In this document: piece after piece, positions 1 through 54,782 of the stretch
How the letters are laid out: each line of letters opens with the position of its first letter
How positions within the stretch are numbered: the stretch's first letter is position 1
DNA from: Coriobacteriia bacterium
GTDB lineage: Bacteria > Actinomycetota > Coriobacteriia > Anaerosomatales > Anaerosomataceae
NCBI GenBank assembly: GCA_030651765.1
Contig: JAUSBY010000015.1
Span: forward strand, 138,043-192,824
Direction: 5' to 3'
DNA: 54,782 nucleotides
Position numbers and translations under genes: made by a program
The notes under the pieces: generated by a model
What the model was told of the DNA's origin: nothing
Database searches by the model: none
The model's input: only the letters and a program-made list of their open reading frames with translations

Positions 1-312
1 CACGCACTCTTCGGCGGCTGCCACGATCTCGTCGAGCGTCATCTCGTAGGCACCCTCTTGTCCCGCCGAGCGTGAGAACGCGCAGAACTTGCAGCGGTTC
101 TCGCAGATGTTGGTCGGGTTGATGTGCCGGTTGACCATGAAATACACTCGATCGCCGTTGATGCGGCGGCGCACGTGGTCGGCGAGCTGCGCCACACCGA
201 GCAGGTCGGCGGTGGCGTACAGCGCGATGCCGTCCTCGCGGGAGAGCCGGGTGCCGGCGAGCACCTTGGCCGCGATCGGCTCGAGAGCGGGGTCGGTGAG
301 ATGGAAGGTCAT
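1..312 (-). CDS. mqnE: Aminodeoxyfutalosine synthase MqnE, N-terminal part (truncated by window edge)
   Basis: The gene reads leftwards from ATG at 312 and runs off the window at base 1, so only the first 104 residues are seen. They contain the radical-SAM cluster motif C-x3-C-x2-C (ICENRCKFCAFSR), preceded by FMVNRHINPTN, a signature I recognise from MqnE/CofH-type enzymes. MqnE joins a SAM-derived adenosyl radical to 3-[(1-carboxyvinyl)oxy]benzoate in the futalosine route to menaquinone. CofH and MqnC are close relatives, so the assignment rests on the N-terminal wording. A GGAGA ribosome site lies just upstream. Menaquinone would be the natural partner of the cytochromes further along the window. 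Confidence 0.82.
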   Translation of the reverse strand, partial: MTFHLTDPALEPIAAKVLAGTRLSREDGIALYATADLLGVAQLADHVRRRINGDRVYFMVNRHINPTNICENRCKFCAFSRSAGQEGAYEMTLDEIVAAAEECV

Positions 313-451
313 AGGTCGGTCTCCTGAACGGGGTCGGATACCGCCAGAGTGTATGCCCTCGGCGGCCGAAGCGCCACGCTCGCGGGCGGGGTCGGCTGGC
401 GACACGGGTATCTACACACTCTGACGTCGTGTGAGAGACGAGGCGGTACGC

Positions 452-1786
452 ATGGAGCACTTCGACGTGTTCGTGGTAGGAACGGGAGTCGCCGGTCAGA
501 CCGTGGCCGGCGAGGCCGCCGAGGCGGGCAAGCGGGTCGCCGTCACGGACGCCCGTGAGTATGGCGGCACATGCTCGCGTCGGGGGTGTGTCCCGAAGAA
601 GGTGCTCTACACCGCAGCCGAGACGGTCGAGCGCGTCCGGGCCCACGCAGGCGCCGGCGTGGCCGGCGAAGTGCGCATCGACTGGGCCGAACTCGTGGCA
701 TTCAAGCGCACGTTCACCGACCCCGTGCCGGAGCGGATCGAGCAGTGGCTGTCCGGCCTTGGTGTGACCACGCTTCATGGCGCGGCGCGGTTCGTCTCCG
801 CGGACGAGATCGAGGTCGACGGACGTTCGTACACCGCCGATCACTTCGTCCTGGCGCCCGGCGCCGTGCCGCGCCCGCTCGGCATACCGGGCGAGGACCT
901 CGTGGTGGACAGCGAGGCGTTCATGGATCTCGACTCCCTTCCGGCGCGCATCGTCTTCATCGGCGGCGGGTATGTCTCGTTCGAGTTCGCGCACATCGCG
1001 GCGGCGGCAGGCTCGGAGGTCACGATCCTGCATCGGGGCGCGCGTGCCCTGGAGGGTTTCGATCCCGACCTCGGCGAATGGCTGGTTGGCGCCTATCGGG
1101 AGCGGGGCATCGTGCTGCGCACCGAAGCGCACGTGGACGAGGTGTTGCGCACAGGCGGGGGGCTGGTGGTCGAGTGCTCGGACGGGCTGCCGGTCGTGTG
1201 CGACATGGTGGTCCACGGCGCTGGCCGCGTCCCGGCTCTCGACGGGCTCGCGCTTGAGGCCGCCGGTGTCGCGGCAGGTCCACACGGCGTGGAGGTCGAC
1301 GCATCGATGCGGTCCACGACCAACCCGCGCGTGTTCGCGGTCGGTGACGCGGCTGCGTCGGGTGCGCCGCTCACGCCGGTGGCCACCATCCAGGGCCGGG
1401 TCGTGGTCAGCAACCTTCTCACTCCCGGCTCGGCGACCTTCGACCCGGCGGTGACTCCGTCGGTCGTCTTCTCCGCGCCGCCACTGGCCGCAGTCGGCCT
1501 GACCGAGGAAACTGCACGGGCGGCGGGGCTCGGGATCGAGGTCAAGCTCAACGACATGGCCGGGTGGGCGTCGTTCAGGTGGGCCCGAAGCGATGTGGCC
1601 GGAGCGAAGATCATCGTCGAGCGGGCTACGGACAGGATCGTCGGTGCGCACCTCGTAGGCAACCATGCCGAGGAGGTAATCAACGTGTTCGCCGCCGCGA
1701 TGCGAGGCAGCTTGACCGCTACGGACCTTCGTTCGACCGCCTGGGCGTATCCCACGAGCGGCTCCGACATCGTCTACGTGCTGTAG
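452..1786 (+). CDS. FAD-dependent pyridine nucleotide-disulfide oxidoreductase (glutathione/mercuric reductase-like)
   Basis: A 444-residue class I flavoprotein disulfide reductase. Visible are the N-terminal FAD dinucleotide fold (VVGTGVAGQT), the redox-active disulfide GGTCSRRGC (Cys41/Cys46), an NAD(P)-binding fold (IVFIGGGYVSFEFA, ~165-180), the second FAD motif RVFAVGDAA (~300), and a C-terminal dimerisation domain. The usual catalytic HPTxxE near the C-terminus reads YPTSGSD, so the His that activates the interchange thiol is replaced by Tyr. The substrate therefore cannot be assigned; glutathione reductase or dihydrolipoyl dehydrogenase activity should not be assumed. I chose ATG 452 because an AGG-rich site lies ~9 bases upstream, while the in-frame GTG at 431 has none. 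It is divergent from mqnE. Confidence 0.8.
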   Translation: MEHFDVFVVGTGVAGQTVAGEAAEAGKRVAVTDAREYGGTCSRRGCVPKKVLYTAAETVERVRAHAGAGVAGEVRIDWAELVAFKRTFTDPVPERIEQWLSGLGVTTLHGAARFVSADEIEVDGRSYTADHFVLAPGAVPRPLGIPGEDLVVDSEAFMDLDSLPARIVFIGGGYVSFEFAHIAAAAGSEVTILHRGARALEGFDPDLGEWLVGAYRERGIVLRTEAHVDEVLRTGGGLVVECSDGLPVVCDMVVHGAGRVPALDGLALEAAGVAAGPHGVEVDASMRSTTNPRVFAVGDAAASGAPLTPVATIQGRVVVSNLLTPGSATFDPAVTPSVVFSAPPLAAVGLTEETARAAGLGIEVKLNDMAGWASFRWARSDVAGAKIIVERATDRIVGAHLVGNHAEEVINVFAAAMRGSLTATDLRSTAWAYPTSGSDIVYVL

Positions 1787-1839
1787 CGGAGTCCTCACGT
1801 CTGCCGGTGGGAGAGCGCCGCATCGGGTACGCTTGCGGT

Positions 1840-3237
1840 ATGCAGCAGCTAGCCGACATCGCGCGCAGCACCGTCGCCGGGCATGGGATGCTGCCGGACG
1901 GTGCGGCCGTTCTCGTGCTCGTGAGTGGCGGTGCCGACTCGGTGGCCCTCCTGCGGCTGCTCGCCGCCGGCGAGCTCGGCGACCGCTCCGGACGTCTGAG
2001 CGTCCTGCACGTCAACCACCTGCTGCGCGGTGAGGACGCGGACGGCGATGAGTCGTTCGTCTCGGCGCTCTGCGCCACGCTCGGCGTGCCGTGTCGCGCG
2101 GTTCGTTACGACGTCGCCGCCTATGCGCGCGCCGAGGGGCTCAACCTCGAAGACGCCGGCCGGCGGGTACGGTACCGCTTCGCCGACGACGAACTCGGTG
2201 CATGGTGCACCTCACTCGGCACACCGGGAGAGGTGGGTCGCATCGCGGTGGCGCATACAGCCGACGACCGCCTCGAGACGTTCCTGGCGCGCGTGATCAC
2301 CGGCGCCGGTACGGGCGGGCTCTCCTCGATCGTCCCGGTACGCGGACGCATCGTGCGTCCGCTCATAGACGCCCGCCGCGCAGAGGTGACCGGATACCTG
2401 ACCGAACTCGGACAGCCGTGGCGCGAGGATGCGACGAACGCGGACACCGCCCAGCAGCGTGCATGGCTCCGGCACGAGCTCCTGCCGATGATCGAGAGCC
2501 GCAATCCGTCGTTTGCCGAGACGTCCGGGCGAACGATGATGATCCTGGCCGGGGACGAGGCGCTGCTCTCGCAGCTGGGTGCTGATGCCGGGCAGGGCGT
2601 GGTCTCGACTGACGGCGATGCGCTCGTCTTCGAACGAAGCGCGCTTGCGGCGCTCCCGCGCGCGCTCGCTCGCCGGGTGGTCCGCGATGCTATCGTCGGA
2701 TCGTTCGGTGAGGCGTCACGGCTGCCGTTCGAGCACGTGGAGGCCATCGCGGCGGCCGCGGCCGGGGAGGGCTTCGCTCGCGACCTGCCGTTCGGTCTGC
2801 GGGCGCAAGCGGAGTACGATACAATCAGAGTTTCCCGGAGGGGAGACTCGGATTCGTCGGTGGCACCCGGCTTGCTCGAACTCCCGGGCGTGCTGGATCT
2901 TGGTGCATCGGGTACCATCGGCGCCCGTGAACTGCCCACCGGGGGCGTGTTGCCCGGTCCTGACGCGGTTTCGATCGATGCAGGTGCGGTGCGTTGGCCG
3001 CTCGTCGTCGACGCTGTTCGGGCCGGTGACCGGATGCGTCCGCTGGGGCTCGGGGGCAGCAAGAAGCTCTCCGACATCCTCATCGACGCGAAGGTCCCTG
3101 CGCGGATGCGGCACGTCACGCCGGTCGTGCGTGACGGTGAGCGCATCGTGTGGCTGGCGGGCGTCACGCTCGCCGAGGAGTGCCGGGTCACCCCGGCGAC
3201 AGAGCGGGTGGCGGAACTGACGTGGCGGCGCCCCTGA
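1840..3237 (+). CDS. tilS: tRNA(Ile)-lysidine synthase TilS
   Basis: A 465-residue ATP-pyrophosphatase-type enzyme that converts cytidine 34 of tRNA-Ile(CAU) to lysidine, switching the decoded codon from AUG to AUA. The P-loop SGGADS is at residues 29-34, followed by LHVNHLLRGEDADGDE, typical of the N-type PP-loop ATPase. Residues ~385-465 look like the TilS C-terminal domain (DRMRPLGLGGSKKLSDIL). Length fits the family (E. coli ~430). The start is the first ATG after the preceding gene's stop. It is followed by hpt and ftsH, a widely conserved bacterial order that supports the call. Confidence 0.93.
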   Translation: MQQLADIARSTVAGHGMLPDGAAVLVLVSGGADSVALLRLLAAGELGDRSGRLSVLHVNHLLRGEDADGDESFVSALCATLGVPCRAVRYDVAAYARAEGLNLEDAGRRVRYRFADDELGAWCTSLGTPGEVGRIAVAHTADDRLETFLARVITGAGTGGLSSIVPVRGRIVRPLIDARRAEVTGYLTELGQPWREDATNADTAQQRAWLRHELLPMIESRNPSFAETSGRTMMILAGDEALLSQLGADAGQGVVSTDGDALVFERSALAALPRALARRVVRDAIVGSFGEASRLPFEHVEAIAAAAAGEGFARDLPFGLRAQAEYDTIRVSRRGDSDSSVAPGLLELPGVLDLGASGTIGARELPTGGVLPGPDAVSIDAGAVRWPLVVDAVRAGDRMRPLGLGGSKKLSDILIDAKVPARMRHVTPVVRDGERIVWLAGVTLAEECRVTPATERVAELTWRRP

Positions 3238-3286
3238 CGGGGTGAGCGGCTGGTGGCCCCGACTAGGCCGAACCGAGGAAGGTGCG

Positions 3287-3837
3287 ATGAGCATCCACGC
3301 CGACATCGACCGAGTGATCCTGAGTGAGACCGAGATCGCGGAGCGTATCCGCGAGCTGGGTGAGGAGATCGCCCACGAGTATGCCGATGTCGCCAGGCCG
3401 GTCCTGCTGATCGCCGTGCTCCGCGGCGCTGCGCTGTTCGTCGCCGACCTTGCCCGGGCGATCGACGACAAGGTCGAGATCGACTTCATGGCTGTCTCGA
3501 GCTACGGCTCGTCGACCAAGTCCTCTGGCGTGGTTCGGATCATCAAGGACCTCGATGAGGACATAGAAGGCCGGGACGTTCTCGTCATCGAGGACATCCT
3601 CGACACGGGCCTCACGCTCAAGTACCTGCTCCGCAACCTCGCCTCCCGCAAGCCCGCAAGCCTCGAGGTCGTGACGCTCCTGCAGAAAGAGGGTAAGCAG
3701 CAGGTGCCGATCGACTGCAAGTACGTTGGATTCTCCGTCCCCGACGAATTCGTCGTCGGGTATGGACTTGACTACGCCGAGCGCTACCGGAACCTCCCGT
3801 ACATCGGCGTCCTCAAACCTGCGATCTACGCCGACTG

Positions 3838-3838
<1 letters not shown>
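3287..3838 (+). CDS. hpt: Hypoxanthine phosphoribosyltransferase
   Basis: A 183-residue type I phosphoribosyltransferase of purine salvage, making IMP/GMP from hypoxanthine/guanine and PRPP. The PRPP-binding motif [13 protein letters not shown] is at 98-110; the flexible-loop signature [11 protein letters not shown] (~71-81) and the C-terminal base-pocket region ([20 protein letters not shown]) are both present. Start ATG 3287 is preceded by GAGGAAGG at ideal spacing. Its stop overlaps the ftsH start by one base (TGATG), implying translational coupling. The tilS-hpt-ftsH order is the classic one. Confidence 0.94.
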
Positions 3839-5850
<2,012 letters not shown>

Positions 5851-5871
5851 CAAGAGCGCCCATCGAGCATG

Positions 5872-5903
5872 AGGCGCCATCCGATTCGGGTGGCGCCTTT
5901 CGT
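5872..5903 (+). terminator. Intrinsic terminator after ftsH
   Basis: An 11-bp stem (5872-5882 with 5888-5898, one U-G pair) with a 5-base loop GATTC, followed by TTTCGT. The arms read AGGCGCCATCC and GGGTGGCGCCT. It lies 22 bases past the ftsH stop and before the PadR regulatory region, so it separates the two transcription units. Confidence 0.75.
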
Positions 5904-5925
5904 GATGGCGCCACTTGCACTAGTC

Positions 5926-5949
5926 ACATATATGTCTTATACATATAGT
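5926..5949 (+). promoter_or_regulatory. AT-rich dyad, probable PadR operator/promoter
   Basis: In an otherwise GC-rich region there is a perfect 10-base palindrome ACATATATGT (5926-5935) overlapping an inverted repeat ATATGT-N5-ACATAT (5930-5935/5941-5946). A -10-like TATAGT (5944-5949) overlaps the right arm. PadR-family repressors commonly bind ATGT/ACAT dyads in their own promoters, and this one is 22 bases upstream of a padR-like gene, so autoregulation is likely. Confidence 0.55.
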
Positions 5950-5970
5950 GTCCGACGAAGGTGAGGTCAC

Positions 5971-6396
5971 GTGCACGAGTCAGATCCCGGAAGCATCTCG
6001 CGGCCGCGGCGACGCTGCTGCCAGGCGGCGGACGGTACGCAACGGCAGCTCGGCAGGGGGCGCGGTGCCCTCCTCGAGCCGGCGCTGCTCATAGCACTCG
6101 CCCGCTCGGAAGCACACGGGTACGACCTCGTGCGGGCGATAGAGGAGATGACGGGCGGAGACGTCGTTCCCGACACGGGCGGGCTGTACCGGCTGCTCCG
6201 TCGACTGGAGATCGAGGGTGTCGTCACCTCAAGCTGGCAGGAGAGCGGGTCCGGGCCGCAGCGCCGCGAGTATCGCCTCACCGACGAGGGGCGCGCGCTT
6301 CTGGCGCATTGGATGGAGCATCTCGCGGTGCGTCGCGACGCACTCGACCGGCTGATCCGGGCCGGCACGGATCAGAGCCGGGGGTGGCGCCGATGA
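5971..6396 (+). CDS. PadR-family winged-helix transcriptional regulator
   Basis: A 141-residue protein whose residues ~33-110 form a PadR winged helix (ALLIALARSEAHGYDLVRAIEE, then GGLYRLLRRLEIEGVV and REYRLTDEGRALL). The first ~28 residues are a basic, Cys-containing extension not typical of the family. The start is GTG 5971, preceded by GAAGGTGAGG; no later start would keep the first helix. The stop overlaps the next start (ATGA), so it is the first gene of an operon with NifX-like and ferredoxin-ATPase genes, which it presumably controls. The effector is unknown. Confidence 0.85.
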   Translation: MHESDPGSISRPRRRCCQAADGTQRQLGRGRGALLEPALLIALARSEAHGYDLVRAIEEMTGGDVVPDTGGLYRLLRRLEIEGVVTSSWQESGSGPQRREYRLTDEGRALLAHWMEHLAVRRDALDRLIRAGTDQSRGWRR

Positions 6397-6752
6397 AAGT
6401 CGCCGTATCCTCACTCGGCCCGACGCTTGACGATCGGGTCGACGAGCACTTCGGCAGGGCGATGTGGTTCGTCATCGCCGGTACCGACGGGGCCGATTTC
6501 GAGGCGATCGACAACGCCGAGAACCGCAACGCGCTCCAGGGTGCGGGTATCGCGTCGGCCGAACTCGTCTCCGAGCAGGGGGTAGCGGCGGTCATCACCG
6601 GACACCTCGGTCCGAAAGCCTTCTCCGCACTCGGAGCAGCCGGGATTCCCGGGTATGACGGCGCCGGGATGACGGTGCGCGCGGCGCTCGCCGCGTTCAC
6701 TGCAGGAGATCTCGGTGCGTTGGACGAGGCAGGAGAAGCACACAGTGGCTGA
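6393..6752 (+). CDS. NifX/NifB C-terminal-like (dinitrogenase iron-molybdenum cofactor) family protein
   Basis: A 119-residue single-domain protein of the DiNase_FeMo-co fold (MKVAVSSLGPTLDDRVDEHFGRA...GIASAELVSEQGVAAVITGHLGPKA). In nitrogen fixers this fold carries FeMo-cofactor precursors. Free-standing versions in anaerobes occur beside MinD-like ferredoxin ATPases and probably bind Fe-S or metal clusters. No nitrogenase genes are nearby, so the role here is open. It overlaps the padR stop (ATGA) and is followed by a second paralogue. Confidence 0.82.
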   Translation: MKVAVSSLGPTLDDRVDEHFGRAMWFVIAGTDGADFEAIDNAENRNALQGAGIASAELVSEQGVAAVITGHLGPKAFSALGAAGIPGYDGAGMTVRAALAAFTAGDLGALDEAGEAHSG

Positions 6753-6838
6753 TGCGAGACCGTGGCGGTGCGGATCCGCGCGTTGCCGGCGCTCGCGCGT
6801 AGGCCAGGAGAGTTGGTCTCGGAGAGAAGGGCAAGAAC

Positions 6839-7222
6839 GTGGCTGAGGACGGACGGATCGTACTGGCGGTACCCTCTATCGGCGAGGGCGGGATGGACAC
6901 CGAGCGCTCCGGGCACTTCGGTCGGTGTGACTGTTTCACGATCGTGGAGATCGCCGATGGGGCGATCGTCGGCACGCGCGTGGTCGACAATCCGCCGCAC
7001 GAAGAGGGCGGCTGCTTGCGCCCGGTGAACCTGCTGGCGTCCCACGGCGTCAACGCGCTCATCGTCGCAGGGATCGGTGCGCGACCACTCGCGGGTTTCG
7101 ATGCCGCCGGCATCACCGTGTACTTCGACGATGCGATCCCGAACGTCGGCGATGCGGTTGCCGCGCTCGTGGCAGGAGAGGTCGAGATCATCGATCCGGG
7201 GTACGTCTGCGGCGGCCACTAG
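6839..7222 (+). CDS. Second NifX/NifB-like cluster-carrier family protein
   Basis: A 127-residue paralogue of the preceding gene. It has the family opening (IVLAVPSIGEGGMDTERSGHFGRCDCFTIVEI) and the central LLASHGVNALIVAGIGARPL block. Unlike the first copy it has Cys residues at the front (GRCDC), in the middle (GGC) and near the C-terminus (GYVCGGH), which could hold a metal or cluster. The start is GTG 6839 with GAGAGAAGGG upstream. The 86 bases before it hold no gene. Three bases separate its stop from the next gene. Confidence 0.8.
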   Translation: MAEDGRIVLAVPSIGEGGMDTERSGHFGRCDCFTIVEIADGAIVGTRVVDNPPHEEGGCLRPVNLLASHGVNALIVAGIGARPLAGFDAAGITVYFDDAIPNVGDAVAALVAGEVEIIDPGYVCGGH

Positions 7223-7225
7223 TCC

Positions 7226-8149
7226 GTGTCGACGCCGCTCGCACCGCCACGCCCCGCGCGTCTGACAGTGGCCGTCGCATCGGGCAAGGGCGGGACGGGC
7301 AAGACGCTCGTTGCGACAAGCCTGGCGCTTGCAGCCTCTCGGGGCGGCACGCCGGCCGCCCTCATCGACTGCGACGCGGATGCGCCCAACGACGCACTGT
7401 TCCTGGCGCCGGCCTCGTCGGATACCGCGCCGGTCGAGGTGATGCTGCCGGTCATCGACGCGTCCTCGTGCGTGCTGTGCGGCGCGTGCCGGGACGTGTG
7501 CGCCTACGGCGCGGTGCGCATCCTCGGCGGACAGGTGATGGTCTTTCCCGAGCTGTGTCACGGGTGCGGAGCGTGTGTTGGCGCCTGTACGCCGCACTCG
7601 ATAGCGGAGCAGTCTCGCAGGGTCGGTGATGTGGAGTGGGGCCGCGTCAGCCCCGACCTTACCGGGCCGGCCGGGCTCGACGTCGTCACGGGCCGGCTCG
7701 ACATCGGTGAGGTCAAGACGCCGGCGGTCATACGGGCGGCCCGGGCGCGCGGTACGGTTCTCGCGAGGGCGGTCACCATCCTGGACGCGCCGCCGGGGGT
7801 CTCGTGCGCGGCGGTGGCCGCTATCCGCGATGCCGATGTGCTCGTGCTCGTGACCGAGCCGACGCCGTTCGGACTGCACGACCTCGAACTCGCGGTCGGG
7901 CTCGGGCGTGAGATGGGCCTGCCGATGGGGGTGGTGCTCAACCGCGACGGTACGGGCGGAGCGGACATCGCCGCGTACTGTGCCCGGGAGGGGATTCCCG
8001 TGATCGCGCGCATCCCGTTCGACCGGCGCATCGCCGAGATCTATGCCGAAGGAAGGCTCGTCATCGACGATCATCCCGAGGGCGCGGCGTGGTTCGGCGA
8101 GCTGTGGAGCTCCGTGCTCGCCCTGGTCGCCGAGGATGGTGCACGATGA
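7226..8149 (+). CDS. MinD/Mrp-like P-loop ATPase with inserted 2x[4Fe-4S] ferredoxin domain (copy 1)
   Basis: A 307-residue SIMIBI ATPase. The deviant Walker A KGGTGKT is at 21-27 and the switch-like DAPPG at ~190. Between them sit two classical [4Fe-4S] motifs, Cys82/85/88/92 and Cys111/114/117/121. Such proteins accompany NifX-like proteins in anaerobes and are thought to act in cluster assembly or ATP-gated electron transfer; no substrate is established. The start is GTG 7226, three bases after the previous stop, and the stop overlaps the next gene (ATGA). The adjacent downstream gene is its homologue. Confidence 0.87.
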   Translation: MSTPLAPPRPARLTVAVASGKGGTGKTLVATSLALAASRGGTPAALIDCDADAPNDALFLAPASSDTAPVEVMLPVIDASSCVLCGACRDVCAYGAVRILGGQVMVFPELCHGCGACVGACTPHSIAEQSRRVGDVEWGRVSPDLTGPAGLDVVTGRLDIGEVKTPAVIRAARARGTVLARAVTILDAPPGVSCAAVAAIRDADVLVLVTEPTPFGLHDLELAVGLGREMGLPMGVVLNRDGTGGADIAAYCAREGIPVIARIPFDRRIAEIYAEGRLVIDDHPEGAAWFGELWSSVLALVAEDGAR

Positions 8150-9072
8150 GGCAGATCGTCTTCGCATCGGGCAAGGGCGGCACCGGGAAGACCACGCTTG
8201 CCGCCCTCGGCGCGCACCTTGCCGCCGTCACAGACGGGATCACGCTCGCCGACTGCGATGTCGAGGCGGCGAACCTGCCGATCGCGCTCAAGGCGCGCAT
8301 CACGCGACGCGATCCGTTCGCGGGCGGGGCGAAAGCGGTGATCGACGCGGAGGTCTGCCGCGGCTGTGGCGCCTGCCTGGCCGCGTGTCGTTTCTCTGCG
8401 TTGGCTGCGGGCGACGACTTCTTCCGCAACCGCTCGTTCGTCGTCGATCCGTGGGCGTGCGAAGGCTGTGGCGCGTGCGTGCCGAAGTGCCTCGACGGCG
8501 CCATCCGCATGGAGCCTTCCCGGGCCGGTGAGGTGTTCTCGGCCGAGACAGTCGTGGGACCGATGGCCTTCGGCCAGCTGCTCCCGGGCGAAGACCTTTC
8601 GGGCAAGCTTGTGACCGAGGTCAGGGCACGGGCGCGGGAACTCGCCGAGTCCCGGCGCTCGGAGCTGATGCTTATCGATGGTCCGCCGGGTGTGGGCTGC
8701 CCCGCCATCGCGTCGATCACCAACGCCGATCTGCTCGTGGCGGTCACCGAGCCGACGGTATCCGGTGAGCACGACCTCGTGCGGCTGGTGGCGCTTGCCC
8801 GCCGGCTCGGTGTTCGGACGGCGGTGGTCCTGAACAAGGCCGATCTGTCCGCCGCGGGCGCGAGTCGGATCCGTGACCGTGTCGCCGCCGAGGGGCTCGA
8901 GCTGCTCGGAGAGGTGCCGTTCGACCCCGCGCTTGCCGACCTTCTTGCCGGACTGGCCGAGGGCGCGGACGCGACTGCCGCCGCCGGCCCGGGACTCGAT
9001 GCGGTACGGGCGGTGTGGCAGGCGGTGCGGGAGATCGTGTTGGTGGTGGCCCCGACAGGGAACCATAAGTGA
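8146..9072 (+). CDS. MinD/Mrp-like P-loop ATPase with inserted 2x[4Fe-4S] ferredoxin domain (copy 2)
   Basis: A 308-residue homologue of the upstream gene with the same architecture: Walker A KGGTGKT (10-16), ferredoxin motifs Cys71/74/77/81 and Cys105/108/111/115, then DGPPG and a C-terminal ATPase half (LLVAVTEPTVSGEHDL, AVVLNKADLS). Tandem pairs of such ATPases are known and may work as heterodimers. Translational coupling to copy 1 through ATGA supports equal production. It is the last gene of the PadR-NifX-MinD operon. Confidence 0.87.
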   Translation: MRQIVFASGKGGTGKTTLAALGAHLAAVTDGITLADCDVEAANLPIALKARITRRDPFAGGAKAVIDAEVCRGCGACLAACRFSALAAGDDFFRNRSFVVDPWACEGCGACVPKCLDGAIRMEPSRAGEVFSAETVVGPMAFGQLLPGEDLSGKLVTEVRARARELAESRRSELMLIDGPPGVGCPAIASITNADLLVAVTEPTVSGEHDLVRLVALARRLGVRTAVVLNKADLSAAGASRIRDRVAAEGLELLGEVPFDPALADLLAGLAEGADATAAAGPGLDAVRAVWQAVREIVLVVAPTGNHK

Positions 9073-9139
9073 GTGACGTCACCGCGGCAGGGGGCAGTAG
9101 TTGCGAGGGGCGAGTTCAGAGGGCGGCAGGGGCGGCCGC

Positions 9140-10300
9140 ATGCGGGGGCTATTCCATCCGCGCGTCCGCGAGGCAGAACTCGTGCCTCCGCCCGCCCACG
9201 GCCAGGCCGCGCTCATCACGGCGCTCGATATCGTGGCGGCGTCCATCTCCTCGGCCCGCAGCGTTCACGAGGTCCTCGACATCATCGTGGAGTCTGCCAA
9301 GCGTTTCACCGGAACCGAGAAGGTCGTCATCTGCCTGATCGATGAGTATGCCGAGGGGCTGACGCTCGACCCCTCCACGCTCGTGGTGCGGGGCGCCCGG
9401 GACATGTACACCGAGGAGTGGTGGGGCGGGCGCCTCGGCGACATCGTGGACGACACCTTCACCGAGGGCCGGCCCTGCTTCCACGTGGATCAGGAGCAGG
9501 GAGCGTGGCTGCTCGCCGTGCCCGTGCGCGTCCACGACCAGCCACTCGGCATCCTGGTCGCGATCAACGCGACCGATCATGCTCTCAGGCAGGAGCACAC
9601 GGCGTTCCTGTCCATCCTGGGCGCGTTCGCCGCGGCGTCCATAGCCAACGCGCGGCTGGCCGAGGAGAGTCGTTGGTCGCTCCTCGCCAGCGAGCGCGAG
9701 CGCATAGCGCGCGAGATGCACGACGGGATAGCGCAGTCGCTCTTCTCGATCTCCCTCGGCCTCGAGGTGTGCAAGAAGCAGGTGCACCGCGACCCTGCGG
9801 CCGTGGCCGATCGGCTCGATGAGCTCCAGTGTCTGCTCGAGAACAGCATGGGGGAACTTCGGCGCTACATCTACGACCTGCGTCCCGCGAACCTGCAGAA
9901 GCTCGGCTTGAACGGCGCGATCGAGTATTGGCTGCAGCACATCACCGCGGGGGACGGTCTGCACGCGCGGCTCGATGTGCGCGGCGATGTGTGCTCCCTT
10001 CCGGCCGAGAGTGAGGCATGTCTGTACCGGGTGGCGCGCGAGGCGGTGACCAATGCGGTCAAGCATGCGAAGGCGTCCACGGTCGTGGTGACTCTGGAGT
10101 ACGCTGGTGATTCGGTCGTGGTGCTCGTCGAAGACGACGGCTGCGGGTTCGATGTCCGTGCGGCCACTGCGGCGAGCGAGAGGGGCTCGACCGTCGGCCT
10201 GAAGAGTCTCGCCGAGCGTATGAGGTCGGCGGGTGGCGTTCTATCGATCACGTCCGGGCAGGGCGGCGGCTGCAGTGTGCGGGGGACGATTCCGCTCTAG
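9140..10300 (+). CDS. GAF-domain sensor histidine kinase (NarX/DegS, HisKA_3 type)
   Basis: About 386 residues and no membrane segments, so probably a cytoplasmic sensor. A GAF-type domain covers ~40-180. The HisKA_3 dimerisation/phosphoacceptor helix has its His at ~194 in ARELMH-like context (REMHDGIAQSL), followed by LRRYIYDLRP. The HATPase region has TNAVKHAKAS, VEDDGCGFD and GLKSLAERM. Its partner response regulator starts five bases downstream. I chose ATG 9140, preceded by a G-rich site; an in-frame TTG at 9101 is possible. Its position ahead of the Tad locus hints at, but does not prove, control of pilus genes. Confidence 0.9.
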   Translation: MRGLFHPRVREAELVPPPAHGQAALITALDIVAASISSARSVHEVLDIIVESAKRFTGTEKVVICLIDEYAEGLTLDPSTLVVRGARDMYTEEWWGGRLGDIVDDTFTEGRPCFHVDQEQGAWLLAVPVRVHDQPLGILVAINATDHALRQEHTAFLSILGAFAAASIANARLAEESRWSLLASERERIAREMHDGIAQSLFSISLGLEVCKKQVHRDPAAVADRLDELQCLLENSMGELRRYIYDLRPANLQKLGLNGAIEYWLQHITAGDGLHARLDVRGDVCSLPAESEACLYRVAREAVTNAVKHAKASTVVVTLEYAGDSVVVLVEDDGCGFDVRAATAASERGSTVGLKSLAERMRSAGGVLSITSGQGGGCSVRGTIPL

Positions 10301-10305
10301 GGGGC

Positions 10306-10965
10306 ATGGTGCCACAGGTAAGGGTCTACATCGTCGATGATCACGAACTGGTGCGGTACGCACTCCGCGCGGTGGTGGAGTCGGACGGCGATATGCTCGT
10401 GGTCGGTGAGGCGTCCTCAGGCGAGGAGGCGCTCGGCGACATCGAGCGGGTCACCCCGGATCTCGTCCTGCTCGATCTGCGCATGCCCGGGATCGGTGGC
10501 GTGGAGACGTGCCGACGACTGCTTGAGAGCTGGCCGGGCCTGCGCGTGGTCGTGCTTACCAGCTACGGTGACGACGATGAGGTGTTCGGCGTTCTCACCG
10601 CCGGGGCGGTCGGCTACATCATGAAGGATACGAGTCCCGAGGCGCTGTTGCAGGCGCTTCGCGGGGTCGCCGACGGTCAGACCGTGCTCGATTCGGATGT
10701 GGCGAGGCGGGTGATCGACGCCGGCGGACCGGGCCCCGCACCGTTCGACCCCGGCCTGTCCGAGCGGGAGACCGATGTCTTGACGCTGCTGGCCCGGGGC
10801 TGGAGTAACCGTCGCATCGCGCGGGAGTTGTGGATCACCGAGCCGACGGTGAAGTCTCACGTGAGCCACATCTTGCGCAAACTCAAAGTCGCGGACCGCA
10901 CGGGAGCCGCCCTCGAGGCGGTGCGGCTCGGTATCGTCGTGCTGCCACCGGCCGGGTCTGATTAG
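10306..10965 (+). CDS. NarL/FixJ-family response regulator
   Basis: A 219-residue two-domain regulator. The receiver has the acidic pocket Asp11/Asp12, phosphoacceptor Asp57 in LVLLDLRMPG, and the conserved Lys in GYIMKD (~107). The C-terminal LuxR-type helix-turn-helix (~150-205) includes LSERETDVLTLLARG and TVKSHVSHILRKL. It is paired with the upstream histidine kinase. DNA targets are unknown; a perfect GTGACG dyad 57 bases downstream of the gene, in front of the pilin gene, is a candidate. Confidence 0.93.
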   Translation: MVPQVRVYIVDDHELVRYALRAVVESDGDMLVVGEASSGEEALGDIERVTPDLVLLDLRMPGIGGVETCRRLLESWPGLRVVVLTSYGDDDEVFGVLTAGAVGYIMKDTSPEALLQALRGVADGQTVLDSDVARRVIDAGGPGPAPFDPGLSERETDVLTLLARGWSNRRIARELWITEPTVKSHVSHILRKLKVADRTGAALEAVRLGIVVLPPAGSD

Positions 10966-11022
10966 GCGCACCGACTTTCGGCCCCCCAGGTTTCATCCCC
11001 ACATCATCCCGTCGGCACGACT

Positions 11023-11036
11023 GTGACGACCGTCAC
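11023..11036. promoter_or_regulatory. Perfect inverted repeat upstream of flp (candidate operator)
   Basis: GTGACG-AC-CGTCAC is a perfect 6-bp dyad with a 2-base centre, in the 129-base gap between the response regulator and the pilin gene, about 58 bases before the flp start. No protein is assigned. The adjacent NarL-type regulator is the obvious candidate, although classic NarL sites look different. Confidence 0.35.
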
Positions 11037-11094
11037 TAAGGGAATCCTTTTCGGTAGTTCAATGTCTTCGGACGGTGGGGGGAGGTGTCTCGCT

Positions 11095-11277
11095 ATGTTC
11101 CAGACGTTGGTTGTTCGGCTGCTTACGCGTGTGAAGAGTGATGAGGGGGCCACGGCCGTCGAGTACGGGATCATGGTCGCGGCGATCGCGGCGATTATCG
11201 TCGGCGTCGTCATCTTGCTCGGCGAGCAGATCCAGGCGGCATTCCAGGCCGTGGTTGATGCGCTCGCAGCGCTCTAG
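11095..11277 (+). CDS. flp: Flp/Fap-type pilin subunit
   Basis: A 60-residue type IVb pilin. It has a short basic leader and the processing motif DEG-ATAVEYG (cleavage expected after Gly by a TadV/CpaA peptidase, with the Glu-Tyr pair at +5/+6). A hydrophobic helix (IMVAAIAAIIVGVVILLG) and a short tail follow. The start is ATG 11095, preceded by GGGGGGAGGTG; upstream in-frame ATGs would add residues alien to the family. It opens the Tad operon and is separated from tadE by a strong hairpin, as expected for a highly expressed major subunit. No prepilin peptidase is in the window. Confidence 0.92.
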   Translation: MFQTLVVRLLTRVKSDEGATAVEYGIMVAAIAAIIVGVVILLGEQIQAAFQAVVDALAAL

Positions 11278-11283
11278 GTGCTC

Positions 11284-11322
11284 GTGAGGCGAGGGTCCGC
11301 ACCGCGCGGGTCCTCGCCTCAC
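11284..11322 (+). terminator. Hairpin between flp and tadE (attenuator/partial terminator)
   Basis: A perfect 11-bp outer stem, GTGAGGCGAGG (11284-11294) with CCTCGCCTCAC (11312-11322), plus an inner CCGC/GCGG pairing. There is no T-run. Its place between the pilin and the assembly genes suggests mRNA stabilisation of flp or attenuation of downstream transcription. Confidence 0.55.
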
Positions 11323-11349
11323 GGTGGGTGATCGCACACGGGAGGCGAG

Positions 11350-11781
11350 ATGGCTGGCGTCCGTGGACATGCGTACTCCGATGAGGGCGCCGCAGCGGTC
11401 GAGTTCGCGCTCGTGGCGATGATCCTCGTTGTCCTGCTGCTCGGCATCATGCAGTTCGGCTACCTGTTCTATCAGTGGAACGAGATCACCCATGCCGCTC
11501 GTGAGGGCGCACGATGGGCGGCGCTGGAGTATCCGGGCGGCTCCGTGGGGACGCCCGACACGGTGCGCTACAAGGTTGCGCAGGCTGCTCCGGGCATGGC
11601 CCTGACCGATGTGGACATCCTCGTGAGCCCGGAGAACCCCGGGATTGATGACGTGGGCGAACCCGCGACAGTCATCGTGAGCCATGCGGTTCCGCTCTTC
11701 ACACCGCTGATGCAGAACATCTTCGGCACTTCAGATGACACGTTCGTGTTGCGGAGTACCGCGACACTGAGGATCGAGTGA
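11350..11781 (+). CDS. tadE: TadE-like minor pseudopilin
   Basis: 143 residues with a pilin-like N-terminus DEG-AAAVEFALVAMILVVLLLG (processing site plus TM helix, ~11-33) followed by the TadE signature FYQWNEITHAAREGARWAA and a soluble domain of ~90 residues. TadE-type pseudopilins are minor components needed for Flp pilus biogenesis. The ribosome site GGAGGCG lies directly upstream of ATG 11350. The stop overlaps the next start (GTGA). Confidence 0.88.
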   Translation: MAGVRGHAYSDEGAAAVEFALVAMILVVLLLGIMQFGYLFYQWNEITHAAREGARWAALEYPGGSVGTPDTVRYKVAQAAPGMALTDVDILVSPENPGIDDVGEPATVIVSHAVPLFTPLMQNIFGTSDDTFVLRSTATLRIE

Positions 11782-13397
11782 GTACGATGATGCGCTTGTT
11801 GAAAGACGACGAAGGCGCGACGGCCGTCACCGTCGCGCTCGTGATGTTCGTACTCGTGTTGTTCGCCGCTCTGGCGGTCGATGTCGGCTACGGGTACAGC
11901 GTCCGACGGCAGCTGCAGACGGCTGCGGATGCGGCCGCCCTCGCGGGGTGTCGCGTGCTCGCCGACAAGGGCACGAACGCCGAGGTGCTGGCCGTGGCGG
12001 AGGACTACGCCGATCGAAACGCCGTCGCGCCCGGTGACGGGCTGAGTGTGGTCGAAGATCCGCCCGATACCGAAGTGGGCGCCGACTACGTTCAAGTGAC
12101 GGTGATGAAGAACGCGCCCCTGTTCTTCGGCCGGATCCTCGGCTCGGAGTCGGCCTACGTGCAGGCCAGCGCACGCGCCAGGATCGCCTACCTGACCGGT
12201 CTCAAGGGAATCGTGCCGTGGGGCGTGCCGATCATTCGGGCGAACAAGGTGAGCGTCCGGATCGGTGGCGGGCAGGAGGTGTGGCTCACCGACCAGGGTT
12301 CCGGTCTGTGGCGAACGACGGTTGCGGCTCCCGGTGCCACATCGACCAACGGCTACCCGGTGGACATCACTGTCTACAACGATCAGACGGCCTATCCGGA
12401 CGGCACGGTGGAGTATCCCGACGGTGTTCCCGAGCCGATTCCGGGCGCGGCCGCCCTTGCCGTCCTCCCGGCCGGTTGCCCCATCACGGACGTGTCGCTC
12501 GGCGCCTACGTTGTCACCGCGGGGCAGGACACCGCGGTGGAGCTTCGGGTCGCCTCGCCGACCGAGCCCGAAGCGCGCTTCAACGGCAAGAAGCACAAGA
12601 TGACCGAGATCGCCGGGCAGCCCGGTGTGTGGAGGGCGACCCTTCCCGTGCCTGACTCGGACGATCTCATCGCGACGTTCCCCGTGAACGTGAGCACGTC
12701 AGGCTGCTCGCTCACCTCAGTGGCGGTCCTCATGGTGCGCCGCGCCACGTTCCCCGTTGCCGACGTTTCGCTCACCGACTACGTCGTCGGTCCCGGCGGC
12801 ACGCTCTCCGTGTCGGTGCAGCTGCACGACTACGTCTACGGGGATCGGTACGAGCTTCGGGTTGCAGGTGGCGGCGGCGAGGTCGGCAACTTCTGCTCTA
12901 TCGATCTCTCGACGACCAGGCATACGCCCAACTGGCGCAACCCGCAGCATCCGGCCGAGTACGATGTCACCTCGGACCCGGCGTACAAGCCGCCCACCTA
13001 CTACTGTTACCTCGAGAAACCCTTCCCGTTCGTCATCCATATCGGCGACACGATCTGGACCGAGCCGGGCGCGATGTCCGGCGCTCAGAGTTCGAGTGCG
13101 CTCGATGTGCGGTTCGGCGGAGATGATCGCACGTTCGCCGAGTGGATCGCTTCCGGCGACACGGGTTCGGCACGCGTGGTCTACGTTCCGGTTCTCGAGA
13201 AGATGCAGCACGTGACGGGAACGTCGCCGATGCGGGTGGTGGGGCTGGCGTCGTTCTACGTGGAGCCGGAGTCCAACATCAAGAAGAACGACATCGTTGG
13301 CCGGTTCATCGAGTACGTCACCCCGTCGGACGCGATCTCCGACACACCGCCCGACGGGCTGTATGTCGAGACCGTCAGGCTGGTGCCACCGCAGTGA
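11778..13397 (+). CDS. tadG: TadG-like pilus-associated protein with duplicated extracellular module
   Basis: 539 residues. The N-terminus DDEGATAVTVALVMFVLVLF (TM ~15-38) and the TadG segment VDVGYGYSVRRQLQTAADAAALAG identify the family. The rest is a long extracellular region. Two stretches resemble each other, ITDVSLGAYVVTAGQDT (~237) and VADVSLTDYVVGPGGTL (~328), suggesting tandem immunoglobulin-like folds. GTG 11778 overlaps the tadE stop. It is likely exported and membrane-anchored; the exact role of TadG in pilus assembly is not well defined in any organism. Confidence 0.8.
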   Translation: MSTMMRLLKDDEGATAVTVALVMFVLVLFAALAVDVGYGYSVRRQLQTAADAAALAGCRVLADKGTNAEVLAVAEDYADRNAVAPGDGLSVVEDPPDTEVGADYVQVTVMKNAPLFFGRILGSESAYVQASARARIAYLTGLKGIVPWGVPIIRANKVSVRIGGGQEVWLTDQGSGLWRTTVAAPGATSTNGYPVDITVYNDQTAYPDGTVEYPDGVPEPIPGAAALAVLPAGCPITDVSLGAYVVTAGQDTAVELRVASPTEPEARFNGKKHKMTEIAGQPGVWRATLPVPDSDDLIATFPVNVSTSGCSLTSVAVLMVRRATFPVADVSLTDYVVGPGGTLSVSVQLHDYVYGDRYELRVAGGGGEVGNFCSIDLSTTRHTPNWRNPQHPAEYDVTSDPAYKPPTYYCYLEKPFPFVIHIGDTIWTEPGAMSGAQSSSALDVRFGGDDRTFAEWIASGDTGSARVVYVPVLEKMQHVTGTSPMRVVGLASFYVEPESNIKKNDIVGRFIEYVTPSDAISDTPPDGLYVETVRLVPPQ

Positions 13398-13422
13398 AAC
13401 CACACCCTGAAGGGACGGCGTG

Positions 13423-14190
13423 ATGAAGTCGAGACTGCTCATCCTGGCTGCGGCGATCGTCCTTGGCGTGGTTGCCGCCCTGCTCGTGGCCAACTACCTC
13501 AACGATGCGAGCGCCCGGCTGAGTGATGAGGCCGAGCCGGTGCAGATCATGGTCGCGGTGCAGGATGTGCCCCGCGGCACGCCGGCCGAGAACCTGCTGT
13601 CCGAGGGCTTCGTCGAGCTGCGCGAGGTACCGCGGCGGTATGTCGCTGACGGCGCGGTCTCATCCGGTAGTGCCATCGCGGGTCAGGTGCTGGCCACCTC
13701 ACTCGGCACGGGAGAGCAGGTGACCGCGTCGCGGTTCCGCTATGCGCGCGATGTGGGTCTGTCGTATGGCATCCCCGAAGGGCACGTGGCCGTGTCGGTG
13801 TCGGCCGACGATGTGAAGTGCGTCGGCGGCATGCTCAAACCCGGCGACTTCGTGCTCATCATCGCGACATTCGACCCCGGCCCGGCGGGCGAGGGAGCCG
13901 AGACGAGGATCCTGCTCGAGAAGGTCAAGGTCCTTGCCGTTGGCGCGCTGACGGACGCCGAGTCGCAGCCGACGACCACGACTGACACCGAGCGCGGCGG
14001 GCTTGCCGGCGACACCGCCAACACCACCCGGACGGCGGTGCTTACCGTGACGCTTGCGCTCGCACCTGCCGACGCCGAGAAGCTCGTGTTCGCCGAGGAA
14101 CAGGGAGTCACGCGGCTGGGTCTGCTGCCCGCCACCGCCACCGATGTTCCCGACACGCCAGGTCGGTCACTCGACTCGATCTTCGAGTGA
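13423..14190 (+). CDS. cpaB: Flp pilus assembly protein CpaB/RcpC
   Basis: 255 residues: one N-terminal TM helix (~5-24), then an SAF-like domain (VQIMVAVQDVPRGTPAENLL), and the RcpC/CpaB core (IPEGHVAVSVSADDVKCVGGMLKPGDFVLII). Family members are envelope components of the Tad machine. ATG 13423 has GAAGGGA at good spacing; a GTG three bases upstream is in frame. A Thr-rich linker (~180-195) is the only unusual part. It lies between tadG and cpaE. Confidence 0.87.
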   Translation: MKSRLLILAAAIVLGVVAALLVANYLNDASARLSDEAEPVQIMVAVQDVPRGTPAENLLSEGFVELREVPRRYVADGAVSSGSAIAGQVLATSLGTGEQVTASRFRYARDVGLSYGIPEGHVAVSVSADDVKCVGGMLKPGDFVLIIATFDPGPAGEGAETRILLEKVKVLAVGALTDAESQPTTTTDTERGGLAGDTANTTRTAVLTVTLALAPADAEKLVFAEEQGVTRLGLLPATATDVPDTPGRSLDSIFE

Positions 14191-14200
14191 GGGGGCTGCC

Positions 14201-15358
14201 ATGCGGTCGATCCTCATAGTCGATGCGGATGCCGGATTCTGCGAACGGGCGCGTGTCGCGGTCGAGCGCGCGGGCGATGTGCGCGTCGAGTCCGTCCCGA
14301 CCATCGACGACGCTCTAGCGCTCAAGGGCGCCGCCGATCGTGCGCTGCTCTTCGTCGGTCCGGGCATCCGTACGGCAGATGCACTCGCAGCAGCCGGGAC
14401 GATCTCCCGCGCGCACCCGGACATGGCGGTCGTGATGGTCGTCCCGGAGGAGTCGACGGATCTGCTTCGGCAGGCCATGCGCGCCGGTGTGCACGATGTG
14501 ATTCCGGCCGACCGCCCATGGGAGGAGGTCGCCACCGCCATAGGGGCGGCCGTCTCGAGCACGGGTGACCGTCCCCAGCCCATAGGCGCTGCCGCTTCCG
14601 AGGCGGCCAAGCGAGGACGCACGGTCACGGTCTTCAGCACAAAAGGGGGAGTCGGCAAGTCGGTGGTCGCGTGCAACGTGGCGGCCGCCCTCGCCGGCAT
14701 GGGCGCCGACGTCATCCTCGTAGACCTCGACCTCCAGTTCGGTGACACGGGCATCATGCTCGACCTCAAGCCCGAGCGGACGATATTCGACGCCGTGCAG
14801 TGCTACGAGCGCCTCGACGCCGAGATGCTGCGCGGCTTCCTGATCCCGCACAGCTCCGGCCTGAGGGTGCTACTCGCACCGGTGCATCCTGAGGATGCGG
14901 ATGCGGTCACCGCAAGCCGGGTGGCATCGATCCTCGGGATGCTGCGCGAGCTCGCCGAGATCGTGGTCGTCGACACCTCGGCATCCTTCGACGATGTCGT
15001 GCTGGCTGCCATCGACGTGAGCGACGAGGTGTACGCGGTGGCCACGATGGATGTGGCAAGTATCAAGAACACGCGTGTCTCGCTGCAGAAGCTCGCGCAA
15101 CTCGGCTACGACGCGGGGAGGACGAAGGTCGTCCTCAACCGGGCCGACAGCAAGGTGTGGCTCGATCTCGGCGAGGTCGAACAGTCTATCGATGCGGAGA
15201 CGATCGCCCGGATCCCGAGCGATCGGCTGGTCCCGCGGTCGGTCAATCGCGGGGTGCCGGTCGTCATCGATGCCCCGCGGTCCGCTGTCGCGCGGAGCCT
15301 TCTCGGCCTTGCCAAGCGCATAAAGACGGAAGGTGAGGTGACCGGCGATGTCGCTTAG
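14201..15358 (+). CDS. cpaE: CpaE/TadZ-like pilus localisation ATPase
   Basis: 385 residues. The N-terminal ~120 residues are a receiver-like domain (ILIVDADAGFCERARVAVE) that lacks a clear phosphorylation pocket, as is usual for TadZ. The C-terminal MinD/ParA-type ATPase carries KGGVGKS (~148-154), VDLDLQFGDTG and VVDTSASFDD. TadZ proteins place the pilus machine in the cell. The gene ends inside the next gene (11-base overlap), indicating coupling to cpaF. Confidence 0.89.
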   Translation: MRSILIVDADAGFCERARVAVERAGDVRVESVPTIDDALALKGAADRALLFVGPGIRTADALAAAGTISRAHPDMAVVMVVPEESTDLLRQAMRAGVHDVIPADRPWEEVATAIGAAVSSTGDRPQPIGAAASEAAKRGRTVTVFSTKGGVGKSVVACNVAAALAGMGADVILVDLDLQFGDTGIMLDLKPERTIFDAVQCYERLDAEMLRGFLIPHSSGLRVLLAPVHPEDADAVTASRVASILGMLRELAEIVVVDTSASFDDVVLAAIDVSDEVYAVATMDVASIKNTRVSLQKLAQLGYDAGRTKVVLNRADSKVWLDLGEVEQSIDAETIARIPSDRLVPRSVNRGVPVVIDAPRSAVARSLLGLAKRIKTEGEVTGDVA

Positions 15359-16706
15359 GGAGCGGCTGAGCGAGGTCGCGGACACGGCGGCGGTGGCCGA
15401 GGTTCGGCCGGAGTCGCCCGTGTCGCGCACGGGTAGGGATGCGATCAAGCGCAATCTGCACTACCTGCTCATCGAGGAGATGGGCACCGAGTTGAGTACG
15501 AGTACCGACGAGGCGGTCACGCGCCGTGCCATCGAGACCAAGCTCGCCGAACTCATCGGCAGGGAGAGCACGCCGCTCTCGCTCGCCGACCGCAGGGAGA
15601 TCTCCGCCGACGTGATCGACAACATCCTCGGATACGGCCCGTTGCAGTCGTTGCTCGAGGATCCCGATGTGACCGAGATCATGGTCAACGATCCGGCCAC
15701 CGTGTACGTGGAGCGGCGGGGTCTCATCCACCTCACCGACCGGCGGTTCATCGACGAGACGCATCTGCTGCACGTCATCGACAAGATCGTCGGACAGGTC
15801 GGCAGGCGCATCGACGAGGCATCGCCGATGGTCGACGCGCGCCTCCCCGACGGCTCGCGCGTCAACGCTGTCATCCACCCCCTCGCCATCAACGGGCCCA
15901 TGCTCACCATCCGCAAGTTCGCCCGCGAGCCGTACACGATCCGCGACCTCGTCGCCTTTGGGACCATCGATGAGCGTCTTGCCTCGTTCGTCGAGGCATG
16001 CGTACTAGGTAAGCTCAATATCCTCATCTCCGGAGGTACCGGTACGGGCAAGACGACGCTGCTCAACGTGGTCTCGGCGTTCGTCCCCGATGGAGAGCGC
16101 GTGATCACGATCGAGGACGCCGCCGAGCTGCGGCTCGGCCAGAGCCACGTGCTCCGCCTCGAGTCGCGTCCGCCCAACATCGAAGGGACCGGGCAGATCA
16201 CGATCCGCGACCTCGTCAGGAACTCGCTGCGCATGCGTCCGGACCGCATCGTCGTCGGCGAGGTACGCGGTTCAGAGGCGCTCGACATGTTGCAGGCGAT
16301 GAACACCGGTCACGAGGGTTCGCTCTCCACGATCCACGCGAACTCTCCCCGGGACTCGATCTCGCGCCTCGAGACGATGGTGCTCATGAGCGGATTCGAC
16401 CTGCCGGTTCGCGCGGTCCGCGAGCAGATCGCATCCGCGCTCGACATGATCATCCAGCTCGAGCGCCTTCGGGACGGCTCGAGGCGTGTGGTGCAGGTTG
16501 CCGAGGTGGACGGTATGGAGGGCGACACCGTTGTCATGCAGGACGTCTTCTACTACGACTTCTCGATGGGCGTGGACGAGAGCGGTGTCTCACTCGGCCG
16601 TCTGAAGAGTACGGGTCTGCGGCCCAAGTTCATGGAGCGCCTCGGCGATTTCGGCATCCATGTCCCGGCCGAGGTGTTCGCTTTCGAGCCTCCGGCGCGG
16701 CGGTGA
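15348..16706 (+). CDS. cpaF: CpaF/TadA secretion ATPase
   Basis: A 452-residue type II/IV secretion ATPase that powers Flp pilin polymerisation at the inner face of the membrane. Walker A GGTGTGKTT is at ~229-237, Walker B/Asp-box DRIVVGEVRG follows, and the His-box TGHEGSLSTIHAN completes the site. The N-terminal domain (LLEDPDVTEIMVNDPATVYVERRG) is typical of CpaF. ATG 15348 sits behind GGAAGGTGAGG, inside the end of cpaE. Confidence 0.95.
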   Translation: MSLRERLSEVADTAAVAEVRPESPVSRTGRDAIKRNLHYLLIEEMGTELSTSTDEAVTRRAIETKLAELIGRESTPLSLADRREISADVIDNILGYGPLQSLLEDPDVTEIMVNDPATVYVERRGLIHLTDRRFIDETHLLHVIDKIVGQVGRRIDEASPMVDARLPDGSRVNAVIHPLAINGPMLTIRKFAREPYTIRDLVAFGTIDERLASFVEACVLGKLNILISGGTGTGKTTLLNVVSAFVPDGERVITIEDAAELRLGQSHVLRLESRPPNIEGTGQITIRDLVRNSLRMRPDRIVVGEVRGSEALDMLQAMNTGHEGSLSTIHANSPRDSISRLETMVLMSGFDLPVRAVREQIASALDMIIQLERLRDGSRRVVQVAEVDGMEGDTVVMQDVFYYDFSMGVDESGVSLGRLKSTGLRPKFMERLGDFGIHVPAEVFAFEPPARR

Positions 16707-16710
16707 GAAC

Positions 16711-18633
16711 GTGAGACGCGCAGCCGCGATGGCAGTCGCGTTGCTCCTCGCGCTCGGCGCGGGGGGTCTGGGCCACGCGGCTCTTGCTCAGTCCGACGCG
16801 CCCGGGCTCGCGCTCGAGGTCGAGGACACTGAAGCGTTCCCATCGGTGACGCTTGCGGTGACGCTCCCGGTCGCGATGCTCTCCGAGGACGGGGGCGCTC
16901 CCGACTTCAGCGTCACCGAGAATGGGGAGGACGTCGAGGTGGTCTCCGCTGAGACCGAGTCGTTCACACGTGAGCCTCTCGATGTCGTACTCCTGATCGA
17001 TACCAGCGGCAGCATGGCCGGAGAACCGCTCGCCGACGCCAAGGCCGCCGCCCGTGGGTTTCTCGAGGCGATAGAGCCTGAGGATCGCGTGGCGCTCGTC
17101 AGTTTTGCGTTCAAGCCGGCGGTGGTCGCGCCGTTCACTGCCAATCGCGCCGAGGTACTCTCGGCGATCGACGGGCTGGTTGCCTCGGGAGAGACGGCGG
17201 TCCACGATGCCGTCGTGACCGCAGCGGGAATCGCGCGCTCCAGTGAGCGGCGGGTGGCCATGGTGCTCCTCTCCGACGGTGGCGACACGGTGAGCATCAA
17301 CTCGTTCGACAGTGCGGTATCGTCGGTGAAGGACATAGGCGCCCCCGTGTTCACGGTGGCCCTGGAGTCAGGCGAATGGGACCCGGCCGCGCTCGGTACG
17401 CTCGCCACAGCGACCGGCGGGCGCGCGCTCTCAACGGCGGACTCGGGAGAACTGCCGGCGCTCTACGCGGGGATCGCCCGCGAGCTGGGAAACCGGTTCC
17501 GCGTGACGTTCACGAGCCGCGTCCCGAACACCAAGGACCTCGAGATCGGCGTCCGTGCCACGCGCGGCCAACTGAGCGCCGCCGGCAGCCTGGCGCTGCC
17601 CAATCCGCAGTATGCCGAGTACGACCCTGGGGCCGCGCCACCGCTCGAGGCGGCGCATACCGGCGGGTGGCGGCCGCCGGTCGCGGTCGGTCTCACGTTC
17701 TTCGCCGTCATCGGTCTGGTCGGCTCGATCGGCATGATGCTCATGAGGCCGCGTGCCCGTCTCGAGCAGCTCGAGTTCTACGACCAGACCCGTGTCGCAC
17801 GTACCGCCGAGGAGCAGGCGCCGGGTACCCCCGGCGCGATCAGGGGTCGCATGCTGGATGCGGTCGGCTATGTAGCTGGGCAGGGGGGTTTCACGGCGCT
17901 CGTTCACGAGAAGCTCGAGCGTGCGGGGCTGCCGCTTCGTCCCGTCGAGTACATCTACCTGCACCTCATCTTCGTCATCATCATGGGACTCCTCGTCGGT
18001 CTGAGCTCGGGCTCGGTGCTCATCGCGATGGTAGTCGTCCTCATCGCCGTCATCGTGCCGATCCTCCTGCTCGAGAACGCGATCGAGCGCCGTCGCCTGC
18101 GGTTCGAAGAACAGTTGCCGGAGGTCCTCAACCTCGTGGCGGGGTCGCTTAGGGCCGGCTGGGGGATGCTGCAGTCGATCGCACTCGTGGTCGAACAGAT
18201 GGCCGCTCCCGCGTCGACGGAGTTCGCACGCGTGCAGACGGAGGCGCGCCTGGGCCTGCCCGTGGAGGAGGCGCTCGAGAGCATGGCCGAACGGCTCGAC
18301 AGCGACGACTTCCGATGGACGGTCGCGGCTATCGCCATCCAGCGTGAGGTGGGAGGCAATCTGGCCGAGGTGCTCGACATCGTCTCCGCCACGATGCGCG
18401 ACCGTGCCGAGCTTCGCCGTCACATCCGCTCTCTCACCGCCGAGGGCCGACTGTCGGGCACGATCCTGATCCTGCTGCCGATCGTCGAGCTCGGTGTGCT
18501 CATGTTGGTCAATCCCTCGTACATGGGGGCGATGTTCAGCCACCCGTTCGGCTGGTTCCTCGCCATCATGGGAGTGGCGTTGCTCTTGATCGGTGCGGTC
18601 TGGTTGCGTCGCGCGATGGCTGTGGAGGTGTGA
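16711..18633 (+). CDS. tadB: TadB platform protein fused to an N-terminal von Willebrand factor A domain
   Basis: 640 residues. A signal sequence (1-26, ending in AALAQ) is followed by an extracellular VWA domain with an intact MIDAS (DTSGS ~97-101, Thr in GETAVHD, Asp in LLSDGGD ~189). Then come a TM helix (~324-345) and a TadB-type T2SSF domain with several more TM helices (PEVLNLVAGSLRAGWGMLQS to the end). Ordinary TadB is ~300 residues and cytoplasm-facing; here the platform carries a metal-dependent adhesion-type domain outside. Start GTG 16711 is set by the signal peptide and a GGTGAG site. The gene is followed directly by tadC. Confidence 0.85.
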   Translation: MRRAAAMAVALLLALGAGGLGHAALAQSDAPGLALEVEDTEAFPSVTLAVTLPVAMLSEDGGAPDFSVTENGEDVEVVSAETESFTREPLDVVLLIDTSGSMAGEPLADAKAAARGFLEAIEPEDRVALVSFAFKPAVVAPFTANRAEVLSAIDGLVASGETAVHDAVVTAAGIARSSERRVAMVLLSDGGDTVSINSFDSAVSSVKDIGAPVFTVALESGEWDPAALGTLATATGGRALSTADSGELPALYAGIARELGNRFRVTFTSRVPNTKDLEIGVRATRGQLSAAGSLALPNPQYAEYDPGAAPPLEAAHTGGWRPPVAVGLTFFAVIGLVGSIGMMLMRPRARLEQLEFYDQTRVARTAEEQAPGTPGAIRGRMLDAVGYVAGQGGFTALVHEKLERAGLPLRPVEYIYLHLIFVIIMGLLVGLSSGSVLIAMVVVLIAVIVPILLLENAIERRRLRFEEQLPEVLNLVAGSLRAGWGMLQSIALVVEQMAAPASTEFARVQTEARLGLPVEEALESMAERLDSDDFRWTVAAIAIQREVGGNLAEVLDIVSATMRDRAELRRHIRSLTAEGRLSGTILILLPIVELGVLMLVNPSYMGAMFSHPFGWFLAIMGVALLLIGAVWLRRAMAVEV

Positions 18634-18634
18634 T

Positions 18635-19564
18635 GTGGGTACCCTCTCGGTCATCCTAGCCGGGTGTGCCGCTGCGCTGCTCGTGTACTCGCTACTGGGA
18701 TTGGTGGTGCGCGAGGAACGGGGCGTGAGCCGGAGACTGGCCGGTCTGACCGCGTACGAGGCTGAGCAGGCGACCGTGGTCGAACCGCTGCTGCAGCCGT
18801 TCCGGGACCGCGTCCTGAGTCCGGTCGCTGATGCGCTTGCCGGGGTCGCACGCCATGTGAGTCCATCGGTCTACGTCGAGGGTCTGCGCACGCGCCTCAT
18901 TCGCGCCGGTCATCCGCGCGGACTGGGGGTCGAGGGACTGCTGACGCTCAAGGTGCTGTGCGCGTTCGCCGCCGGCTTCACCTGCACCGTAGTGATCCTG
19001 CTCCTCTCCGGCGGACTGTCCGGCGCCGGCTTGTTGGCGACGCTTGCGGCGGCGGTCGGCTTCTTTGTGCCGGACGTCTGGCTCCACGGCAAGGAGTCGG
19101 CGCGCAAGCTCGCCATCCGTCGCGCGCTCCCGGACATGCTCGACATGCTGACCATCAGCGTGGAGGCGGGCCTGGGATTCGACGGTGCGGTGGCCAAGCT
19201 CGTCGCCAACAGCAGCGGTCCGCTCGCAGAGGAGTTTGCGCACATGCTCCAGGAGGTCCAGGCGGGCATCCCCCGCGCCAAAGCGTTCCGGCATCTTTCG
19301 GACAGGACGGACGTCCCTGAGGTCGCCACCTTCACGACTTCGATGGTCCAGGCCGACGTGTTCGGCATCAGCGTCTCGAAGGTGCTGCGGGCCCAGGCGA
19401 AGGAGATGCGCACCAAGCGTCGTCAGTATGCCGAGGAGGCGGCTCAGAAGGCGCCGGTCAAGATCGTCTTCCCGTTGGTGCTGTGCATTCTCCCCGCGAC
19501 GCTCATCGTCATCCTTGGCCCGGCGCTCGTGACCATCGGCCGCGCCTTCGGCATGATCGACTGA
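18635..19564 (+). CDS. tadC: TadC-like inner-membrane platform protein (T2SSF family)
   Basis: 309 residues with an N-terminal TM helix, a central pair (~105-140) and C-terminal TM helices around the T2SSF core ([25 protein letters not shown] and the C-terminal [25 protein letters not shown]). It partners TadB as the assembly platform for CpaF. The start is GTG 18635 behind GGAGGTG, one base past the tadB stop. It is the last gene of the Tad operon; no secretin or prepilin peptidase follows, and the missing secretin fits a monoderm envelope. Confidence 0.88.
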
Positions 19565-19661
19565 GCGCACGCCTCGGTCACCGCGTCCCGGCGGGGCGGG
19601 AGTGGGGCGCTGGGGTAGAATCCCTGGTATCGCCATCGACCACGCCCCGGGAGCCACACAC

Positions 19662-20228
19662 ATGGATCGCGAGAAGATCGAGCAGGGTGTTCGTCTCATC
19701 CTCGAGGGGGTTGGCGAGGACCCGTCACGCGAGGGGCTGCTGGAAACGCCGCGTCGCGTAGCGGACATGTACGGGGAGATCTTCGCCGGGCTTGGCCGTG
19801 ACCCCGCCGAGCACTTCTGCGTCACGTTCAACGAGGGCCATCAGGAGATGGTACTCATTCGCGACATTCCGCTGTACTCGGTGTGCGAGCATCACCTGCT
19901 GCCATTCCTCGGCCGCGCGCATGTGGCCTACATCCCCGGCAAGCACGGTCGTATCTGCGGCCTGTCCAAGATCGCGCGGGTGGTCGACCTCTTCGCCAAG
20001 CGCCCGCAGGTGCAGGAGCGTCTGACGTCGCAGATAGCCGATACGCTCGTGGAGCACCTCGATCCCACCGGCGTGCTCGTCGTCATCGAGGCCGAGCATC
20101 TGTGCATGTCCATGCGCGGCGTCCAGAAACCCGGTGCAGTCACGACGACCTCGGCCGTGCGCGGCATCTTCGAGCGCAACGCGGCCACGCGTGCCGAGGC
20201 CATGAGCCTCATCAAGGGCCAACGGTAG
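19662..20228 (+). CDS. folE: GTP cyclohydrolase I FolE
   Basis: A 188-residue enzyme making 7,8-dihydroneopterin triphosphate from GTP, the first step of folate synthesis. Zinc ligands Cys75, His78 ([10 protein letters not shown]) and Cys148 ([11 protein letters not shown]) are present, with the family blocks [18 protein letters not shown] and [14 protein letters not shown] 19662 is preceded by a GGGAG site. A -10-like TAGAAT lies at 19616-19621 without a clear -35, so a new transcription unit probably starts in the 97-base gap after tadC. folP and folK follow; folB is not in the window. Confidence 0.96.
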
Positions 20229-20235
20229 CCCGCCG

Positions 20236-21087
20236 ATGAGCGTACCCGCCACACGCTGGCGCTGCGGCCGGTTCACGCTTCCGGTGGATCGGCCTTTGGT
20301 GATGGGCATCCTGAACGTCACGCCAGACTCGTTCTCCGACGGTGGCCGGTTCATCGATCCCGACGCTGCGGTCTCCCATGCCCGTGAGATGATCGCCGCC
20401 GGCGCGGGGATCATCGACGTCGGTGGGGAGTCCACGCGTCCCGGCGCGCCGCCCGTCTCTTCCGAAGAAGAGCTTGCGCGGGTGCTGCCGGTCGTCGAAG
20501 CGCTTGGGGGTGAGCCTGACGTACCCGTCTCGATCGACACGCGGCACGCGGTCATCGCGCGCGCGTGTGTCGATGCGGGAGCGAGCACCATAAACGACGT
20601 GTCCGGCTTCCGTGACCCCGCCATGATCGGCGTTGCGGCCGCCTGCGACGCGGGGCTCGTCGTGATGCACATGCTCGGCGAGCCGCAGACGATGCAGGAC
20701 GAGCCTCACTACGACGACGTCGTGGCCGAGGTGCGCGGCTACCTCCTCGCGCGCGCCCGCGAACTCGAGGAGGCGGGCATCGCGCGAGAGCGGATCGCGC
20801 TCGACCCGGGCATCGGCTTCGGCAAGACGACGCAGCACAACCTGGCCTTGCTTCGCGATCTTGACGCCTTCGTCGAGACCGGGTACCCGATCGTCGTGGG
20901 CGCGTCCCGCAAACGGTTCATCGGCGATGTGACCGGGGAGTCCGAGCCGGACAAACGCCTCGCCGGCAGCGTCGCGGCGGCGATCTGGTCGGCGAGTCGC
21001 GGAATCCATGTGCTGCGCGTGCACGACGTACGCGAGACGGTCGCGGCGCTCGCTGTCACCGACGCGGTCCGTTGGGCGGATCGATGA
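20236..21087 (+). CDS. folP: Dihydropteroate synthase FolP
   Basis: A 283-residue TIM barrel that joins para-aminobenzoate to the pterin pyrophosphate. Conserved blocks are in order: VMGILNVTPDSFSDGG (pterin/Mg loop), IIDVGGESTRPGAPP, VPVSIDTRHA, DPGIGFGKTTQHN and GASRKRFIG. It lies seven bases after folE, and its stop overlaps the folK start (ATGA). All sulfonamide-target residues that I can recognise look standard. Confidence 0.96.
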   Translation: MSVPATRWRCGRFTLPVDRPLVMGILNVTPDSFSDGGRFIDPDAAVSHAREMIAAGAGIIDVGGESTRPGAPPVSSEEELARVLPVVEALGGEPDVPVSIDTRHAVIARACVDAGASTINDVSGFRDPAMIGVAAACDAGLVVMHMLGEPQTMQDEPHYDDVVAEVRGYLLARARELEEAGIARERIALDPGIGFGKTTQHNLALLRDLDAFVETGYPIVVGASRKRFIGDVTGESEPDKRLAGSVAAAIWSASRGIHVLRVHDVRETVAALAVTDAVRWADR

Positions 21088-22025
21088 TCAGGGACGCCTA
21101 CATCGGCCTCGGCAGCAACGTGGGAGACCGTCTCGGCAACCTGCGCGCAGCGCTCGAGGCCATCGACGCGCTCGAGAGCACGAACGTGGTCACGGTCTCA
21201 CGCGTGGTTGAGTCCGAACCGTGGGGCGTGACCGAGCAGCCGGCCTTCGCCAACGCCGTCGCTCGCGTGAGCACCGGCATGGAGGCGGACCGCCTACTCG
21301 AGGCGCTCAAGGACATCGAGGTCGCACTCGGACGGACCGGCGGGCCGCGCTACGGACCGCGCGTCATCGACCTGGACATCCTGCTGCTCGATGACGACGA
21401 GTGGGAGACGCCCGAGCTCATCATCCCGCACCCTCGCCTCGTCGAGCGCGACTTCGCTGTGACACCGCTGCTCGAGATCGCGCCGGACGCGCACTGGCCC
21501 GACGGAACGCCCGTGACCCGCGACCTCGCGACACAGGGCCGCATCACCGGCTCGCTGGGGGCCGTGCCCGGCTTCGAGATGATCTCGCCGCCGCCAGGCG
21601 GCTGGGTGACCGCCGGGCGACCGGAGGCGGGCGTGGGCGAGGCTGTCGGCTGGGAGGAGGTCTCCTCGTCGCAGTTCGGCGCGCAGTGGGGGACGTCTTT
21701 CGCGATGCGGCTGATGTTCGACGCTGCCGTGCTCGAACAGGAAGGAATACCGATCGCCTGGGATCCGATGCCGCCGGCCGAGGAGTACAGCCCCTGGTCG
21801 TTGCCGCGTACCTACCGGCTGCTCGTGCCGGTCGCCTTCGCCGCTCGAGCGAAGCGGATGCTGCTCGAGGCTCGCTCGGGGGAGATTCTGAGCGAGGACG
21901 TGCCGCGGGGCATCGGCAGACGGTCGTTCGGGGCCACCGGTGCGTTGCCGGGTGGCGACGTCAGTTCAAGCGATGCCGCATCGGGTGACGCCGAGTCGCC
22001 CGCTCCCGACGGGGAGGACGCCTAG
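21084..22025 (+). CDS. folK: FolK (HPPK) fused to a C-terminal DUF2007-like domain
   Basis: 313 residues, about twice the usual FolK length. Residues 1-160 are a complete 6-hydroxymethyl-dihydropterin pyrophosphokinase (IGLGSNVGDR, VVESEPWGVTEQPAFANAV, GPRVIDLDILLLDD, IPHPRLVERDFAVTPLLEI). The remaining ~150 residues are not HPPK. Their middle (~205-265; FDAAVLEQEGIPIAWDP, then YRLLVPVAFAARAKRMLLEA) resembles the small putative signal-transducing domain DUF2007. The tail is Ser/Asp/Gly rich. ATG 21084 overlaps the folP stop. The FolK call is firm; the extension's identity is a suggestion. Confidence 0.88.
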   Translation: MIRDAYIGLGSNVGDRLGNLRAALEAIDALESTNVVTVSRVVESEPWGVTEQPAFANAVARVSTGMEADRLLEALKDIEVALGRTGGPRYGPRVIDLDILLLDDDEWETPELIIPHPRLVERDFAVTPLLEIAPDAHWPDGTPVTRDLATQGRITGSLGAVPGFEMISPPPGGWVTAGRPEAGVGEAVGWEEVSSSQFGAQWGTSFAMRLMFDAAVLEQEGIPIAWDPMPPAEEYSPWSLPRTYRLLVPVAFAARAKRMLLEARSGEILSEDVPRGIGRRSFGATGALPGGDVSSSDAASGDAESPAPDGEDA

Positions 22026-22328
22026 ATGGCCACGATGGAAATCAGGCTCTTCGGTCTGCTGCACGCCGACCGCGTGCAGCGCGGTCTGCCCTCGGCGGTG
22101 CACGTCGAGATTCCCGAGGAGGGCATCGTCGCCCGTGATCTAGCCCACTCGCTCGAGCTGCCGCTCGATCTGATCGAGGGCGTTTTCTGTAACGGCAAGG
22201 TCTGCGGTCCGTCACATGTGCTCATGCCGGGAGACCGCGTCGCATTCGTTCCCAAGGGGACGCCGGGTCCGCACCGGTTTGCGCTCGGCTTGTACAGCGC
22301 CGGCGCGAAGGAGCCGTGGGACCGCTAG
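22026..22328 (+). CDS. MoaD/ThiS-like ubiquitin-fold protein without C-terminal Gly-Gly
   Basis: A 100-residue protein with a beta-grasp pattern (MEIRLFGLLHADRV, VHVEIPEEGIVARDLAHSLELPL, GVFCNGKVCGP, LMPGDRVAFVPKG). True sulfur carriers end in Gly-Gly; this one continues past the fold and ends in EPWDR, so it cannot be charged in the normal way unless processed. It starts directly after the folK stop and ends with no gap against the convergent thiF-like gene. It may relate to the tungsten/molybdenum enzyme on the other strand; that is inference from position. Confidence 0.6.
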   Translation: MATMEIRLFGLLHADRVQRGLPSAVHVEIPEEGIVARDLAHSLELPLDLIEGVFCNGKVCGPSHVLMPGDRVAFVPKGTPGPHRFALGLYSAGAKEPWDR

Positions 22329-22955
22329 CTACGCCTGCGGGTAGCCGAGAAGCAGACGCACCGTCATGTGCGCCTGATGGCCGGCCGCTATCGCCACCCG
22401 GCTCGCGAACAGCGGGTGCTCGGCGGAGACCTCGCTCACCAGATCGCCCACCATCCAGACGTCACCCATGAGGTGGCGGGTGATGATGTCGTTGGGTGAA
22501 CCGTAACCGGCGATTCCAGACGCCGCAACGATGGGGACACCGGGGAGTTGCTCGGAGGCCGCCGCGACTATCAGCGCCTTGTCGCGCGCCGAGTCCACCG
22601 CTTCCACGAGCACGTCGACACCCCCGAAGATGCTGCCGATGTTGGACTGGTCGATGTGGGCCTGGAAGCACTCGAGTCTGAGCTCCGCGGTTATCCGGCG
22701 CAGGTTGTCCGTGAGCGCCGCGGTCTTCTCCCGGCCTACCTGGTCGGCAAAGTAGAACTGCCGCTCGAGATTGCTCGCGTCGACGACATCGTGGTCGGCG
22801 AGCACGAGCGTGCCGACGCCGGCGCGCGCGAGCATCCAGGCGACGTTACTGCCGAGTCCGCCGAGACCGATCACGCCGACGCGCGAGCTGCCGAGCCTGG
22901 CGCGGAGCGCCGCGTACTCGTCGGGCGCGGGCACCGGATGCGTGGGGTACGGCAT
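22329..22955 (-). CDS. ThiF/MoeB/HesA-family adenylyltransferase (short form)
   Basis: 208 residues with the E1-like nucleotide fold (VGVIGLGGLGSNVAWMLARAGVG), the acidic ADHDVVDASNLERQ motif and QVGREKTAAL. The Zn-binding CxxC pairs and C-terminal part of full-length MoeB are absent, matching the short ThiF-type forms in anaerobes. It would adenylate the C-terminal glycine of the sulfur carrier encoded immediately upstream (one base gap). Together with the aldehyde oxidoreductase this suggests pterin-dithiolene supply for the tungsten cofactor. The start ATG 22955 has GGAGG upstream, inside the end of the carrier gene. Confidence 0.86.
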   Translation of the reverse strand: MPYPTHPVPAPDEYAALRARLGSSRVGVIGLGGLGSNVAWMLARAGVGTLVLADHDVVDASNLERQFYFADQVGREKTAALTDNLRRITAELRLECFQAHIDQSNIGSIFGGVDVLVEAVDSARDKALIVAAASEQLPGVPIVAASGIAGYGSPNDIITRHLMGDVWMVGDLVSEVSAEHPLFASRVAIAAGHQAHMTVRLLLGYPQA

Positions 22956-22956
22956 C

Positions 22957-23211
22957 CTAGCCTCCCGCGACGGGTGGGAAGATCGCCAGCCTGTCACCAT
23001 TTGCAAGCGAGTGGTCGTCGGGCGCGTGTCGCCCGTTGACGAAGACGATCCGGGGCCCCGCGGGGAGGTCCAAACGTGTGATGACCTGCCCGACGGTCGT
23101 CCCGTCGGGCAGGTCCATCGGCCGTGCATGGGAAGAGCCGGACTCGTCCTCCGCACCCGCAGGAGGCAGGTACGGTGTCAGATGCGCGAAGAGCGCAAGT
23201 TCTATCTGCAC
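22957..23211 (-). CDS. MoaD/ThiS-family sulfur carrier protein
   Basis: An 84-residue beta-grasp protein ending in AIFPPVAGG, the Gly-Gly terminus required for adenylation and thiocarboxylation. It opens with IELALFAHLTPYLPP, typical of MoaD-like proteins. Residues ~20-31 form a short loop longer than in E. coli MoaD. The start is GTG 23211 behind GGGAGGAG. It lies between the aldehyde:ferredoxin oxidoreductase and its ThiF-like activator on the same strand, a combination known for tungsten oxidoreductase loci. Confidence 0.85.
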   Translation of the reverse strand: MQIELALFAHLTPYLPPAGAEDESGSSHARPMDLPDGTTVGQVITRLDLPAGPRIVFVNGRHAPDDHSLANGDRLAIFPPVAGG

Positions 23212-23232
23212 GCCCAGGTCTCCTCCCGGTCC

Positions 23233-25014
23233 TTACGGCTTGCTGATCCCCATCGCGGTCGCGGTATCGGCCACGAAGTCGTGCACGCTGTCGAGTTCCG
23301 CGTCGGTCACGGTGAACACCGCGTCATGCGGCGGGAGCGCGACATCGTAGAAGAAAGCGGGCAGCCGATCGTCGGCGGCGGTGAAACCGGCCGACTCGTT
23401 GTACAGCCGTTCCATCGTCAGCACTTCCTTGCCGAGCTGCATGAGCGCGTCCGTGTCCCACTTCTGGCCCGTGTGTGCCTCGGCCATCTCATGGATCGCG
23501 TCGAGCGCTTCCGGGATGTCGAGAACCGCGAAGGCAACGAAGATGCACAGACCGAGCGCGTCAAGCATGCCGGTCGCGATCTGGAGGCCCTGCGAGAGTG
23601 CAGCCTGGCCCTCGGGCTTGAGTGGATCAACGGAGCCACCAACGGCGAGCACGTTCGCGGTGATCGAGTAGCCGGCGGTGTGATCGGCGCCCTGGGTGCT
23701 CGTCGCGTACGTGACGCCGATGCCCTGGATCGGGCGTGGGTCGTATGCGGGCAGACCCTGGTGCTTGACCACCGGTATGTGCTCCACGCCGAGTGCCAGG
23801 CCGGTCGCCTCGGCGCCGTTGCCGATCATGCGGCCCGTCTCGGTGCCTTTGCGAACCTCCTCGAGCAGGGCGAGCGCCCCGGCGCCGTCGCCGAAGGCGA
23901 GCTTGCCGGAGTCCATGTAGACGGCGATCGTCACGCCGGCCTCGATGGTGTCGATCCCGAGATCGCTGCAGTTCCGGTCGAGCTCCGCGATCACGTCCAG
24001 GTCGTCGATCCCGCAGTCTGCGCCGAGGGCCCAGACGTTCTCGTACTCGACGCCCTTGGTCTTGTAGTGACCATCCTTGTCGACGAAGTAGCGCGAGCAC
24101 TGGATCACGCAGCCGGTGTGGCACCCGTGCTTCACGTTGCCACCGCGCTCGACGGTGACCTCACGCATCGTCTCACCGCTGATGTGATCGACACCTTCGA
24201 AGCGTCCATCGGAGAAGTTGCGCGTGGGATACCCGCCAGCCTCGTTGATGATGTTGGCGAGGACGTTGGTGCCGTACGTCGGCAACGCCTGACCGGTCAC
24301 GGCGTGCTCGCGCAGTGCGTTGGCGAACTTCTTGACTGCTGCGTTGAACGCGTCTTTGTCCGCGTGCGCAAGGTAGGGTAGGCCCTCATCGACGATCACA
24401 ACGGCCTTGAGTCCCTTGCTGCCCATGACAGCGCCGAGGCCGCCGCGTCCCGCGAAGCGGTTCGGGTAGCCGTCCGGGTCGCTGATGGCGACAGCTGCCG
24501 ACTTGAGGCCCATCTCGCCGGCCGGACCGATGGTGATCGTCGCATACCGCTTGACGTCGCCCATGGTCGCGTCGAGGGCGTCTTTGGTTGCGTAGTTGCC
24601 GAGTCCGGTGAGGCTGTCGTCACGCACGATCTCGGTAGAACCGTCCGCGTTGATCTTGAGCACGTACCGCGCGCTGGCGTCGGCGGCGACCCCTTCGATG
24701 ACCAGGGCGGCGATGCCAACCTTGGCAAGCGCGTGTGCGGCCTGGCCGCCCGCGTTCGACTCCTTGATGCCACCGGTGAGCGGGCTCTTGGCGCCGACTG
24801 AGAGTCGGCCACCGTTCGGTGCCGACGTCCCGCCCAGCAGTCCGGGTGCAAAGACGATCTTGGCCTCCGGGCCGAGGGGGTCCGCCTTGGGCGGGACCTC
24901 GGCGAAGACGATAGCGTCGGTGAGCGCCCGACCTCCGTAGCGGGCCCACGCATCGGGGACCGGTTCGGTGGTGATGGACAGGGTCGACATGTTGAGGCGC
25001 ATGATGGAACGCAT
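23233..25014 (-). CDS. aor: Tungsten-dependent aldehyde:ferredoxin oxidoreductase
   Basis: A 593-residue AOR-family enzyme that oxidises aldehydes to acids with ferredoxin, using a bis-tungstopterin and one [4Fe-4S] cluster. The N-terminal pterin-binding domain is recognisable (IVFAPGLLGGTSAPNGGRLSVGAKSPLTGG, GPAGEMGLKSAAVAI, RFAGRGGLGAVMGSKGLKA). Cluster Cys residues are seen in GCHTGCVIQC (~297-305, spaced x3 and x3) and GLCIF (~500). I chose ATG 25014 because GGAGGGAGG lies six bases upstream; the upstream ATG at 25038 would place that site inside the gene. It leads an operon with moaD- and thiF-like genes. Confidence 0.9.
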   Translation of the reverse strand: MRSIMRLNMSTLSITTEPVPDAWARYGGRALTDAIVFAEVPPKADPLGPEAKIVFAPGLLGGTSAPNGGRLSVGAKSPLTGGIKESNAGGQAAHALAKVGIAALVIEGVAADASARYVLKINADGSTEIVRDDSLTGLGNYATKDALDATMGDVKRYATITIGPAGEMGLKSAAVAISDPDGYPNRFAGRGGLGAVMGSKGLKAVVIVDEGLPYLAHADKDAFNAAVKKFANALREHAVTGQALPTYGTNVLANIINEAGGYPTRNFSDGRFEGVDHISGETMREVTVERGGNVKHGCHTGCVIQCSRYFVDKDGHYKTKGVEYENVWALGADCGIDDLDVIAELDRNCSDLGIDTIEAGVTIAVYMDSGKLAFGDGAGALALLEEVRKGTETGRMIGNGAEATGLALGVEHIPVVKHQGLPAYDPRPIQGIGVTYATSTQGADHTAGYSITANVLAVGGSVDPLKPEGQAALSQGLQIATGMLDALGLCIFVAFAVLDIPEALDAIHEMAEAHTGQKWDTDALMQLGKEVLTMERLYNESAGFTAADDRLPAFFYDVALPPHDAVFTVTDAELDSVHDFVADTATAMGISKP

Positions 25015-25217
25015 ACGCACCCTCCCTCCGTCGGACATGGACAGTAGGCGGACCGTTCACTGGGGTCCAGATAATGAATATGCCCATGCAGATGAGGGAT
25101 TACGCGACCGTTGTGCCGATGAGCGTGACGTTGCGCCGATGCTATACTCGTTGCCCGTTCGTGAAGGCAGCCTGGACCTGATGTGAAGGCCGGGACCGCC
25201 GGGGAGGAGTCGCAACC
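25015..25217. promoter_or_regulatory. Divergent promoter region between aor (minus) and panB (plus)
   Basis: This 203-base gap holds no gene I can support. It has an AT-rich patch ATAATGAATA (25071-25080) that could serve as the -10 area for aor. A small dyad GGACC-N9-GGTCC lies at 25050-25068. A good -10 hexamer TATACT (25143-25148) points to panB, but I see no convincing -35 for it. Confidence 0.4.
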
Positions 25218-26102
25218 ATGAGTGCCACGCGGGCAACAAGGGGAGGCGCGCGGGTGACCACGACCGCTCTGGCCGCCATGAAGGCTGCCGGTGAGCCCAT
25301 CGTCATGGTCACCGCCTACGACGCGCCGGGCGCGCGCCTGGTCGAGGCGGCCGGTGTCGATGTGATCCTCGTGGGAGACTCGCTCGGCATGACGGTTCTC
25401 GGCTACGAGAGCACGCTGCCGGTCACCATGGACGACATGTTGCGTGCGACCGCGGCCGTCGCGCGCAGTGCGAGCCGGGCGCTCGTCGTGGCGGATATGC
25501 CGTTCCTGAGCTACCAGGTGAGTCCCGAAGACGCGCTCCGCAACGCCGGTCGCTTCCTTGCCGAGGCAGGTGCCTCGGCGGTCAAGATCGAGGGTGGCGC
25601 CGCCGCCGCCCCGCTCGTCGAGTTCCTCGTCGGCGCGGGGGTACCCGTGATGGGTCATGTCGGACTCACGCCGCAGTCGGTCAACGTCTTCGGCGGGTAC
25701 TCGGTTCAGGCGCGGGATCTCGACGGGGCCATCGCGCTCGTGGAGGACTGCCTGGAACTCGAGGCCGCCGGTGCGTTCGCCGTGGTGCTCGAGCTCGTTC
25801 CGGCCGAGCTTGCCGCGATCGTCTCCGAGGAACTCACGATCCCGACCATCGGCATCGGCGCGGGGGCGGGATGCGACGGGCAGGTGCAGGTATTCCACGA
25901 CCTCCTGGGCCTCGGCGAGTTCACGCCACGGCACGCGAAGCGGTACGCGGACATCGGAGGCGCGATAACCAAGGCCGTGTCACAGTACGCTGCCGATGTC
26001 AGGGCGGGGACGTTCCCTGCCGAGGCTAACCTGACCCATCTCGACGCCGAGGTGATCGCCGAGCTCGATCGCACGCTGCCGCTGACCGACGGGGAACAGT
26101 GA
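25218..26102 (+). CDS. panB: 3-methyl-2-oxobutanoate hydroxymethyltransferase PanB
   Basis: A 294-residue TIM barrel that makes ketopantoate from alpha-ketoisovalerate and methylene-tetrahydrofolate. Blocks VTAYDAPGARLVEAAGVDVILVGDSLGM, KIEGG, GHVGLTPQSVN and the catalytic-Glu segment VLELVPAELA are complete. The N-terminus is ~12 residues longer than usual; ATG 25218 is supported by GGGGAGGAG. The stop overlaps the panC start region. It supplies pantothenate/CoA together with panC; panD is not in the window. Confidence 0.96.
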   Translation: MSATRATRGGARVTTTALAAMKAAGEPIVMVTAYDAPGARLVEAAGVDVILVGDSLGMTVLGYESTLPVTMDDMLRATAAVARSASRALVVADMPFLSYQVSPEDALRNAGRFLAEAGASAVKIEGGAAAAPLVEFLVGAGVPVMGHVGLTPQSVNVFGGYSVQARDLDGAIALVEDCLELEAAGAFAVVLELVPAELAAIVSEELTIPTIGIGAGAGCDGQVQVFHDLLGLGEFTPRHAKRYADIGGAITKAVSQYAADVRAGTFPAEANLTHLDAEVIAELDRTLPLTDGEQ

Positions 26103-26953
26103 TGGAGCGGCTCGGCTCGAAAGACGAGATCCGCCGTGCGGTTGCCGAGGCCCGGCACGAGGACAAGCGCATCGCGCTCGTGCCGACCATGGGCGCCCTG
26201 CACGACGGGCACCTCTCGCTCGTCCGTGCCGCATGCGAGCGGGCCGACTACGTCGTCGTCTCCGTCTTCGTGAACCCCATGCAGTTCGGTCCGGGCGAGG
26301 ATTTCGCCGCCTACCCGCGCGACCTTGACCGCGACATGGACCTTCTCGGGGCCGAGGGCGCCGACCTCGTCTTCACCCCCACGGCCGAGGGCATGTACGC
26401 TTCCGACGCTCAGATCAGTGTGGATCCCGGGCCGCTCGGCGCCGTCCTTGAGGGGGCGACGCGGCCGACCCACTTCCGGGGCGTGTGCACCGTGGTGGCC
26501 AAGCTCCTTGCGGTCGTCGGGCCACACCTCGCGTTCTTCGGTGAGAAGGACTATCAGCAGCTCAAGATCGTGAGCCGGATGGTGCACGACCTGGACCTGC
26601 CCACCAAGATCGTCGGCTGCCCGATCGTGCGTGAGTGCGATGGCCTGGCGATGTCGAGCCGCAACGCGTATCTCTCGCCGGACGAGCGCGCCGCCGCGAC
26701 GGTGCTGTACCGCGCGCTCCGCAGTGCCGAGACACTCGCACTTGGCGGTGAGCGCGATCATGCGATGCTCGCCGAGGTGATGGCGGCCACCGTGGCCGAG
26801 GAGCCGCTCGCTGCACTCGACTACGCGGTCGTGGTCGACCCGACCACGCTCGCGTTGCTCGAGTCTGGTGGCGCGCAGGCGGCACGCGCGCTCATCGCTG
26901 CGCGCGTGGGGACGACCCGCCTGATCGACAATCTCGCGCTGGAGGTGGGCTAG
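26102..26953 (+). CDS. panC: Pantothenate synthetase PanC
   Basis: A 283-residue ligase that condenses pantoate with beta-alanine via pantoyl-adenylate. Nucleotidyltransferase motifs are PTMGALHDGHLSLV (HIGH-like) and AMSSRNAYLSPDER (KMSKS-like), with FFGEKDYQQL between them. I chose ATG 26102; a GTG one codon upstream overlaps the panB stop and is also possible. The next gene begins immediately after the stop, so the pan and nad genes form one operon. Confidence 0.95.
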   Translation: MERLGSKDEIRRAVAEARHEDKRIALVPTMGALHDGHLSLVRAACERADYVVVSVFVNPMQFGPGEDFAAYPRDLDRDMDLLGAEGADLVFTPTAEGMYASDAQISVDPGPLGAVLEGATRPTHFRGVCTVVAKLLAVVGPHLAFFGEKDYQQLKIVSRMVHDLDLPTKIVGCPIVRECDGLAMSSRNAYLSPDERAAATVLYRALRSAETLALGGERDHAMLAEVMAATVAEEPLAALDYAVVVDPTTLALLESGGAQAARALIAARVGTTRLIDNLALEVG

Positions 26954-27877
26954 ATGGCCGGAGACTCCGACAGGTCGGTGCTCGCCGGGGAGGTCCGCGA
27001 GCTCGCGCGTGAACGGGACGCGGTGATCTTCGCGCACAACTACCAGCGGGCCGAGGTGCAAGACGTCGCTGACGTCGTCGGCGATTCGCTCGAGCTCGCC
27101 CGCCGCGCGGCGGCGGCCGACGCGGCGGTCATCGTGCTCGCCGGCGTCCGATTCATGGCCGAGACGGCGAACATCCTGGCGCCCGACAAGACGGTGCTCC
27201 TACCGCGCACGGATGCCGGCTGCCCGATGGCCGACATGATCACCGCCGGGCAGCTGGCCGCGTGGAAGGCCGAGAACCCGGGCATCCCGGTCGTCATGTA
27301 CGTGAACTCCTCGGCAGAGGTCAAAGCGCTCACCGACGTGTGCTGCACGTCGGCCAACGCCGTCGCGGTCGTGCGCTCGCTGGCCGCGCCGCGCGTGCTC
27401 TTTGGTCCCGATCGCAACCTCGGCCGCTGGATCGCCTCGCAGCTGCCCGATGTCGAGGTGACCGTGTGGGACGGCTGCTGCCCGATCCACGACCAGGTCA
27501 CGCTCGAGATGGCGCTTGCGGCGCGCGCCGCCAACCCCGGCGCGATCATGCTCGCGCATCCCGAGTGCCGCCCCGAGGTGAGCGCGGAGGCCGACGCCGT
27601 GCTTTCCACAAGCCAGATGCTCCGGTACGCGGCCGCAAGCGACGCCGGGACGTTCATCGTGGTGACCGAGTCGGGATTGATCACCGGTCTTGAGAAAGCC
27701 GCGCCCGGCAAGCGGTTCGTCGGTGTGTCACCGCCGATGCTCTGCCCCAATATGAAGCTCACGCGTCTCGACCACGTTCGCGACGCGCTGCGCGACATGA
27801 GCGGCGCGGTCCGCGTGCCCGACGATACAGCCGCCGCGGCGCGCAGTTCGCTCGAGCGCATGACGGCGATCGGCTGA
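26954..27877 (+). CDS. nadA: Quinolinate synthase NadA
   Basis: A 307-residue [4Fe-4S] enzyme condensing iminoaspartate with dihydroxyacetone phosphate. Cluster Cys residues lie in the blocks TDVCCTSAN (~130), VWDGCCPIHDQV (~175) and PPMLCPNMKLT (~263). The N-terminal FAHNYQRAEVQDVADVVGDSL block is diagnostic. It starts directly behind the panC stop and is followed by nadB and nadC, the full de novo route to nicotinate mononucleotide. Confidence 0.96.
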   Translation: MAGDSDRSVLAGEVRELARERDAVIFAHNYQRAEVQDVADVVGDSLELARRAAAADAAVIVLAGVRFMAETANILAPDKTVLLPRTDAGCPMADMITAGQLAAWKAENPGIPVVMYVNSSAEVKALTDVCCTSANAVAVVRSLAAPRVLFGPDRNLGRWIASQLPDVEVTVWDGCCPIHDQVTLEMALAARAANPGAIMLAHPECRPEVSAEADAVLSTSQMLRYAAASDAGTFIVVTESGLITGLEKAAPGKRFVGVSPPMLCPNMKLTRLDHVRDALRDMSGAVRVPDDTAAAARSSLERMTAIG

Positions 27878-27881
27878 GAAC

Positions 27882-29543
27882 ATGATGGCTGCCTTCGTCC
27901 CGGAGGCCCTCGACGCGCGCTACGTCGTCGGCTTCGACACCGACACGCTGCCTTCGGACCGGTGCGACGTTCTCGTCGTCGGCTCGGGCATCGCCGGACT
28001 CACGGCCGCGCTTCATGCGTCGGAGTTCGGCACGGTCACGCTCGTCACCAAGTCCGAGGTGACCGACGCCAACACGTGGTACGCGCAGGGCGGGATCGCC
28101 GGCGCGGTGGGCGCGGCGGATTCAGTAGAGCTGCATCTGGCCGACACGCTCGTCGTGGGCCAGGGCATCTGCGACCAGGCGGTCGTGCGCGCCGTGGTGA
28201 GCGAAGCGGCCGAGGCGCTTGCCGAGCTCGAGACGCTCGGCGTGCGGTTCGACCGCGCGGCCTCAGGCGAGGTGGCCCTAGCGCGCGAGGGCGGGCACAG
28301 CCTGCCGCGCGTGTTGCACTCGGGAGACGCCACCGGCGCCGAGGTGCAGAACACGCTCTCGGCCGTCGTGCGGCGTGCGCCGGGCATCAGACTCGTGGAG
28401 GACGCCTTCGTCGTCGACCTGCTGACCGCAGAAGACCGCTGCGTGGGTGCGCTCGTGATGGACCGTGGCAGCCACGCGATGATGGCCTTGCGTGCCGACG
28501 CGGTCGTGCTCGCCACCGGTGGTTCGGGTCAGATGTACCGCGTGACCACGAACCCGCTCGTCGCGACCGGTGACGGGGTGGCCGCCGCCTGGCGTGCGGG
28601 CGCCGAGATCGCGGACATGGAGTTCGTTCAGTTCCATCCCACGGCGCTCGATAGCGACGCGACGCCTAAGTTCCTGATCACCGAGGCGCTCCGCGGCGAG
28701 GGCGCATACCTGCTCGACTGCGATCTGAAGCGCTTCATGCCCGCACTCCATCCGTTAGCCGAACTCGCGCCGCGCGATCTCGTGAGCCGCGAGATCGAGC
28801 GCGTCATGCACCGCTGTGCGCGGCCCAATGTCTGGCTCGACGCGCGGCACCTCGGCGCCGAGTTCCTCGCCAGACGCTTCCCGACCATCTCCGAGGGATG
28901 CCGCGAGGCCGGCTACGACCTGGCGCGCGACCTCGTGCCCGTGGCTCCGGCCGCACACTACCTCATCGGCGGGGTGCGCACCGACATCGACGGACGCACG
29001 TCACTCCCCGGCCTGTACGCGGCGGGCGAGTGCTCCGCGTCCGGCCTCCACGGCGCGAACCGCCTCGCGAGCAACTCGCTGCTCGAGGGGCTCGTGTTCT
29101 CGCGTCGGATCGTCCGTGCGCTCGAACGCGAGCGCGTGCGCGCCAAGCCGACGCGGGTGGCCGCCGAGATCACGACGTGCGGGCGTGCCGACCCCGACGC
29201 GGCACGTGCCGCGCTTCAGGTCGTGATGAGCCGCCACGCTGCGGTCACACGCTTCGAGGTCGAGCTCGTGGGAGCTGCCGAGGCCGTGGCCGAGCTCGCG
29301 GTCGGACTCGGGGGGGCCGGTCCGCGCGCCATCGAGACGCGCAACCTGCTTGTGAACGCGGCGCTCACCGTGGCAGGGGCGATAGCGCGAGAGGAGAGCC
29401 GTGGCACGCACTTCCGCACGGACCGTCCCGAGCGCGACGATGAACGTTGGCGCGGTCACCTGGTGTGGCAGCGCGGCGCCGAGCCGCGCTTCGAGCCGGT
29501 TACCGCCGAGGAGACCATCACGTCCCAGGAGGGTGACCGATGA
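27882..29543 (+). CDS. nadB: L-aspartate oxidase NadB
   Basis: A 553-residue FAD enzyme of the succinate dehydrogenase flavoprotein family, oxidising aspartate to iminoaspartate. The FAD fold is VLVVGSGIAGLTAALHA, followed by the substrate region TWYAQGGIAGAVG, QFHPTAL, EALRGEGAYL, and the FAD contact GANRLASNSLLEGLVFSRR. In an anaerobe fumarate or quinone is the likely electron acceptor. The start ATG 27882 (a second ATG follows at once) is four bases after nadA. The stop overlaps nadC (ATGA). Confidence 0.95.
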   Translation: MMAAFVPEALDARYVVGFDTDTLPSDRCDVLVVGSGIAGLTAALHASEFGTVTLVTKSEVTDANTWYAQGGIAGAVGAADSVELHLADTLVVGQGICDQAVVRAVVSEAAEALAELETLGVRFDRAASGEVALAREGGHSLPRVLHSGDATGAEVQNTLSAVVRRAPGIRLVEDAFVVDLLTAEDRCVGALVMDRGSHAMMALRADAVVLATGGSGQMYRVTTNPLVATGDGVAAAWRAGAEIADMEFVQFHPTALDSDATPKFLITEALRGEGAYLLDCDLKRFMPALHPLAELAPRDLVSREIERVMHRCARPNVWLDARHLGAEFLARRFPTISEGCREAGYDLARDLVPVAPAAHYLIGGVRTDIDGRTSLPGLYAAGECSASGLHGANRLASNSLLEGLVFSRRIVRALERERVRAKPTRVAAEITTCGRADPDAARAALQVVMSRHAAVTRFEVELVGAAEAVAELAVGLGGAGPRAIETRNLLVNAALTVAGAIAREESRGTHFRTDRPERDDERWRGHLVWQRGAEPRFEPVTAEETITSQEGDR

Positions 29544-30448
29544 CCTTCGTCCTGCCTCCATCTGACGATGTGATCGCCGCGGCTCTCGCCGAGGATCTCG
29601 GCGTCGCCCCGGAGCGCATCGGCGAACCGTCGCTTGCATCCGCGAGTCTGCTCGATGCCGATGTGACCTCGGCGGCGACGGTGCCCGCGGGTGCGGTGTT
29701 CACCGGCCGCATCGTTGCGCGCGACGCAGGCGTGGTGTGCGGACTGCCGCTCGTAGCGCGACTCTACGAGATCCTCGGCCGCGCTGCGGATGCCGCTCCC
29801 GTCGAGTGCTTCCCGCTCGTGGCCGAGGGAGCCGACGTCGCACGCGACGATGCGGTCATGGAGATCGAGGGGCCGGCGCGCCTCGTGCTCGCGGGCGAGC
29901 GCAGCGCGCTCGACCTCGTGATGGTGCTGTCGGGTATCGCGAGTCAGGCTCGTCGCTGGCAGGCTGAGGCGGGCGAGGCGCTTGCCGTGACCGACACGCG
30001 CAAGACGCTGCCCGGACTCCGCGCGCTCTCGAAGTACGCGGTCACGGTCGGCGGGGCGCACAACCACCGCGCGGGCCTGTACGACATGGTGCTCGTGAAA
30101 GACAATCACATCGTGCACGCGGGCGGGATCACGGCCGCGGTGCGCGCGGCGCGTGAGGCGAATCCTGACCTTTCCTTAGAGTGTGAGGCGGACACAGTCG
30201 AGCAGGCTGCCGAGGCGGCCCGGGCCGGTGCAGACTACGTGCTGCTCGACAACATGGACGATGCGACGCTCACGCGTGCGGTCGCCGCTGTCCGCGAGGC
30301 GGCAGCCGGCCGGCCGGTCCTCACCGAGGCGTCCGGCCGTATCCGGTTCGAGCGGTTGCGTGCGCTTGCGGCAACCGGCGTCGATCGTGTGTCGACGAGC
30401 GCGCTCACGTTCGCCGCGCCACTCGACTTCGGGTTGGATTCCGACTAG
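29540..30448 (+). CDS. nadC: Nicotinate-nucleotide pyrophosphorylase (carboxylating) NadC
   Basis: A 302-residue type II phosphoribosyltransferase converting quinolinate and PRPP to nicotinate mononucleotide. Diagnostic segments are DTRKTLPGLRALSKYAVTVGG, NHRAGLYDMVLVKDNHI, LECEADTVEQ and VSTSALTFAA. It overlaps nadB by four bases and closes the pan-nad operon. Confidence 0.96.
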   Translation: MTFVLPPSDDVIAAALAEDLGVAPERIGEPSLASASLLDADVTSAATVPAGAVFTGRIVARDAGVVCGLPLVARLYEILGRAADAAPVECFPLVAEGADVARDDAVMEIEGPARLVLAGERSALDLVMVLSGIASQARRWQAEAGEALAVTDTRKTLPGLRALSKYAVTVGGAHNHRAGLYDMVLVKDNHIVHAGGITAAVRAAREANPDLSLECEADTVEQAAEAARAGADYVLLDNMDDATLTRAVAAVREAAAGRPVLTEASGRIRFERLRALAATGVDRVSTSALTFAAPLDFGLDSD

Positions 30449-30475
30449 GTCACGTCACAAATCGGAGGGGGCAGC

Positions 30476-31003
30476 ATGGAGCAGTACCAGACCGAGTCGC
30501 TCGACATGAGCCGGTTCCGTCAGATGTATCTCGTCGTATCGGCGCTGCCCACGATCCTGCTGCTGTTGACCTTCGTGCTGTGGATGATGCTCGAAGGACC
30601 CGGCGCGGCCGAGAGCACGGGGCCGGAGGGTATGCCCGTGTGGCAGATCGCGCTCTTCGGCGCGATAGCGCTCGCATCACTGCCCATGGCGCTGTTCGTG
30701 CGACGCCTGGGGTTCAAGACGACGGGCGACGTGATCGACCCGAAGTCAAAGAAGGTGCTCAGCGGCTCCGACGCTGTCGTGCAGCGCATCGCGTCGACGG
30801 CAATCGTCGGGATGGCGATGCCCGAGATCGGACTCCTGCTCGGCTTCGTCGCCTGCTACCTGACGGAGAACTGGCTCGTCTACGTTCCGTTTGCCGCGTA
30901 CACCATCCTCGGCTGGGCTATCATGTATCCGCGTCCGTCGCAGGTTCGTGCGTGGTACGCTCGGCAGACCGGCGCCGAGCCGGTTTCATCGATCATCTCG
31001 TAG
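30476..31003 (+). CDS. Uncharacterised membrane protein (four TM helices)
   Basis: 175 residues that I cannot assign to a family. Hydrophobic segments lie at ~17-39, ~57-74, ~110-130 and ~132-150, with a positively charged, probably cytoplasmic loop (RRLGFKTTGDVIDPKSKK) between TM2 and TM3. A GGAGGGGG ribosome site precedes ATG 30476. The next gene is ten bases away and also encodes a small membrane protein, so the two may act together. Confidence 0.75.
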   Translation: MEQYQTESLDMSRFRQMYLVVSALPTILLLLTFVLWMMLEGPGAAESTGPEGMPVWQIALFGAIALASLPMALFVRRLGFKTTGDVIDPKSKKVLSGSDAVVQRIASTAIVGMAMPEIGLLLGFVACYLTENWLVYVPFAAYTILGWAIMYPRPSQVRAWYARQTGAEPVSSIIS

Positions 31004-31012
31004 AGGACGTTC

Positions 31013-31462
31013 GTGACACTCGCCACGCTTCGTGAATCCTACCTCGCCTGGATCCGCCACTCATCGGCGCTGCTTCTGCTGCCGCTGGCGCTCACGGCCG
31101 CCGTGCAGTGGGCTTCGCGTGCCCCCTGGTGGCGTGAAGGTCCGCCGCCGAGTGGCTCAGCGCGCTACCTCTTCCTCTCGGTGGCGGTTGCCGCGCTCGT
31201 CGTCGGGCGTAATGTCCGCACGCGCGACACCGCCGCCCGGCCGCTTGAAGTCGCTTCGTTGCGCTCGGTGTCGTGGCAGATGCTCACCTACGCGCTCGCC
31301 CCGGTCGTCATCGGCGCGGCGCTCGCGTTCATGACCCGTGAGCTGCTCGACTTCTACTCGCTGTTGCTGGTCACGCTCGTCGGTCTCGCGCTGCTCTTCC
31401 CGCGCTTCGATCAGTGGGCCGAGTGGAGCACGTGTCCGGACGCAAGCGCGGGCGAGATCTGA
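31013..31462 (+). CDS. Uncharacterised small membrane protein
   Basis: 149 residues with about four hydrophobic segments (~18-34, ~50-63, ~88-108, ~112-130) and no motif I recognise. The start is GTG 31013. The stop shares a base with the start of the DedA gene (TGATG). It is probably co-transcribed with the neighbours on both sides. Confidence 0.68.
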   Translation: MTLATLRESYLAWIRHSSALLLLPLALTAAVQWASRAPWWREGPPPSGSARYLFLSVAVAALVVGRNVRTRDTAARPLEVASLRSVSWQMLTYALAPVVIGAALAFMTRELLDFYSLLLVTLVGLALLFPRFDQWAEWSTCPDASAGEI

Positions 31463-32214
31463 TGGCGCCGCAGACCGGCTTTGCGCCGCTCGACTGGTTC
31501 CTCGCGCTGCTCGACACGTGGGGACACCTCATCGTCATCGGCTTCACCATCTCGGAGAACCTGTTCGTACTCGGCTCCTTCACGCCCGGCGAGACGGTCG
31601 TGATGGCGGCCGGTTTCGTCTCCGAGGGGGGCGGACTCAACCCCTGGCTCGTGGGCGTCTCATCGCTCATAGGTACGCTCACCGGCTCGAACCTCTCGTA
31701 TTGGTTTGGGCGCAGGGGCGGGCGCCAGGCACTGCTCCGCTGGGGCGGAAAGTTCTTCGACGAGGAGCGCATCATCGCCGCCGAGGAGTACTTCGAGTTG
31801 CACGGCAACAAGACCGTGCTTGTTTCGCGCTTCGCCGCCGGCTTCAAGAACTTCGTCCCGGTGATCGCCGGCGCGTCGCGGATGCGCCTGTGGATCTTCG
31901 AGCTCTACACCTTCATCGGCGCACTCATCTACACGACGCTCATGGTCATGCTGGGCCGGATCTTCGCCGAGAACTTCGACAAGGCACTCGCGATCGCGCG
32001 CAACCTCACGTGGGTCGGCTTCGCGGTGCTCGTCGCGATGATCGCCTTCCTGTTGTGGGGTCGTCACAAGATCATCTCGCGCAAGGTCGACCTGCTCGTG
32101 GAGGTCGCCGAACTCGAGGACGAGGCCGCCAGATCGGACGCCGGGTCCGCCGGCCCGGGTGGCGACGCGCATGAGACCGGAGACGAACACCACGATGATC
32201 GCGATCTCCCGTAG
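31462..32214 (+). CDS. DedA-family membrane protein
   Basis: 250 residues. DedA/SNARE-associated family marks are present: PGETVVMAAGF near the N-terminus, GSNLSYWFGRRGGR, and the re-entrant-loop motif RFAAGFKNFVPVIAGASRM. About five TM or re-entrant segments are followed by a charged cytoplasmic tail (~205-250) rich in Asp, Glu and His. DedA proteins act in envelope homeostasis; several are undecaprenyl-phosphate or phospholipid translocases, but this member's substrate cannot be told. Its end overlaps the start of birA. Confidence 0.87.
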   Translation: MAPQTGFAPLDWFLALLDTWGHLIVIGFTISENLFVLGSFTPGETVVMAAGFVSEGGGLNPWLVGVSSLIGTLTGSNLSYWFGRRGGRQALLRWGGKFFDEERIIAAEEYFELHGNKTVLVSRFAAGFKNFVPVIAGASRMRLWIFELYTFIGALIYTTLMVMLGRIFAENFDKALAIARNLTWVGFAVLVAMIAFLLWGRHKIISRKVDLLVEVAELEDEAARSDAGSAGPGGDAHETGDEHHDDRDLP

Positions 32215-33151
32215 GGCCGCAGTCGCCTCGGCGCTTCACTCCGCAGGGCCCGGCGGGCTCTCGGGCGAGGTTCTCGCGCGCGAGCTCGGCATCTCCCGGG
32301 TGGCGATCGCCAAACACGTAGCCGCGCTCAGGGATCTCGGGTACCGGGTCGAGTCGTCGCCGCGCGTTGGCTACCGGCTGCTTGAGGCTCCGGACGCGTG
32401 CATTCCCGAGGAGGTGTCGCCGCGCCTCGCCGACCCACTGTGGGTCTCGTGCACGGGCGGACTCGAGACCGGGTCCACCAACGACGACGCCAAGACAGCC
32501 GCCCGCGCGGGCTCTCCCGAGGGGACGCTCGTGGTAGCCGCCCGGCAGCACGGCGGCCGAGGCCGTTTCGGGCGGGTGTGGATCTCTCCGTCGGGCGGAG
32601 CATACGCCTCGGCCATCCTGAGGCCCGCGCTGCCCCCCGCGGCGCTCGGGCCGCTTGCGCTCGTGATCGCGCTCGGGGTCGCGCGCGGGCTCGAGCGTTT
32701 CGGCGTGCCGACGGGGCTCAAGTGGCCCAACGATGTGCTGGCCGACGGGGAGAAACTCGCCGGTATCCTGCTGGAGATGGCAGCCGAGGCCGACACGGTC
32801 GAATGGCTCGTGTTCGGCTGCGGTCTGAACGTCGCGGGTCCCGCGGGGCCGGGGTCGGCGTGGGTCAGACGCTACTCGGCCGAGGCGAAGGTGGCCGAGG
32901 TCGCCGCCACTGTTCTCGACGAGTGCGCGTCGGCGTATCGGACGTTTCTGGCCGAGGGCTTCGCGAACCTGGTCGGGGAGTATCGCGCCCGCGGCACGCT
33001 GTGGGGCCGGGATGTCGTCGTGCGTGACGGGACCGGACGTGTGGTGGCGTCCGGCATCGCCGAGACGGTCGACGACTCCGGTGCGCTTGTCGTGCGCGAA
33101 GCCGGTGGCGCGCGAGCCGTCGTTGCCGGCGAGGTGACGCTGCGCTCCTGA
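32195..33151 (+). CDS. birA: Biotin-[acetyl-CoA-carboxylase] ligase / biotin operon repressor BirA
   Basis: 318 residues. An N-terminal winged helix (~5-60; GLSGEVLARELGISRVAIAKHVAALRDLGY) is joined to the ligase domain with GSTNDDAKTAA, the biotinyl-5-AMP loop GGRGRFGRVWISP, LKWPNDVLADGEKLAGILLE and a C-terminal SH3-like domain. The HTH indicates a bifunctional repressor-ligase, which agrees with the dyad found upstream of bioY 40 bases downstream. I prefer ATG 32195 (20-base overlap with dedA); ATG 32171 or GTG 32159 would add a few residues. Confidence 0.93.
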   Translation: MIAISRRAAVASALHSAGPGGLSGEVLARELGISRVAIAKHVAALRDLGYRVESSPRVGYRLLEAPDACIPEEVSPRLADPLWVSCTGGLETGSTNDDAKTAARAGSPEGTLVVAARQHGGRGRFGRVWISPSGGAYASAILRPALPPAALGPLALVIALGVARGLERFGVPTGLKWPNDVLADGEKLAGILLEMAAEADTVEWLVFGCGLNVAGPAGPGSAWVRRYSAEAKVAEVAATVLDECASAYRTFLAEGFANLVGEYRARGTLWGRDVVVRDGTGRVVASGIAETVDDSGALVVREAGGARAVVAGEVTLRS

Positions 33152-33191
33152 CCGTGCGCGTCCGTTGACGCCGCCGCGTACTCTCCGTAAA

Positions 33192-33218
33192 GTAAACCGC
33201 TCAGGCACGATGGTTTAC
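33192..33218. promoter_or_regulatory. BirA-like operator upstream of bioY
   Basis: GTAAACC (33192-33198) and GGTTTAC (33212-33218) form a perfect 7-bp inverted repeat with a 13-base spacer, ending 14 bases before the bioY start. BirA boxes in many bacteria have the form (G)TTAACC-N14-16-GGTTAA(C), so this fits with slight arm variation. With a helix-turn-helix BirA encoded next door, biotin-dependent repression of bioY is the simple reading. Confidence 0.72.
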
Positions 33219-33232
33219 AGTCGGGAGGCTTC

Positions 33233-33775
33233 ATGACACGCACGTACACGCTCGTCGTCTCGGCGCTGCTTGCCGCCTTGCTCGCGGCGTCCGCGCTCGT
33301 CACGGTGCCCGTAGGCGTTGTCCCCGTCACGCTCCAGACGTTCGTCGCCGCGATCATCGTGCTCGTCTGCACGCCGGCGCAGGCGGCGCTCGCTGTGGGC
33401 CTGTACCTGCTTCTCGGCGCCATCGGCGTGCCCGTCTTCTCCGGCATGCGCGGCGGTCTTGCGGTGCTCGTCGGGCCCACCGGCGGCTACCTGGCGGGAT
33501 TCTGGCTGGGTGCCGTTGCCGGCGCCGCTGTCCGAGCCGGCGTGCGCCTGCAGCGACCGCTCGCCGACGTCGTCGGGCTGCTCGTGGCGCTGGCATGCAT
33601 CTACGTACCGGGAACGCTGTGGCTCGCGCTGTCTACAGGGCGGACGATGGCCGAGGCGGCAGCGGTCGGCGCGGCCCCGTTCATCGTCTTCGACATCGCC
33701 AAGGGCGCCGCCGCGACCGGCATCGCCTCTGCGCTCAGGCGCGCCGGCCTCGTGTCTGTCGCACGGAGTTCGTGA
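33233..33775 (+). CDS. bioY: BioY biotin ECF-transporter substrate-binding protein
   Basis: A 180-residue, six-TM S component that captures biotin; energy comes either from shared EcfAA'T modules or from BioY alone. Family segments are VPVTLQTFVAAIIVLVCTP, YLLLGAIGVPVFSGMRGGL, LVGPTGGYLAGFWLGA and FIVFDIAKGAAAT. Start ATG 33233 follows CGGGAGG. No EcfAT genes are in the window. Regulation by the upstream BirA-like dyad is likely. Confidence 0.93.
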   Translation: MTRTYTLVVSALLAALLAASALVTVPVGVVPVTLQTFVAAIIVLVCTPAQAALAVGLYLLLGAIGVPVFSGMRGGLAVLVGPTGGYLAGFWLGAVAGAAVRAGVRLQRPLADVVGLLVALACIYVPGTLWLALSTGRTMAEAAAVGAAPFIVFDIAKGAAATGIASALRRAGLVSVARSS

Positions 33776-33855
33776 GGCCGGACCCTCCCGTCGCGGTGTG
33801 CTAGCATCGCACGGTGGCGCGAGCGCGTCGCGGACCTGACGACAGGAGGGGCTCC

Positions 33856-34323
33856 ATGCCGGCAACTCAGGGCGACACAGTCGCCGTTGACTACGTAGGC
33901 CGTCTCGAGGACGGGAAGATCTTCGACTCGAGCGAGGGTCGCGCTCCGCTGCTGTTCACCCTTGGCGGTGGCGAGGTTCTTCCCGCGTTCGAAGGAGCCG
34001 TCCTGGGACTCGAGCCCGGTCAGTCGGCAACGGTCACGATCCCTGCCGAGGAAGCGTACGGACCGCATATCCCCGAGGCCGTACAGGTCGTCCCGGTCGA
34101 CGTCTTCGGTGAGGGTACGCCGCCGATCGGCGGCGAGTTCAACGTCATCGGCGACGATGGCGAGCCGTACGCCGGGTGGGTCGTCAGCATCAGTGACGAC
34201 CTTGTCGACGTGACGGTCGACTTCAACCACCCGCTCGCGGGACACGAACTCACCTTCGATGTGACGCTCGTTGAGATCGTTCCGCCGCAGCCAGAGGACA
34301 CTACCCTCACCGTCGGCGAGTAA
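33856..34323 (+). CDS. FKBP-type peptidyl-prolyl cis-trans isomerase, SlyD-like
   Basis: 155 residues. An FKBP domain interrupted by an insert-in-flap chaperone domain gives the SlyD layout: VAVDYVGRLEDGKIFDSSEG, GGGEVLPAFEGAVLGLEPG, IPAEEAYGP, then NPLAGHELTFDV-type text (HPLAGHELTFDVTLVEI). It lacks SlyD's His/Cys-rich metal tail. GACAGGAGGGG precedes ATG 33856, and a -10-like TAGCAT lies at 33802-33807. It likely assists folding of cytoplasmic proteins, perhaps metalloenzymes, though the tail normally linked to nickel is missing. Confidence 0.92.
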   Translation: MPATQGDTVAVDYVGRLEDGKIFDSSEGRAPLLFTLGGGEVLPAFEGAVLGLEPGQSATVTIPAEEAYGPHIPEAVQVVPVDVFGEGTPPIGGEFNVIGDDGEPYAGWVVSISDDLVDVTVDFNHPLAGHELTFDVTLVEIVPPQPEDTTLTVGE

Positions 34324-34330
34324 CGGTTCG

Positions 34331-34359
34331 TTGACACGCCCTACGGGCGCCGATAAGGT
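34331..34359 (+). promoter_or_regulatory. Candidate sigma-70 promoter of the cytochrome b/c operon
   Basis: A consensus -35 TTGACA (34331-34336) is followed after 17 bases by TAAGGT (34354-34359), which keeps the TA...T pattern of a -10. It lies right after the FKBP gene, 160 bases ahead of the cytochrome b gene. No other feature explains the 197-base gap apart from the dyad nearer the gene. Confidence 0.45.
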
Positions 34360-34481
34360 GAATGCGGTCACGGGACCCCTCACGCGAACTTTGTGTCGGG
34401 CGCTGGTGGGATGCGTCATCGCGCATGGGTGCCGGCACACCCAGCCTGAAAAACGAGGTTCGTCGTGGCCCATGTCGAAGT

Positions 34482-34504
34482 AGTCCGATACATGATGTCG
34501 GACT
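34482..34504. repeat. Inverted repeat upstream of cytochrome b gene
   Basis: AGTCCGA-N9-TCGGACT is a perfect 7-bp dyad 17 bases before the cytochrome b start codon. It could be an operator for the multiheme operon or a hairpin in its leader. No regulator gene is adjacent. Confidence 0.35.
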
Positions 34505-34520
34505 CGGTAACCGGTAGGGG

Positions 34521-35372
34521 GTGTCGGCGATTCTTCTCGCGCAAGTGAACGTGTGGATGGACGCAGTCTTTATCCTGCTGTTCATCGGTGTGTGGTTGTT
34601 CGTCCTGTTCCACTTCTCCATCAGTATCCCTAAGGGTCGGTTCCGTAAGAAGTGGATCGAGGGCAAGTGGCCGGAGCACGATCATCTTCCGGTCTTCCTG
34701 CCCAAGCTCATGCACTGGATCCACCTGCTGTGCATGCTCGCCCTGGCGTTCAGCGGCCTGTACATTCGCTTCCCGTTCTTCGACGGCGGCCGTACGCCGA
34801 TGCGATGGGTCCACTACATCGCGATGACGATCGTCGGTCTGAACTACCTGTGGCGCCTGTGGTACGCGTTTCTCGCCAAGGGTCGCGACTACAAGAAGTT
34901 CGCCATCACCAAGCGCGACATTCAGTCTGCGCTCGGCGTGCTGGCGTACTACGGGTACTTCTCCGACAACAAGCCGCACGTGGCCGAGTACAACGTGATG
35001 CAGAAGATGTCGTACCTGCTCTTCGCTGTGCTCATGCTGGCACAGGGCTTCACGGGCCTGTCGCTGCTCACGCAGCCGATCCTGTTCGGCCTGTCGCCAC
35101 GCGAGGTCCTCATCGGCTGGTGGCTTGGCCCGCTCGTGGGTGGCGTTGCTGTCGCGGGTGCCTGGATGCGCGTGATGCACTACGCCATCAACTGGCTGTT
35201 CATCATCATGACCGTCGTGCACTTCTACCTGGCGGTCAACGAGGACTTCCTCATCGGCATGGACTTCTTCGGATTCAAGAAGTATCCCAAGGACAAGCTC
35301 GTGACGCATGGCCACGGTCACGGCGGGGAGCACGCAGCTCCTGCCGGGGCGGCGGCCCTCGAGGCGGAGTAG
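34521..35372 (+). CDS. Cytochrome b, formate dehydrogenase gamma (FdnI)/cytochrome b561-like
   Basis: 283 residues. Four or five TM helices carry His residues in heme-ligand positions (FHF ~31, MHWIHLL ~64-68, VMHYAINW ~218 and VVHFYL ~233). The segment HVAEYNVMQKMSYLLFAVLM closely matches the YNxxQKM region of FdnI, the diheme b subunit that passes electrons from formate dehydrogenase to menaquinone. The C-terminus is His/Gly/Ala rich. No other b-type subunit is next to the formate dehydrogenase 7 kb downstream, so this may serve it. It could equally couple the quinone pool to the three cytochromes c that follow. The start is GTG 34521; GTG 34551 or ATG 34557 are alternatives. Confidence 0.83.
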   Translation: MSAILLAQVNVWMDAVFILLFIGVWLFVLFHFSISIPKGRFRKKWIEGKWPEHDHLPVFLPKLMHWIHLLCMLALAFSGLYIRFPFFDGGRTPMRWVHYIAMTIVGLNYLWRLWYAFLAKGRDYKKFAITKRDIQSALGVLAYYGYFSDNKPHVAEYNVMQKMSYLLFAVLMLAQGFTGLSLLTQPILFGLSPREVLIGWWLGPLVGGVAVAGAWMRVMHYAINWLFIIMTVVHFYLAVNEDFLIGMDFFGFKKYPKDKLVTHGHGHGGEHAAPAGAAALEAE

Positions 35373-35379
35373 GAGACCT

Positions 35380-36267
35380 ATGCGCTCCCGTATCAGCCAG
35401 AGGATCGCGGCAGGGTTCTTCCTTGCCGTCGCGCTCGTGGCTCCGGCAGCCGCGTACGGCCAGGACGTATCGCCGTCGGTGTCTCCGACTGCGCCGTACG
35501 AACTCGACTTCACACTCCCCACGGAGTCGAAGTCAGGCTGTCAGGTGTGTCATGGCGACCCTGCGCTGGTGCGTGTCCGTGACGGCGTCGTGATGAGCTA
35601 CTACATCGATGACGCCACCATCGAGGTGTCCGCCCATGTCGACCAGCAGTGTGTGGGGTGCCACCTCGACTTCACGTACAAGGCGCCCCATGGCAATGGC
35701 GAGTGGGTGACGACCGCAAAGACCGCGTGTCGCAACTGCCACGAGGATCAGTCCCGGGCATTTGGCGTCGGCGTTCACCGGGCGACGGTTCCCAGCGGCA
35801 ACGGCGGATCGGTCGAGACGACGACCGCGCCAAAGCCGCTGTGCGGCGACTGTCACGGCGCGCACGACATTCTGATGCTCACGGACAACCCCGACGGCCA
35901 GGAAGCCATGCACGCCGATGGCTGGGAGGTCTGCGGGAGCTGCCACGAGGACTACTGGGACAGCTATGACGACTACTATCACGGCGCGGCCTACAAGCGC
36001 GGAGCAGAAGACGCTCCCGCGTGTTGGGACTGCCATGGGTGGCACGACATCCTTCCCTCGAGCGAGCGCGGATCGAGCGTTCACGAGTCGCACCTGGTTG
36101 AGACGTGCGGTCAGGAAGGGTGTCATGTCGGCGTCGACGAGAACTACACGTCGTACGCCGTGTTCATCCATGGTCGTCCGGAGATCACGGACGGCAATCC
36201 GCTGATCGCGCTGGTCCGTTCGGTCATCGGCGCAGTTGGCCGCCTGTTCGGCGGTGGGGGCTCTTAG
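35380..36267 (+). CDS. Seven-heme c-type cytochrome
   Basis: 295 residues with a Sec signal peptide (~1-27, cleavage near AAAYGQ). Six CXXCH sites (CQVCH, CVGCH, CRNCH, CGDCH, CGSCH, CWDCH) plus one CX4CH (CGQEGCH near the C-terminus) give seven predicted hemes c. The whole mature region parallels the second half of the next cytochrome; for example DYYHGAAYKRGAEDAPACWDCH corresponds to a near-identical stretch there. A short hydrophobic C-terminus (LIALVRSVIGAVGRLFGGG) may anchor it to the membrane. Start ATG 35380 has AGGAG upstream and lies seven bases after cytochrome b. Presumed electron transfer outside the membrane. Confidence 0.9.
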   Translation: MRSRISQRIAAGFFLAVALVAPAAAYGQDVSPSVSPTAPYELDFTLPTESKSGCQVCHGDPALVRVRDGVVMSYYIDDATIEVSAHVDQQCVGCHLDFTYKAPHGNGEWVTTAKTACRNCHEDQSRAFGVGVHRATVPSGNGGSVETTTAPKPLCGDCHGAHDILMLTDNPDGQEAMHADGWEVCGSCHEDYWDSYDDYYHGAAYKRGAEDAPACWDCHGWHDILPSSERGSSVHESHLVETCGQEGCHVGVDENYTSYAVFIHGRPEITDGNPLIALVRSVIGAVGRLFGGGGS

Positions 36268-36313
36268 GCCCCCGGACAAGCGCCTGGACTCTGGAAAGCA
36301 GGTAGCGAGGGGT

Positions 36314-37564
36314 ATGACGAAGCGATTCAGGACGCCTGCCGGCACGGGCGTACGGAGGTTGGGCATCGTGATGGCGTTTGCTATCGCGGCGTTCGTTGTG
36401 CCGGCGTTCGCCCAGACGGTGACGATCGAGGTCGGCGGTGACGTGTTCTCCGACAAGTGCAAGCCGTGTCACGCCGACTTCACACAGACCGACAATCCCA
36501 ACTACACCTTCACGCACGGCAACCACATCACGTTCCAGTGCAGCTCGTGCCATCCGATCTTCCCGCACAAGCCGGGCGGCACCGATACGCCGACGATGAA
36601 GGACTGTTTCAACTGTCACGCGCTGTACCACGGCCCGCAGGGCGTACTCGCCAAGGGCGACTGCGAAGCATGCCATGGCAACAAGCTTCCCGATCTGCGG
36701 CCGGCGAACCATACCTTCGACTGGGCCAAGACGCCGCACGTGGAGCCTGCCAACAACGAACTCACGACGCTGTGTTCGATGTGCCACGTCAAGAACGACT
36801 GCGACGTGTGCCACGTGCAGGAGCGCGTGGCGTGGTCGCCTCCGGTACCCATGGTCTACGAGGCGGGCACCGGCTGTCTGGCGTGTCACGGCAGCCCGAA
36901 CCTCATCAAGAGCTCCTCGGAGGGAATCGTGTCCTTCCAGGTCACCGGTCTCGAGTCCTCGGCGCACCGCGACCTTGCGTGCCCGGACTGTCACATCGAC
37001 TTCCTGTACACGGAGCCCAAGCCGCCGACGCGGGTGTGGTACGTCAACGCGGGGATCTCGTGCGCCAATGGCGGTTGCCACGACCACGACGAGCAGGCTG
37101 ATGCGTATGCGGGCTCGGTGCACGCCGAGTTGGTCGCCGAGGGCGACTACACGGCCGCCACGTGCGGGTCATGCCACGGCGGTCACGACATCGCCCGGCT
37201 CGACACGCAGGCCGCGATCGACGCGCTGCACCTATCCAGCGAAGCCATGTGCGCCGAGTGCCATGAGGACCAGTGGGACAACTACGGCGACGCCTACCAC
37301 GGCGCGGCGTACAAGCGTAAGGCGATGGACGCTCCCGCATGTTGGGACTGTCATCCCGCCCACGAGGTTCTCGCTTCGGACGACCCCGACTCGACGACGA
37401 ACGCTGCCAACATCGGCGAGACGTGCGCTTCGTGCCACGAGCAGCACGGCGATGCGGGCGAGGAGTTCGCCAGGTTCTCGGCTGAGATGATCCACCGTCA
37501 GGAGGAACTGCGCGCCGACAACCTGCTCCACAAGGTCCTGTCGCTGCTACCGGGAGGTAACTAG
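36314..37564 (+). CDS. Thirteen-heme c-type cytochrome (six-heme + seven-heme modules)
   Basis: 416 residues with a signal peptide (~1-34, ending AFAQ). It has twelve CXXCH and one CX4CH (CANGGCH). Residues 49-168 hold six sites (CKPCH, CSSCH, CFNCH, CEACH, CSMCH, CDVCH) in an arrangement found twice in the next gene. Residues ~188-385 hold seven more and match the upstream seven-heme protein. Interestingly the CX4CH is the third site of this module, while in the upstream protein it is the seventh. Many extra His residues could give bis-His ligation. Start ATG 36314 is placed by the signal peptide and a GCGAGGGG site. Confidence 0.9.
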   Translation: MTKRFRTPAGTGVRRLGIVMAFAIAAFVVPAFAQTVTIEVGGDVFSDKCKPCHADFTQTDNPNYTFTHGNHITFQCSSCHPIFPHKPGGTDTPTMKDCFNCHALYHGPQGVLAKGDCEACHGNKLPDLRPANHTFDWAKTPHVEPANNELTTLCSMCHVKNDCDVCHVQERVAWSPPVPMVYEAGTGCLACHGSPNLIKSSSEGIVSFQVTGLESSAHRDLACPDCHIDFLYTEPKPPTRVWYVNAGISCANGGCHDHDEQADAYAGSVHAELVAEGDYTAATCGSCHGGHDIARLDTQAAIDALHLSSEAMCAECHEDQWDNYGDAYHGAAYKRKAMDAPACWDCHPAHEVLASDDPDSTTNAANIGETCASCHEQHGDAGEEFARFSAEMIHRQEELRADNLLHKVLSLLPGGN

Positions 37565-37570
37565 CGGTTC

Positions 37571-39160
37571 ATGACGAGACGCTCGCGCGGACGTATGGCG
37601 ATCATCACGGCGGTGGCCCTCGCGGCTGCCGTCGTGGTGGTGCTTGCCTACCCGCGCGGCGCCGCGAGCGCCGAGTCGCGCACGATAACGGTCAGCGCGC
37701 CCGCGTCCACCGCCTCGTGCATGTACTGTCACCCGACACTGGGCGGGAGTGACCGCGGCGATCTTGTCTTCGATCACGCGACGCACATCGTCGCCCAGTG
37801 CGCCGCGTGCCACTACGGTCCGGCGCATGCCGAAGGCGCGTCGCCGACGCCGCCGATGGACTCGTGTTTCACCTGCCATGACCTGCGTCACGGCCCTCAG
37901 GAACTGCTCGCCTCGGGCGAGTGCCGGTCCTGTCACCCCGAGCCGGCGCCGCTTCGGCCGGCCACACATGTCGAGGACTGGCGTGACGAGCCCCACGCGC
38001 TTGCTTCGGGTGAGGGCGTGAACCGATGCATGATGTGCCACGATGCGCCGGCCGACTGCGACAGCTGCCACACCGACGAGGGCGTGGACGTCGGGCCGAT
38101 GCCGGCGATATACCTGAGCACGGTGCCGCAGGTCTCGGCCGAGCCGACGGTCACCATCGACCCGGACGGCCCCGTTACGATGGCCCAGTGCACGTACTGT
38201 CACTTAGATATCGATGACTTCGACGTGGACGGCCTGATTTTCGGCCACGGCGCGCATCTCGAGCGCGCGTATCGCTGCGAGTCGTGCCACCCCGTCTTCC
38301 CGCACGGACCCGGGGGCACCCAGCGCATCGAGATGCGCTCGTGCTACCGGTGTCACAGCCTCGTTCACGACGGTCACGGCGAGGTCGCGACCGGCGAGTG
38401 CGAGAAGTGCCACACCGAAGACTTCGAGCTCATCCCGCCGGACCACACCCTGGAGTTCCTGACCGGCGAGCATCGTGAGCCTGCGCTCGAAGACGCCGCA
38501 TACTGCAGCCAGTGTCATACTTCCGAGTCTTGCGTGGCGTGCCACAATGGCGGCGTCGAGATGGCTGACGGGACCGAGAGCCTCCCGGTCATCCCCGCAG
38601 ACCACCGCAAGCCGCAGTGGGCCTCGGAGCACGGTGGGCTGTTCTTAGCGCAGGAAGGCCTGTGCGCCGTCTGTCACGAGCCGGCAAGCTGCCAGACGTG
38701 TCACCTCACCACGATGCCTCATCCCGGCACATGGATGACCGACCACGCGAAGATGAACGGGTCGCTCACCAACGACTGCCAGGTGTGCCACACGGATCGC
38801 GAGTTCTGCCAGGACTGCCATCACGACTCGGTCCGTTCGGTTGCGCTGATCCCGGAGAACTGCGTAGAGTGCCACGAGGAGATGAACACCGAGCCCGCCA
38901 CGGCGATCAAGGTCGCGGGTCTCGCCGAGCACGCTGTGCACTTCATAGTCGAGGAGAAGAAGGGCGAACCCTACTACTGCGATGATTGCCACATCGGGTT
39001 CGGCTCGGGCGGCATCCACGTCGTCAGCGCGGCCACCGGACCGCACGACATGCGCGTCTGCTACGAGTGCCACGGCGCGCTCGATTACCAGAACATACTC
39101 ATCGCACCGTACCGTGGGTCCGAACTTTGCTTACGGTGTCATACGGACCTCAATATCTGA
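37571..39160 (+). CDS. Twenty-heme c-type cytochrome (two six-heme modules plus eight-heme tail)
   Basis: 529 residues with an N-terminal signal/anchor (~9-34, GRMAIITAVALAAAVVVVLAY). Twenty CXXCH motifs are present. Residues 50-167 and 207-325 are two copies of the six-heme module also found in the upstream cytochrome, sharing CH-x2-FPHGPGGT and the spacing MxxCxxCHxLxH. Residues ~350-529 hold eight further sites. Heme density (one per ~26 residues) is typical of electron-wire cytochromes. No CXXCK, so no NrfA-like catalytic heme is indicated. It sits six bases after the previous gene. Confidence 0.9.
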   Translation: MTRRSRGRMAIITAVALAAAVVVVLAYPRGAASAESRTITVSAPASTASCMYCHPTLGGSDRGDLVFDHATHIVAQCAACHYGPAHAEGASPTPPMDSCFTCHDLRHGPQELLASGECRSCHPEPAPLRPATHVEDWRDEPHALASGEGVNRCMMCHDAPADCDSCHTDEGVDVGPMPAIYLSTVPQVSAEPTVTIDPDGPVTMAQCTYCHLDIDDFDVDGLIFGHGAHLERAYRCESCHPVFPHGPGGTQRIEMRSCYRCHSLVHDGHGEVATGECEKCHTEDFELIPPDHTLEFLTGEHREPALEDAAYCSQCHTSESCVACHNGGVEMADGTESLPVIPADHRKPQWASEHGGLFLAQEGLCAVCHEPASCQTCHLTTMPHPGTWMTDHAKMNGSLTNDCQVCHTDREFCQDCHHDSVRSVALIPENCVECHEEMNTEPATAIKVAGLAEHAVHFIVEEKKGEPYYCDDCHIGFGSGGIHVVSAATGPHDMRVCYECHGALDYQNILIAPYRGSELCLRCHTDLNI

Positions 39161-39190
39161 CGCATCCCTGGATGGATTGAAGGTGTGAAC

Positions 39191-40195
39191 GTGTCGTCTG
39201 TCTCCCGTGACCCCTGGCTCGAATGGGCCCTCAGGATCGTCGGCGTGCTTGTCATCGGCGCGCTGGCGTTCCTCGCGTACACGGTCTGGCAGGGTGAGCG
39301 GCAGGCGAAGCAGGGCTCGCTCGCCTCACGTGCCATCGCCACGCTCGAGGAGCAGGTACGCAAGAACCCGCAGAATCCGGACTATCGCGTCTTGCTTGGC
39401 GACGCATTCCGTGACATCGGTAGTCACGCCTCGGCGATCGAGCAGTACGACGCCGCCCTTGAACTCGAGCCAGACAACCCGAGCGCGATGAGCGGCCTGG
39501 CGCTGGTGGCGATGAACCGGCAGGAGTGGCGCACCGCGGAGGGGTACTGGCAGCAGGCGGTCGAGGTGCTGTCCAAGAACAAGTTCGCCGCCCAGGACCT
39601 GCGTCTGGAGAAGGCGTACTACTACTACGGCTTGACGCTCATACAGGTGGCCGAGTACGAGGACGCGGTCGCCTATCTCAAGGAGGCTCTGCGTATCAAG
39701 CGGAGTGACGCGGACACGCACTATGCACTCTCGGTCGCCTATCGCGAACTCGACTCGATCCCCAACCAGCGCAGCTCACTCGAGGCCGCCCTGGCGTTCG
39801 TGCCCTCGATGCCCGAGGCTAACTATGACCTCGGACTGCTGCTCGTCGCCGACGGCGACGAGGCGGGCGCTGCCGAGCTGTTCCGCCGCGCCGCCGACAA
39901 CTTCCCCGGCAAGCCCGAGCCGTTAGCCGAGCTCGAGAAGCTGGGTCCGTTCGAGGACCGGATTGTCGCCGCCCAGGGGCTCGTGGCGAGCGATCCGGCG
40001 GCCGCACTTATCGAGGGACGCGTTGCTCTCGCCCTCGAACCTGATAGTCTCGACGCGGCCCGCCTTGTTGCGCGGCTGCTGCAGCAGCTCGCAGAGCCCG
40101 ACGAGGCGAAAGCCGCGTGGGAGCGCGTGCTCGACATGGCACCGGAAGACCCCGAGGCTACCGAGGCGCTTGAGGCCCTCGGCAGTGACGCGTGA
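39191..40195 (+). CDS. Membrane-anchored tetratricopeptide-repeat protein
   Basis: 334 residues. One N-terminal TM helix (~14-36) is followed by about seven TPR-like helical pairs (PQNPDYRVLLGDAFRDIGSHASAIEQYDAALELEPDNPSA onward). The layout (TM then TPRs, beside cytochrome c genes) resembles the TPR half of CcmH/NrfG-type heme-lyase helpers, so a role in maturing or assembling the multiheme cytochromes is a reasonable guess but not shown. The start is GTG 39191 behind GAAGG; GTG 39185 is an alternative. The end overlaps a possible upstream start of the next gene. Confidence 0.82.
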   Translation: MSSVSRDPWLEWALRIVGVLVIGALAFLAYTVWQGERQAKQGSLASRAIATLEEQVRKNPQNPDYRVLLGDAFRDIGSHASAIEQYDAALELEPDNPSAMSGLALVAMNRQEWRTAEGYWQQAVEVLSKNKFAAQDLRLEKAYYYYGLTLIQVAEYEDAVAYLKEALRIKRSDADTHYALSVAYRELDSIPNQRSSLEAALAFVPSMPEANYDLGLLLVADGDEAGAAELFRRAADNFPGKPEPLAELEKLGPFEDRIVAAQGLVASDPAAALIEGRVALALEPDSLDAARLVARLLQQLAEPDEAKAAWERVLDMAPEDPEATEALEALGSDA

Positions 40196-40215
40196 CGCAG
40201 AGGGAGCGTGAATTC

Positions 40216-41760
40216 GTGACGGAACGTTCCACCGCCGATATCGGACGCTACGCGACGGAGCGGCGCAAGCGAAGCCGTGTGGTCAGGATCGCGCTGCTCG
40301 TCCTTCTCGTGCTCATACTCATGCTGCTCGCGTGGTCGGCGATGTACTACGCCGCCAACAGGAGGCTGCCGTTCCCGGTGGTCGAGTCGGTGGCGGGAGA
40401 TACCGTCAGAGCGCCCGAATTCCTCTACGCGATCTCCGGACCGGAGGGCGGAGACGCTCTTGCTCAGCCGGTCGGCGTGGCGGTCACCGCCGACGAGTTG
40501 GTGTTCGTTGTGGACGCCAAGGATCGTGTGGTGCGGTCGTATCACGCCGACGGCCGATACCGCTTCAGCTTCAACACCATCGTCAGCGACAAGGGCAGCG
40601 CGCTCGGTCTGCCGGCGCGCGTGACCATCGGCCCCGACGGGAACGTCTGGGTCACCGACCGCCGCCTCGGCAGTATCTTCGTCTTCGATCCCGATGACGG
40701 GTCGTTCGTGCGCGAGTTCATTCCCAACAGCGACGTCGTGGACACGTGGCGCCCGATCGCTCTGGCGTTCAACGCCGACGGCGACCTGTACGTCGCCGAC
40801 CTCGGACTCAACAAGCTCCACCGCATCGTCGCTTTCGATAGGGACGGCAACGAGATCGCGCGTTGGGGCAGCACCGTGCAGACCACCCATATCACCCAGG
40901 CGCCCGGAGGCTTCTACTATCCCAACGGGATCGCCTTCTCCGCCAACGGTGACGTCTTCGTCACCGACATGAGCAACCATCGGGTGCAGATCTTCACCGC
41001 CACGGGTGAGTACAAGTACCTCGTTGCTACCTCGGGCTCGCCGCTCGGTATCGTCATCGATCCCGACCAGCGCATGTATGTGGTGGACCCGTTCGCGCAC
41101 CTGGTGGACATCTACGAGCTCGACGGCGCGCGCATCACCGGCTTCGGCGGCCCGGGTCTCTCGCTCGGTCGCTTCCGCTTTCCGAGCGACATCGCGCTCG
41201 ACGAGGCTGGCCGGATGTTCGTCTCCGACCGCGAGAACAACCAGGTCCAGGTCTGGGGCTGGCCGAGCGGCATCATTCCGCCCATCGATCTGCCCGATCA
41301 GCCGCTCGAGTGGGTGTTCTGCCTCTCGCCGTTGCTGTTGCTGCTCATCCCGCTCCTGCGCCGCCGTACGTCGTTCATGACGATGCCTGACTTCATCGAG
41401 GCGATGATCGTGATCGAAGCGGTGCCGAAGATGGACGACCGCAAGTACAAGTGGCTCGTCACCGAGCCCGTCTGGGACGCGTACGCGGATCAGGCCTCCG
41501 ACGGTGTCCGCTTCGAGGACCTGCTTCACGGCGAGAGCTATTCGCGCACGGACGTCGAGGACATGATCGAGAAGTCCGGCATCGACGAGGCGACCGCGAT
41601 CGTGCTCACGATGGCCGAGCGTGCGGGCCGTCTCGCAACCGAGGATCCGGTGCTGGCCGAGGCCGCAGCGGCCCTCGATATCCCGGTCGTCAGCCGTGAG
41701 CGATTCCTTAAGGAATACGCCGCTCGCCGTACGAGCAGAACCGCTCGACGGAGCGAATAG
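40216..41760 (+). CDS. NHL-repeat beta-propeller membrane protein with C-terminal PIN-like cytoplasmic domain
   Basis: 514 residues. After a basic N-terminus come one TM helix (~21-43), an extracytoplasmic six-bladed NHL propeller (~65-350; repeats such as PNGIAFSANGDVFVTDMSNHRVQIF and PSDIALDEAGRMFVSDRENNQVQVW), a second TM helix (~364-382) and a ~120-residue cytoplasmic tail. The tail (GIDEATAIVLTMAERAGRLATEDPVL, AAALDIPVVSRERFL) reads like the second half of a PIN domain, although the first catalytic Asp is not evident. I chose GTG 40216 (GAGGGAG upstream); GTG 40192 overlapping the previous stop is possible. It shares its propeller layout with the protein encoded at 51107. Confidence 0.82.
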   Translation: MTERSTADIGRYATERRKRSRVVRIALLVLLVLILMLLAWSAMYYAANRRLPFPVVESVAGDTVRAPEFLYAISGPEGGDALAQPVGVAVTADELVFVVDAKDRVVRSYHADGRYRFSFNTIVSDKGSALGLPARVTIGPDGNVWVTDRRLGSIFVFDPDDGSFVREFIPNSDVVDTWRPIALAFNADGDLYVADLGLNKLHRIVAFDRDGNEIARWGSTVQTTHITQAPGGFYYPNGIAFSANGDVFVTDMSNHRVQIFTATGEYKYLVATSGSPLGIVIDPDQRMYVVDPFAHLVDIYELDGARITGFGGPGLSLGRFRFPSDIALDEAGRMFVSDRENNQVQVWGWPSGIIPPIDLPDQPLEWVFCLSPLLLLLIPLLRRRTSFMTMPDFIEAMIVIEAVPKMDDRKYKWLVTEPVWDAYADQASDGVRFEDLLHGESYSRTDVEDMIEKSGIDEATAIVLTMAERAGRLATEDPVLAEAAAALDIPVVSRERFLKEYAARRTSRTARRSE

Positions 41761-41861
41761 ATGAACGGATTGACACGTGTCACGCGTGCATATAGGCTTG
41801 AGCGCGTGACCTCGTAACAAGGGTTACAAGCCCACTTGGACAGGAACTTGCTTGAGTGGGC

Positions 41862-41867
41862 TACAAT
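41862..41867 (+). promoter_or_regulatory. -10 element of proximal promoter (TACAAT)
   Basis: TACAAT matches the -10 consensus at five of six positions and would start transcription near 41874, exactly where the folded leader begins (GCGTC). A TTGGACA at 41836-41842 is a poor -35 at 19-20 bases. The hexamer overlaps the right arm of the AGCCCACT/AGTGGGCT dyad, so a repressor or activator bound there would affect initiation. Confidence 0.45.
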
Positions 41868-41873
41868 GGCATA

Positions 41874-42054
41874 GCGTCTCCGAGCTTGTCGGCCTAAAGC
41901 GATGTGATCGCCACGGACTTCAAGCCGATAGGGTGTCACAGGAAACCATGACGCCTCCCGTATTTGGAAAGGAGACCTGCGGGCAAGCCCCCCGGCAAGG
42001 GGCTGCGTGCGGTGTACTCATCAGGGGTAAGGGAGGCGAGCCGATATGGCTGAA
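41874..42054 (+). promoter_or_regulatory. Structured leader RNA, candidate riboswitch (Moco/Tuco class suspected)
   Basis: Pairings I can trace: outer stem GCGTC 41874-41878 with GACGC 41950-41954; inner stem TGTCGGC 41887-41893 with GCCGATA 41924-41930; hairpin GCGAT-GTG-ATCGC 41899-41911. A second domain is closed by CGCCTCCC 41952-41959 with GGGAGGCG 42031-42038 and contains AGCCCC/GGGGCT. A small hairpin AGCC-GATAT-GGCT (42039-42051) precedes the terminator. Single-stranded CCTAAA and GGAAACC look like conserved ligand-contact segments. Because the next gene encodes a molybdopterin/tungstopterin enzyme, the Moco/Tuco class is my best guess, but I cannot run a covariance search and do not claim the class. 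Confidence 0.5.
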
Positions 42055-42099
42055 GACCGATCCGGATGCGTCGAATAGACGCACGCGGTCGGTCTTTTT
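42055..42099 (+). terminator. Intrinsic terminator in the formate dehydrogenase leader
   Basis: A long stem: GACCGA 42055-42060 with TCGGTC 42089-42094, CCG/CGG in the middle, and TGCGTC 42067-42072 with GACGCA 42078-42083 around loop GAATA, followed by five T (42095-42099). It lies 135 bases before the formate dehydrogenase start, so it can only act as a conditional terminator. Its GCGTC arm can also pair with GACGC at 41950-41954, the 3' strand of the leader's outer stem, giving an antiterminator alternative. Confidence 0.82.
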
Positions 42100-42146
42100 C
42101 GTCTTGTCCTGGTGTAGCCGCATTGTTGGATAGGAGAGAGGAGGCG

Positions 42147-42218
42147 GTGCCGAAGTACGACCTGCACTATATGGTCCCCATGGGGGGATCATACGTGGTT
42201 CCTCTGCGAACCCGCTGA
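42147..42218 (+). CDS. Possible 23-codon leader ORF or small protein
   Basis: Starting at GTG 42147, three bases after a near-perfect Shine-Dalgarno (GGAGAGAGGAGG), a 23-codon frame runs to TGA 42216-42218, 15 bases before the formate dehydrogenase ATG. It encodes MPKYDLHYMV followed by a short aromatic/basic tail. It could be a coupled leader peptide that carries ribosomes into the next gene, a small protein, or chance. The main gene has its own ribosome site (GGAAGGGAAG). Confidence 0.3.
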   Translation: MPKYDLHYMVPMGGSYVVPLRTR

Positions 42219-42233
42219 ACGGAAGGGAAGAGA

Positions 42234-45200
42234 ATGGCTACAAGAGATCAAGATTCAGGAGGGAAGTTCCAGCTCTCACGTCGCGACTTTGTGAAAGTCG
42301 GCGCGGCTGCAGCTGCCGCGGGCGCCGTGGGCGTTGACTGGGCTGTCGCGCCTTCACGCGCGAACGCGGCCGACGTCGCGCACACGTACTCGACGACATG
42401 CCCGTACTGCTCTGCGCAGTGCGGCCAGCAGGTCGACGTTGCGGCTGACGGAACGGTGCTGGACATCTACGGCGATCCGAACAACCCCACAAGCCGTGGT
42501 GGCCTTTGCGCCAAAGGTGCAGGCGCCTACCAGCTGGTGACCAACGAGCGTCGCATCGGCGTGTCAGAGCACACGGCGGCTGTCGACGGCTTCGACTTCA
42601 CCGGCCAGGCATGGAAGCGTGTCGGTGATAGCGCCTGGACGGCCATGACGCTCGATGCTGCGATGACCGAGATCGCACCCAAGCTCGTTGCGGCACGCGG
42701 TCCGGTGGCCGATGCCGATACGCTGTACGACCTCTTCACCGCTGGCGATGTTGTCGACGAGGTGACCTACACCGGTTTCTCGGGTCTCACAACCATCAAG
42801 CTAGCCGATGGCAGCTACATGGTCGCGACCAACGGCAACAAGGCGACGCCAACCGAGCTTGCAGTTCTGGCCGCCGGCCTCCCGGGTTCGGCTGCAGCCT
42901 ACGTTGCCGCCTTCGACGGCCTTGTGTTCAAGGCCACGGATCCGGCCTGGAAGGCCAGCTACACCTTCGTCGGTCGCTCGGACCTCGGTGCGAAGATGCT
43001 TGCAGCCGGGGTTTTCGCGAACACCGCCGATATCGTGGTCGACGCCGGCGTGTACTATGCCTACGTCGTGGCCGTTACCGGCGAAATGCACGTGCTCACC
43101 TCGCCGGACATGCTGGTGTGGACGTACGACGCCCCACTTGGCAAGCCGGCCAGCGTTGGCACGATGACGTCGCCGACCGTTCTGAAGAGCGGCGCGAACC
43201 TCAAGGTCTGGTACGTCGATATCGTCGCGCAGAAGCTCCAGTATGCGTCGTTCGATGGCTCGGCGTGGTCGGCGGCCACCAACGTGACCGTCGGAGGCAG
43301 CGACCCCATCTGGTTCGTCGGCCATCCCGTCGTCTCGGCTACCAGCGCTGAGTACACTCTGTACTACGTTCTCGGTAGCGGCGGCATCAAGAAGGCCATT
43401 GCTCCGGTTGCCACGCCGGCCGTATTCGCGGCTGCAACGAACGTGTATGACGGCGCGGCGAAGTCCGAGGGCAACGTCAGCCTGGCCGCGAGCGGCATCT
43501 GCTTCTCGACCTACGCGCAGCCGGATGACGACGATATCGGGTGGGCATACAGCGATATCAAGGGCCTCGCGTTCAGCAACAACAACAACGCTCGTACGGT
43601 TATGTTCTTCGGCTCCTCTCACATGAACAACGAGCCGAACAACCTGTACCGCAAGATCATCGCCACCTTCGGTACCAGCCTGACCGAACATCAGGCCCGT
43701 ATATGACACTCGTCCACAGTGGCCGGTCTTGGCCGCACATTTGGACGAGGCGCGATGACGAACAACTGGGTGGACCTCGGATTCTCGACCTGCTTCATCG
43801 TCCAGGGCGCCAACCCCGTTGAGAACCACCCCGCGTCGATTGCGCACCTGAACTCGGCACGGTTCGACACCAACGGCCGCGGCCGCAACGCCGCTCTCGT
43901 TGTCATCGATCCTCGCCAGACCCGTACCGCCCGCATGATCAAGGCGGGGTACGACTCGACGAACACGAACGACATGCGCAAGCACGATCGCTTCGTGCGC
44001 ATTCGTCCGGGAACCAACGTCGCATTCAACAACGGCGTACTCAACTCCATCATCACGTGGATGTACGCCAACCCGACGGACCAGCGGTCCATCAACTTCT
44101 TCGCGTGGCACAACGGGACCGCAGACAACTCGCTTGCCACCCGCGCAGTCACCGCAGATGACGGCTTGGCATCCTCGGTTGCCGCCTGGCCCAAGTACTG
44201 CGACACGCGACTCAAGACCAACGCGACGGGTACGGACTACCAGCGCGAGACGGTCACCGGCGTTAACGGCAAGGCGATCTCCAACTTCCCGGTGCGGGCT
44301 GCGAACATCGAAGATGCCGAGTGCGTGTTCCAGCGTCTCAAGGCCCACGTCGCGAAGTACACGGCGGCGATCACCGCGGACATCTGCGGTTGCACCGAGG
44401 CCGATATCGCGGCCGTGCGGGACGCCTACATCGATAACAGCCGCTTCGCCAGCTCGGACTTCGGCGCTGCGGCGATGACGCAGAACGCTGCCGGCTACCG
44501 CGCCGCATGCATCATGTACGCGATGGGTGCCACGCAGTTCACGACCGGCTCGCAGGGCGTCCGCGGGTACGCGCAGATCCAGACGATCATGGGCAACATG
44601 GGGCGTGCTGGCGGCGGCATCAACGCGCTGCGCGGCATCCACAACGTCCAGGGTTCGACGGACATGGGCGTGCTGTTCGACCTGATCCCCGGCTACTCGG
44701 GGAACCCGGGCGTGGGCACCACGTACCCGAACTACTCGAACGCTCTGTTCGGCAACCGGGTGGTGGGTACGACGACGAACAGCCCGTACGTCCCGGCCAA
44801 TCTCGGTCTGCAGCAGCGCGGCTTCTACAACATGACGACCGCGTGGTTCGGCGAGCAGCAGGATGCTGTTGACACCTACAGCTCCGCTGACTTCGAGGCG
44901 CTGTACGCATGCTGGCCGAAGGGCAACGGCGTGCAGCACATCGAGTCGTTCCGCCGGATGTGCCCGACCGCTGCCGAGAATCCGACGGCCGCGTACCACT
45001 ACGCACCCACCGCCGCCGCCCCGCGCATCAGCGCGTGCGTCGTGTGGGGTCAGAACCCTGCCATTACCGAGCCGAACCAGAGCGCGGTCCGCACGGGTCT
45101 GTACAACCTCGACCTGCTGGTCGTGACGGACATGTTCGCCAACGAGACCGCGCAGTGCTCGCGCAAGTCGACTGGTGTCACATACCTGCTCCCCGCATGC

Positions 45201-46517
45201 TCGCATGTGGAAGAGTCCGGTTCGGTCACCAGCTCGGGCCGCTGGATCCAGTGGCGCGATCGTTGCCGTGCTCCCAAGGACAACAGCAAGTCGGATCTCG
45301 AGTTGCTGCTCAAGTTCGCCAAGGCCCTTGATGGTGCCAACGCGTTCAGCCACATCGAGGCCCGCTGGGCCACGATGACCAACAAGCCGGTCGGCTCCGC
45401 CTACAATGTACTGTACGGCAAGTACGGTTGGGACGGCACCGGCTCCATGGAGGCCATCAGCCTTCCTGACGCCGAGGGCGTCACGCTCAAAGGCAGCGAG
45501 CACGTAGCCGAGCAGATCTTCAAAGAGATGTGCTCACCGCTCAACGCCACGACGGGTATCCAGGGCACGCTCTGGATCTACTCGGGCAACGACACCGCGA
45601 GCGCGTACAACGCTGCCACGGGCGACAACAACCCGGCCGTCGGCATCAACTGGGGCAAGGCCAACCGCGCCAAGTCCCGCGCCGGTGCGTACGCGCAGGC
45701 GGGCACCTCCGGTCAGTACGCGCGCTACGGCTGGGCATGGTTGCTCAACCGCCGGATCTTCTACAACAACAGCGAGCTGGCTGGCGACGTCAACGACGTC
45801 TTCGTGGCTCCGGGCTTCATCGCGAGGATTCTCACCATCAACACCAACACTCTGGCCGACTGGTCGACCCTGTACCGGGCCTACAACACCCTCGCCGATA
45901 TGCCTGACGTTGGCACGAGCACCGGGATGCACGTCTACCCCGGCCGCTTCCCGGCCTACACCGAGCCGTACGAGTCGCCTCGTCCGGATCTGGTCACCAA
46001 GTGGGGCAAGAACACGGCGAATGGCTCTGCGCTGATCTTTGCGGACTCACCGGTGGGAGCGGTTGCGGACTTCCCGCTTGTGCTCACCAGCATTCGCTGC
46101 GTCGAGCACTTCCAGGGCGGCCCGATCACCCGCAACAACGCGTGGAACGTGGACGCGGAGCCCGATCCGTGGATCGAGATCAACTCGGCCGATGCCATCA
46201 AGTACGGCATCGCGGACGGCATGTGGGTCAACGTCATCACCGCGCGTGGCGACAGCATCCACACCCAGGAGGCCCTGACCGCCGGCGGCGCGCTCGCGCC
46301 GGTAGCCAACTGGACCAAGGGTTTCAAGGCGCGTGTGGGCGTCGGTACGCTGGCTAACCAGCGTGTCGCTCCCGGCACCGTCGCGATCCCGTGGCACTGG
46401 GGTGATCGTGGACTGGGCGTTGGTGCTCGTGCCAACGACCTGTGTATCGACTCGTGGGATGCCAACACCATGATTCCCGAGTTTAAGGCCTGTCTGTGCA
46501 AGATCGAGAAGGCATAA
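42234..46517 (+). CDS. fdnG: Selenocysteine formate dehydrogenase alpha subunit (FdnG/FdoG-like) with inserted propeller-like domain
   Basis: 1427 residues, read through UGA 43704-43706 as selenocysteine 491. Tat signal SRRDFVK (15-21) shows export of the folded protein. [4Fe-4S] ligands are Cys56, Cys59, Cys63 and Cys92, with CAKG after the last. The context around Sec is HQAR-I-U-HSSTVAGLGRTFGRGAMTN, matching FdnG, where Sec is residue 196. The C-terminus (PEFKACLCKIEKA) also matches FdnG. Residues ~157-450 are extra: a beta-rich segment with repeats like TSPTVLKSGANLKVWYVD and GVYYAYVVAV, resembling a five-bladed propeller. A SECIS hairpin follows the UGA. Without Sec read-through the gene would be mis-split into two ORFs of 490 and ~930 codons. 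The enzyme oxidises formate outside the membrane using bis-MGD Mo or W. Confidence 0.93.
43704..43749 (+). promoter_or_regulatory. Sec UGA codon and bacterial SECIS element
   Basis: The in-frame TGA (43704-43706) is followed by a lower stem CTCGTCC 43709-43715 with GGACGAG 43743-43749. An internal loop leads to the upper stem GTG/CAC and GCC/GGC (3' bulge of two bases) with apical loop GGTCTT (43725-43730). The GGUCU apex and the 18-base distance from UGA to it agree with my memory of the E. coli fdhF SECIS that binds SelB. The sequence also has to encode HSSTVAGLGRTFG, which explains the bulges. Confidence 0.9.
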
Positions 46518-46533
46518 GGGGAGGTGGTAAACA

Positions 46534-47409
46534 ATGGCTAACGTGATGGCAATTCTCCAGGATTCCGACAAGTGCATGCGTTGCAACGGATGCGTCGTCA
46601 GCTGCAAGCGGACGTGGAAGATGAAGGTCCCGGTAGAGGAGTTCGGCCGTGGTAAGACCTCTCCCGGACGCCGGGTCGTCATCAAGTCCCAGAAGCGGGT
46701 CGACAATGGTCCGTTCATGCGTTACAGCTGCTGGCACTGCCAGAACCCGCCGTGCATCAAGCGCTGCCCGTTCAAGGCGATCACCAAGAAGGAAAATGGC
46801 GCCGTTGCGATCGATTACAACCTCTGCCAGCCTGGTGGCGTTAACGCCGCAGGCGTGCAGTGCGTGCGTCAGTGCCAGATCGACTGCGGACGCGGTGGCT
46901 ATCCGAAGATCGGCGAAGGCAGCGACCTTGTTGCCGGTTCCAAGGCGTGGAAGTGCACGCTGTGCTTCGGTCGTGCTGGTAGCGGTGACAGCCTCGATTC
47001 CGCGGCTGGTCCCGCTCTGCCGACCAAGGCCTCCGCAGCAGAGATCACCGCTGTGGCCGAAAAGGCTCACCAGCCTTCGTGCGTTTTCACCTGCCCGGCG
47101 AACGCCATGATGTGGGACACGCGGGATAATGTCCGCGCCTACATCAACTCCGGCCCCATCGCTTCTGGTGGCCAGGGCTTCATCTCCGCGCAGGGCGACG
47201 GCAGCGTCTACTGGGCAAGCAGGAAGAGTCTGCTCCTCGCTCCCAAGGCTGATCCGTTCGTCGAAGACCACGTCACCCCGCTCATCTCTAGTGTAGTATC
47301 GAGCCAGTTCGCCAAGGCCGCGCTCGTACCGGCGGCTCTCGGCGGCGGTCTGCTTGCACTCATCGTGCGGCGCCAGCGTCTGGCTGACGAGTCGATGGGG
47401 GAGGTGTGA
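46534..47409 (+). CDS. fdnH: Formate dehydrogenase beta-like four-[4Fe-4S] subunit (FdnH-like, divergent)
   Basis: 291 residues. Sixteen Cys fit four clusters: C14/17/20/24, C66/69/74/78, C98/110/114/118 and C141/144/183/187. The first two are near-canonical (CMRCNGCVVSC, CWHCQNPPCIKRC). The third has eleven residues between its first two Cys instead of two, and the fourth has a ~30-residue Ser/Ala insert. A hydrophobic C-terminal helix (~258-276) would anchor it, as in FdnH. There is no Tat signal, so it presumably travels with the alpha subunit. Strong site GGGGAGGTGG precedes ATG 46534. It passes electrons from the alpha subunit to a quinone-reactive or multiheme partner. Confidence 0.88.
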   Translation: MANVMAILQDSDKCMRCNGCVVSCKRTWKMKVPVEEFGRGKTSPGRRVVIKSQKRVDNGPFMRYSCWHCQNPPCIKRCPFKAITKKENGAVAIDYNLCQPGGVNAAGVQCVRQCQIDCGRGGYPKIGEGSDLVAGSKAWKCTLCFGRAGSGDSLDSAAGPALPTKASAAEITAVAEKAHQPSCVFTCPANAMMWDTRDNVRAYINSGPIASGGQGFISAQGDGSVYWASRKSLLLAPKADPFVEDHVTPLISSVVSSQFAKAALVPAALGGGLLALIVRRQRLADESMGEV

Positions 47410-48650
47410 TGATGCAGGTGAGGAAGCGTTCATTGATCTTCGCGGCCCTGGTGGTCGCAGCGGTAATGGTCATGGCACCTGGTGTCGCGATGGCCAACTA
47501 CTCGATCCACGGTAGCTACACCATGAGCACCGATGCGTGCGCCGGTTGTCACCGCGCACACACCGCCTCAAGCCCGATCACGTGGGAGAACACTGCCGGT
47601 GAAGACCGCAGCGCGTTGCTCATCTCGACCGCTGAGACGATCGACGAGTTCTGCTACACGTGCCACGGTGCGGGCATGCTCGGTGCCGACACTAACGTGT
47701 ATGACGGCGTGTTCGAGGCCAACGACGGTGACGACACCGGTGAAGACCGTGTGTACAACACCGCCGGTGAGTCGCTGAACGGTGGCGGCTTCGACCCGGT
47801 CATGTTCCCGACGCAGCACTATGCGAGCGGCGTGGACTGGGTCGCCTACGGCGCGGGACCAGATGGCCAGGACGGCGCCATCAGCACGGGTGGCGAGCAG
47901 GTCTACATCTCCTGCGGCGTGTGCCATGACGTGCATGGTTCGTCCAACTACCGTCTCCTGAAAGACGTCGTCGCCGGTATCGATCCGGTCTCCGGCGCCC
48001 AGGCCCCCATCACGGTCGGTGGCTACACGGGAGATCCGGTCAACCCGACGCCGACCCCGTGGGTCATCTCGTCTGAGGTAGGCTATCCCACCGGCGGCTG
48101 GCTGCTCCACGAGCCCGGCGCGACCCAGGTGGCAGGCTACCGCCCTGACTACACGACCCCCCGGTACGCCAAGGCTCCCGGTGGCGACGTGACCAAGGGT
48201 ATCAGCGCATGGTGTGCGGCGTGTCACACGCAGTACAACACCATGGGTGATGACGGTATGTATGTCGCTTCGACGTATGACGCCAACGACGGCTTCGGTC
48301 TCGTGACGCGTCACCGTCACCCGGTCAACGTCGCGCTCACCGAATACCTTGGTGCGCGGGCGCTTGTTGTGACCGACAACGTGCTTCCGCTGGCGCACGA
48401 TGCTAGCGAAGCCGGCTCCTGGACTCAGGAAGACACCGACTGGCTCGACTGCCTGACCTGCCACGTGGGTCACGGCTCCGGTGCCCTCATGACCGGGTAT
48501 GCCGCTGTTGCGGACACCAGGGACCCGCAGCCTGACTCGAGCTACGGCCTTGTGCCTGGCGACGGTCTCGGCTCGGTTCCGCCGGACGATGGCAACGCAC
48601 TCCTGCGGATGGATAATCGCGGTGTGTGCGAGGCCTGCCACAACAAGTAG
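47409..48650 (+). CDS. Six-heme c-type cytochrome of the formate dehydrogenase operon
   Basis: 413 residues with a signal peptide (~1-29, ending AMA). Six CXXCH sites: CAGCH and CYTCH near the N-terminus, CGVCH, CAACH, CLTCH, and CEACH six residues from the end. Spacing is wide, with long loops, unlike the compact cytochromes upstream. It resembles loosely packed cytochromes with doubled-CXXCH motifs. It shares a base with the fdnH-like stop (ATG 47409; a second ATG follows at 47412, and GTG 47406 is also in frame). It is a likely direct acceptor from the Fe-S subunit, because no cytochrome b gene is adjacent. Confidence 0.87.
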   Translation: MMQVRKRSLIFAALVVAAVMVMAPGVAMANYSIHGSYTMSTDACAGCHRAHTASSPITWENTAGEDRSALLISTAETIDEFCYTCHGAGMLGADTNVYDGVFEANDGDDTGEDRVYNTAGESLNGGGFDPVMFPTQHYASGVDWVAYGAGPDGQDGAISTGGEQVYISCGVCHDVHGSSNYRLLKDVVAGIDPVSGAQAPITVGGYTGDPVNPTPTPWVISSEVGYPTGGWLLHEPGATQVAGYRPDYTTPRYAKAPGGDVTKGISAWCAACHTQYNTMGDDGMYVASTYDANDGFGLVTRHRHPVNVALTEYLGARALVVTDNVLPLAHDASEAGSWTQEDTDWLDCLTCHVGHGSGALMTGYAAVADTRDPQPDSSYGLVPGDGLGSVPPDDGNALLRMDNRGVCEACHNK

Positions 48651-50231
48651 GTGCTAGTGACGTCTGAGACAGACGTGACGCGCGACAGGAAGGGCCGGGC
48701 TCGCCCCGGCCCTTCCTCTTCGCCGCGTGTACGCTCGAGGCTGCAGCGCAGCGGGGCACGTTCGGCGACGCCACTCGGTGTGGCGCTCGGCATGATCGTG
48801 CTGCTGCTCGGCACTGCCGCCTCGAGCGTACTCGGCACGCAGGCGCACCAGTCCGTGTCCGCAGCCGCGATGGCGGTTGTGGCCGCGGGCGGCGCGTTCG
48901 TCGGCGTGCTGATCGTCTTCGGCCTGCCCCGCGCGCGTCCTGAGGGACTCGCGGCGTGGCTCGTGCCGCTATTCGCGGGCGCCGGCGGGTTCGCGTTCGC
49001 GCCGTGGCTCGTGATGGTCAATCGCTATACCGACGCGCCTCCGGGCAGCGAGGTACTCTTCCTGACGACCTCATCGTGGGGCGCGCTTCTGGCCATCGCA
49101 CTCGCGGTCATGTCCTGTGAGCGCGTGTCGCGGATCGGCGGCGCGCTTCTCGCGCTCGCCGGCGCGGCTGCGCTTGTGGCCAACTGGGAGCGGCCGAGCT
49201 CGTTCTCGTTGTTCGTCCGCTACGTGCCCGAGGAGCTCCAGATGCTCGCTGCGGGCGCCGTGTGGGTCGTACTCGTACTCGTGCTGCTGTGGGCCGCCCG
49301 GCGCGGCTCGCTCGGCATCGCATCGCTCTCCGCGGCACTCGGCGGGCTTGCCGGCGCGGGCGTGCTCGCCGCGGTCGGGCTTGCCAGCGGCACACTGTCG
49401 CGAGCCGACTTCAGTGGCGGCGGCTTCTGGGGCTACGGCATCGCGGTGGCCTTCGCCACCGCGGGACTACTCATGCTGCTGCGCTCGGCCAGTGCCGAAG
49501 CCGTCGCGGGCACGTACCTGCTGGTACCGGCGTCTATCAGCCTCATCCTCATTGCCGAGTGGGTGGTGGGACCGCTGGGGCCCCAGCCGATGATCCTCCC
49601 CGCGGTGCTCGCCGCCGCTGCAAGCACGATCGCCGGAGTCGTGGTCCTGTGGAGGGTGAGCCCGGAGCGGGTGTCCGGCACCGGTGCGCCGCGGCGGGTG
49701 CTTGGTGTCGGCGCGACCGTCGTAGCGGTGCTCGCGGTCGGCTCGGCGATCGTGGCGCTTGCGGTGCCGACCATGACCGCGACGGTCAACGGTCTGCGCA
49801 CTGACGGCTCGCAGTTCCGTGCGGCCTTCGATCTGTACGGCTACGAGGTCGCCGGTCCGTGGCTCGCGCTCGGGATGGCGGTGATCGCGCTCGGCATCGC
49901 ACTCGAGCGCACTCGGCTACGCGGCGTGTTCGCGCGCGCGGCCGCGATGGTGGTCGCGGCAGGGGTGTGGTGGATCGCCGCCGATACGCCGCTGCGAACG
50001 CTTACGACCTTCATCCCGTCAGACGTGCAGGTGGACTACGGGTCGGAGTTCGCGCGGATCGACTTCGCCGGCGACCCGTCGGTGTGGGCTATCGCCGCTA
50101 TTGGTGGCGCGATACTCGCTCTAGGGCTAACGTTGGCGGGGCGCGCGGGAGCGCGTGCCGAACAAGCCGAGACGGAATCTGTCGGTCATGCCGACGAGGA
50201 TACGACCGGATCGAGAGGTGATCGCTCGTGA
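48651..50231 (+). CDS. Uncharacterised polytopic membrane protein (about 12 TM helices)
   Basis: Up to 526 residues, with hydrophobic segments spread over ~45-500 and Gly/Ala/Val-rich helices; I recognise no family. The first ~42 residues are basic and probably cytoplasmic. The start is uncertain: GTG 48651 abuts the previous stop and GTG 48657 has a weak AGGTG. Both would place a strong terminator-like hairpin (48687-48717) inside the gene, whereas GTG 48780 or ATG 48792 lie beyond it. The end overlaps the lipoprotein gene (GTGA). Context suggests an envelope or cytochrome-related function, unproven. Confidence 0.72.
   Translation: MLVTSETDVTRDRKGRARPGPSSSPRVRSRLQRSGARSATPLGVALGMIVLLLGTAASSVLGTQAHQSVSAAAMAVVAAGGAFVGVLIVFGLPRARPEGLAAWLVPLFAGAGGFAFAPWLVMVNRYTDAPPGSEVLFLTTSSWGALLAIALAVMSCERVSRIGGALLALAGAAALVANWERPSSFSLFVRYVPEELQMLAAGAVWVVLVLVLLWAARRGSLGIASLSAALGGLAGAGVLAAVGLASGTLSRADFSGGGFWGYGIAVAFATAGLLMLLRSASAEAVAGTYLLVPASISLILIAEWVVGPLGPQPMILPAVLAAAASTIAGVVVLWRVSPERVSGTGAPRRVLGVGATVVAVLAVGSAIVALAVPTMTATVNGLRTDGSQFRAAFDLYGYEVAGPWLALGMAVIALGIALERTRLRGVFARAAAMVVAAGVWWIAADTPLRTLTTFIPSDVQVDYGSEFARIDFAGDPSVWAIAAIGGAILALGLTLAGRAGARAEQAETESVGHADEDTTGSRGDRS
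48687..48720 (+). terminator. Strong GC hairpin after the six-heme cytochrome
   Basis: A perfect 13-bp stem AGGAAGGGCCGGG (48687-48699) with CCCGGCCCTTCCT (48705-48717) and a five-base loop, followed by CTT but no long T-run. It is 37 bases after the cytochrome stop, where a terminator would be expected. If the membrane protein starts at 48651 the hairpin is inside its coding region and may instead be an attenuator. Confidence 0.55.
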
Positions 50232-51097
50232 GAAGGACGCTGACCCTGCTCCTCGCGTTCGTGTTGCTGGTCGTGCTGGCCCTCCCGCTTGCGGGATGTC
50301 AGCGCAAGGTCACGGTTCTCACGGGTGAGATCGTGCTCTGTACGGCCGGTGAGGTCATCGAGGACAACACCGAGGAAGTGCAGGTCCCCGCTGGCGACGT
50401 CGAGCAGTACGGCGTCACCACACGCGTGATCACGTGCGACGAGCACGGTGATCTCGCATCGATGTACGCCGCAGCGCAGAAAGCGATCGCCGACGGTGAT
50501 CTGGTGACGGCGCGCGAGCGGCTCCGCACGATCGTGGCCACCGACCTGACGTACCGGAAGGCCGCCTCGCAGCTCGCCGAGATCGATGCGGGCAGCCGTC
50601 CGGCAGTAGACTCGGGTTCGGCTGATGCCGGCACGGATGGCACGGATGGCACCGACGGTACGGGCGGCACGGGCGGCGAGGAACCGACGCAGCCTGACGA
50701 GACGCCGGTGGGCCCGGTCGTCAGCCTCACCAGGTACGTGCCCGACACCATCGAAGGCTACGTGGCCCAGGGCATCATCGCCGACCTTGCGTTCCTGAGC
50801 CGCCAGTACCTGCCGACCGCCAAGACGGCCGATCAGCTCATGATCGAGGTCGAGCAGCATGTGAACGCTGACGCGGCGGTGGCACATCAGGCGAGCTTCG
50901 TGGAGGGCTATCCGGACTCGGCTACCTCCAAGACGATCAACGGAAAGACCGTCATGGCCGGCGTCAACGGGCAGTACGCTGTGGGCATCTTCTTCGACGG
51001 GCCGCTCACGGTGGCCGTCGAGCTGCATGCCACCGGCTCGTCAGGCGCAGCAGCGCTCGACGCTGTCTTTGCCGTGGTCCAGTCCATCACCAAGTAG
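50228..51097 (+). CDS. Uncharacterised lipoprotein
   Basis: 289 residues. It has a lipoprotein signal with lipobox LAGC (Cys ~24), a middle helical part (SMYAAAQKAIADGDLVTARERLRTIV, TPR-like), a low-complexity Gly/Thr/Asp linker (GTDGTDGTDGTGGTGG) and a C-terminal domain of ~120 residues. That domain has PDTIEGYVAQGIIADLAF and a final strand-helix pattern. No family recognised. GTG 50228 overlaps the previous stop (GTGA), and ten bases separate it from the NHL gene, so three genes form one unit. Confidence 0.78.
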   Translation: MRRTLTLLLAFVLLVVLALPLAGCQRKVTVLTGEIVLCTAGEVIEDNTEEVQVPAGDVEQYGVTTRVITCDEHGDLASMYAAAQKAIADGDLVTARERLRTIVATDLTYRKAASQLAEIDAGSRPAVDSGSADAGTDGTDGTDGTGGTGGEEPTQPDETPVGPVVSLTRYVPDTIEGYVAQGIIADLAFLSRQYLPTAKTADQLMIEVEQHVNADAAVAHQASFVEGYPDSATSKTINGKTVMAGVNGQYAVGIFFDGPLTVAVELHATGSSGAAALDAVFAVVQSITK

Positions 51098-51106
51098 GGG
51101 TACTTG

Positions 51107-52363
51107 ATGACGGCTTCGGCCCGGCGCGACCGGCGTCCGGACGGCCCAAGGAGCGCGCGTCGCAGACGCGCGTGGCCTCGTAGGCTGCGCGATCACCTGC
51201 GTGGCCTCGACCGCCCGAGGAAGACCGCGCTCATCGTCGGGCTCGTGCTCGTGCTCGGCGGCGTGCTCCTCATTGTGCTGGCGCCACCGCCGACGACAGC
51301 CATCCCCACCATCGGCACGCCGCGCGAAGACGCGCCGCAGCTCCGCTACATCCGCTCGCTTCCCGATGCCGGGGACCCGGTGCTCTCGCGTCCCGTCGGC
51401 GTGGCGGTCGGCGGATCGTACCTGTACGTGGCCGATTCGGGAGACGCGGTGGTGCGTGTCTTCTCCACCGCAGGGCCGGACGCCGGCGAGATCGGCCGCG
51501 GAGCGCTTAAGGTGCCGACGTACCTTGCGCGCGACATGACCGCGGGAACGCTGCTCGTGACCGACCGCGAGTTGCGCGCGGTGCTGCGCTTCGGCGAGGA
51601 CGGCGAGCCGCTCGGCGAGATCGTGCCGTCCGTGGAGACGAGCGCCACGTGGGAGCCCCTGGGGATCGCTGTCGACGGGCATGGCGCCGTTGCGGTGACC
51701 GACACCTCGGCGACGCACAGGGTGCTCCTGATGGACAGGGCCGGCCAGGTGCGGCGGACCTACGGCGGCCCTGTGAGCGCGGGCACCGCCGGTGGCGTGA
51801 GCGTGTCGCTTGACTACCCCAACAGCGTCGGCTTCTGGGGCGAGGACCTGTGGGTGGCGGATTCCAACAACCGCAGGGTGCTCGTGTTCGACGCTGAAGG
51901 CGCGATGAAGCGCCTGATCCGCGTGGACGGCATCGCCCGTGGCCTGGCCCTGCTCGAAGGCGAGAGCGAGGACGACCGCTTCGTGGCGGTAGCCGATGCG
52001 CTCACGAGCGAGATCGTGCTGCTCGATGCCGAGGGCGCTGAGGTCACCCGCTACGGCGGGCCCGGTGGCTCCGCGGGGCAGCTGGCATACCCCAACGACG
52101 TGGTGTTCGATGCTCGTACGGGGCAGCTGTTCATCGCCGACACGGGCAACGCGCGCGTCCAGGTGTGGGGCGTGACATGGCCGGACGAGAGTGACGGTCC
52201 GTTGATCTCGTTGCCGGAGTCTATTCTCTCGGCAATGAGCTTGGCGGGCGCTCTGCTGATGGCGGTGGGCATCGCGCTTGCTGGTATAGCGCTATGGCCG
52301 CGTCGTGAGGCGCGGAGTACGATCGACGAGGTGGGCGATATCGAGTCGTTCACGGCCGACTGA
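51107..52363 (+). CDS. NHL-repeat beta-propeller membrane protein (second copy)
   Basis: 418 residues. The very basic N-terminus (RRRRAWPRRLRDHLRG) is followed by a TM helix (~41-60), an NHL six-bladed propeller (~80-360; repeats such as PVGVAVGGSYLYVADSGDAVVRVF, YPNSVGFWGEDLWVADSNNRRVLVF, YPNDVVFDARTGQLFIADTGNARVQVW) and a C-terminal TM helix (~375-397). The layout and several blades correspond to the protein at 40216, but the cytoplasmic tail here is only ~20 residues and lacks the PIN-like part. ATG 51107 (TTG 51104 in frame). Such propellers often accompany multiheme cytochromes and may scaffold them. Confidence 0.84.
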   Translation: MTASARRDRRPDGPRSARRRRAWPRRLRDHLRGLDRPRKTALIVGLVLVLGGVLLIVLAPPPTTAIPTIGTPREDAPQLRYIRSLPDAGDPVLSRPVGVAVGGSYLYVADSGDAVVRVFSTAGPDAGEIGRGALKVPTYLARDMTAGTLLVTDRELRAVLRFGEDGEPLGEIVPSVETSATWEPLGIAVDGHGAVAVTDTSATHRVLLMDRAGQVRRTYGGPVSAGTAGGVSVSLDYPNSVGFWGEDLWVADSNNRRVLVFDAEGAMKRLIRVDGIARGLALLEGESEDDRFVAVADALTSEIVLLDAEGAEVTRYGGPGGSAGQLAYPNDVVFDARTGQLFIADTGNARVQVWGVTWPDESDGPLISLPESILSAMSLAGALLMAVGIALAGIALWPRREARSTIDEVGDIESFTAD

Positions 52364-52394
52364 CGGCGACCGGCATCGCCGAGACGGAGTCCGC

Positions 52395-54782
52395 TTGAGC
52401 ATCAGGGGTAAGCATCGCATCGCCACCGCGCTCGTCGTGGCGCTCGTGGCCGCGCTCGTACCGTTCGCAGCGCCCGTACCGGCCGTGGCGGCACCGGTGG
52501 CCACACCCTCCGCGCAGCTGCGCTCGGTGTCGATGATCGATGCCTCGACCGCCGTGGCCGTGGCCACCAACGGGACGATCTGGCGTTCCACGGCGGCGGG
52601 CAACGGCTGGGAGAGTGTTCGCGGGGCCGACGCCTACGACTTCCGCGCGGTGGACTTCTGGAACGCGACCAAGGGCGTGGCCGTCGACCTTCAGGGCAAG
52701 GTGGCTTGGACCACGGACGGTGGCGTGACGTGGACGAACGTGGACTTCACGCCGTACGTGGACATGGACGGCCTCACCGCCCCTAAGAGCCATAACGGGC
52801 TTGCGTGTATCCCGGGCACCACGGACGCCGCCATCAGCGTGGGCGGGGATCCGGACATCTTAGACGACACCAACATCGGCGCGGTCGCCATGCGCACGTG
52901 GGGGCAGATCTCCTTCTGGCAGAACGCATTCTTCCAGGCGCAGCCGTACAAGTTCGACATCGGCGATGGTCAGATGGTGGACATCGGCGAGGGCGAGTTC
53001 CTCGACGTGAGCTTCGTCAACGGCACGCAGGGCTGGGCCGTCGGGCGCGATACCTACGAATTCGGCGCCCACAAGCCCGCCCTCTACCGCACCACCAACA
53101 CCGGCGGCTCCTGGACCGCCCTTTCCCTCGGCTATCCGTCGACCTTGAACGCGGTCGCGTTCGGTTCTGCAACAGCCGGTGTCGTGGCAGGCCAGCTCGC
53201 CGCTGACGGCGCCCCGCGCGCCTACTACACCACCAACGGCGGGAGCACGTGGTCTGAGGGCACGCTCCCGGCGGGCATCGGCATCCCGCGCGCGCTCCAC
53301 ATGACGAGCGCGACGAACGGCTGGCTCGCCGGTGACGGCGGGACGCTCCTGCGCACCACCGATGGCGGCCAGACGTGGACGGCGTGCGTCAAGCCGGCCG
53401 GGTACACGGCCAACCTCTACGACGTGGAGCTCATCGGCACGACCGGAATCGCGGTGGGCGATAGTGCCGTGCTCACCACCACCGACGGCATCACGTGGTA
53501 TCGCCCCGACATCACGCCGCCGACGGTGGTGATCGTCTCGACCTCGCATCCGGTAGCGACCACGTGGTACGCCACGCGCGAGGTCGCCGCCACGCTCTCG
53601 GCCAGCGACTCCTCGGGTATCGTGGGCTACGCCGTCGTGCTCGACCAGAGCGCCGCGACCATCCCGGACGCGGTCGTCACGCAGGCCGGCGCCGCCTACA
53701 CCGCCACGCTACCGTCCGACGGTGAGTGGTACCTGCACGTGCGAGCCGTCGATACCCGGGGCAACTGGAGCGGCACGCAGCACCGCCTCTTCAGGGCCGA
53801 CACGGCGCCGCCGGTGACGACCTCTGACGCGGCGGGTCCGTACGCGGGCTCGGCGACGATCACGCTCAGCCCCTCCGATCCCACACCGGGCTCGGGCGTG
53901 GCAAGCACGAACTGGTCACTTGACGGTGGCGGTTCGGGCACTGGGACCACGGTGAACGTGACTGCCGAGGGCGACTGGACGCTCCGCTACTACTCGACGG
54001 ATGTCGCGGGCAACGCCGAGACCGAGAAGACGGCGACCTTTGCGGTGGAGATCGCACCCGGCGCGCCGGCGATCGCGTCGGCCACGCACCCGAACCAGGC
54101 GACCTCATATGCCAGCGGGGCCTTCTCGGCCAGTTGGACGGCAAGCGATGCGTCGGGTGTCGCGGGCTATGCGGTAGCGTTTGACGCGAGTGCGAGCACA
54201 GTGCCCGCGCAGAGCGTGACGCAGACCGGGTCCTCGTTCTCGGCGACGGTTCCCGCGGGCACCACGCGCTACCTGCACGTGTGCGCCGTGGACACGCGCG
54301 GCAACTGGGGATCGGCGTCGCACTACAAGGTCACGGTGGGCGCGCTCACCACCACGGCGGTGGCCGGCGCCGATCGCATCGCGACGGCCATCGCGGCCGC
54401 CAAGGTCGCCTTCCCGTCGGGCGCCGGCACGGTCGTGATCGCAACCGCGCGCAACTGGCCCGACGCCCTCGGCGGCGCCGCGCTCGCAGGAGCCGTGGAC
54501 GGTCCGATCCTGCTGACCGAGCCGACCGCGCTTCCCTCGACGGTGGCTCAGGCCATCTCCGACCTCGGCGCGAGCAAGGCCATCATCTTAGGCGGGACCG
54601 CCGCGGTCTCCTCAGGCGTGCAGACGGCGCTTGGCACCGCGCTCGGCGGGGCCGGCAACGTGACCCGCATCGACGGGGCCGACCGCTACGAGACCGCACG
54701 CAAGGTGGCAGCCGAGACCGTCAAGCGGCTCGGCACCTTCTCCGGCACGGCGTTTATCGCCACTGGTGCGAACTTCCCCGAC
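52395..54782 (+). CDS. Large cell-surface protein with BNR-like propeller, duplicated Ig-like modules and cell-wall-binding (CWB2) repeats (truncated at window end)
   Basis: At least 796 residues, open at base 54782. Start TTG 52395 (GGAG at ~6 bases) gives a clean signal peptide (RIATALVVALVAALVPFAA). Residues ~40-375 contain BNR/Ycf48-like blades (TTNGGSTWS, TTDGGQTWT, TTDGITWY). Two ~85-residue copies follow (~375-460 and ~560-650), both with ASD-SG-V-GYAV and LHV-AVDTRGNW. They flank a bacterial Ig/OmpL47-like segment (DTAPPVTTSDAAGPYAGSA). From ~653 come CWB2-type repeats (VAGADRIATAIAAAKVAFP, NWPDALGGAALAG). These repeats attach proteins non-covalently to Gram-positive cell-wall polymers, so the protein is exported and surface-held. 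Confidence 0.88.
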   Translation, partial: MSIRGKHRIATALVVALVAALVPFAAPVPAVAAPVATPSAQLRSVSMIDASTAVAVATNGTIWRSTAAGNGWESVRGADAYDFRAVDFWNATKGVAVDLQGKVAWTTDGGVTWTNVDFTPYVDMDGLTAPKSHNGLACIPGTTDAAISVGGDPDILDDTNIGAVAMRTWGQISFWQNAFFQAQPYKFDIGDGQMVDIGEGEFLDVSFVNGTQGWAVGRDTYEFGAHKPALYRTTNTGGSWTALSLGYPSTLNAVAFGSATAGVVAGQLAADGAPRAYYTTNGGSTWSEGTLPAGIGIPRALHMTSATNGWLAGDGGTLLRTTDGGQTWTACVKPAGYTANLYDVELIGTTGIAVGDSAVLTTTDGITWYRPDITPPTVVIVSTSHPVATTWYATREVAATLSASDSSGIVGYAVVLDQSAATIPDAVVTQAGAAYTATLPSDGEWYLHVRAVDTRGNWSGTQHRLFRADTAPPVTTSDAAGPYAGSATITLSPSDPTPGSGVASTNWSLDGGGSGTGTTVNVTAEGDWTLRYYSTDVAGNAETEKTATFAVEIAPGAPAIASATHPNQATSYASGAFSASWTASDASGVAGYAVAFDASASTVPAQSVTQTGSSFSATVPAGTTRYLHVCAVDTRGNWGSASHYKVTVGALTTTAVAGADRIATAIAAAKVAFPSGAGTVVIATARNWPDALGGAALAGAVDGPILLTEPTALPSTVAQAISDLGASKAIILGGTAAVSSGVQTALGTALGGAGNVTRIDGADRYETARKVAAETVKRLGTFSGTAFIATGANFPD

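What the first reader, a model, noticed from the sequence alone, without database searches (positions are those of the whole stretch)
42234..46517. One selenoprotein gene, not two ORFs: UGA 43704 encodes Sec491 of a formate dehydrogenase
Reading through TGA gives AR-I-U-HSSTVAGLGRTFGRGAMTN, the Sec loop of FdnG/FdoG. A SECIS hairpin with GGUCU apex sits 18 bases after the codon. Standard gene callers would stop at 43706 and report a truncated N-terminal fragment plus a headless molybdopterin oxidoreductase starting near 43719. The cell must then contain selA, selB, selC and selD, which are not in this window.
Basis: partly seen in the sequence, partly recalled or inferred. Interest (0 to 1): 0.8.

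Follow-up and report, generated by a model that had tools for sequence, protein, structure and literature searches.

The report
Selenoprotein formate dehydrogenase with inserted propeller
The two apparent genes are one exported, selenium-containing formate-oxidising enzyme, as in many anaerobes; less ordinary is a 290-residue propeller-shaped domain sitting inside it, which close relatives lack.

Summary
TGA 43704-43706 is a selenocysteine codon inside one 1427-residue gene (42234-46517). The residue aligns with the catalytic selenocysteine of solved formate dehydrogenases, and the SECIS hairpin carries GGUCU at the same distance as in E. coli fdhF. UGA and GGUCU are kept in 36 of 36 homologous genes examined. 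The genome holds selA, selB, selD (itself with an in-frame TGA) and tRNA-Sec. This part is textbook biology.

Residues 157-447 (42702-43574) are an insert, modelled as a five-bladed GH43-like beta-propeller. It matches no Pfam family and occurs in 5 of 69 genomes searched in the order, each time inside this enzyme; in one it sits at a different site. Presence is scattered on the enzyme tree (4 changes). The insert shared with genome G013 is 69% identical although the bodies are 54%. Against same-genus G001, which lacks the insert, FDH synonymous distance is 0.61, neighbouring genes 0.13-0.26. I infer that the module moves by recombination between alleles. What it binds is unknown.

The parts
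41866..41990 (+). Molybdenum/tungsten cofactor (Moco) riboswitch aptamer upstream of the gene
   Evidence: Rfam RF01055, 78.5 bits (gathering 36); also found at the same locus in G001, G002 and G013
42234..46517 (+). Single selenoprotein gene: formate dehydrogenase-type molybdopterin oxidoreductase, 1427 aa, TGA read as Sec491
42270..42332 (+). Twin-arginine (TAT) export signal (residues 13-33)
   Evidence: Pfam PF10518, 22.9 bits against cut-off 22.7; TIGR01409
42381..42542 (+). [4Fe-4S] domain of the molybdopterin oxidoreductase (residues 50-103)
   Evidence: Pfam PF04879
42702..43574 (+). Inserted domain (residues 157-447), predicted five-bladed GH43-like beta-propeller, absent from most relatives; replaces a linker of about 10 residues
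43704..43706 (+). UGA selenocysteine codon (Sec491)
43709..43749 (+). Bacterial SECIS hairpin, apex GGUCU at 43725-43729
46077..46271 (+). Molybdopterin dinucleotide-binding domain (residues 1282-1346)
   Evidence: Pfam PF01568
46534..47409 (+). Ferredoxin-type [4Fe-4S] electron-transfer subunit, next gene downstream
   Evidence: Pfam PF12838 and PF13247
47406..48650 (+). Multihaem c-type cytochrome (6 CXXCH)
   Evidence: conserved beside the FDH in G001, G002, G013
34521..35372 (+). Cytochrome b561-type membrane protein
   Evidence: Pfam PF01292
35308..39160 (+). Three multihaem c-type cytochromes (6, 12 and 20 CXXCH) upstream in the same orientation

Best explanation
42234-46517 is one gene for a TAT-exported, selenocysteine-containing formate dehydrogenase catalytic subunit. 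SelB with tRNA-Sec reads UGA 43704 as Sec by means of the SECIS just downstream. The protein carries an extra 290-residue beta-propeller domain, inserted between the [4Fe-4S] domain and the Sec region in a loop that in relatives is a linker of about 10 residues. The enzyme probably passes electrons from formate through the adjacent iron-sulphur subunit to the multihaem cytochromes of the same locus. The propeller is part of the mature protein. I infer that it acts as a non-catalytic binding module (for a glycan or a protein partner) on the outer face of the enzyme, and that it is gained or lost by recombination between FDH alleles. Shown by computation: the Sec codon, SECIS, sel genes, insert boundaries, patchy distribution, and discordant similarity of insert and body. 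Inferred: formate as substrate, electron path, surface exposure, retention of the propeller in the mature protein, binding role, route of transfer.
For: Sec491 aligns with the Sec/Cys position of 1h0h and 9qm0 in phmmer alignments. SECIS spacing is identical to E. coli fdhF, and UGA and GGUCU occur in 36 of 36 homologous genes. selA, selB, selD and tRNA-Sec are in the genome. TAT signal, Fe4S4, molybdopterin and dinucleotide-binding domains. Relatives such as G002, G012, G021, G023, G008 and G004 match residues 1 to about 160 and about 450 to 1427 as near-contiguous pieces without the insert (linker sequences of 8 insert-free genes). Insert model pLDDT 74.8, pTM 0.77; Foldseek 3qee E 1e-7; VIA Z 14.0 to 9fj8 and 7zei (4.3-4.4 A over 234-240 residues). 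Insert identity G000-G013 is 69.4% against body 54.5%, whereas G013-G029 is 31.6% insert against 62.7% body. Insert dN/dS G000-G013 is 0.21. The body tree needs 4 changes for the insert site and rejects G000+G013 as one clade (p-AU 2e-114). FDH dS against G001 is 0.61; nine neighbouring genes 0.13-0.26.
Against: NCBIfam FDH-N model score is below its cut-off, so the exact substrate is not secured by family membership. The last 40 residues of the insert model are below pLDDT 50, and TM-scores to GH43 folds are about 0.5. dS near 1 is close to saturation, and the FDH zones were chosen after seeing identities, although the whole-gene figure was not. The four insert-bearing N-site rows form the same unrooted quartet in body and insert data as far as I can read it from the body tree and the identity table, so the case for transfer rests on relative distances and on absence in near relatives, not on conflicting quartet topology; a separate insert tree was not finished. 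Nine other close pairs show FDH/FeS dS ratios of only about 1.0-1.8.
Confidence: 0.85

Rival explanations
1. Two separate genes: a truncated N-terminal protein ending at 43706 and a headless oxidoreductase starting at GTG 43719, with no readthrough.
For: A mechanical ORF caller gives exactly this split.
Against: Fe4S4 domain and most of the molybdopterin domain would be separated from each other; UGA and SECIS are conserved in 36 of 36 homologous genes; the genome encodes the full Sec machinery.
Confidence: 0.02
2. The propeller insert is ancestral in this enzyme and has been lost many times; no horizontal transfer.
For: All four N-site inserts sit at the same loop; the unrooted quartet of the four does not conflict with the body tree.
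Against: Loss would have to leave a linker of about 10 residues cleanly and repeatedly; G000-G013 inserts are far more alike (69%) than the other pairs of inserts (23-36%) although these two bodies are among the most distant; the same-genus relative G001 and the nearest body to G013 (G010) lack it.
Confidence: 0.25
3. The insert is removed before the enzyme works, as an intein or an intron.
For: It is in frame, precisely bounded and absent from relatives, and occurs at two different sites in this enzyme family.
Against: No intein, homing endonuclease or other Pfam family in the window insert; no intron family among Rfam matches of the window, where only the Moco riboswitch is found; propeller fold; dN/dS 0.21 on the insert.
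Confidence: 0.04
4. The enzyme is not a formate dehydrogenase but another member of the molybdopterin family, for instance a sulphur-compound or metal reductase, that shares the Sec loop.
For: Score below the FDH-N cut-off; in a cultured Anaerosomatales strain the assignment of an FdnG-like complex to formate dehydrogenase or to thiosulphate/polysulphide reduction was left open by the authors (PMC9686372, passages).
Against: Best NCBIfam and PDB matches are formate dehydrogenases and include the Sec-His loop; formate is an electron donor for both cultured strains.
Confidence: 0.12

Closest known systems
Sec-containing formate dehydrogenase FdhA of Desulfovibrio type (9qm0, 8cm4, 6sdv, 1h0h)
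   Same: TAT-type leader, Fe4S4 and molybdopterin domains, Sec-His active-site loop; best PDB matches (E 3e-78)
   Different: 1427 residues against about 1000; extra 290-residue propeller at a short loop (chain residues about 132-151 of 9qm0); locus with four multihaem cytochromes
FdnG/FdoG of E. coli (1kqf), TIGR01553
   Same: Sec codon, domain order; TIGR01553 is the best NCBIfam match
   Different: Below the equivalog cut-off (382.8 of 814.2 bits); propeller insert; the next gene but one is a multihaem cytochrome where E. coli has the FdnI membrane subunit (recalled)
GH43/GH62/GH117/GH130 five-bladed beta-propellers (3qee, 7zei, 9fj8)
   Same: Predicted fold, VIA Z about 14
   Different: About 10-14% sequence identity, no Pfam match; inserted within an oxidoreductase; none of the 25 invariant columns of the five-row alignment is a glutamate, and the only invariant aspartates are D6 and D72, so I infer, without a superposition of active sites, that it is probably not a hydrolase
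Molybdopterin oxidoreductase within the multihaem cluster of Parvivirga hydrogeniphila (MCL4079376-90)
   Same: By the authors' description, a molybdopterin oxidoreductase encoded among multihaem cytochromes in an order of Coriobacteriia (PMC9686372, passages)
   Different: Sequence not compared here; the word selenocysteine does not occur in the paper's main text

Membership tests
Bacterial selenoprotein (UGA-Sec) | In-frame UGA at a position where homologues have Sec | tested here: met
Bacterial selenoprotein (UGA-Sec) | SECIS hairpin directly 3' of UGA with conserved apical G/GU | tested here: met
   covariation only modest
Bacterial selenoprotein (UGA-Sec) | selA, selB, selC and selD in the genome | tested here: met
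Bacterial selenoprotein (UGA-Sec) | Selenium incorporated into the protein | not testable with these tools
   needs mass spectrometry or 75Se labelling
Formate dehydrogenase-N alpha (TIGR01553) | Score above the curated equivalog cut-off (814.2 bits) | tested here: not met
   382.8 bits, best family listed
Molybdopterin oxidoreductase (DMSO reductase) superfamily | Fe4S4, Molybdopterin and Molydop_binding domains above Pfam cut-offs | tested here: met
Formate dehydrogenase, by function | Formate oxidation or CO2 reduction | not testable with these tools
   inferred from the Sec-His loop alignment
GH43-like five-bladed beta-propeller (insert) | Fold | tested here: met
   predicted model only: Foldseek E 1e-7, VIA Z 14
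GH43-like glycoside hydrolase (insert) | Pfam-level sequence similarity | tested here: not met
   no family at E <= 10 for the window insert
GH43-like glycoside hydrolase (insert) | Catalytic Asp/Asp/Glu | tested here: inconclusive
   only D6 and D72 are invariant acids in five rows; active sites were not superposed
Intein | Hint/splicing domain | tested here: not met
   no Pfam family in the window insert

The most novel reading that the evidence does not exclude
The propeller is a transferable module of a surface enzyme: FDH genes in this order swap it, at two different loops, by allelic recombination under pressure on the enzyme's outer face (attachment to glycans, minerals or partner cells, or evasion of phage), so that a core respiratory enzyme doubles as a variable surface protein. 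In keeping with this, FDH differs between two congeners far more than all nine neighbouring genes compared, with zones of 51-62% amino-acid identity next to zones of 82-94%.
Probability: 0.3. Interest if true: 0.6.

Novelty: new variant of a known kind. Interest (0 to 1): 0.4.

Why it matters
The Sec reading corrects what an ordinary gene caller would split into two broken genes, and links formate oxidation to a multihaem cytochrome locus in a little-studied actinobacterial order. The insert matters more: it would be a case in which a catalytic respiratory subunit gains and loses a whole folded domain and is exchanged between species faster than its neighbours. If the enzyme is exposed at the cell surface, this makes a testable case for selection on a metabolic enzyme as a surface structure.

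Tried and rejected
Two separate genes: rejected. Intein or intron: no support. Transposition scar: no exact direct repeat of 8 or more bases between the 60-base surroundings of the two insert junctions; of 267 random pairs of places in the gene 95 have one, so this neither supports nor excludes transposition. Foreign base composition of the insert: none seen (63.8% GC against 65.0% and 64.0% in the rest of the gene). Viral origin: no relative in viral contigs by pattern scan, no convincing PHROG match; Foldseek hits among viral structures are general propellers and tail proteins. PDB sequence search with the insert alignment gave only weak matches (best E 0.12). Search for the domain elsewhere: 5 of 69 genomes of the order, 5 of 396 in the class, 2 of 396 in the phylum, one of which is the window's genome and the other (G158) a weak 99-position match not followed up. 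These counts depend on HMMER filters: in a leave-one-out test with default filters the G003 insert was not found by a model of the other four, while with filters off it scored 78.6 bits against at most 10.1 for 1000 shuffles. Divergent copies elsewhere may therefore have been missed. The genome-contig scan used one pattern and gave 3 loci.

AlphaFold of the G003 insert was submitted as a single sequence and gave a useless model (pLDDT 36); the aligned version A3 should have been used. The position of the insert relative to the active site was not determined: no tool gave coordinates, and the whole protein exceeds the size limit.

Trees and counts: 36 FDH genes were extracted from 37 loci (L021-L057), all chosen by carrying the AR-x-[Sec/Cys]-HS motif; L051 gave none because its piece lacks the Sec region. 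The tree used 35 rows, L055 (a different FDH paralogue) being left out. In one search, 9 of 12 pairs other than G000/G001 could be compared with the FeS gene; three involving L042 could not. Papers: four searches combining formate dehydrogenase, molybdopterin oxidoreductase or oxidoreductase with propeller and/or insertion terms returned 2, 0, 0 and 0 papers; the two listed were not opened and by title and abstract concern other subjects. Two further searches on this lineage and selenocysteine gave one paper on lake sediments (not opened) and none. So I found no paper that reports this insert, in a library that lacks most subscription journals. One search read passages only.
Full report
Observation. 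The frame from ATG 42234 runs to TGA 43704-43706 and on to the stop at 46517. With TGA as Sec the product has 1427 residues. Pfam finds a TAT signal, the Fe4S4 domain, the molybdopterin domain and the dinucleotide-binding domain, in the order of formate dehydrogenases. phmmer against the PDB puts Sec491 on the Sec/Cys position of solved FdhA chains, with E-values to 3e-78. The NCBIfam model TIGR01553 is the best match but at 382.8 bits stays below its cut-off of 814.2, so I call it a formate dehydrogenase-type enzyme and treat the substrate as inferred.

Selenocysteine. The hairpin after the codon folds at -24.1 kcal/mol (z -2.93 in a 54-base stretch; z -0.26 in a 101-base stretch). GGUCU lies 18 bases after UGA, exactly as in E. 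coli fdhF fetched as a control. In 36 of 36 genes extracted from the own genome and relatives, TGA and GGTCT at that offset are kept; 35 of these are genes of the same type and one (L055) a more distant FDH. The genome has SelA, SelB, SelD with its own in-frame TGA in AG-U-AAKWGP, and tRNA-Sec with anticodon TCA.

The insert. A search of 61 genomes with the protein showed that most of the relatives with a close match cover residues 1 to about 160 and from about 450 onward as two near-contiguous pieces. Residues 157-447 replace a linker of about 10 residues between the helix ending LVAARG and the strand VMFFGSSH. The insert is present at this site in G000, G013, G029 and G048, that is 4 of 69 genomes of the order. 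A related domain sits in the FDH of G003 at another loop, after YSGNPG. Its kinship with the others was tested by leaving it out of the model: 78.6 bits with filters off, best of 1000 shuffles 10.1; default filters miss it. A profile of all five finds it in 5 of 69 genomes of the order and 5 of 396 of the class, in each of these genomes one match, inside FDH. One of these titles says Coriobacteriia; that the order is Anaerosomatales is my inference.

Fold. AlphaFold on the five-row alignment gives pLDDT 74.8 and pTM 0.77, mostly strands, with the last 40 residues uncertain. Foldseek and VIA place it with five-bladed propellers of GH43, GH62, GH117, GH130 and kin (E 1e-7, TM about 0.5; Z up to 14.0 with 4.3-4.4 A over 234-240 residues; that these families share the five-bladed fold is recalled). 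There is no Pfam family. Only two acids, D6 and D72, are invariant in the five rows, so a hydrolase role looks unlikely, though active sites were not superposed.

Origin. On a tree of 35 enzyme bodies with the inserts removed, the four N-site carriers lie apart (4 changes), and G000 with G013 as one clade is rejected (p-AU 2e-114). The inserts of G000 and G013 are 69.4% identical while the bodies are 54.5%; for G013 and G029 the figures are 31.6% and 62.7%. The insert between G000 and G013 shows dN/dS 0.21 with dS 1.1, which speaks for purifying selection. In G001, of the same genus, the locus is syntenic including the Moco riboswitch. Nine neighbouring genes have dS 0.13-0.26, but FDH has 0.61: 0.27 at its 5' end, 0.30 around the Sec codon and 0.48-1.13 in the other zones examined. 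Among nine other close pairs for which both could be measured, FDH/FeS dS ratios are about 1.0-1.8, so the pair G000/G001, with 3.8, stands out. The simplest reading is that one of the two species received most of its FDH gene from a divergent allele. Quartet topology alone does not prove transfer of the insert, as noted under evidence against.

Setting. Upstream lie a cytochrome b561-type protein and three multihaem cytochromes with 6, 12 and 20 CXXCH; downstream an Fe-S subunit and a 6-CXXCH cytochrome. In passages of PMC9686372, cultured Anaerosomatales grow on formate with Fe(III) or thiosulphate, and a molybdopterin oxidoreductase of Parvivirga lies in a multihaem cluster. I infer that the present enzyme feeds electrons from formate into such a chain outside the membrane.

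Verdict. The given finding is correct and ordinary. The inserted propeller makes this a new variant of a known kind, of moderate interest.

Noticed in passing
window 42702-43574: Inserted 291-residue beta-propeller domain inside the formate dehydrogenase, absent from most relatives; described in the main report because it changes what the gene is.
   Followed up: yes
G000:C13:12178-12637 (L009, L013): A second tRNA-Sec (TCA) directly after a fragment of a second selB C-terminus (84% DNA identity to the C8 copy) at the end of a 12.6 kb contig; may be a contaminating contig of a related strain.
   Followed up: partly
L010:1450-2600: SelD is itself a selenoprotein (in-frame TGA in AG-U-AAKWGP).
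   Followed up: no
L048 (G036), between the NALRG and WGQNP motifs: Another FDH of this clade carries different extra segments in its middle region that look like phage or surface-protein domains by eye; Pfam names none of them above cut-off.
   Followed up: partly
window 42234-46517 against L029 (G001): FDH is far more diverged between two congeners than its neighbours on both sides (dS 0.61 against 0.13-0.26).
   Followed up: partly
G000:C1:24040-26697: A second, shorter Sec-type FDH gene (about 40% identical in its best piece, with an in-frame TGA) in the same genome.
   Followed up: no
window 52305-54782: Large protein with BNR/YCF48-like repeats and a cell wall binding 2 domain, running off the window end.
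   Followed up: no

What the first reader, a model, noticed from the sequence alone, without database searches (positions are those of the whole stretch)
42702..43590. About 295-residue propeller-like domain inserted in the formate dehydrogenase alpha subunit
Relative to E. coli FdnG (Sec196), Sec here is residue 491. The extra sequence lies between AARG (~156) and ARTVMFFGSS (453), that is between the N-terminal Fe-S domain and the Sec loop. It is beta-rich with repeated motifs (VYYAYVVAV...TSPDMLVWTY; TSPTVLKSGANLKVWYVD; GSAWSAATNV) resembling five-bladed glycosidase-type propellers. I know of no formate dehydrogenase with such an insertion; it might bind a partner cytochrome, a sugar or the cell wall.
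Basis: partly seen in the sequence, partly recalled or inferred. Interest (0 to 1): 0.85.

Follow-up and report, generated by a model that had tools for sequence, protein, structure and literature searches.

The report
Formate dehydrogenase with inserted propeller domain
A formate-oxidising enzyme encoded beside iron-respiration-type cytochromes carries an extra sugar-enzyme-like propeller domain of about 290 residues that close relatives lack, and the whole enzyme body, not just the domain, appears to have been swapped in by recombination.

Summary
FdhA (42234-46517, Sec491) holds about 294 extra residues (157-450) without any sequence match in Pfam, NCBIfam, PHROGs or the PDB. A modest AlphaFold model (pLDDT 67, pTM 0.73) is a GH43/GH117/GH130-type propeller (VIA Z 13.9). 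Of 43 FdhA sequences (some partial) from the same order, four carry it at this site, on four separate branches; G003 carries a homologue at a second site (hhalign E 6e-17). It was found nowhere but in FdhA among 398 genomes of the class. Against congener G001 the flanking ~27 kb is mostly 90-98% identical, but identity falls to about 78% over the mature FdhA (four-fold sites 0.58 versus 0.79-0.94 elsewhere in the operon) and recovers at the stop codon: the mature-FdhA cassette was exchanged, which can explain why only one congener has the insert. Other FdhA of this operon carry different beta domains resembling phage-virion types; the genomes' second, FdnGHI-like FdhA keeps constant length. 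Most likely the propeller is a non-catalytic binding or docking module of a surface formate dehydrogenase-cytochrome conduit; ligand and function are inferred, not shown.

The parts
42702..43583 (+). Inserted GH43-like beta-propeller domain (FdhA residues 157-450)
   Evidence: Absent from most orthologues; model pLDDT 66.8, pTM 0.73; Foldseek/VIA hits to GH43/GH117/GH130 propellers
42234..46517 (+). fdhA, molybdopterin/selenocysteine formate dehydrogenase-like catalytic subunit, 1427 residues
42234..42371 (+). Tat signal peptide (residues 1-46); identical in congener G001, five-prime edge of the exchanged cassette
42381..42542 (+). N-terminal Fe4S4 domain (residues 50-103)
   Evidence: Pfam PF04879
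43704..43706 (+). Selenocysteine TGA codon (residue 491)
   Evidence: sub-threshold SECIS_3 match at 43701-43759
42372..46517 (+). Mature-FdhA segment, about 78-89% nucleotide identity to G001 against mostly 90-98% outside it (exchanged cassette, contains the insert)
41866..41990 (+). Molybdenum/tungsten (Moco) riboswitch upstream of fdhA
   Evidence: Rfam RF01055, 78.5 bits, E 1e-18
46534..47409 (+). FdhB-like 4Fe-4S subunit
47406..48650 (+). 6-heme c-type cytochrome
37571..39160 (+). 20-heme c-type cytochrome
36236..37564 (+). 12-heme c-type cytochrome
35308..36267 (+). 6-heme c-type cytochrome
39185..40195 (+). TPR protein
40192..41760 (+). NHL-repeat propeller protein

Best explanation
FdhA is the exported selenocysteine catalytic subunit of a formate dehydrogenase encoded with FdhB and 6-, 12- and 20-heme cytochromes. 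A loop between its Fe-S domain and its Sec domain has been replaced by a GH43-superfamily beta-propeller that does not look catalytic. The propeller moves between FdhA alleles by homologous recombination: in this genome it most likely arrived with an exchange of the entire mature-FdhA cassette (shown: the mosaic; inferred: direction and donor). A homologous propeller sits at another FdhA site in a relative, so positions also change. Its likely job (inferred) is that of an appended binding or docking module outside the membrane, holding the dehydrogenase to a cell-envelope glycan or to another protein of the conduit, without taking part in formate chemistry.
For: Fold: insert model matches GH130/GH43/GH117 propellers at VIA Z 13.9 over 231 residues and Foldseek E 4e-7; the G003 propeller models weakly the same way (Z 9.2). 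Mobility: 4 changes forced by starred branches on a 40-FdhA tree; G000-G013 insert 69% against body 55%, while G027 and G048 inserts are 36-38% at body 55-57%; second site in G003. Cassette exchange. Dispensable: most orthologues lack it while keeping the same operon. Non-catalytic: one acidic residue (D76) invariant in the five copies, no glycosidase Pfam match. Under constraint: 69% protein identity at saturated synonymous sites. Specific to this operon: the FdnGHI-like paralogue spans 1055-1099 residues in 17 cases against 1126-1512 here.
Against: No ligand or partner identified. Model confidence is moderate, and residues 255-304 (the last blade) are below pLDDT 50, so five blades is an inference from the structural relatives. 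The three-carboxylate test rests on a 5-sequence alignment. Which congener changed and who donated the cassette are unknown, and the exchange was seen in one close pair only. Formate activity itself is by similarity only (TIGR01553 383 bits, cut-off 814).
Confidence: 0.55

Rival explanations
1. The propeller docks a protein of the same operon (20-heme cytochrome, 6-heme cytochrome or NHL protein) and routes electrons, rather than binding a glycan.
For: Operon order 6-/12-/20-heme, TPR, NHL, FdhA, FdhB, 6-heme is kept in carriers and non-carriers; the propeller family was found only inside FdhA in 398 genomes of the class.
Against: Insert-free FdhA sit in the same operon, and the partner genes of G000 and insert-free G001 are mostly 95-98% identical in protein (FdhB and the last cytochrome 87%), so partners did not visibly co-change.
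Confidence: 0.27
2. The insert is a tolerated passenger: surface loops of this FdhA accept beta domains with no useful function, and recombination spreads them.
For: Patchy presence and several unrelated domains at different loops; no clustering on the tree.
Against: The insert is 69% conserved between G000 and G013, more than the body, at saturated synonymous sites; the paralogous FdhA in the same genomes has no such inserts.
Confidence: 0.2
3. The propeller was ancestral to the FdhA of this order and was lost in most lineages.
For: The same insertion site in four genera of three families.
Against: Needs roughly a dozen losses against four gains on the tree (my count); insert and body divergences disagree; the congener pair shows cassette exchange.
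Confidence: 0.1
4. The domain is an active glycosidase or sialidase fused to the enzyme.
For: Nearest folds are glycoside hydrolases and phosphorylases.
Against: No conserved set of three carboxylates over the five copies; no glycosidase HMM match.
Confidence: 0.06

Closest known systems
GH43/GH62/GH117/GH130-type glycoside hydrolase and phosphorylase propellers
   Same: Predicted fold over about 230 residues; S-x-D-x-L-x-W-T motif
   Different: No Pfam match, no conserved catalytic triad found, sits inside a molybdoenzyme
FdnG/FdhA selenocysteine formate dehydrogenases (E. coli FdnGHI 1KQF; Desulfovibrio FdhAB 8CM4, 9QM0)
   Same: Tat signal, Fe4S4 domain, HQARIUHSSTV motif, FdhB partner
   Different: Inserted propeller; no cytochrome b gene found next to it but multiheme cytochromes; about 40% identical over part of its length to the FdnG-like paralogue of the same genome
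Ig-like and CBM-like appended domains of tailed-phage virion proteins
   Same: Exchangeable beta domains added to surface loops of unrelated proteins; two such types occur in FdhA of relatives (G034, G054)
   Different: The host protein is a cellular redox enzyme; the propeller itself was not found in phage sequences
Anaerosomatales Es71-Z0120 multiheme/molybdopterin cluster MCL4079376-90 (PMC9686372)
   Same: Multiheme cytochromes with a molybdopterin oxidoreductase presumed to be formate dehydrogenase, in an Fe(III) reducer
   Different: No inserted domain is mentioned in the passages read

Membership tests
GH43-superfamily propeller (fold) | Glycosidase-type (five-bladed) propeller fold | tested here: met
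   VIA Z 13.9, 231 residues, rmsd 3.7; last blade of the model low confidence, so blade number inferred
GH43 or GH32 enzyme | Match to the family HMM | tested here: not met
   Five copies, no Pfam glycosidase match up to E 5
GH43 or GH32 enzyme | Conserved Asp/Asp/Glu catalytic triad | tested here: inconclusive
   Only D76 is an invariant acid in five copies; D98, D140, E260 and D289 are kept in the four site-1 copies; no structure-based superposition of active sites
GH43 or GH32 enzyme | Glycosidase activity | not testable with these tools
   Needs biochemistry
FdnG-type formate dehydrogenase | Tat signal, Fe4S4 domain, Sec/His active-site motif | tested here: met
FdnG-type formate dehydrogenase | TIGR01553 equivalog cut-off | tested here: not met
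   382.8 bits against 814.2
FdnG-type formate dehydrogenase | FdnI cytochrome b subunit in the operon | tested here: not met
   No cytochrome b among the genes scanned beside fdhA; a cytochrome b-like gene is next to the paralogue (my reading)
Phage-borne mobile domain | Propeller found in phage or prophage proteins | tested here: not met
   No PHROG, INPHARED or IMG/VR match by sequence; only general fold matches in BFVD

The most novel reading that the evidence does not exclude
The mature catalytic subunit of this surface formate dehydrogenase is a cassette under recombination and diversifying pressure (for example from phages or from changing wall glycans), exchanged between signal peptide and stop codon and decorated with interchangeable glycan-binding domains of kinds shared with prophage virion proteins, much as tail and capsid proteins are.
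Probability: 0.25. Interest if true: 0.8.

Novelty: new variant of a known kind. Interest (0 to 1): 0.6.

Why it matters
Molybdenum formate dehydrogenases are regarded as structurally conservative enzymes. Here one lineage tolerates whole binding-type domains in several loops and exchanges the mature catalytic subunit between near-identical genomes. That offers a natural experiment on how a respiratory enzyme is tied to the cell surface and to long heme conduits in Gram-positive bacteria, and a test of whether redox enzymes can behave like variable surface proteins. It also names loops of formate dehydrogenase that accept a 300-residue domain, useful for building enzyme-electrode fusions.

Tried and rejected
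Insert in Pfam, NCBIfam, PHROGs, PDB by sequence: no match (PDB profile search best E 0.15). IMG/VR and INPHARED: no relative. Standalone donor: in 396 phylum genomes only one weak match, a GH32/GH43-like lipoprotein (G182, E 1.3e-4); in the class none outside FdhA. Foreign base composition: insert GC 0.636 and GC3 0.816 match the gene, so composition gives no hint of recent import. Recent transfer between G000 and G013 from synonymous sites: saturated, no signal. Intein: termini lack intein motifs (by eye). Hypervariable fdhA in other close pairs: G002/G012 shows none and G008/G015 only local dips, so the cassette exchange is shown for one pair only. G040 weak match (L037) holds a stop in frame and was not seen again by HMM. 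INPHARED search with the G034 Ig-like domain: no match at E 0.01, so its phage link rests on PHROG profiles.

Full report
WHAT IS THERE. The window encodes a 1427-residue selenocysteine FdhA at 42234-46517 (Sec491). Pfam places the Fe4S4 domain at 50-103 and the molybdopterin domain from 449 on; nothing is recognised in between.

FOLD. The insert has no sequence match in Pfam, NCBIfam, PHROGs or the PDB. AlphaFold2 on a 4-sequence alignment gave pLDDT 66.8 and pTM 0.73, with residues 255-304 unreliable. Foldseek ranks GH159 and GH43 enzymes first (E 4e-7 to 1e-6); VIA-align gives Z 13.9 over 231 residues to a GH130-type phosphorylase, with GH43 and GH117 enzymes tied. This is well above the usual background quoted by the tool. 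The domain is therefore a glycosidase-type propeller; five blades is inferred from those relatives. Across five copies only D76 is an invariant acidic residue, so a glycosidase active site is not evident.

DISTRIBUTION. Among the 69 genomes of the order, HMM search finds the domain in five, always in FdhA (one further sub-threshold hit, G003:C7 at E 0.04, lies in no propeller-like gene), and in 398 genomes of the class no further case. Four copies share this site (G000, G013, G027, G048). In G003 the homologue (hhalign 98.8%, E 6e-17 over 230 columns against the site-1 profile) sits after residue 828 instead; its weaker model again matches GH43 propellers (Z 9.2). G027 carries on one contig both an insert-bearing and an insert-free FdhA. 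On a 40-FdhA tree the four site-1 carriers require four changes, all forced by strongly supported branches.

MOVEMENT. G000 and G013 inserts are 69% identical although their bodies are 55%; G027 and G048 inserts are 36-38% identical to G000 although their bodies are 55-57%. Insert and body thus have different histories. The congener G001 shows how a change can happen: over about 27 kb it matches the window mostly at 90-98%, but inside the mature FdhA identity falls to 89, 85 and 78% along the gene and the insert is absent, then returns to 97-100% just past the stop codon at 46517. Four-fold sites are 0.58-0.63 identical in the mature FdhA, against 0.94 in its Tat signal and 0.79-0.93 in the other seven operon genes tested. 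Low synonymous identity confined to one coding segment means replacement by a divergent allele, not merely fast amino-acid change. In this genome the propeller most likely came with such an exchange, or was kept while G001 exchanged its copy; direction is unknown. Other close pairs do not show a comparable block, so generality is open.

OTHER DOMAINS. Five FdhA sequences of the operon carry the propeller and three carry other inserts: G034 (93, 66 and 65 residues), G011 (79) and G054 (54). The G034 66-residue and G054 domains match the phage major-tail-protein Ig-like family phrog_807 (E 7e-5 and 8e-8), and the G034 65-residue domain matches a phage head-decoration family (E 2.6e-7) and weakly CBM5/12. 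The same CBM-like domain lies in a prophage major head protein of G003 (56% identical) and in tail-sheath and tail-terminator proteins of G065. The propeller itself was not found in phages.

CONTROL. The same genomes encode a second, FdnGHI-like FdhA (in G000 followed by an Fe-S subunit and a cytochrome b-like gene, outside the window). Its open frames span 1055-1099 residues in 17 cases, against 1126-1512 for 36 FdhA of the cytochrome operon. Insert acceptance belongs to the operon enzyme, not to the FdhA fold as such.

CONTEXT. The operon holds 6-, 12- and 20-heme cytochromes, TPR and NHL proteins, a Moco riboswitch (RF01055, 78.5 bits), FdhA, FdhB and a 6-heme cytochrome, and is kept in carriers and non-carriers. 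Relatives' records are named Coriobacteriia, Actinomycetes or Actinomycetota. A cultivated Anaerosomatales (OPB41) iron reducer has a similar cluster with multihemes and a molybdopterin subunit presumed to be formate dehydrogenase (PMC9686372); placing this genome in that order is my inference. NHL and TPR proteins in such clusters have been proposed to help assemble extracellular electron-transfer complexes (PMC10376724).

MECHANISM. Shown: a propeller in a loop, patchy, at two sites, discordant with the body, and a mosaic mature FdhA. Inferred: it is a binding or docking module on the outside of the membrane that ties the dehydrogenase to an envelope glycan or to a conduit partner and leaves catalysis alone. 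Near-identical partner genes in an insert-free congener argue mildly for an envelope ligand over an operon partner. Likelihood of the docking-or-binding reading about 0.55 overall.

NOVELTY. No paper in the searched library links formate dehydrogenase with a propeller insertion. Both parts are known kinds; the combination, the two sites and the cassette exchange make it a new variant.

Noticed in passing
window 41866-41990 (+): Molybdenum/tungsten cofactor riboswitch (RF01055, 78.5 bits) in the leader of fdhA.
   Followed up: yes
L085 (G034:C14:1-14288), FdhA: This relative's FdhA carries three other inserted beta domains, two of them resembling phage virion domains.
   Followed up: partly
L076 (G003:C3 around 82659) and L077 (G065:C45 around 1119): A CBM5/12-like domain is inserted in a prophage major head protein, a tail sheath and a tail terminator; a 56% identical relative of the first sits in the G034 FdhA.
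   Followed up: partly
L059 (G027:C316): Two fdhA copies on one 12-kb contig, one with and one without the propeller.
   Followed up: no
window 30601-30900 and 52200-54300: Further local dips in identity to congener G001 (75% and 70-90%) in an otherwise about 94% identical stretch.
   Followed up: no
window 43701-43759 (+): Sub-threshold SECIS_3-like element (33.6 bits, gathering 63) directly at the Sec codon.
   Followed up: no
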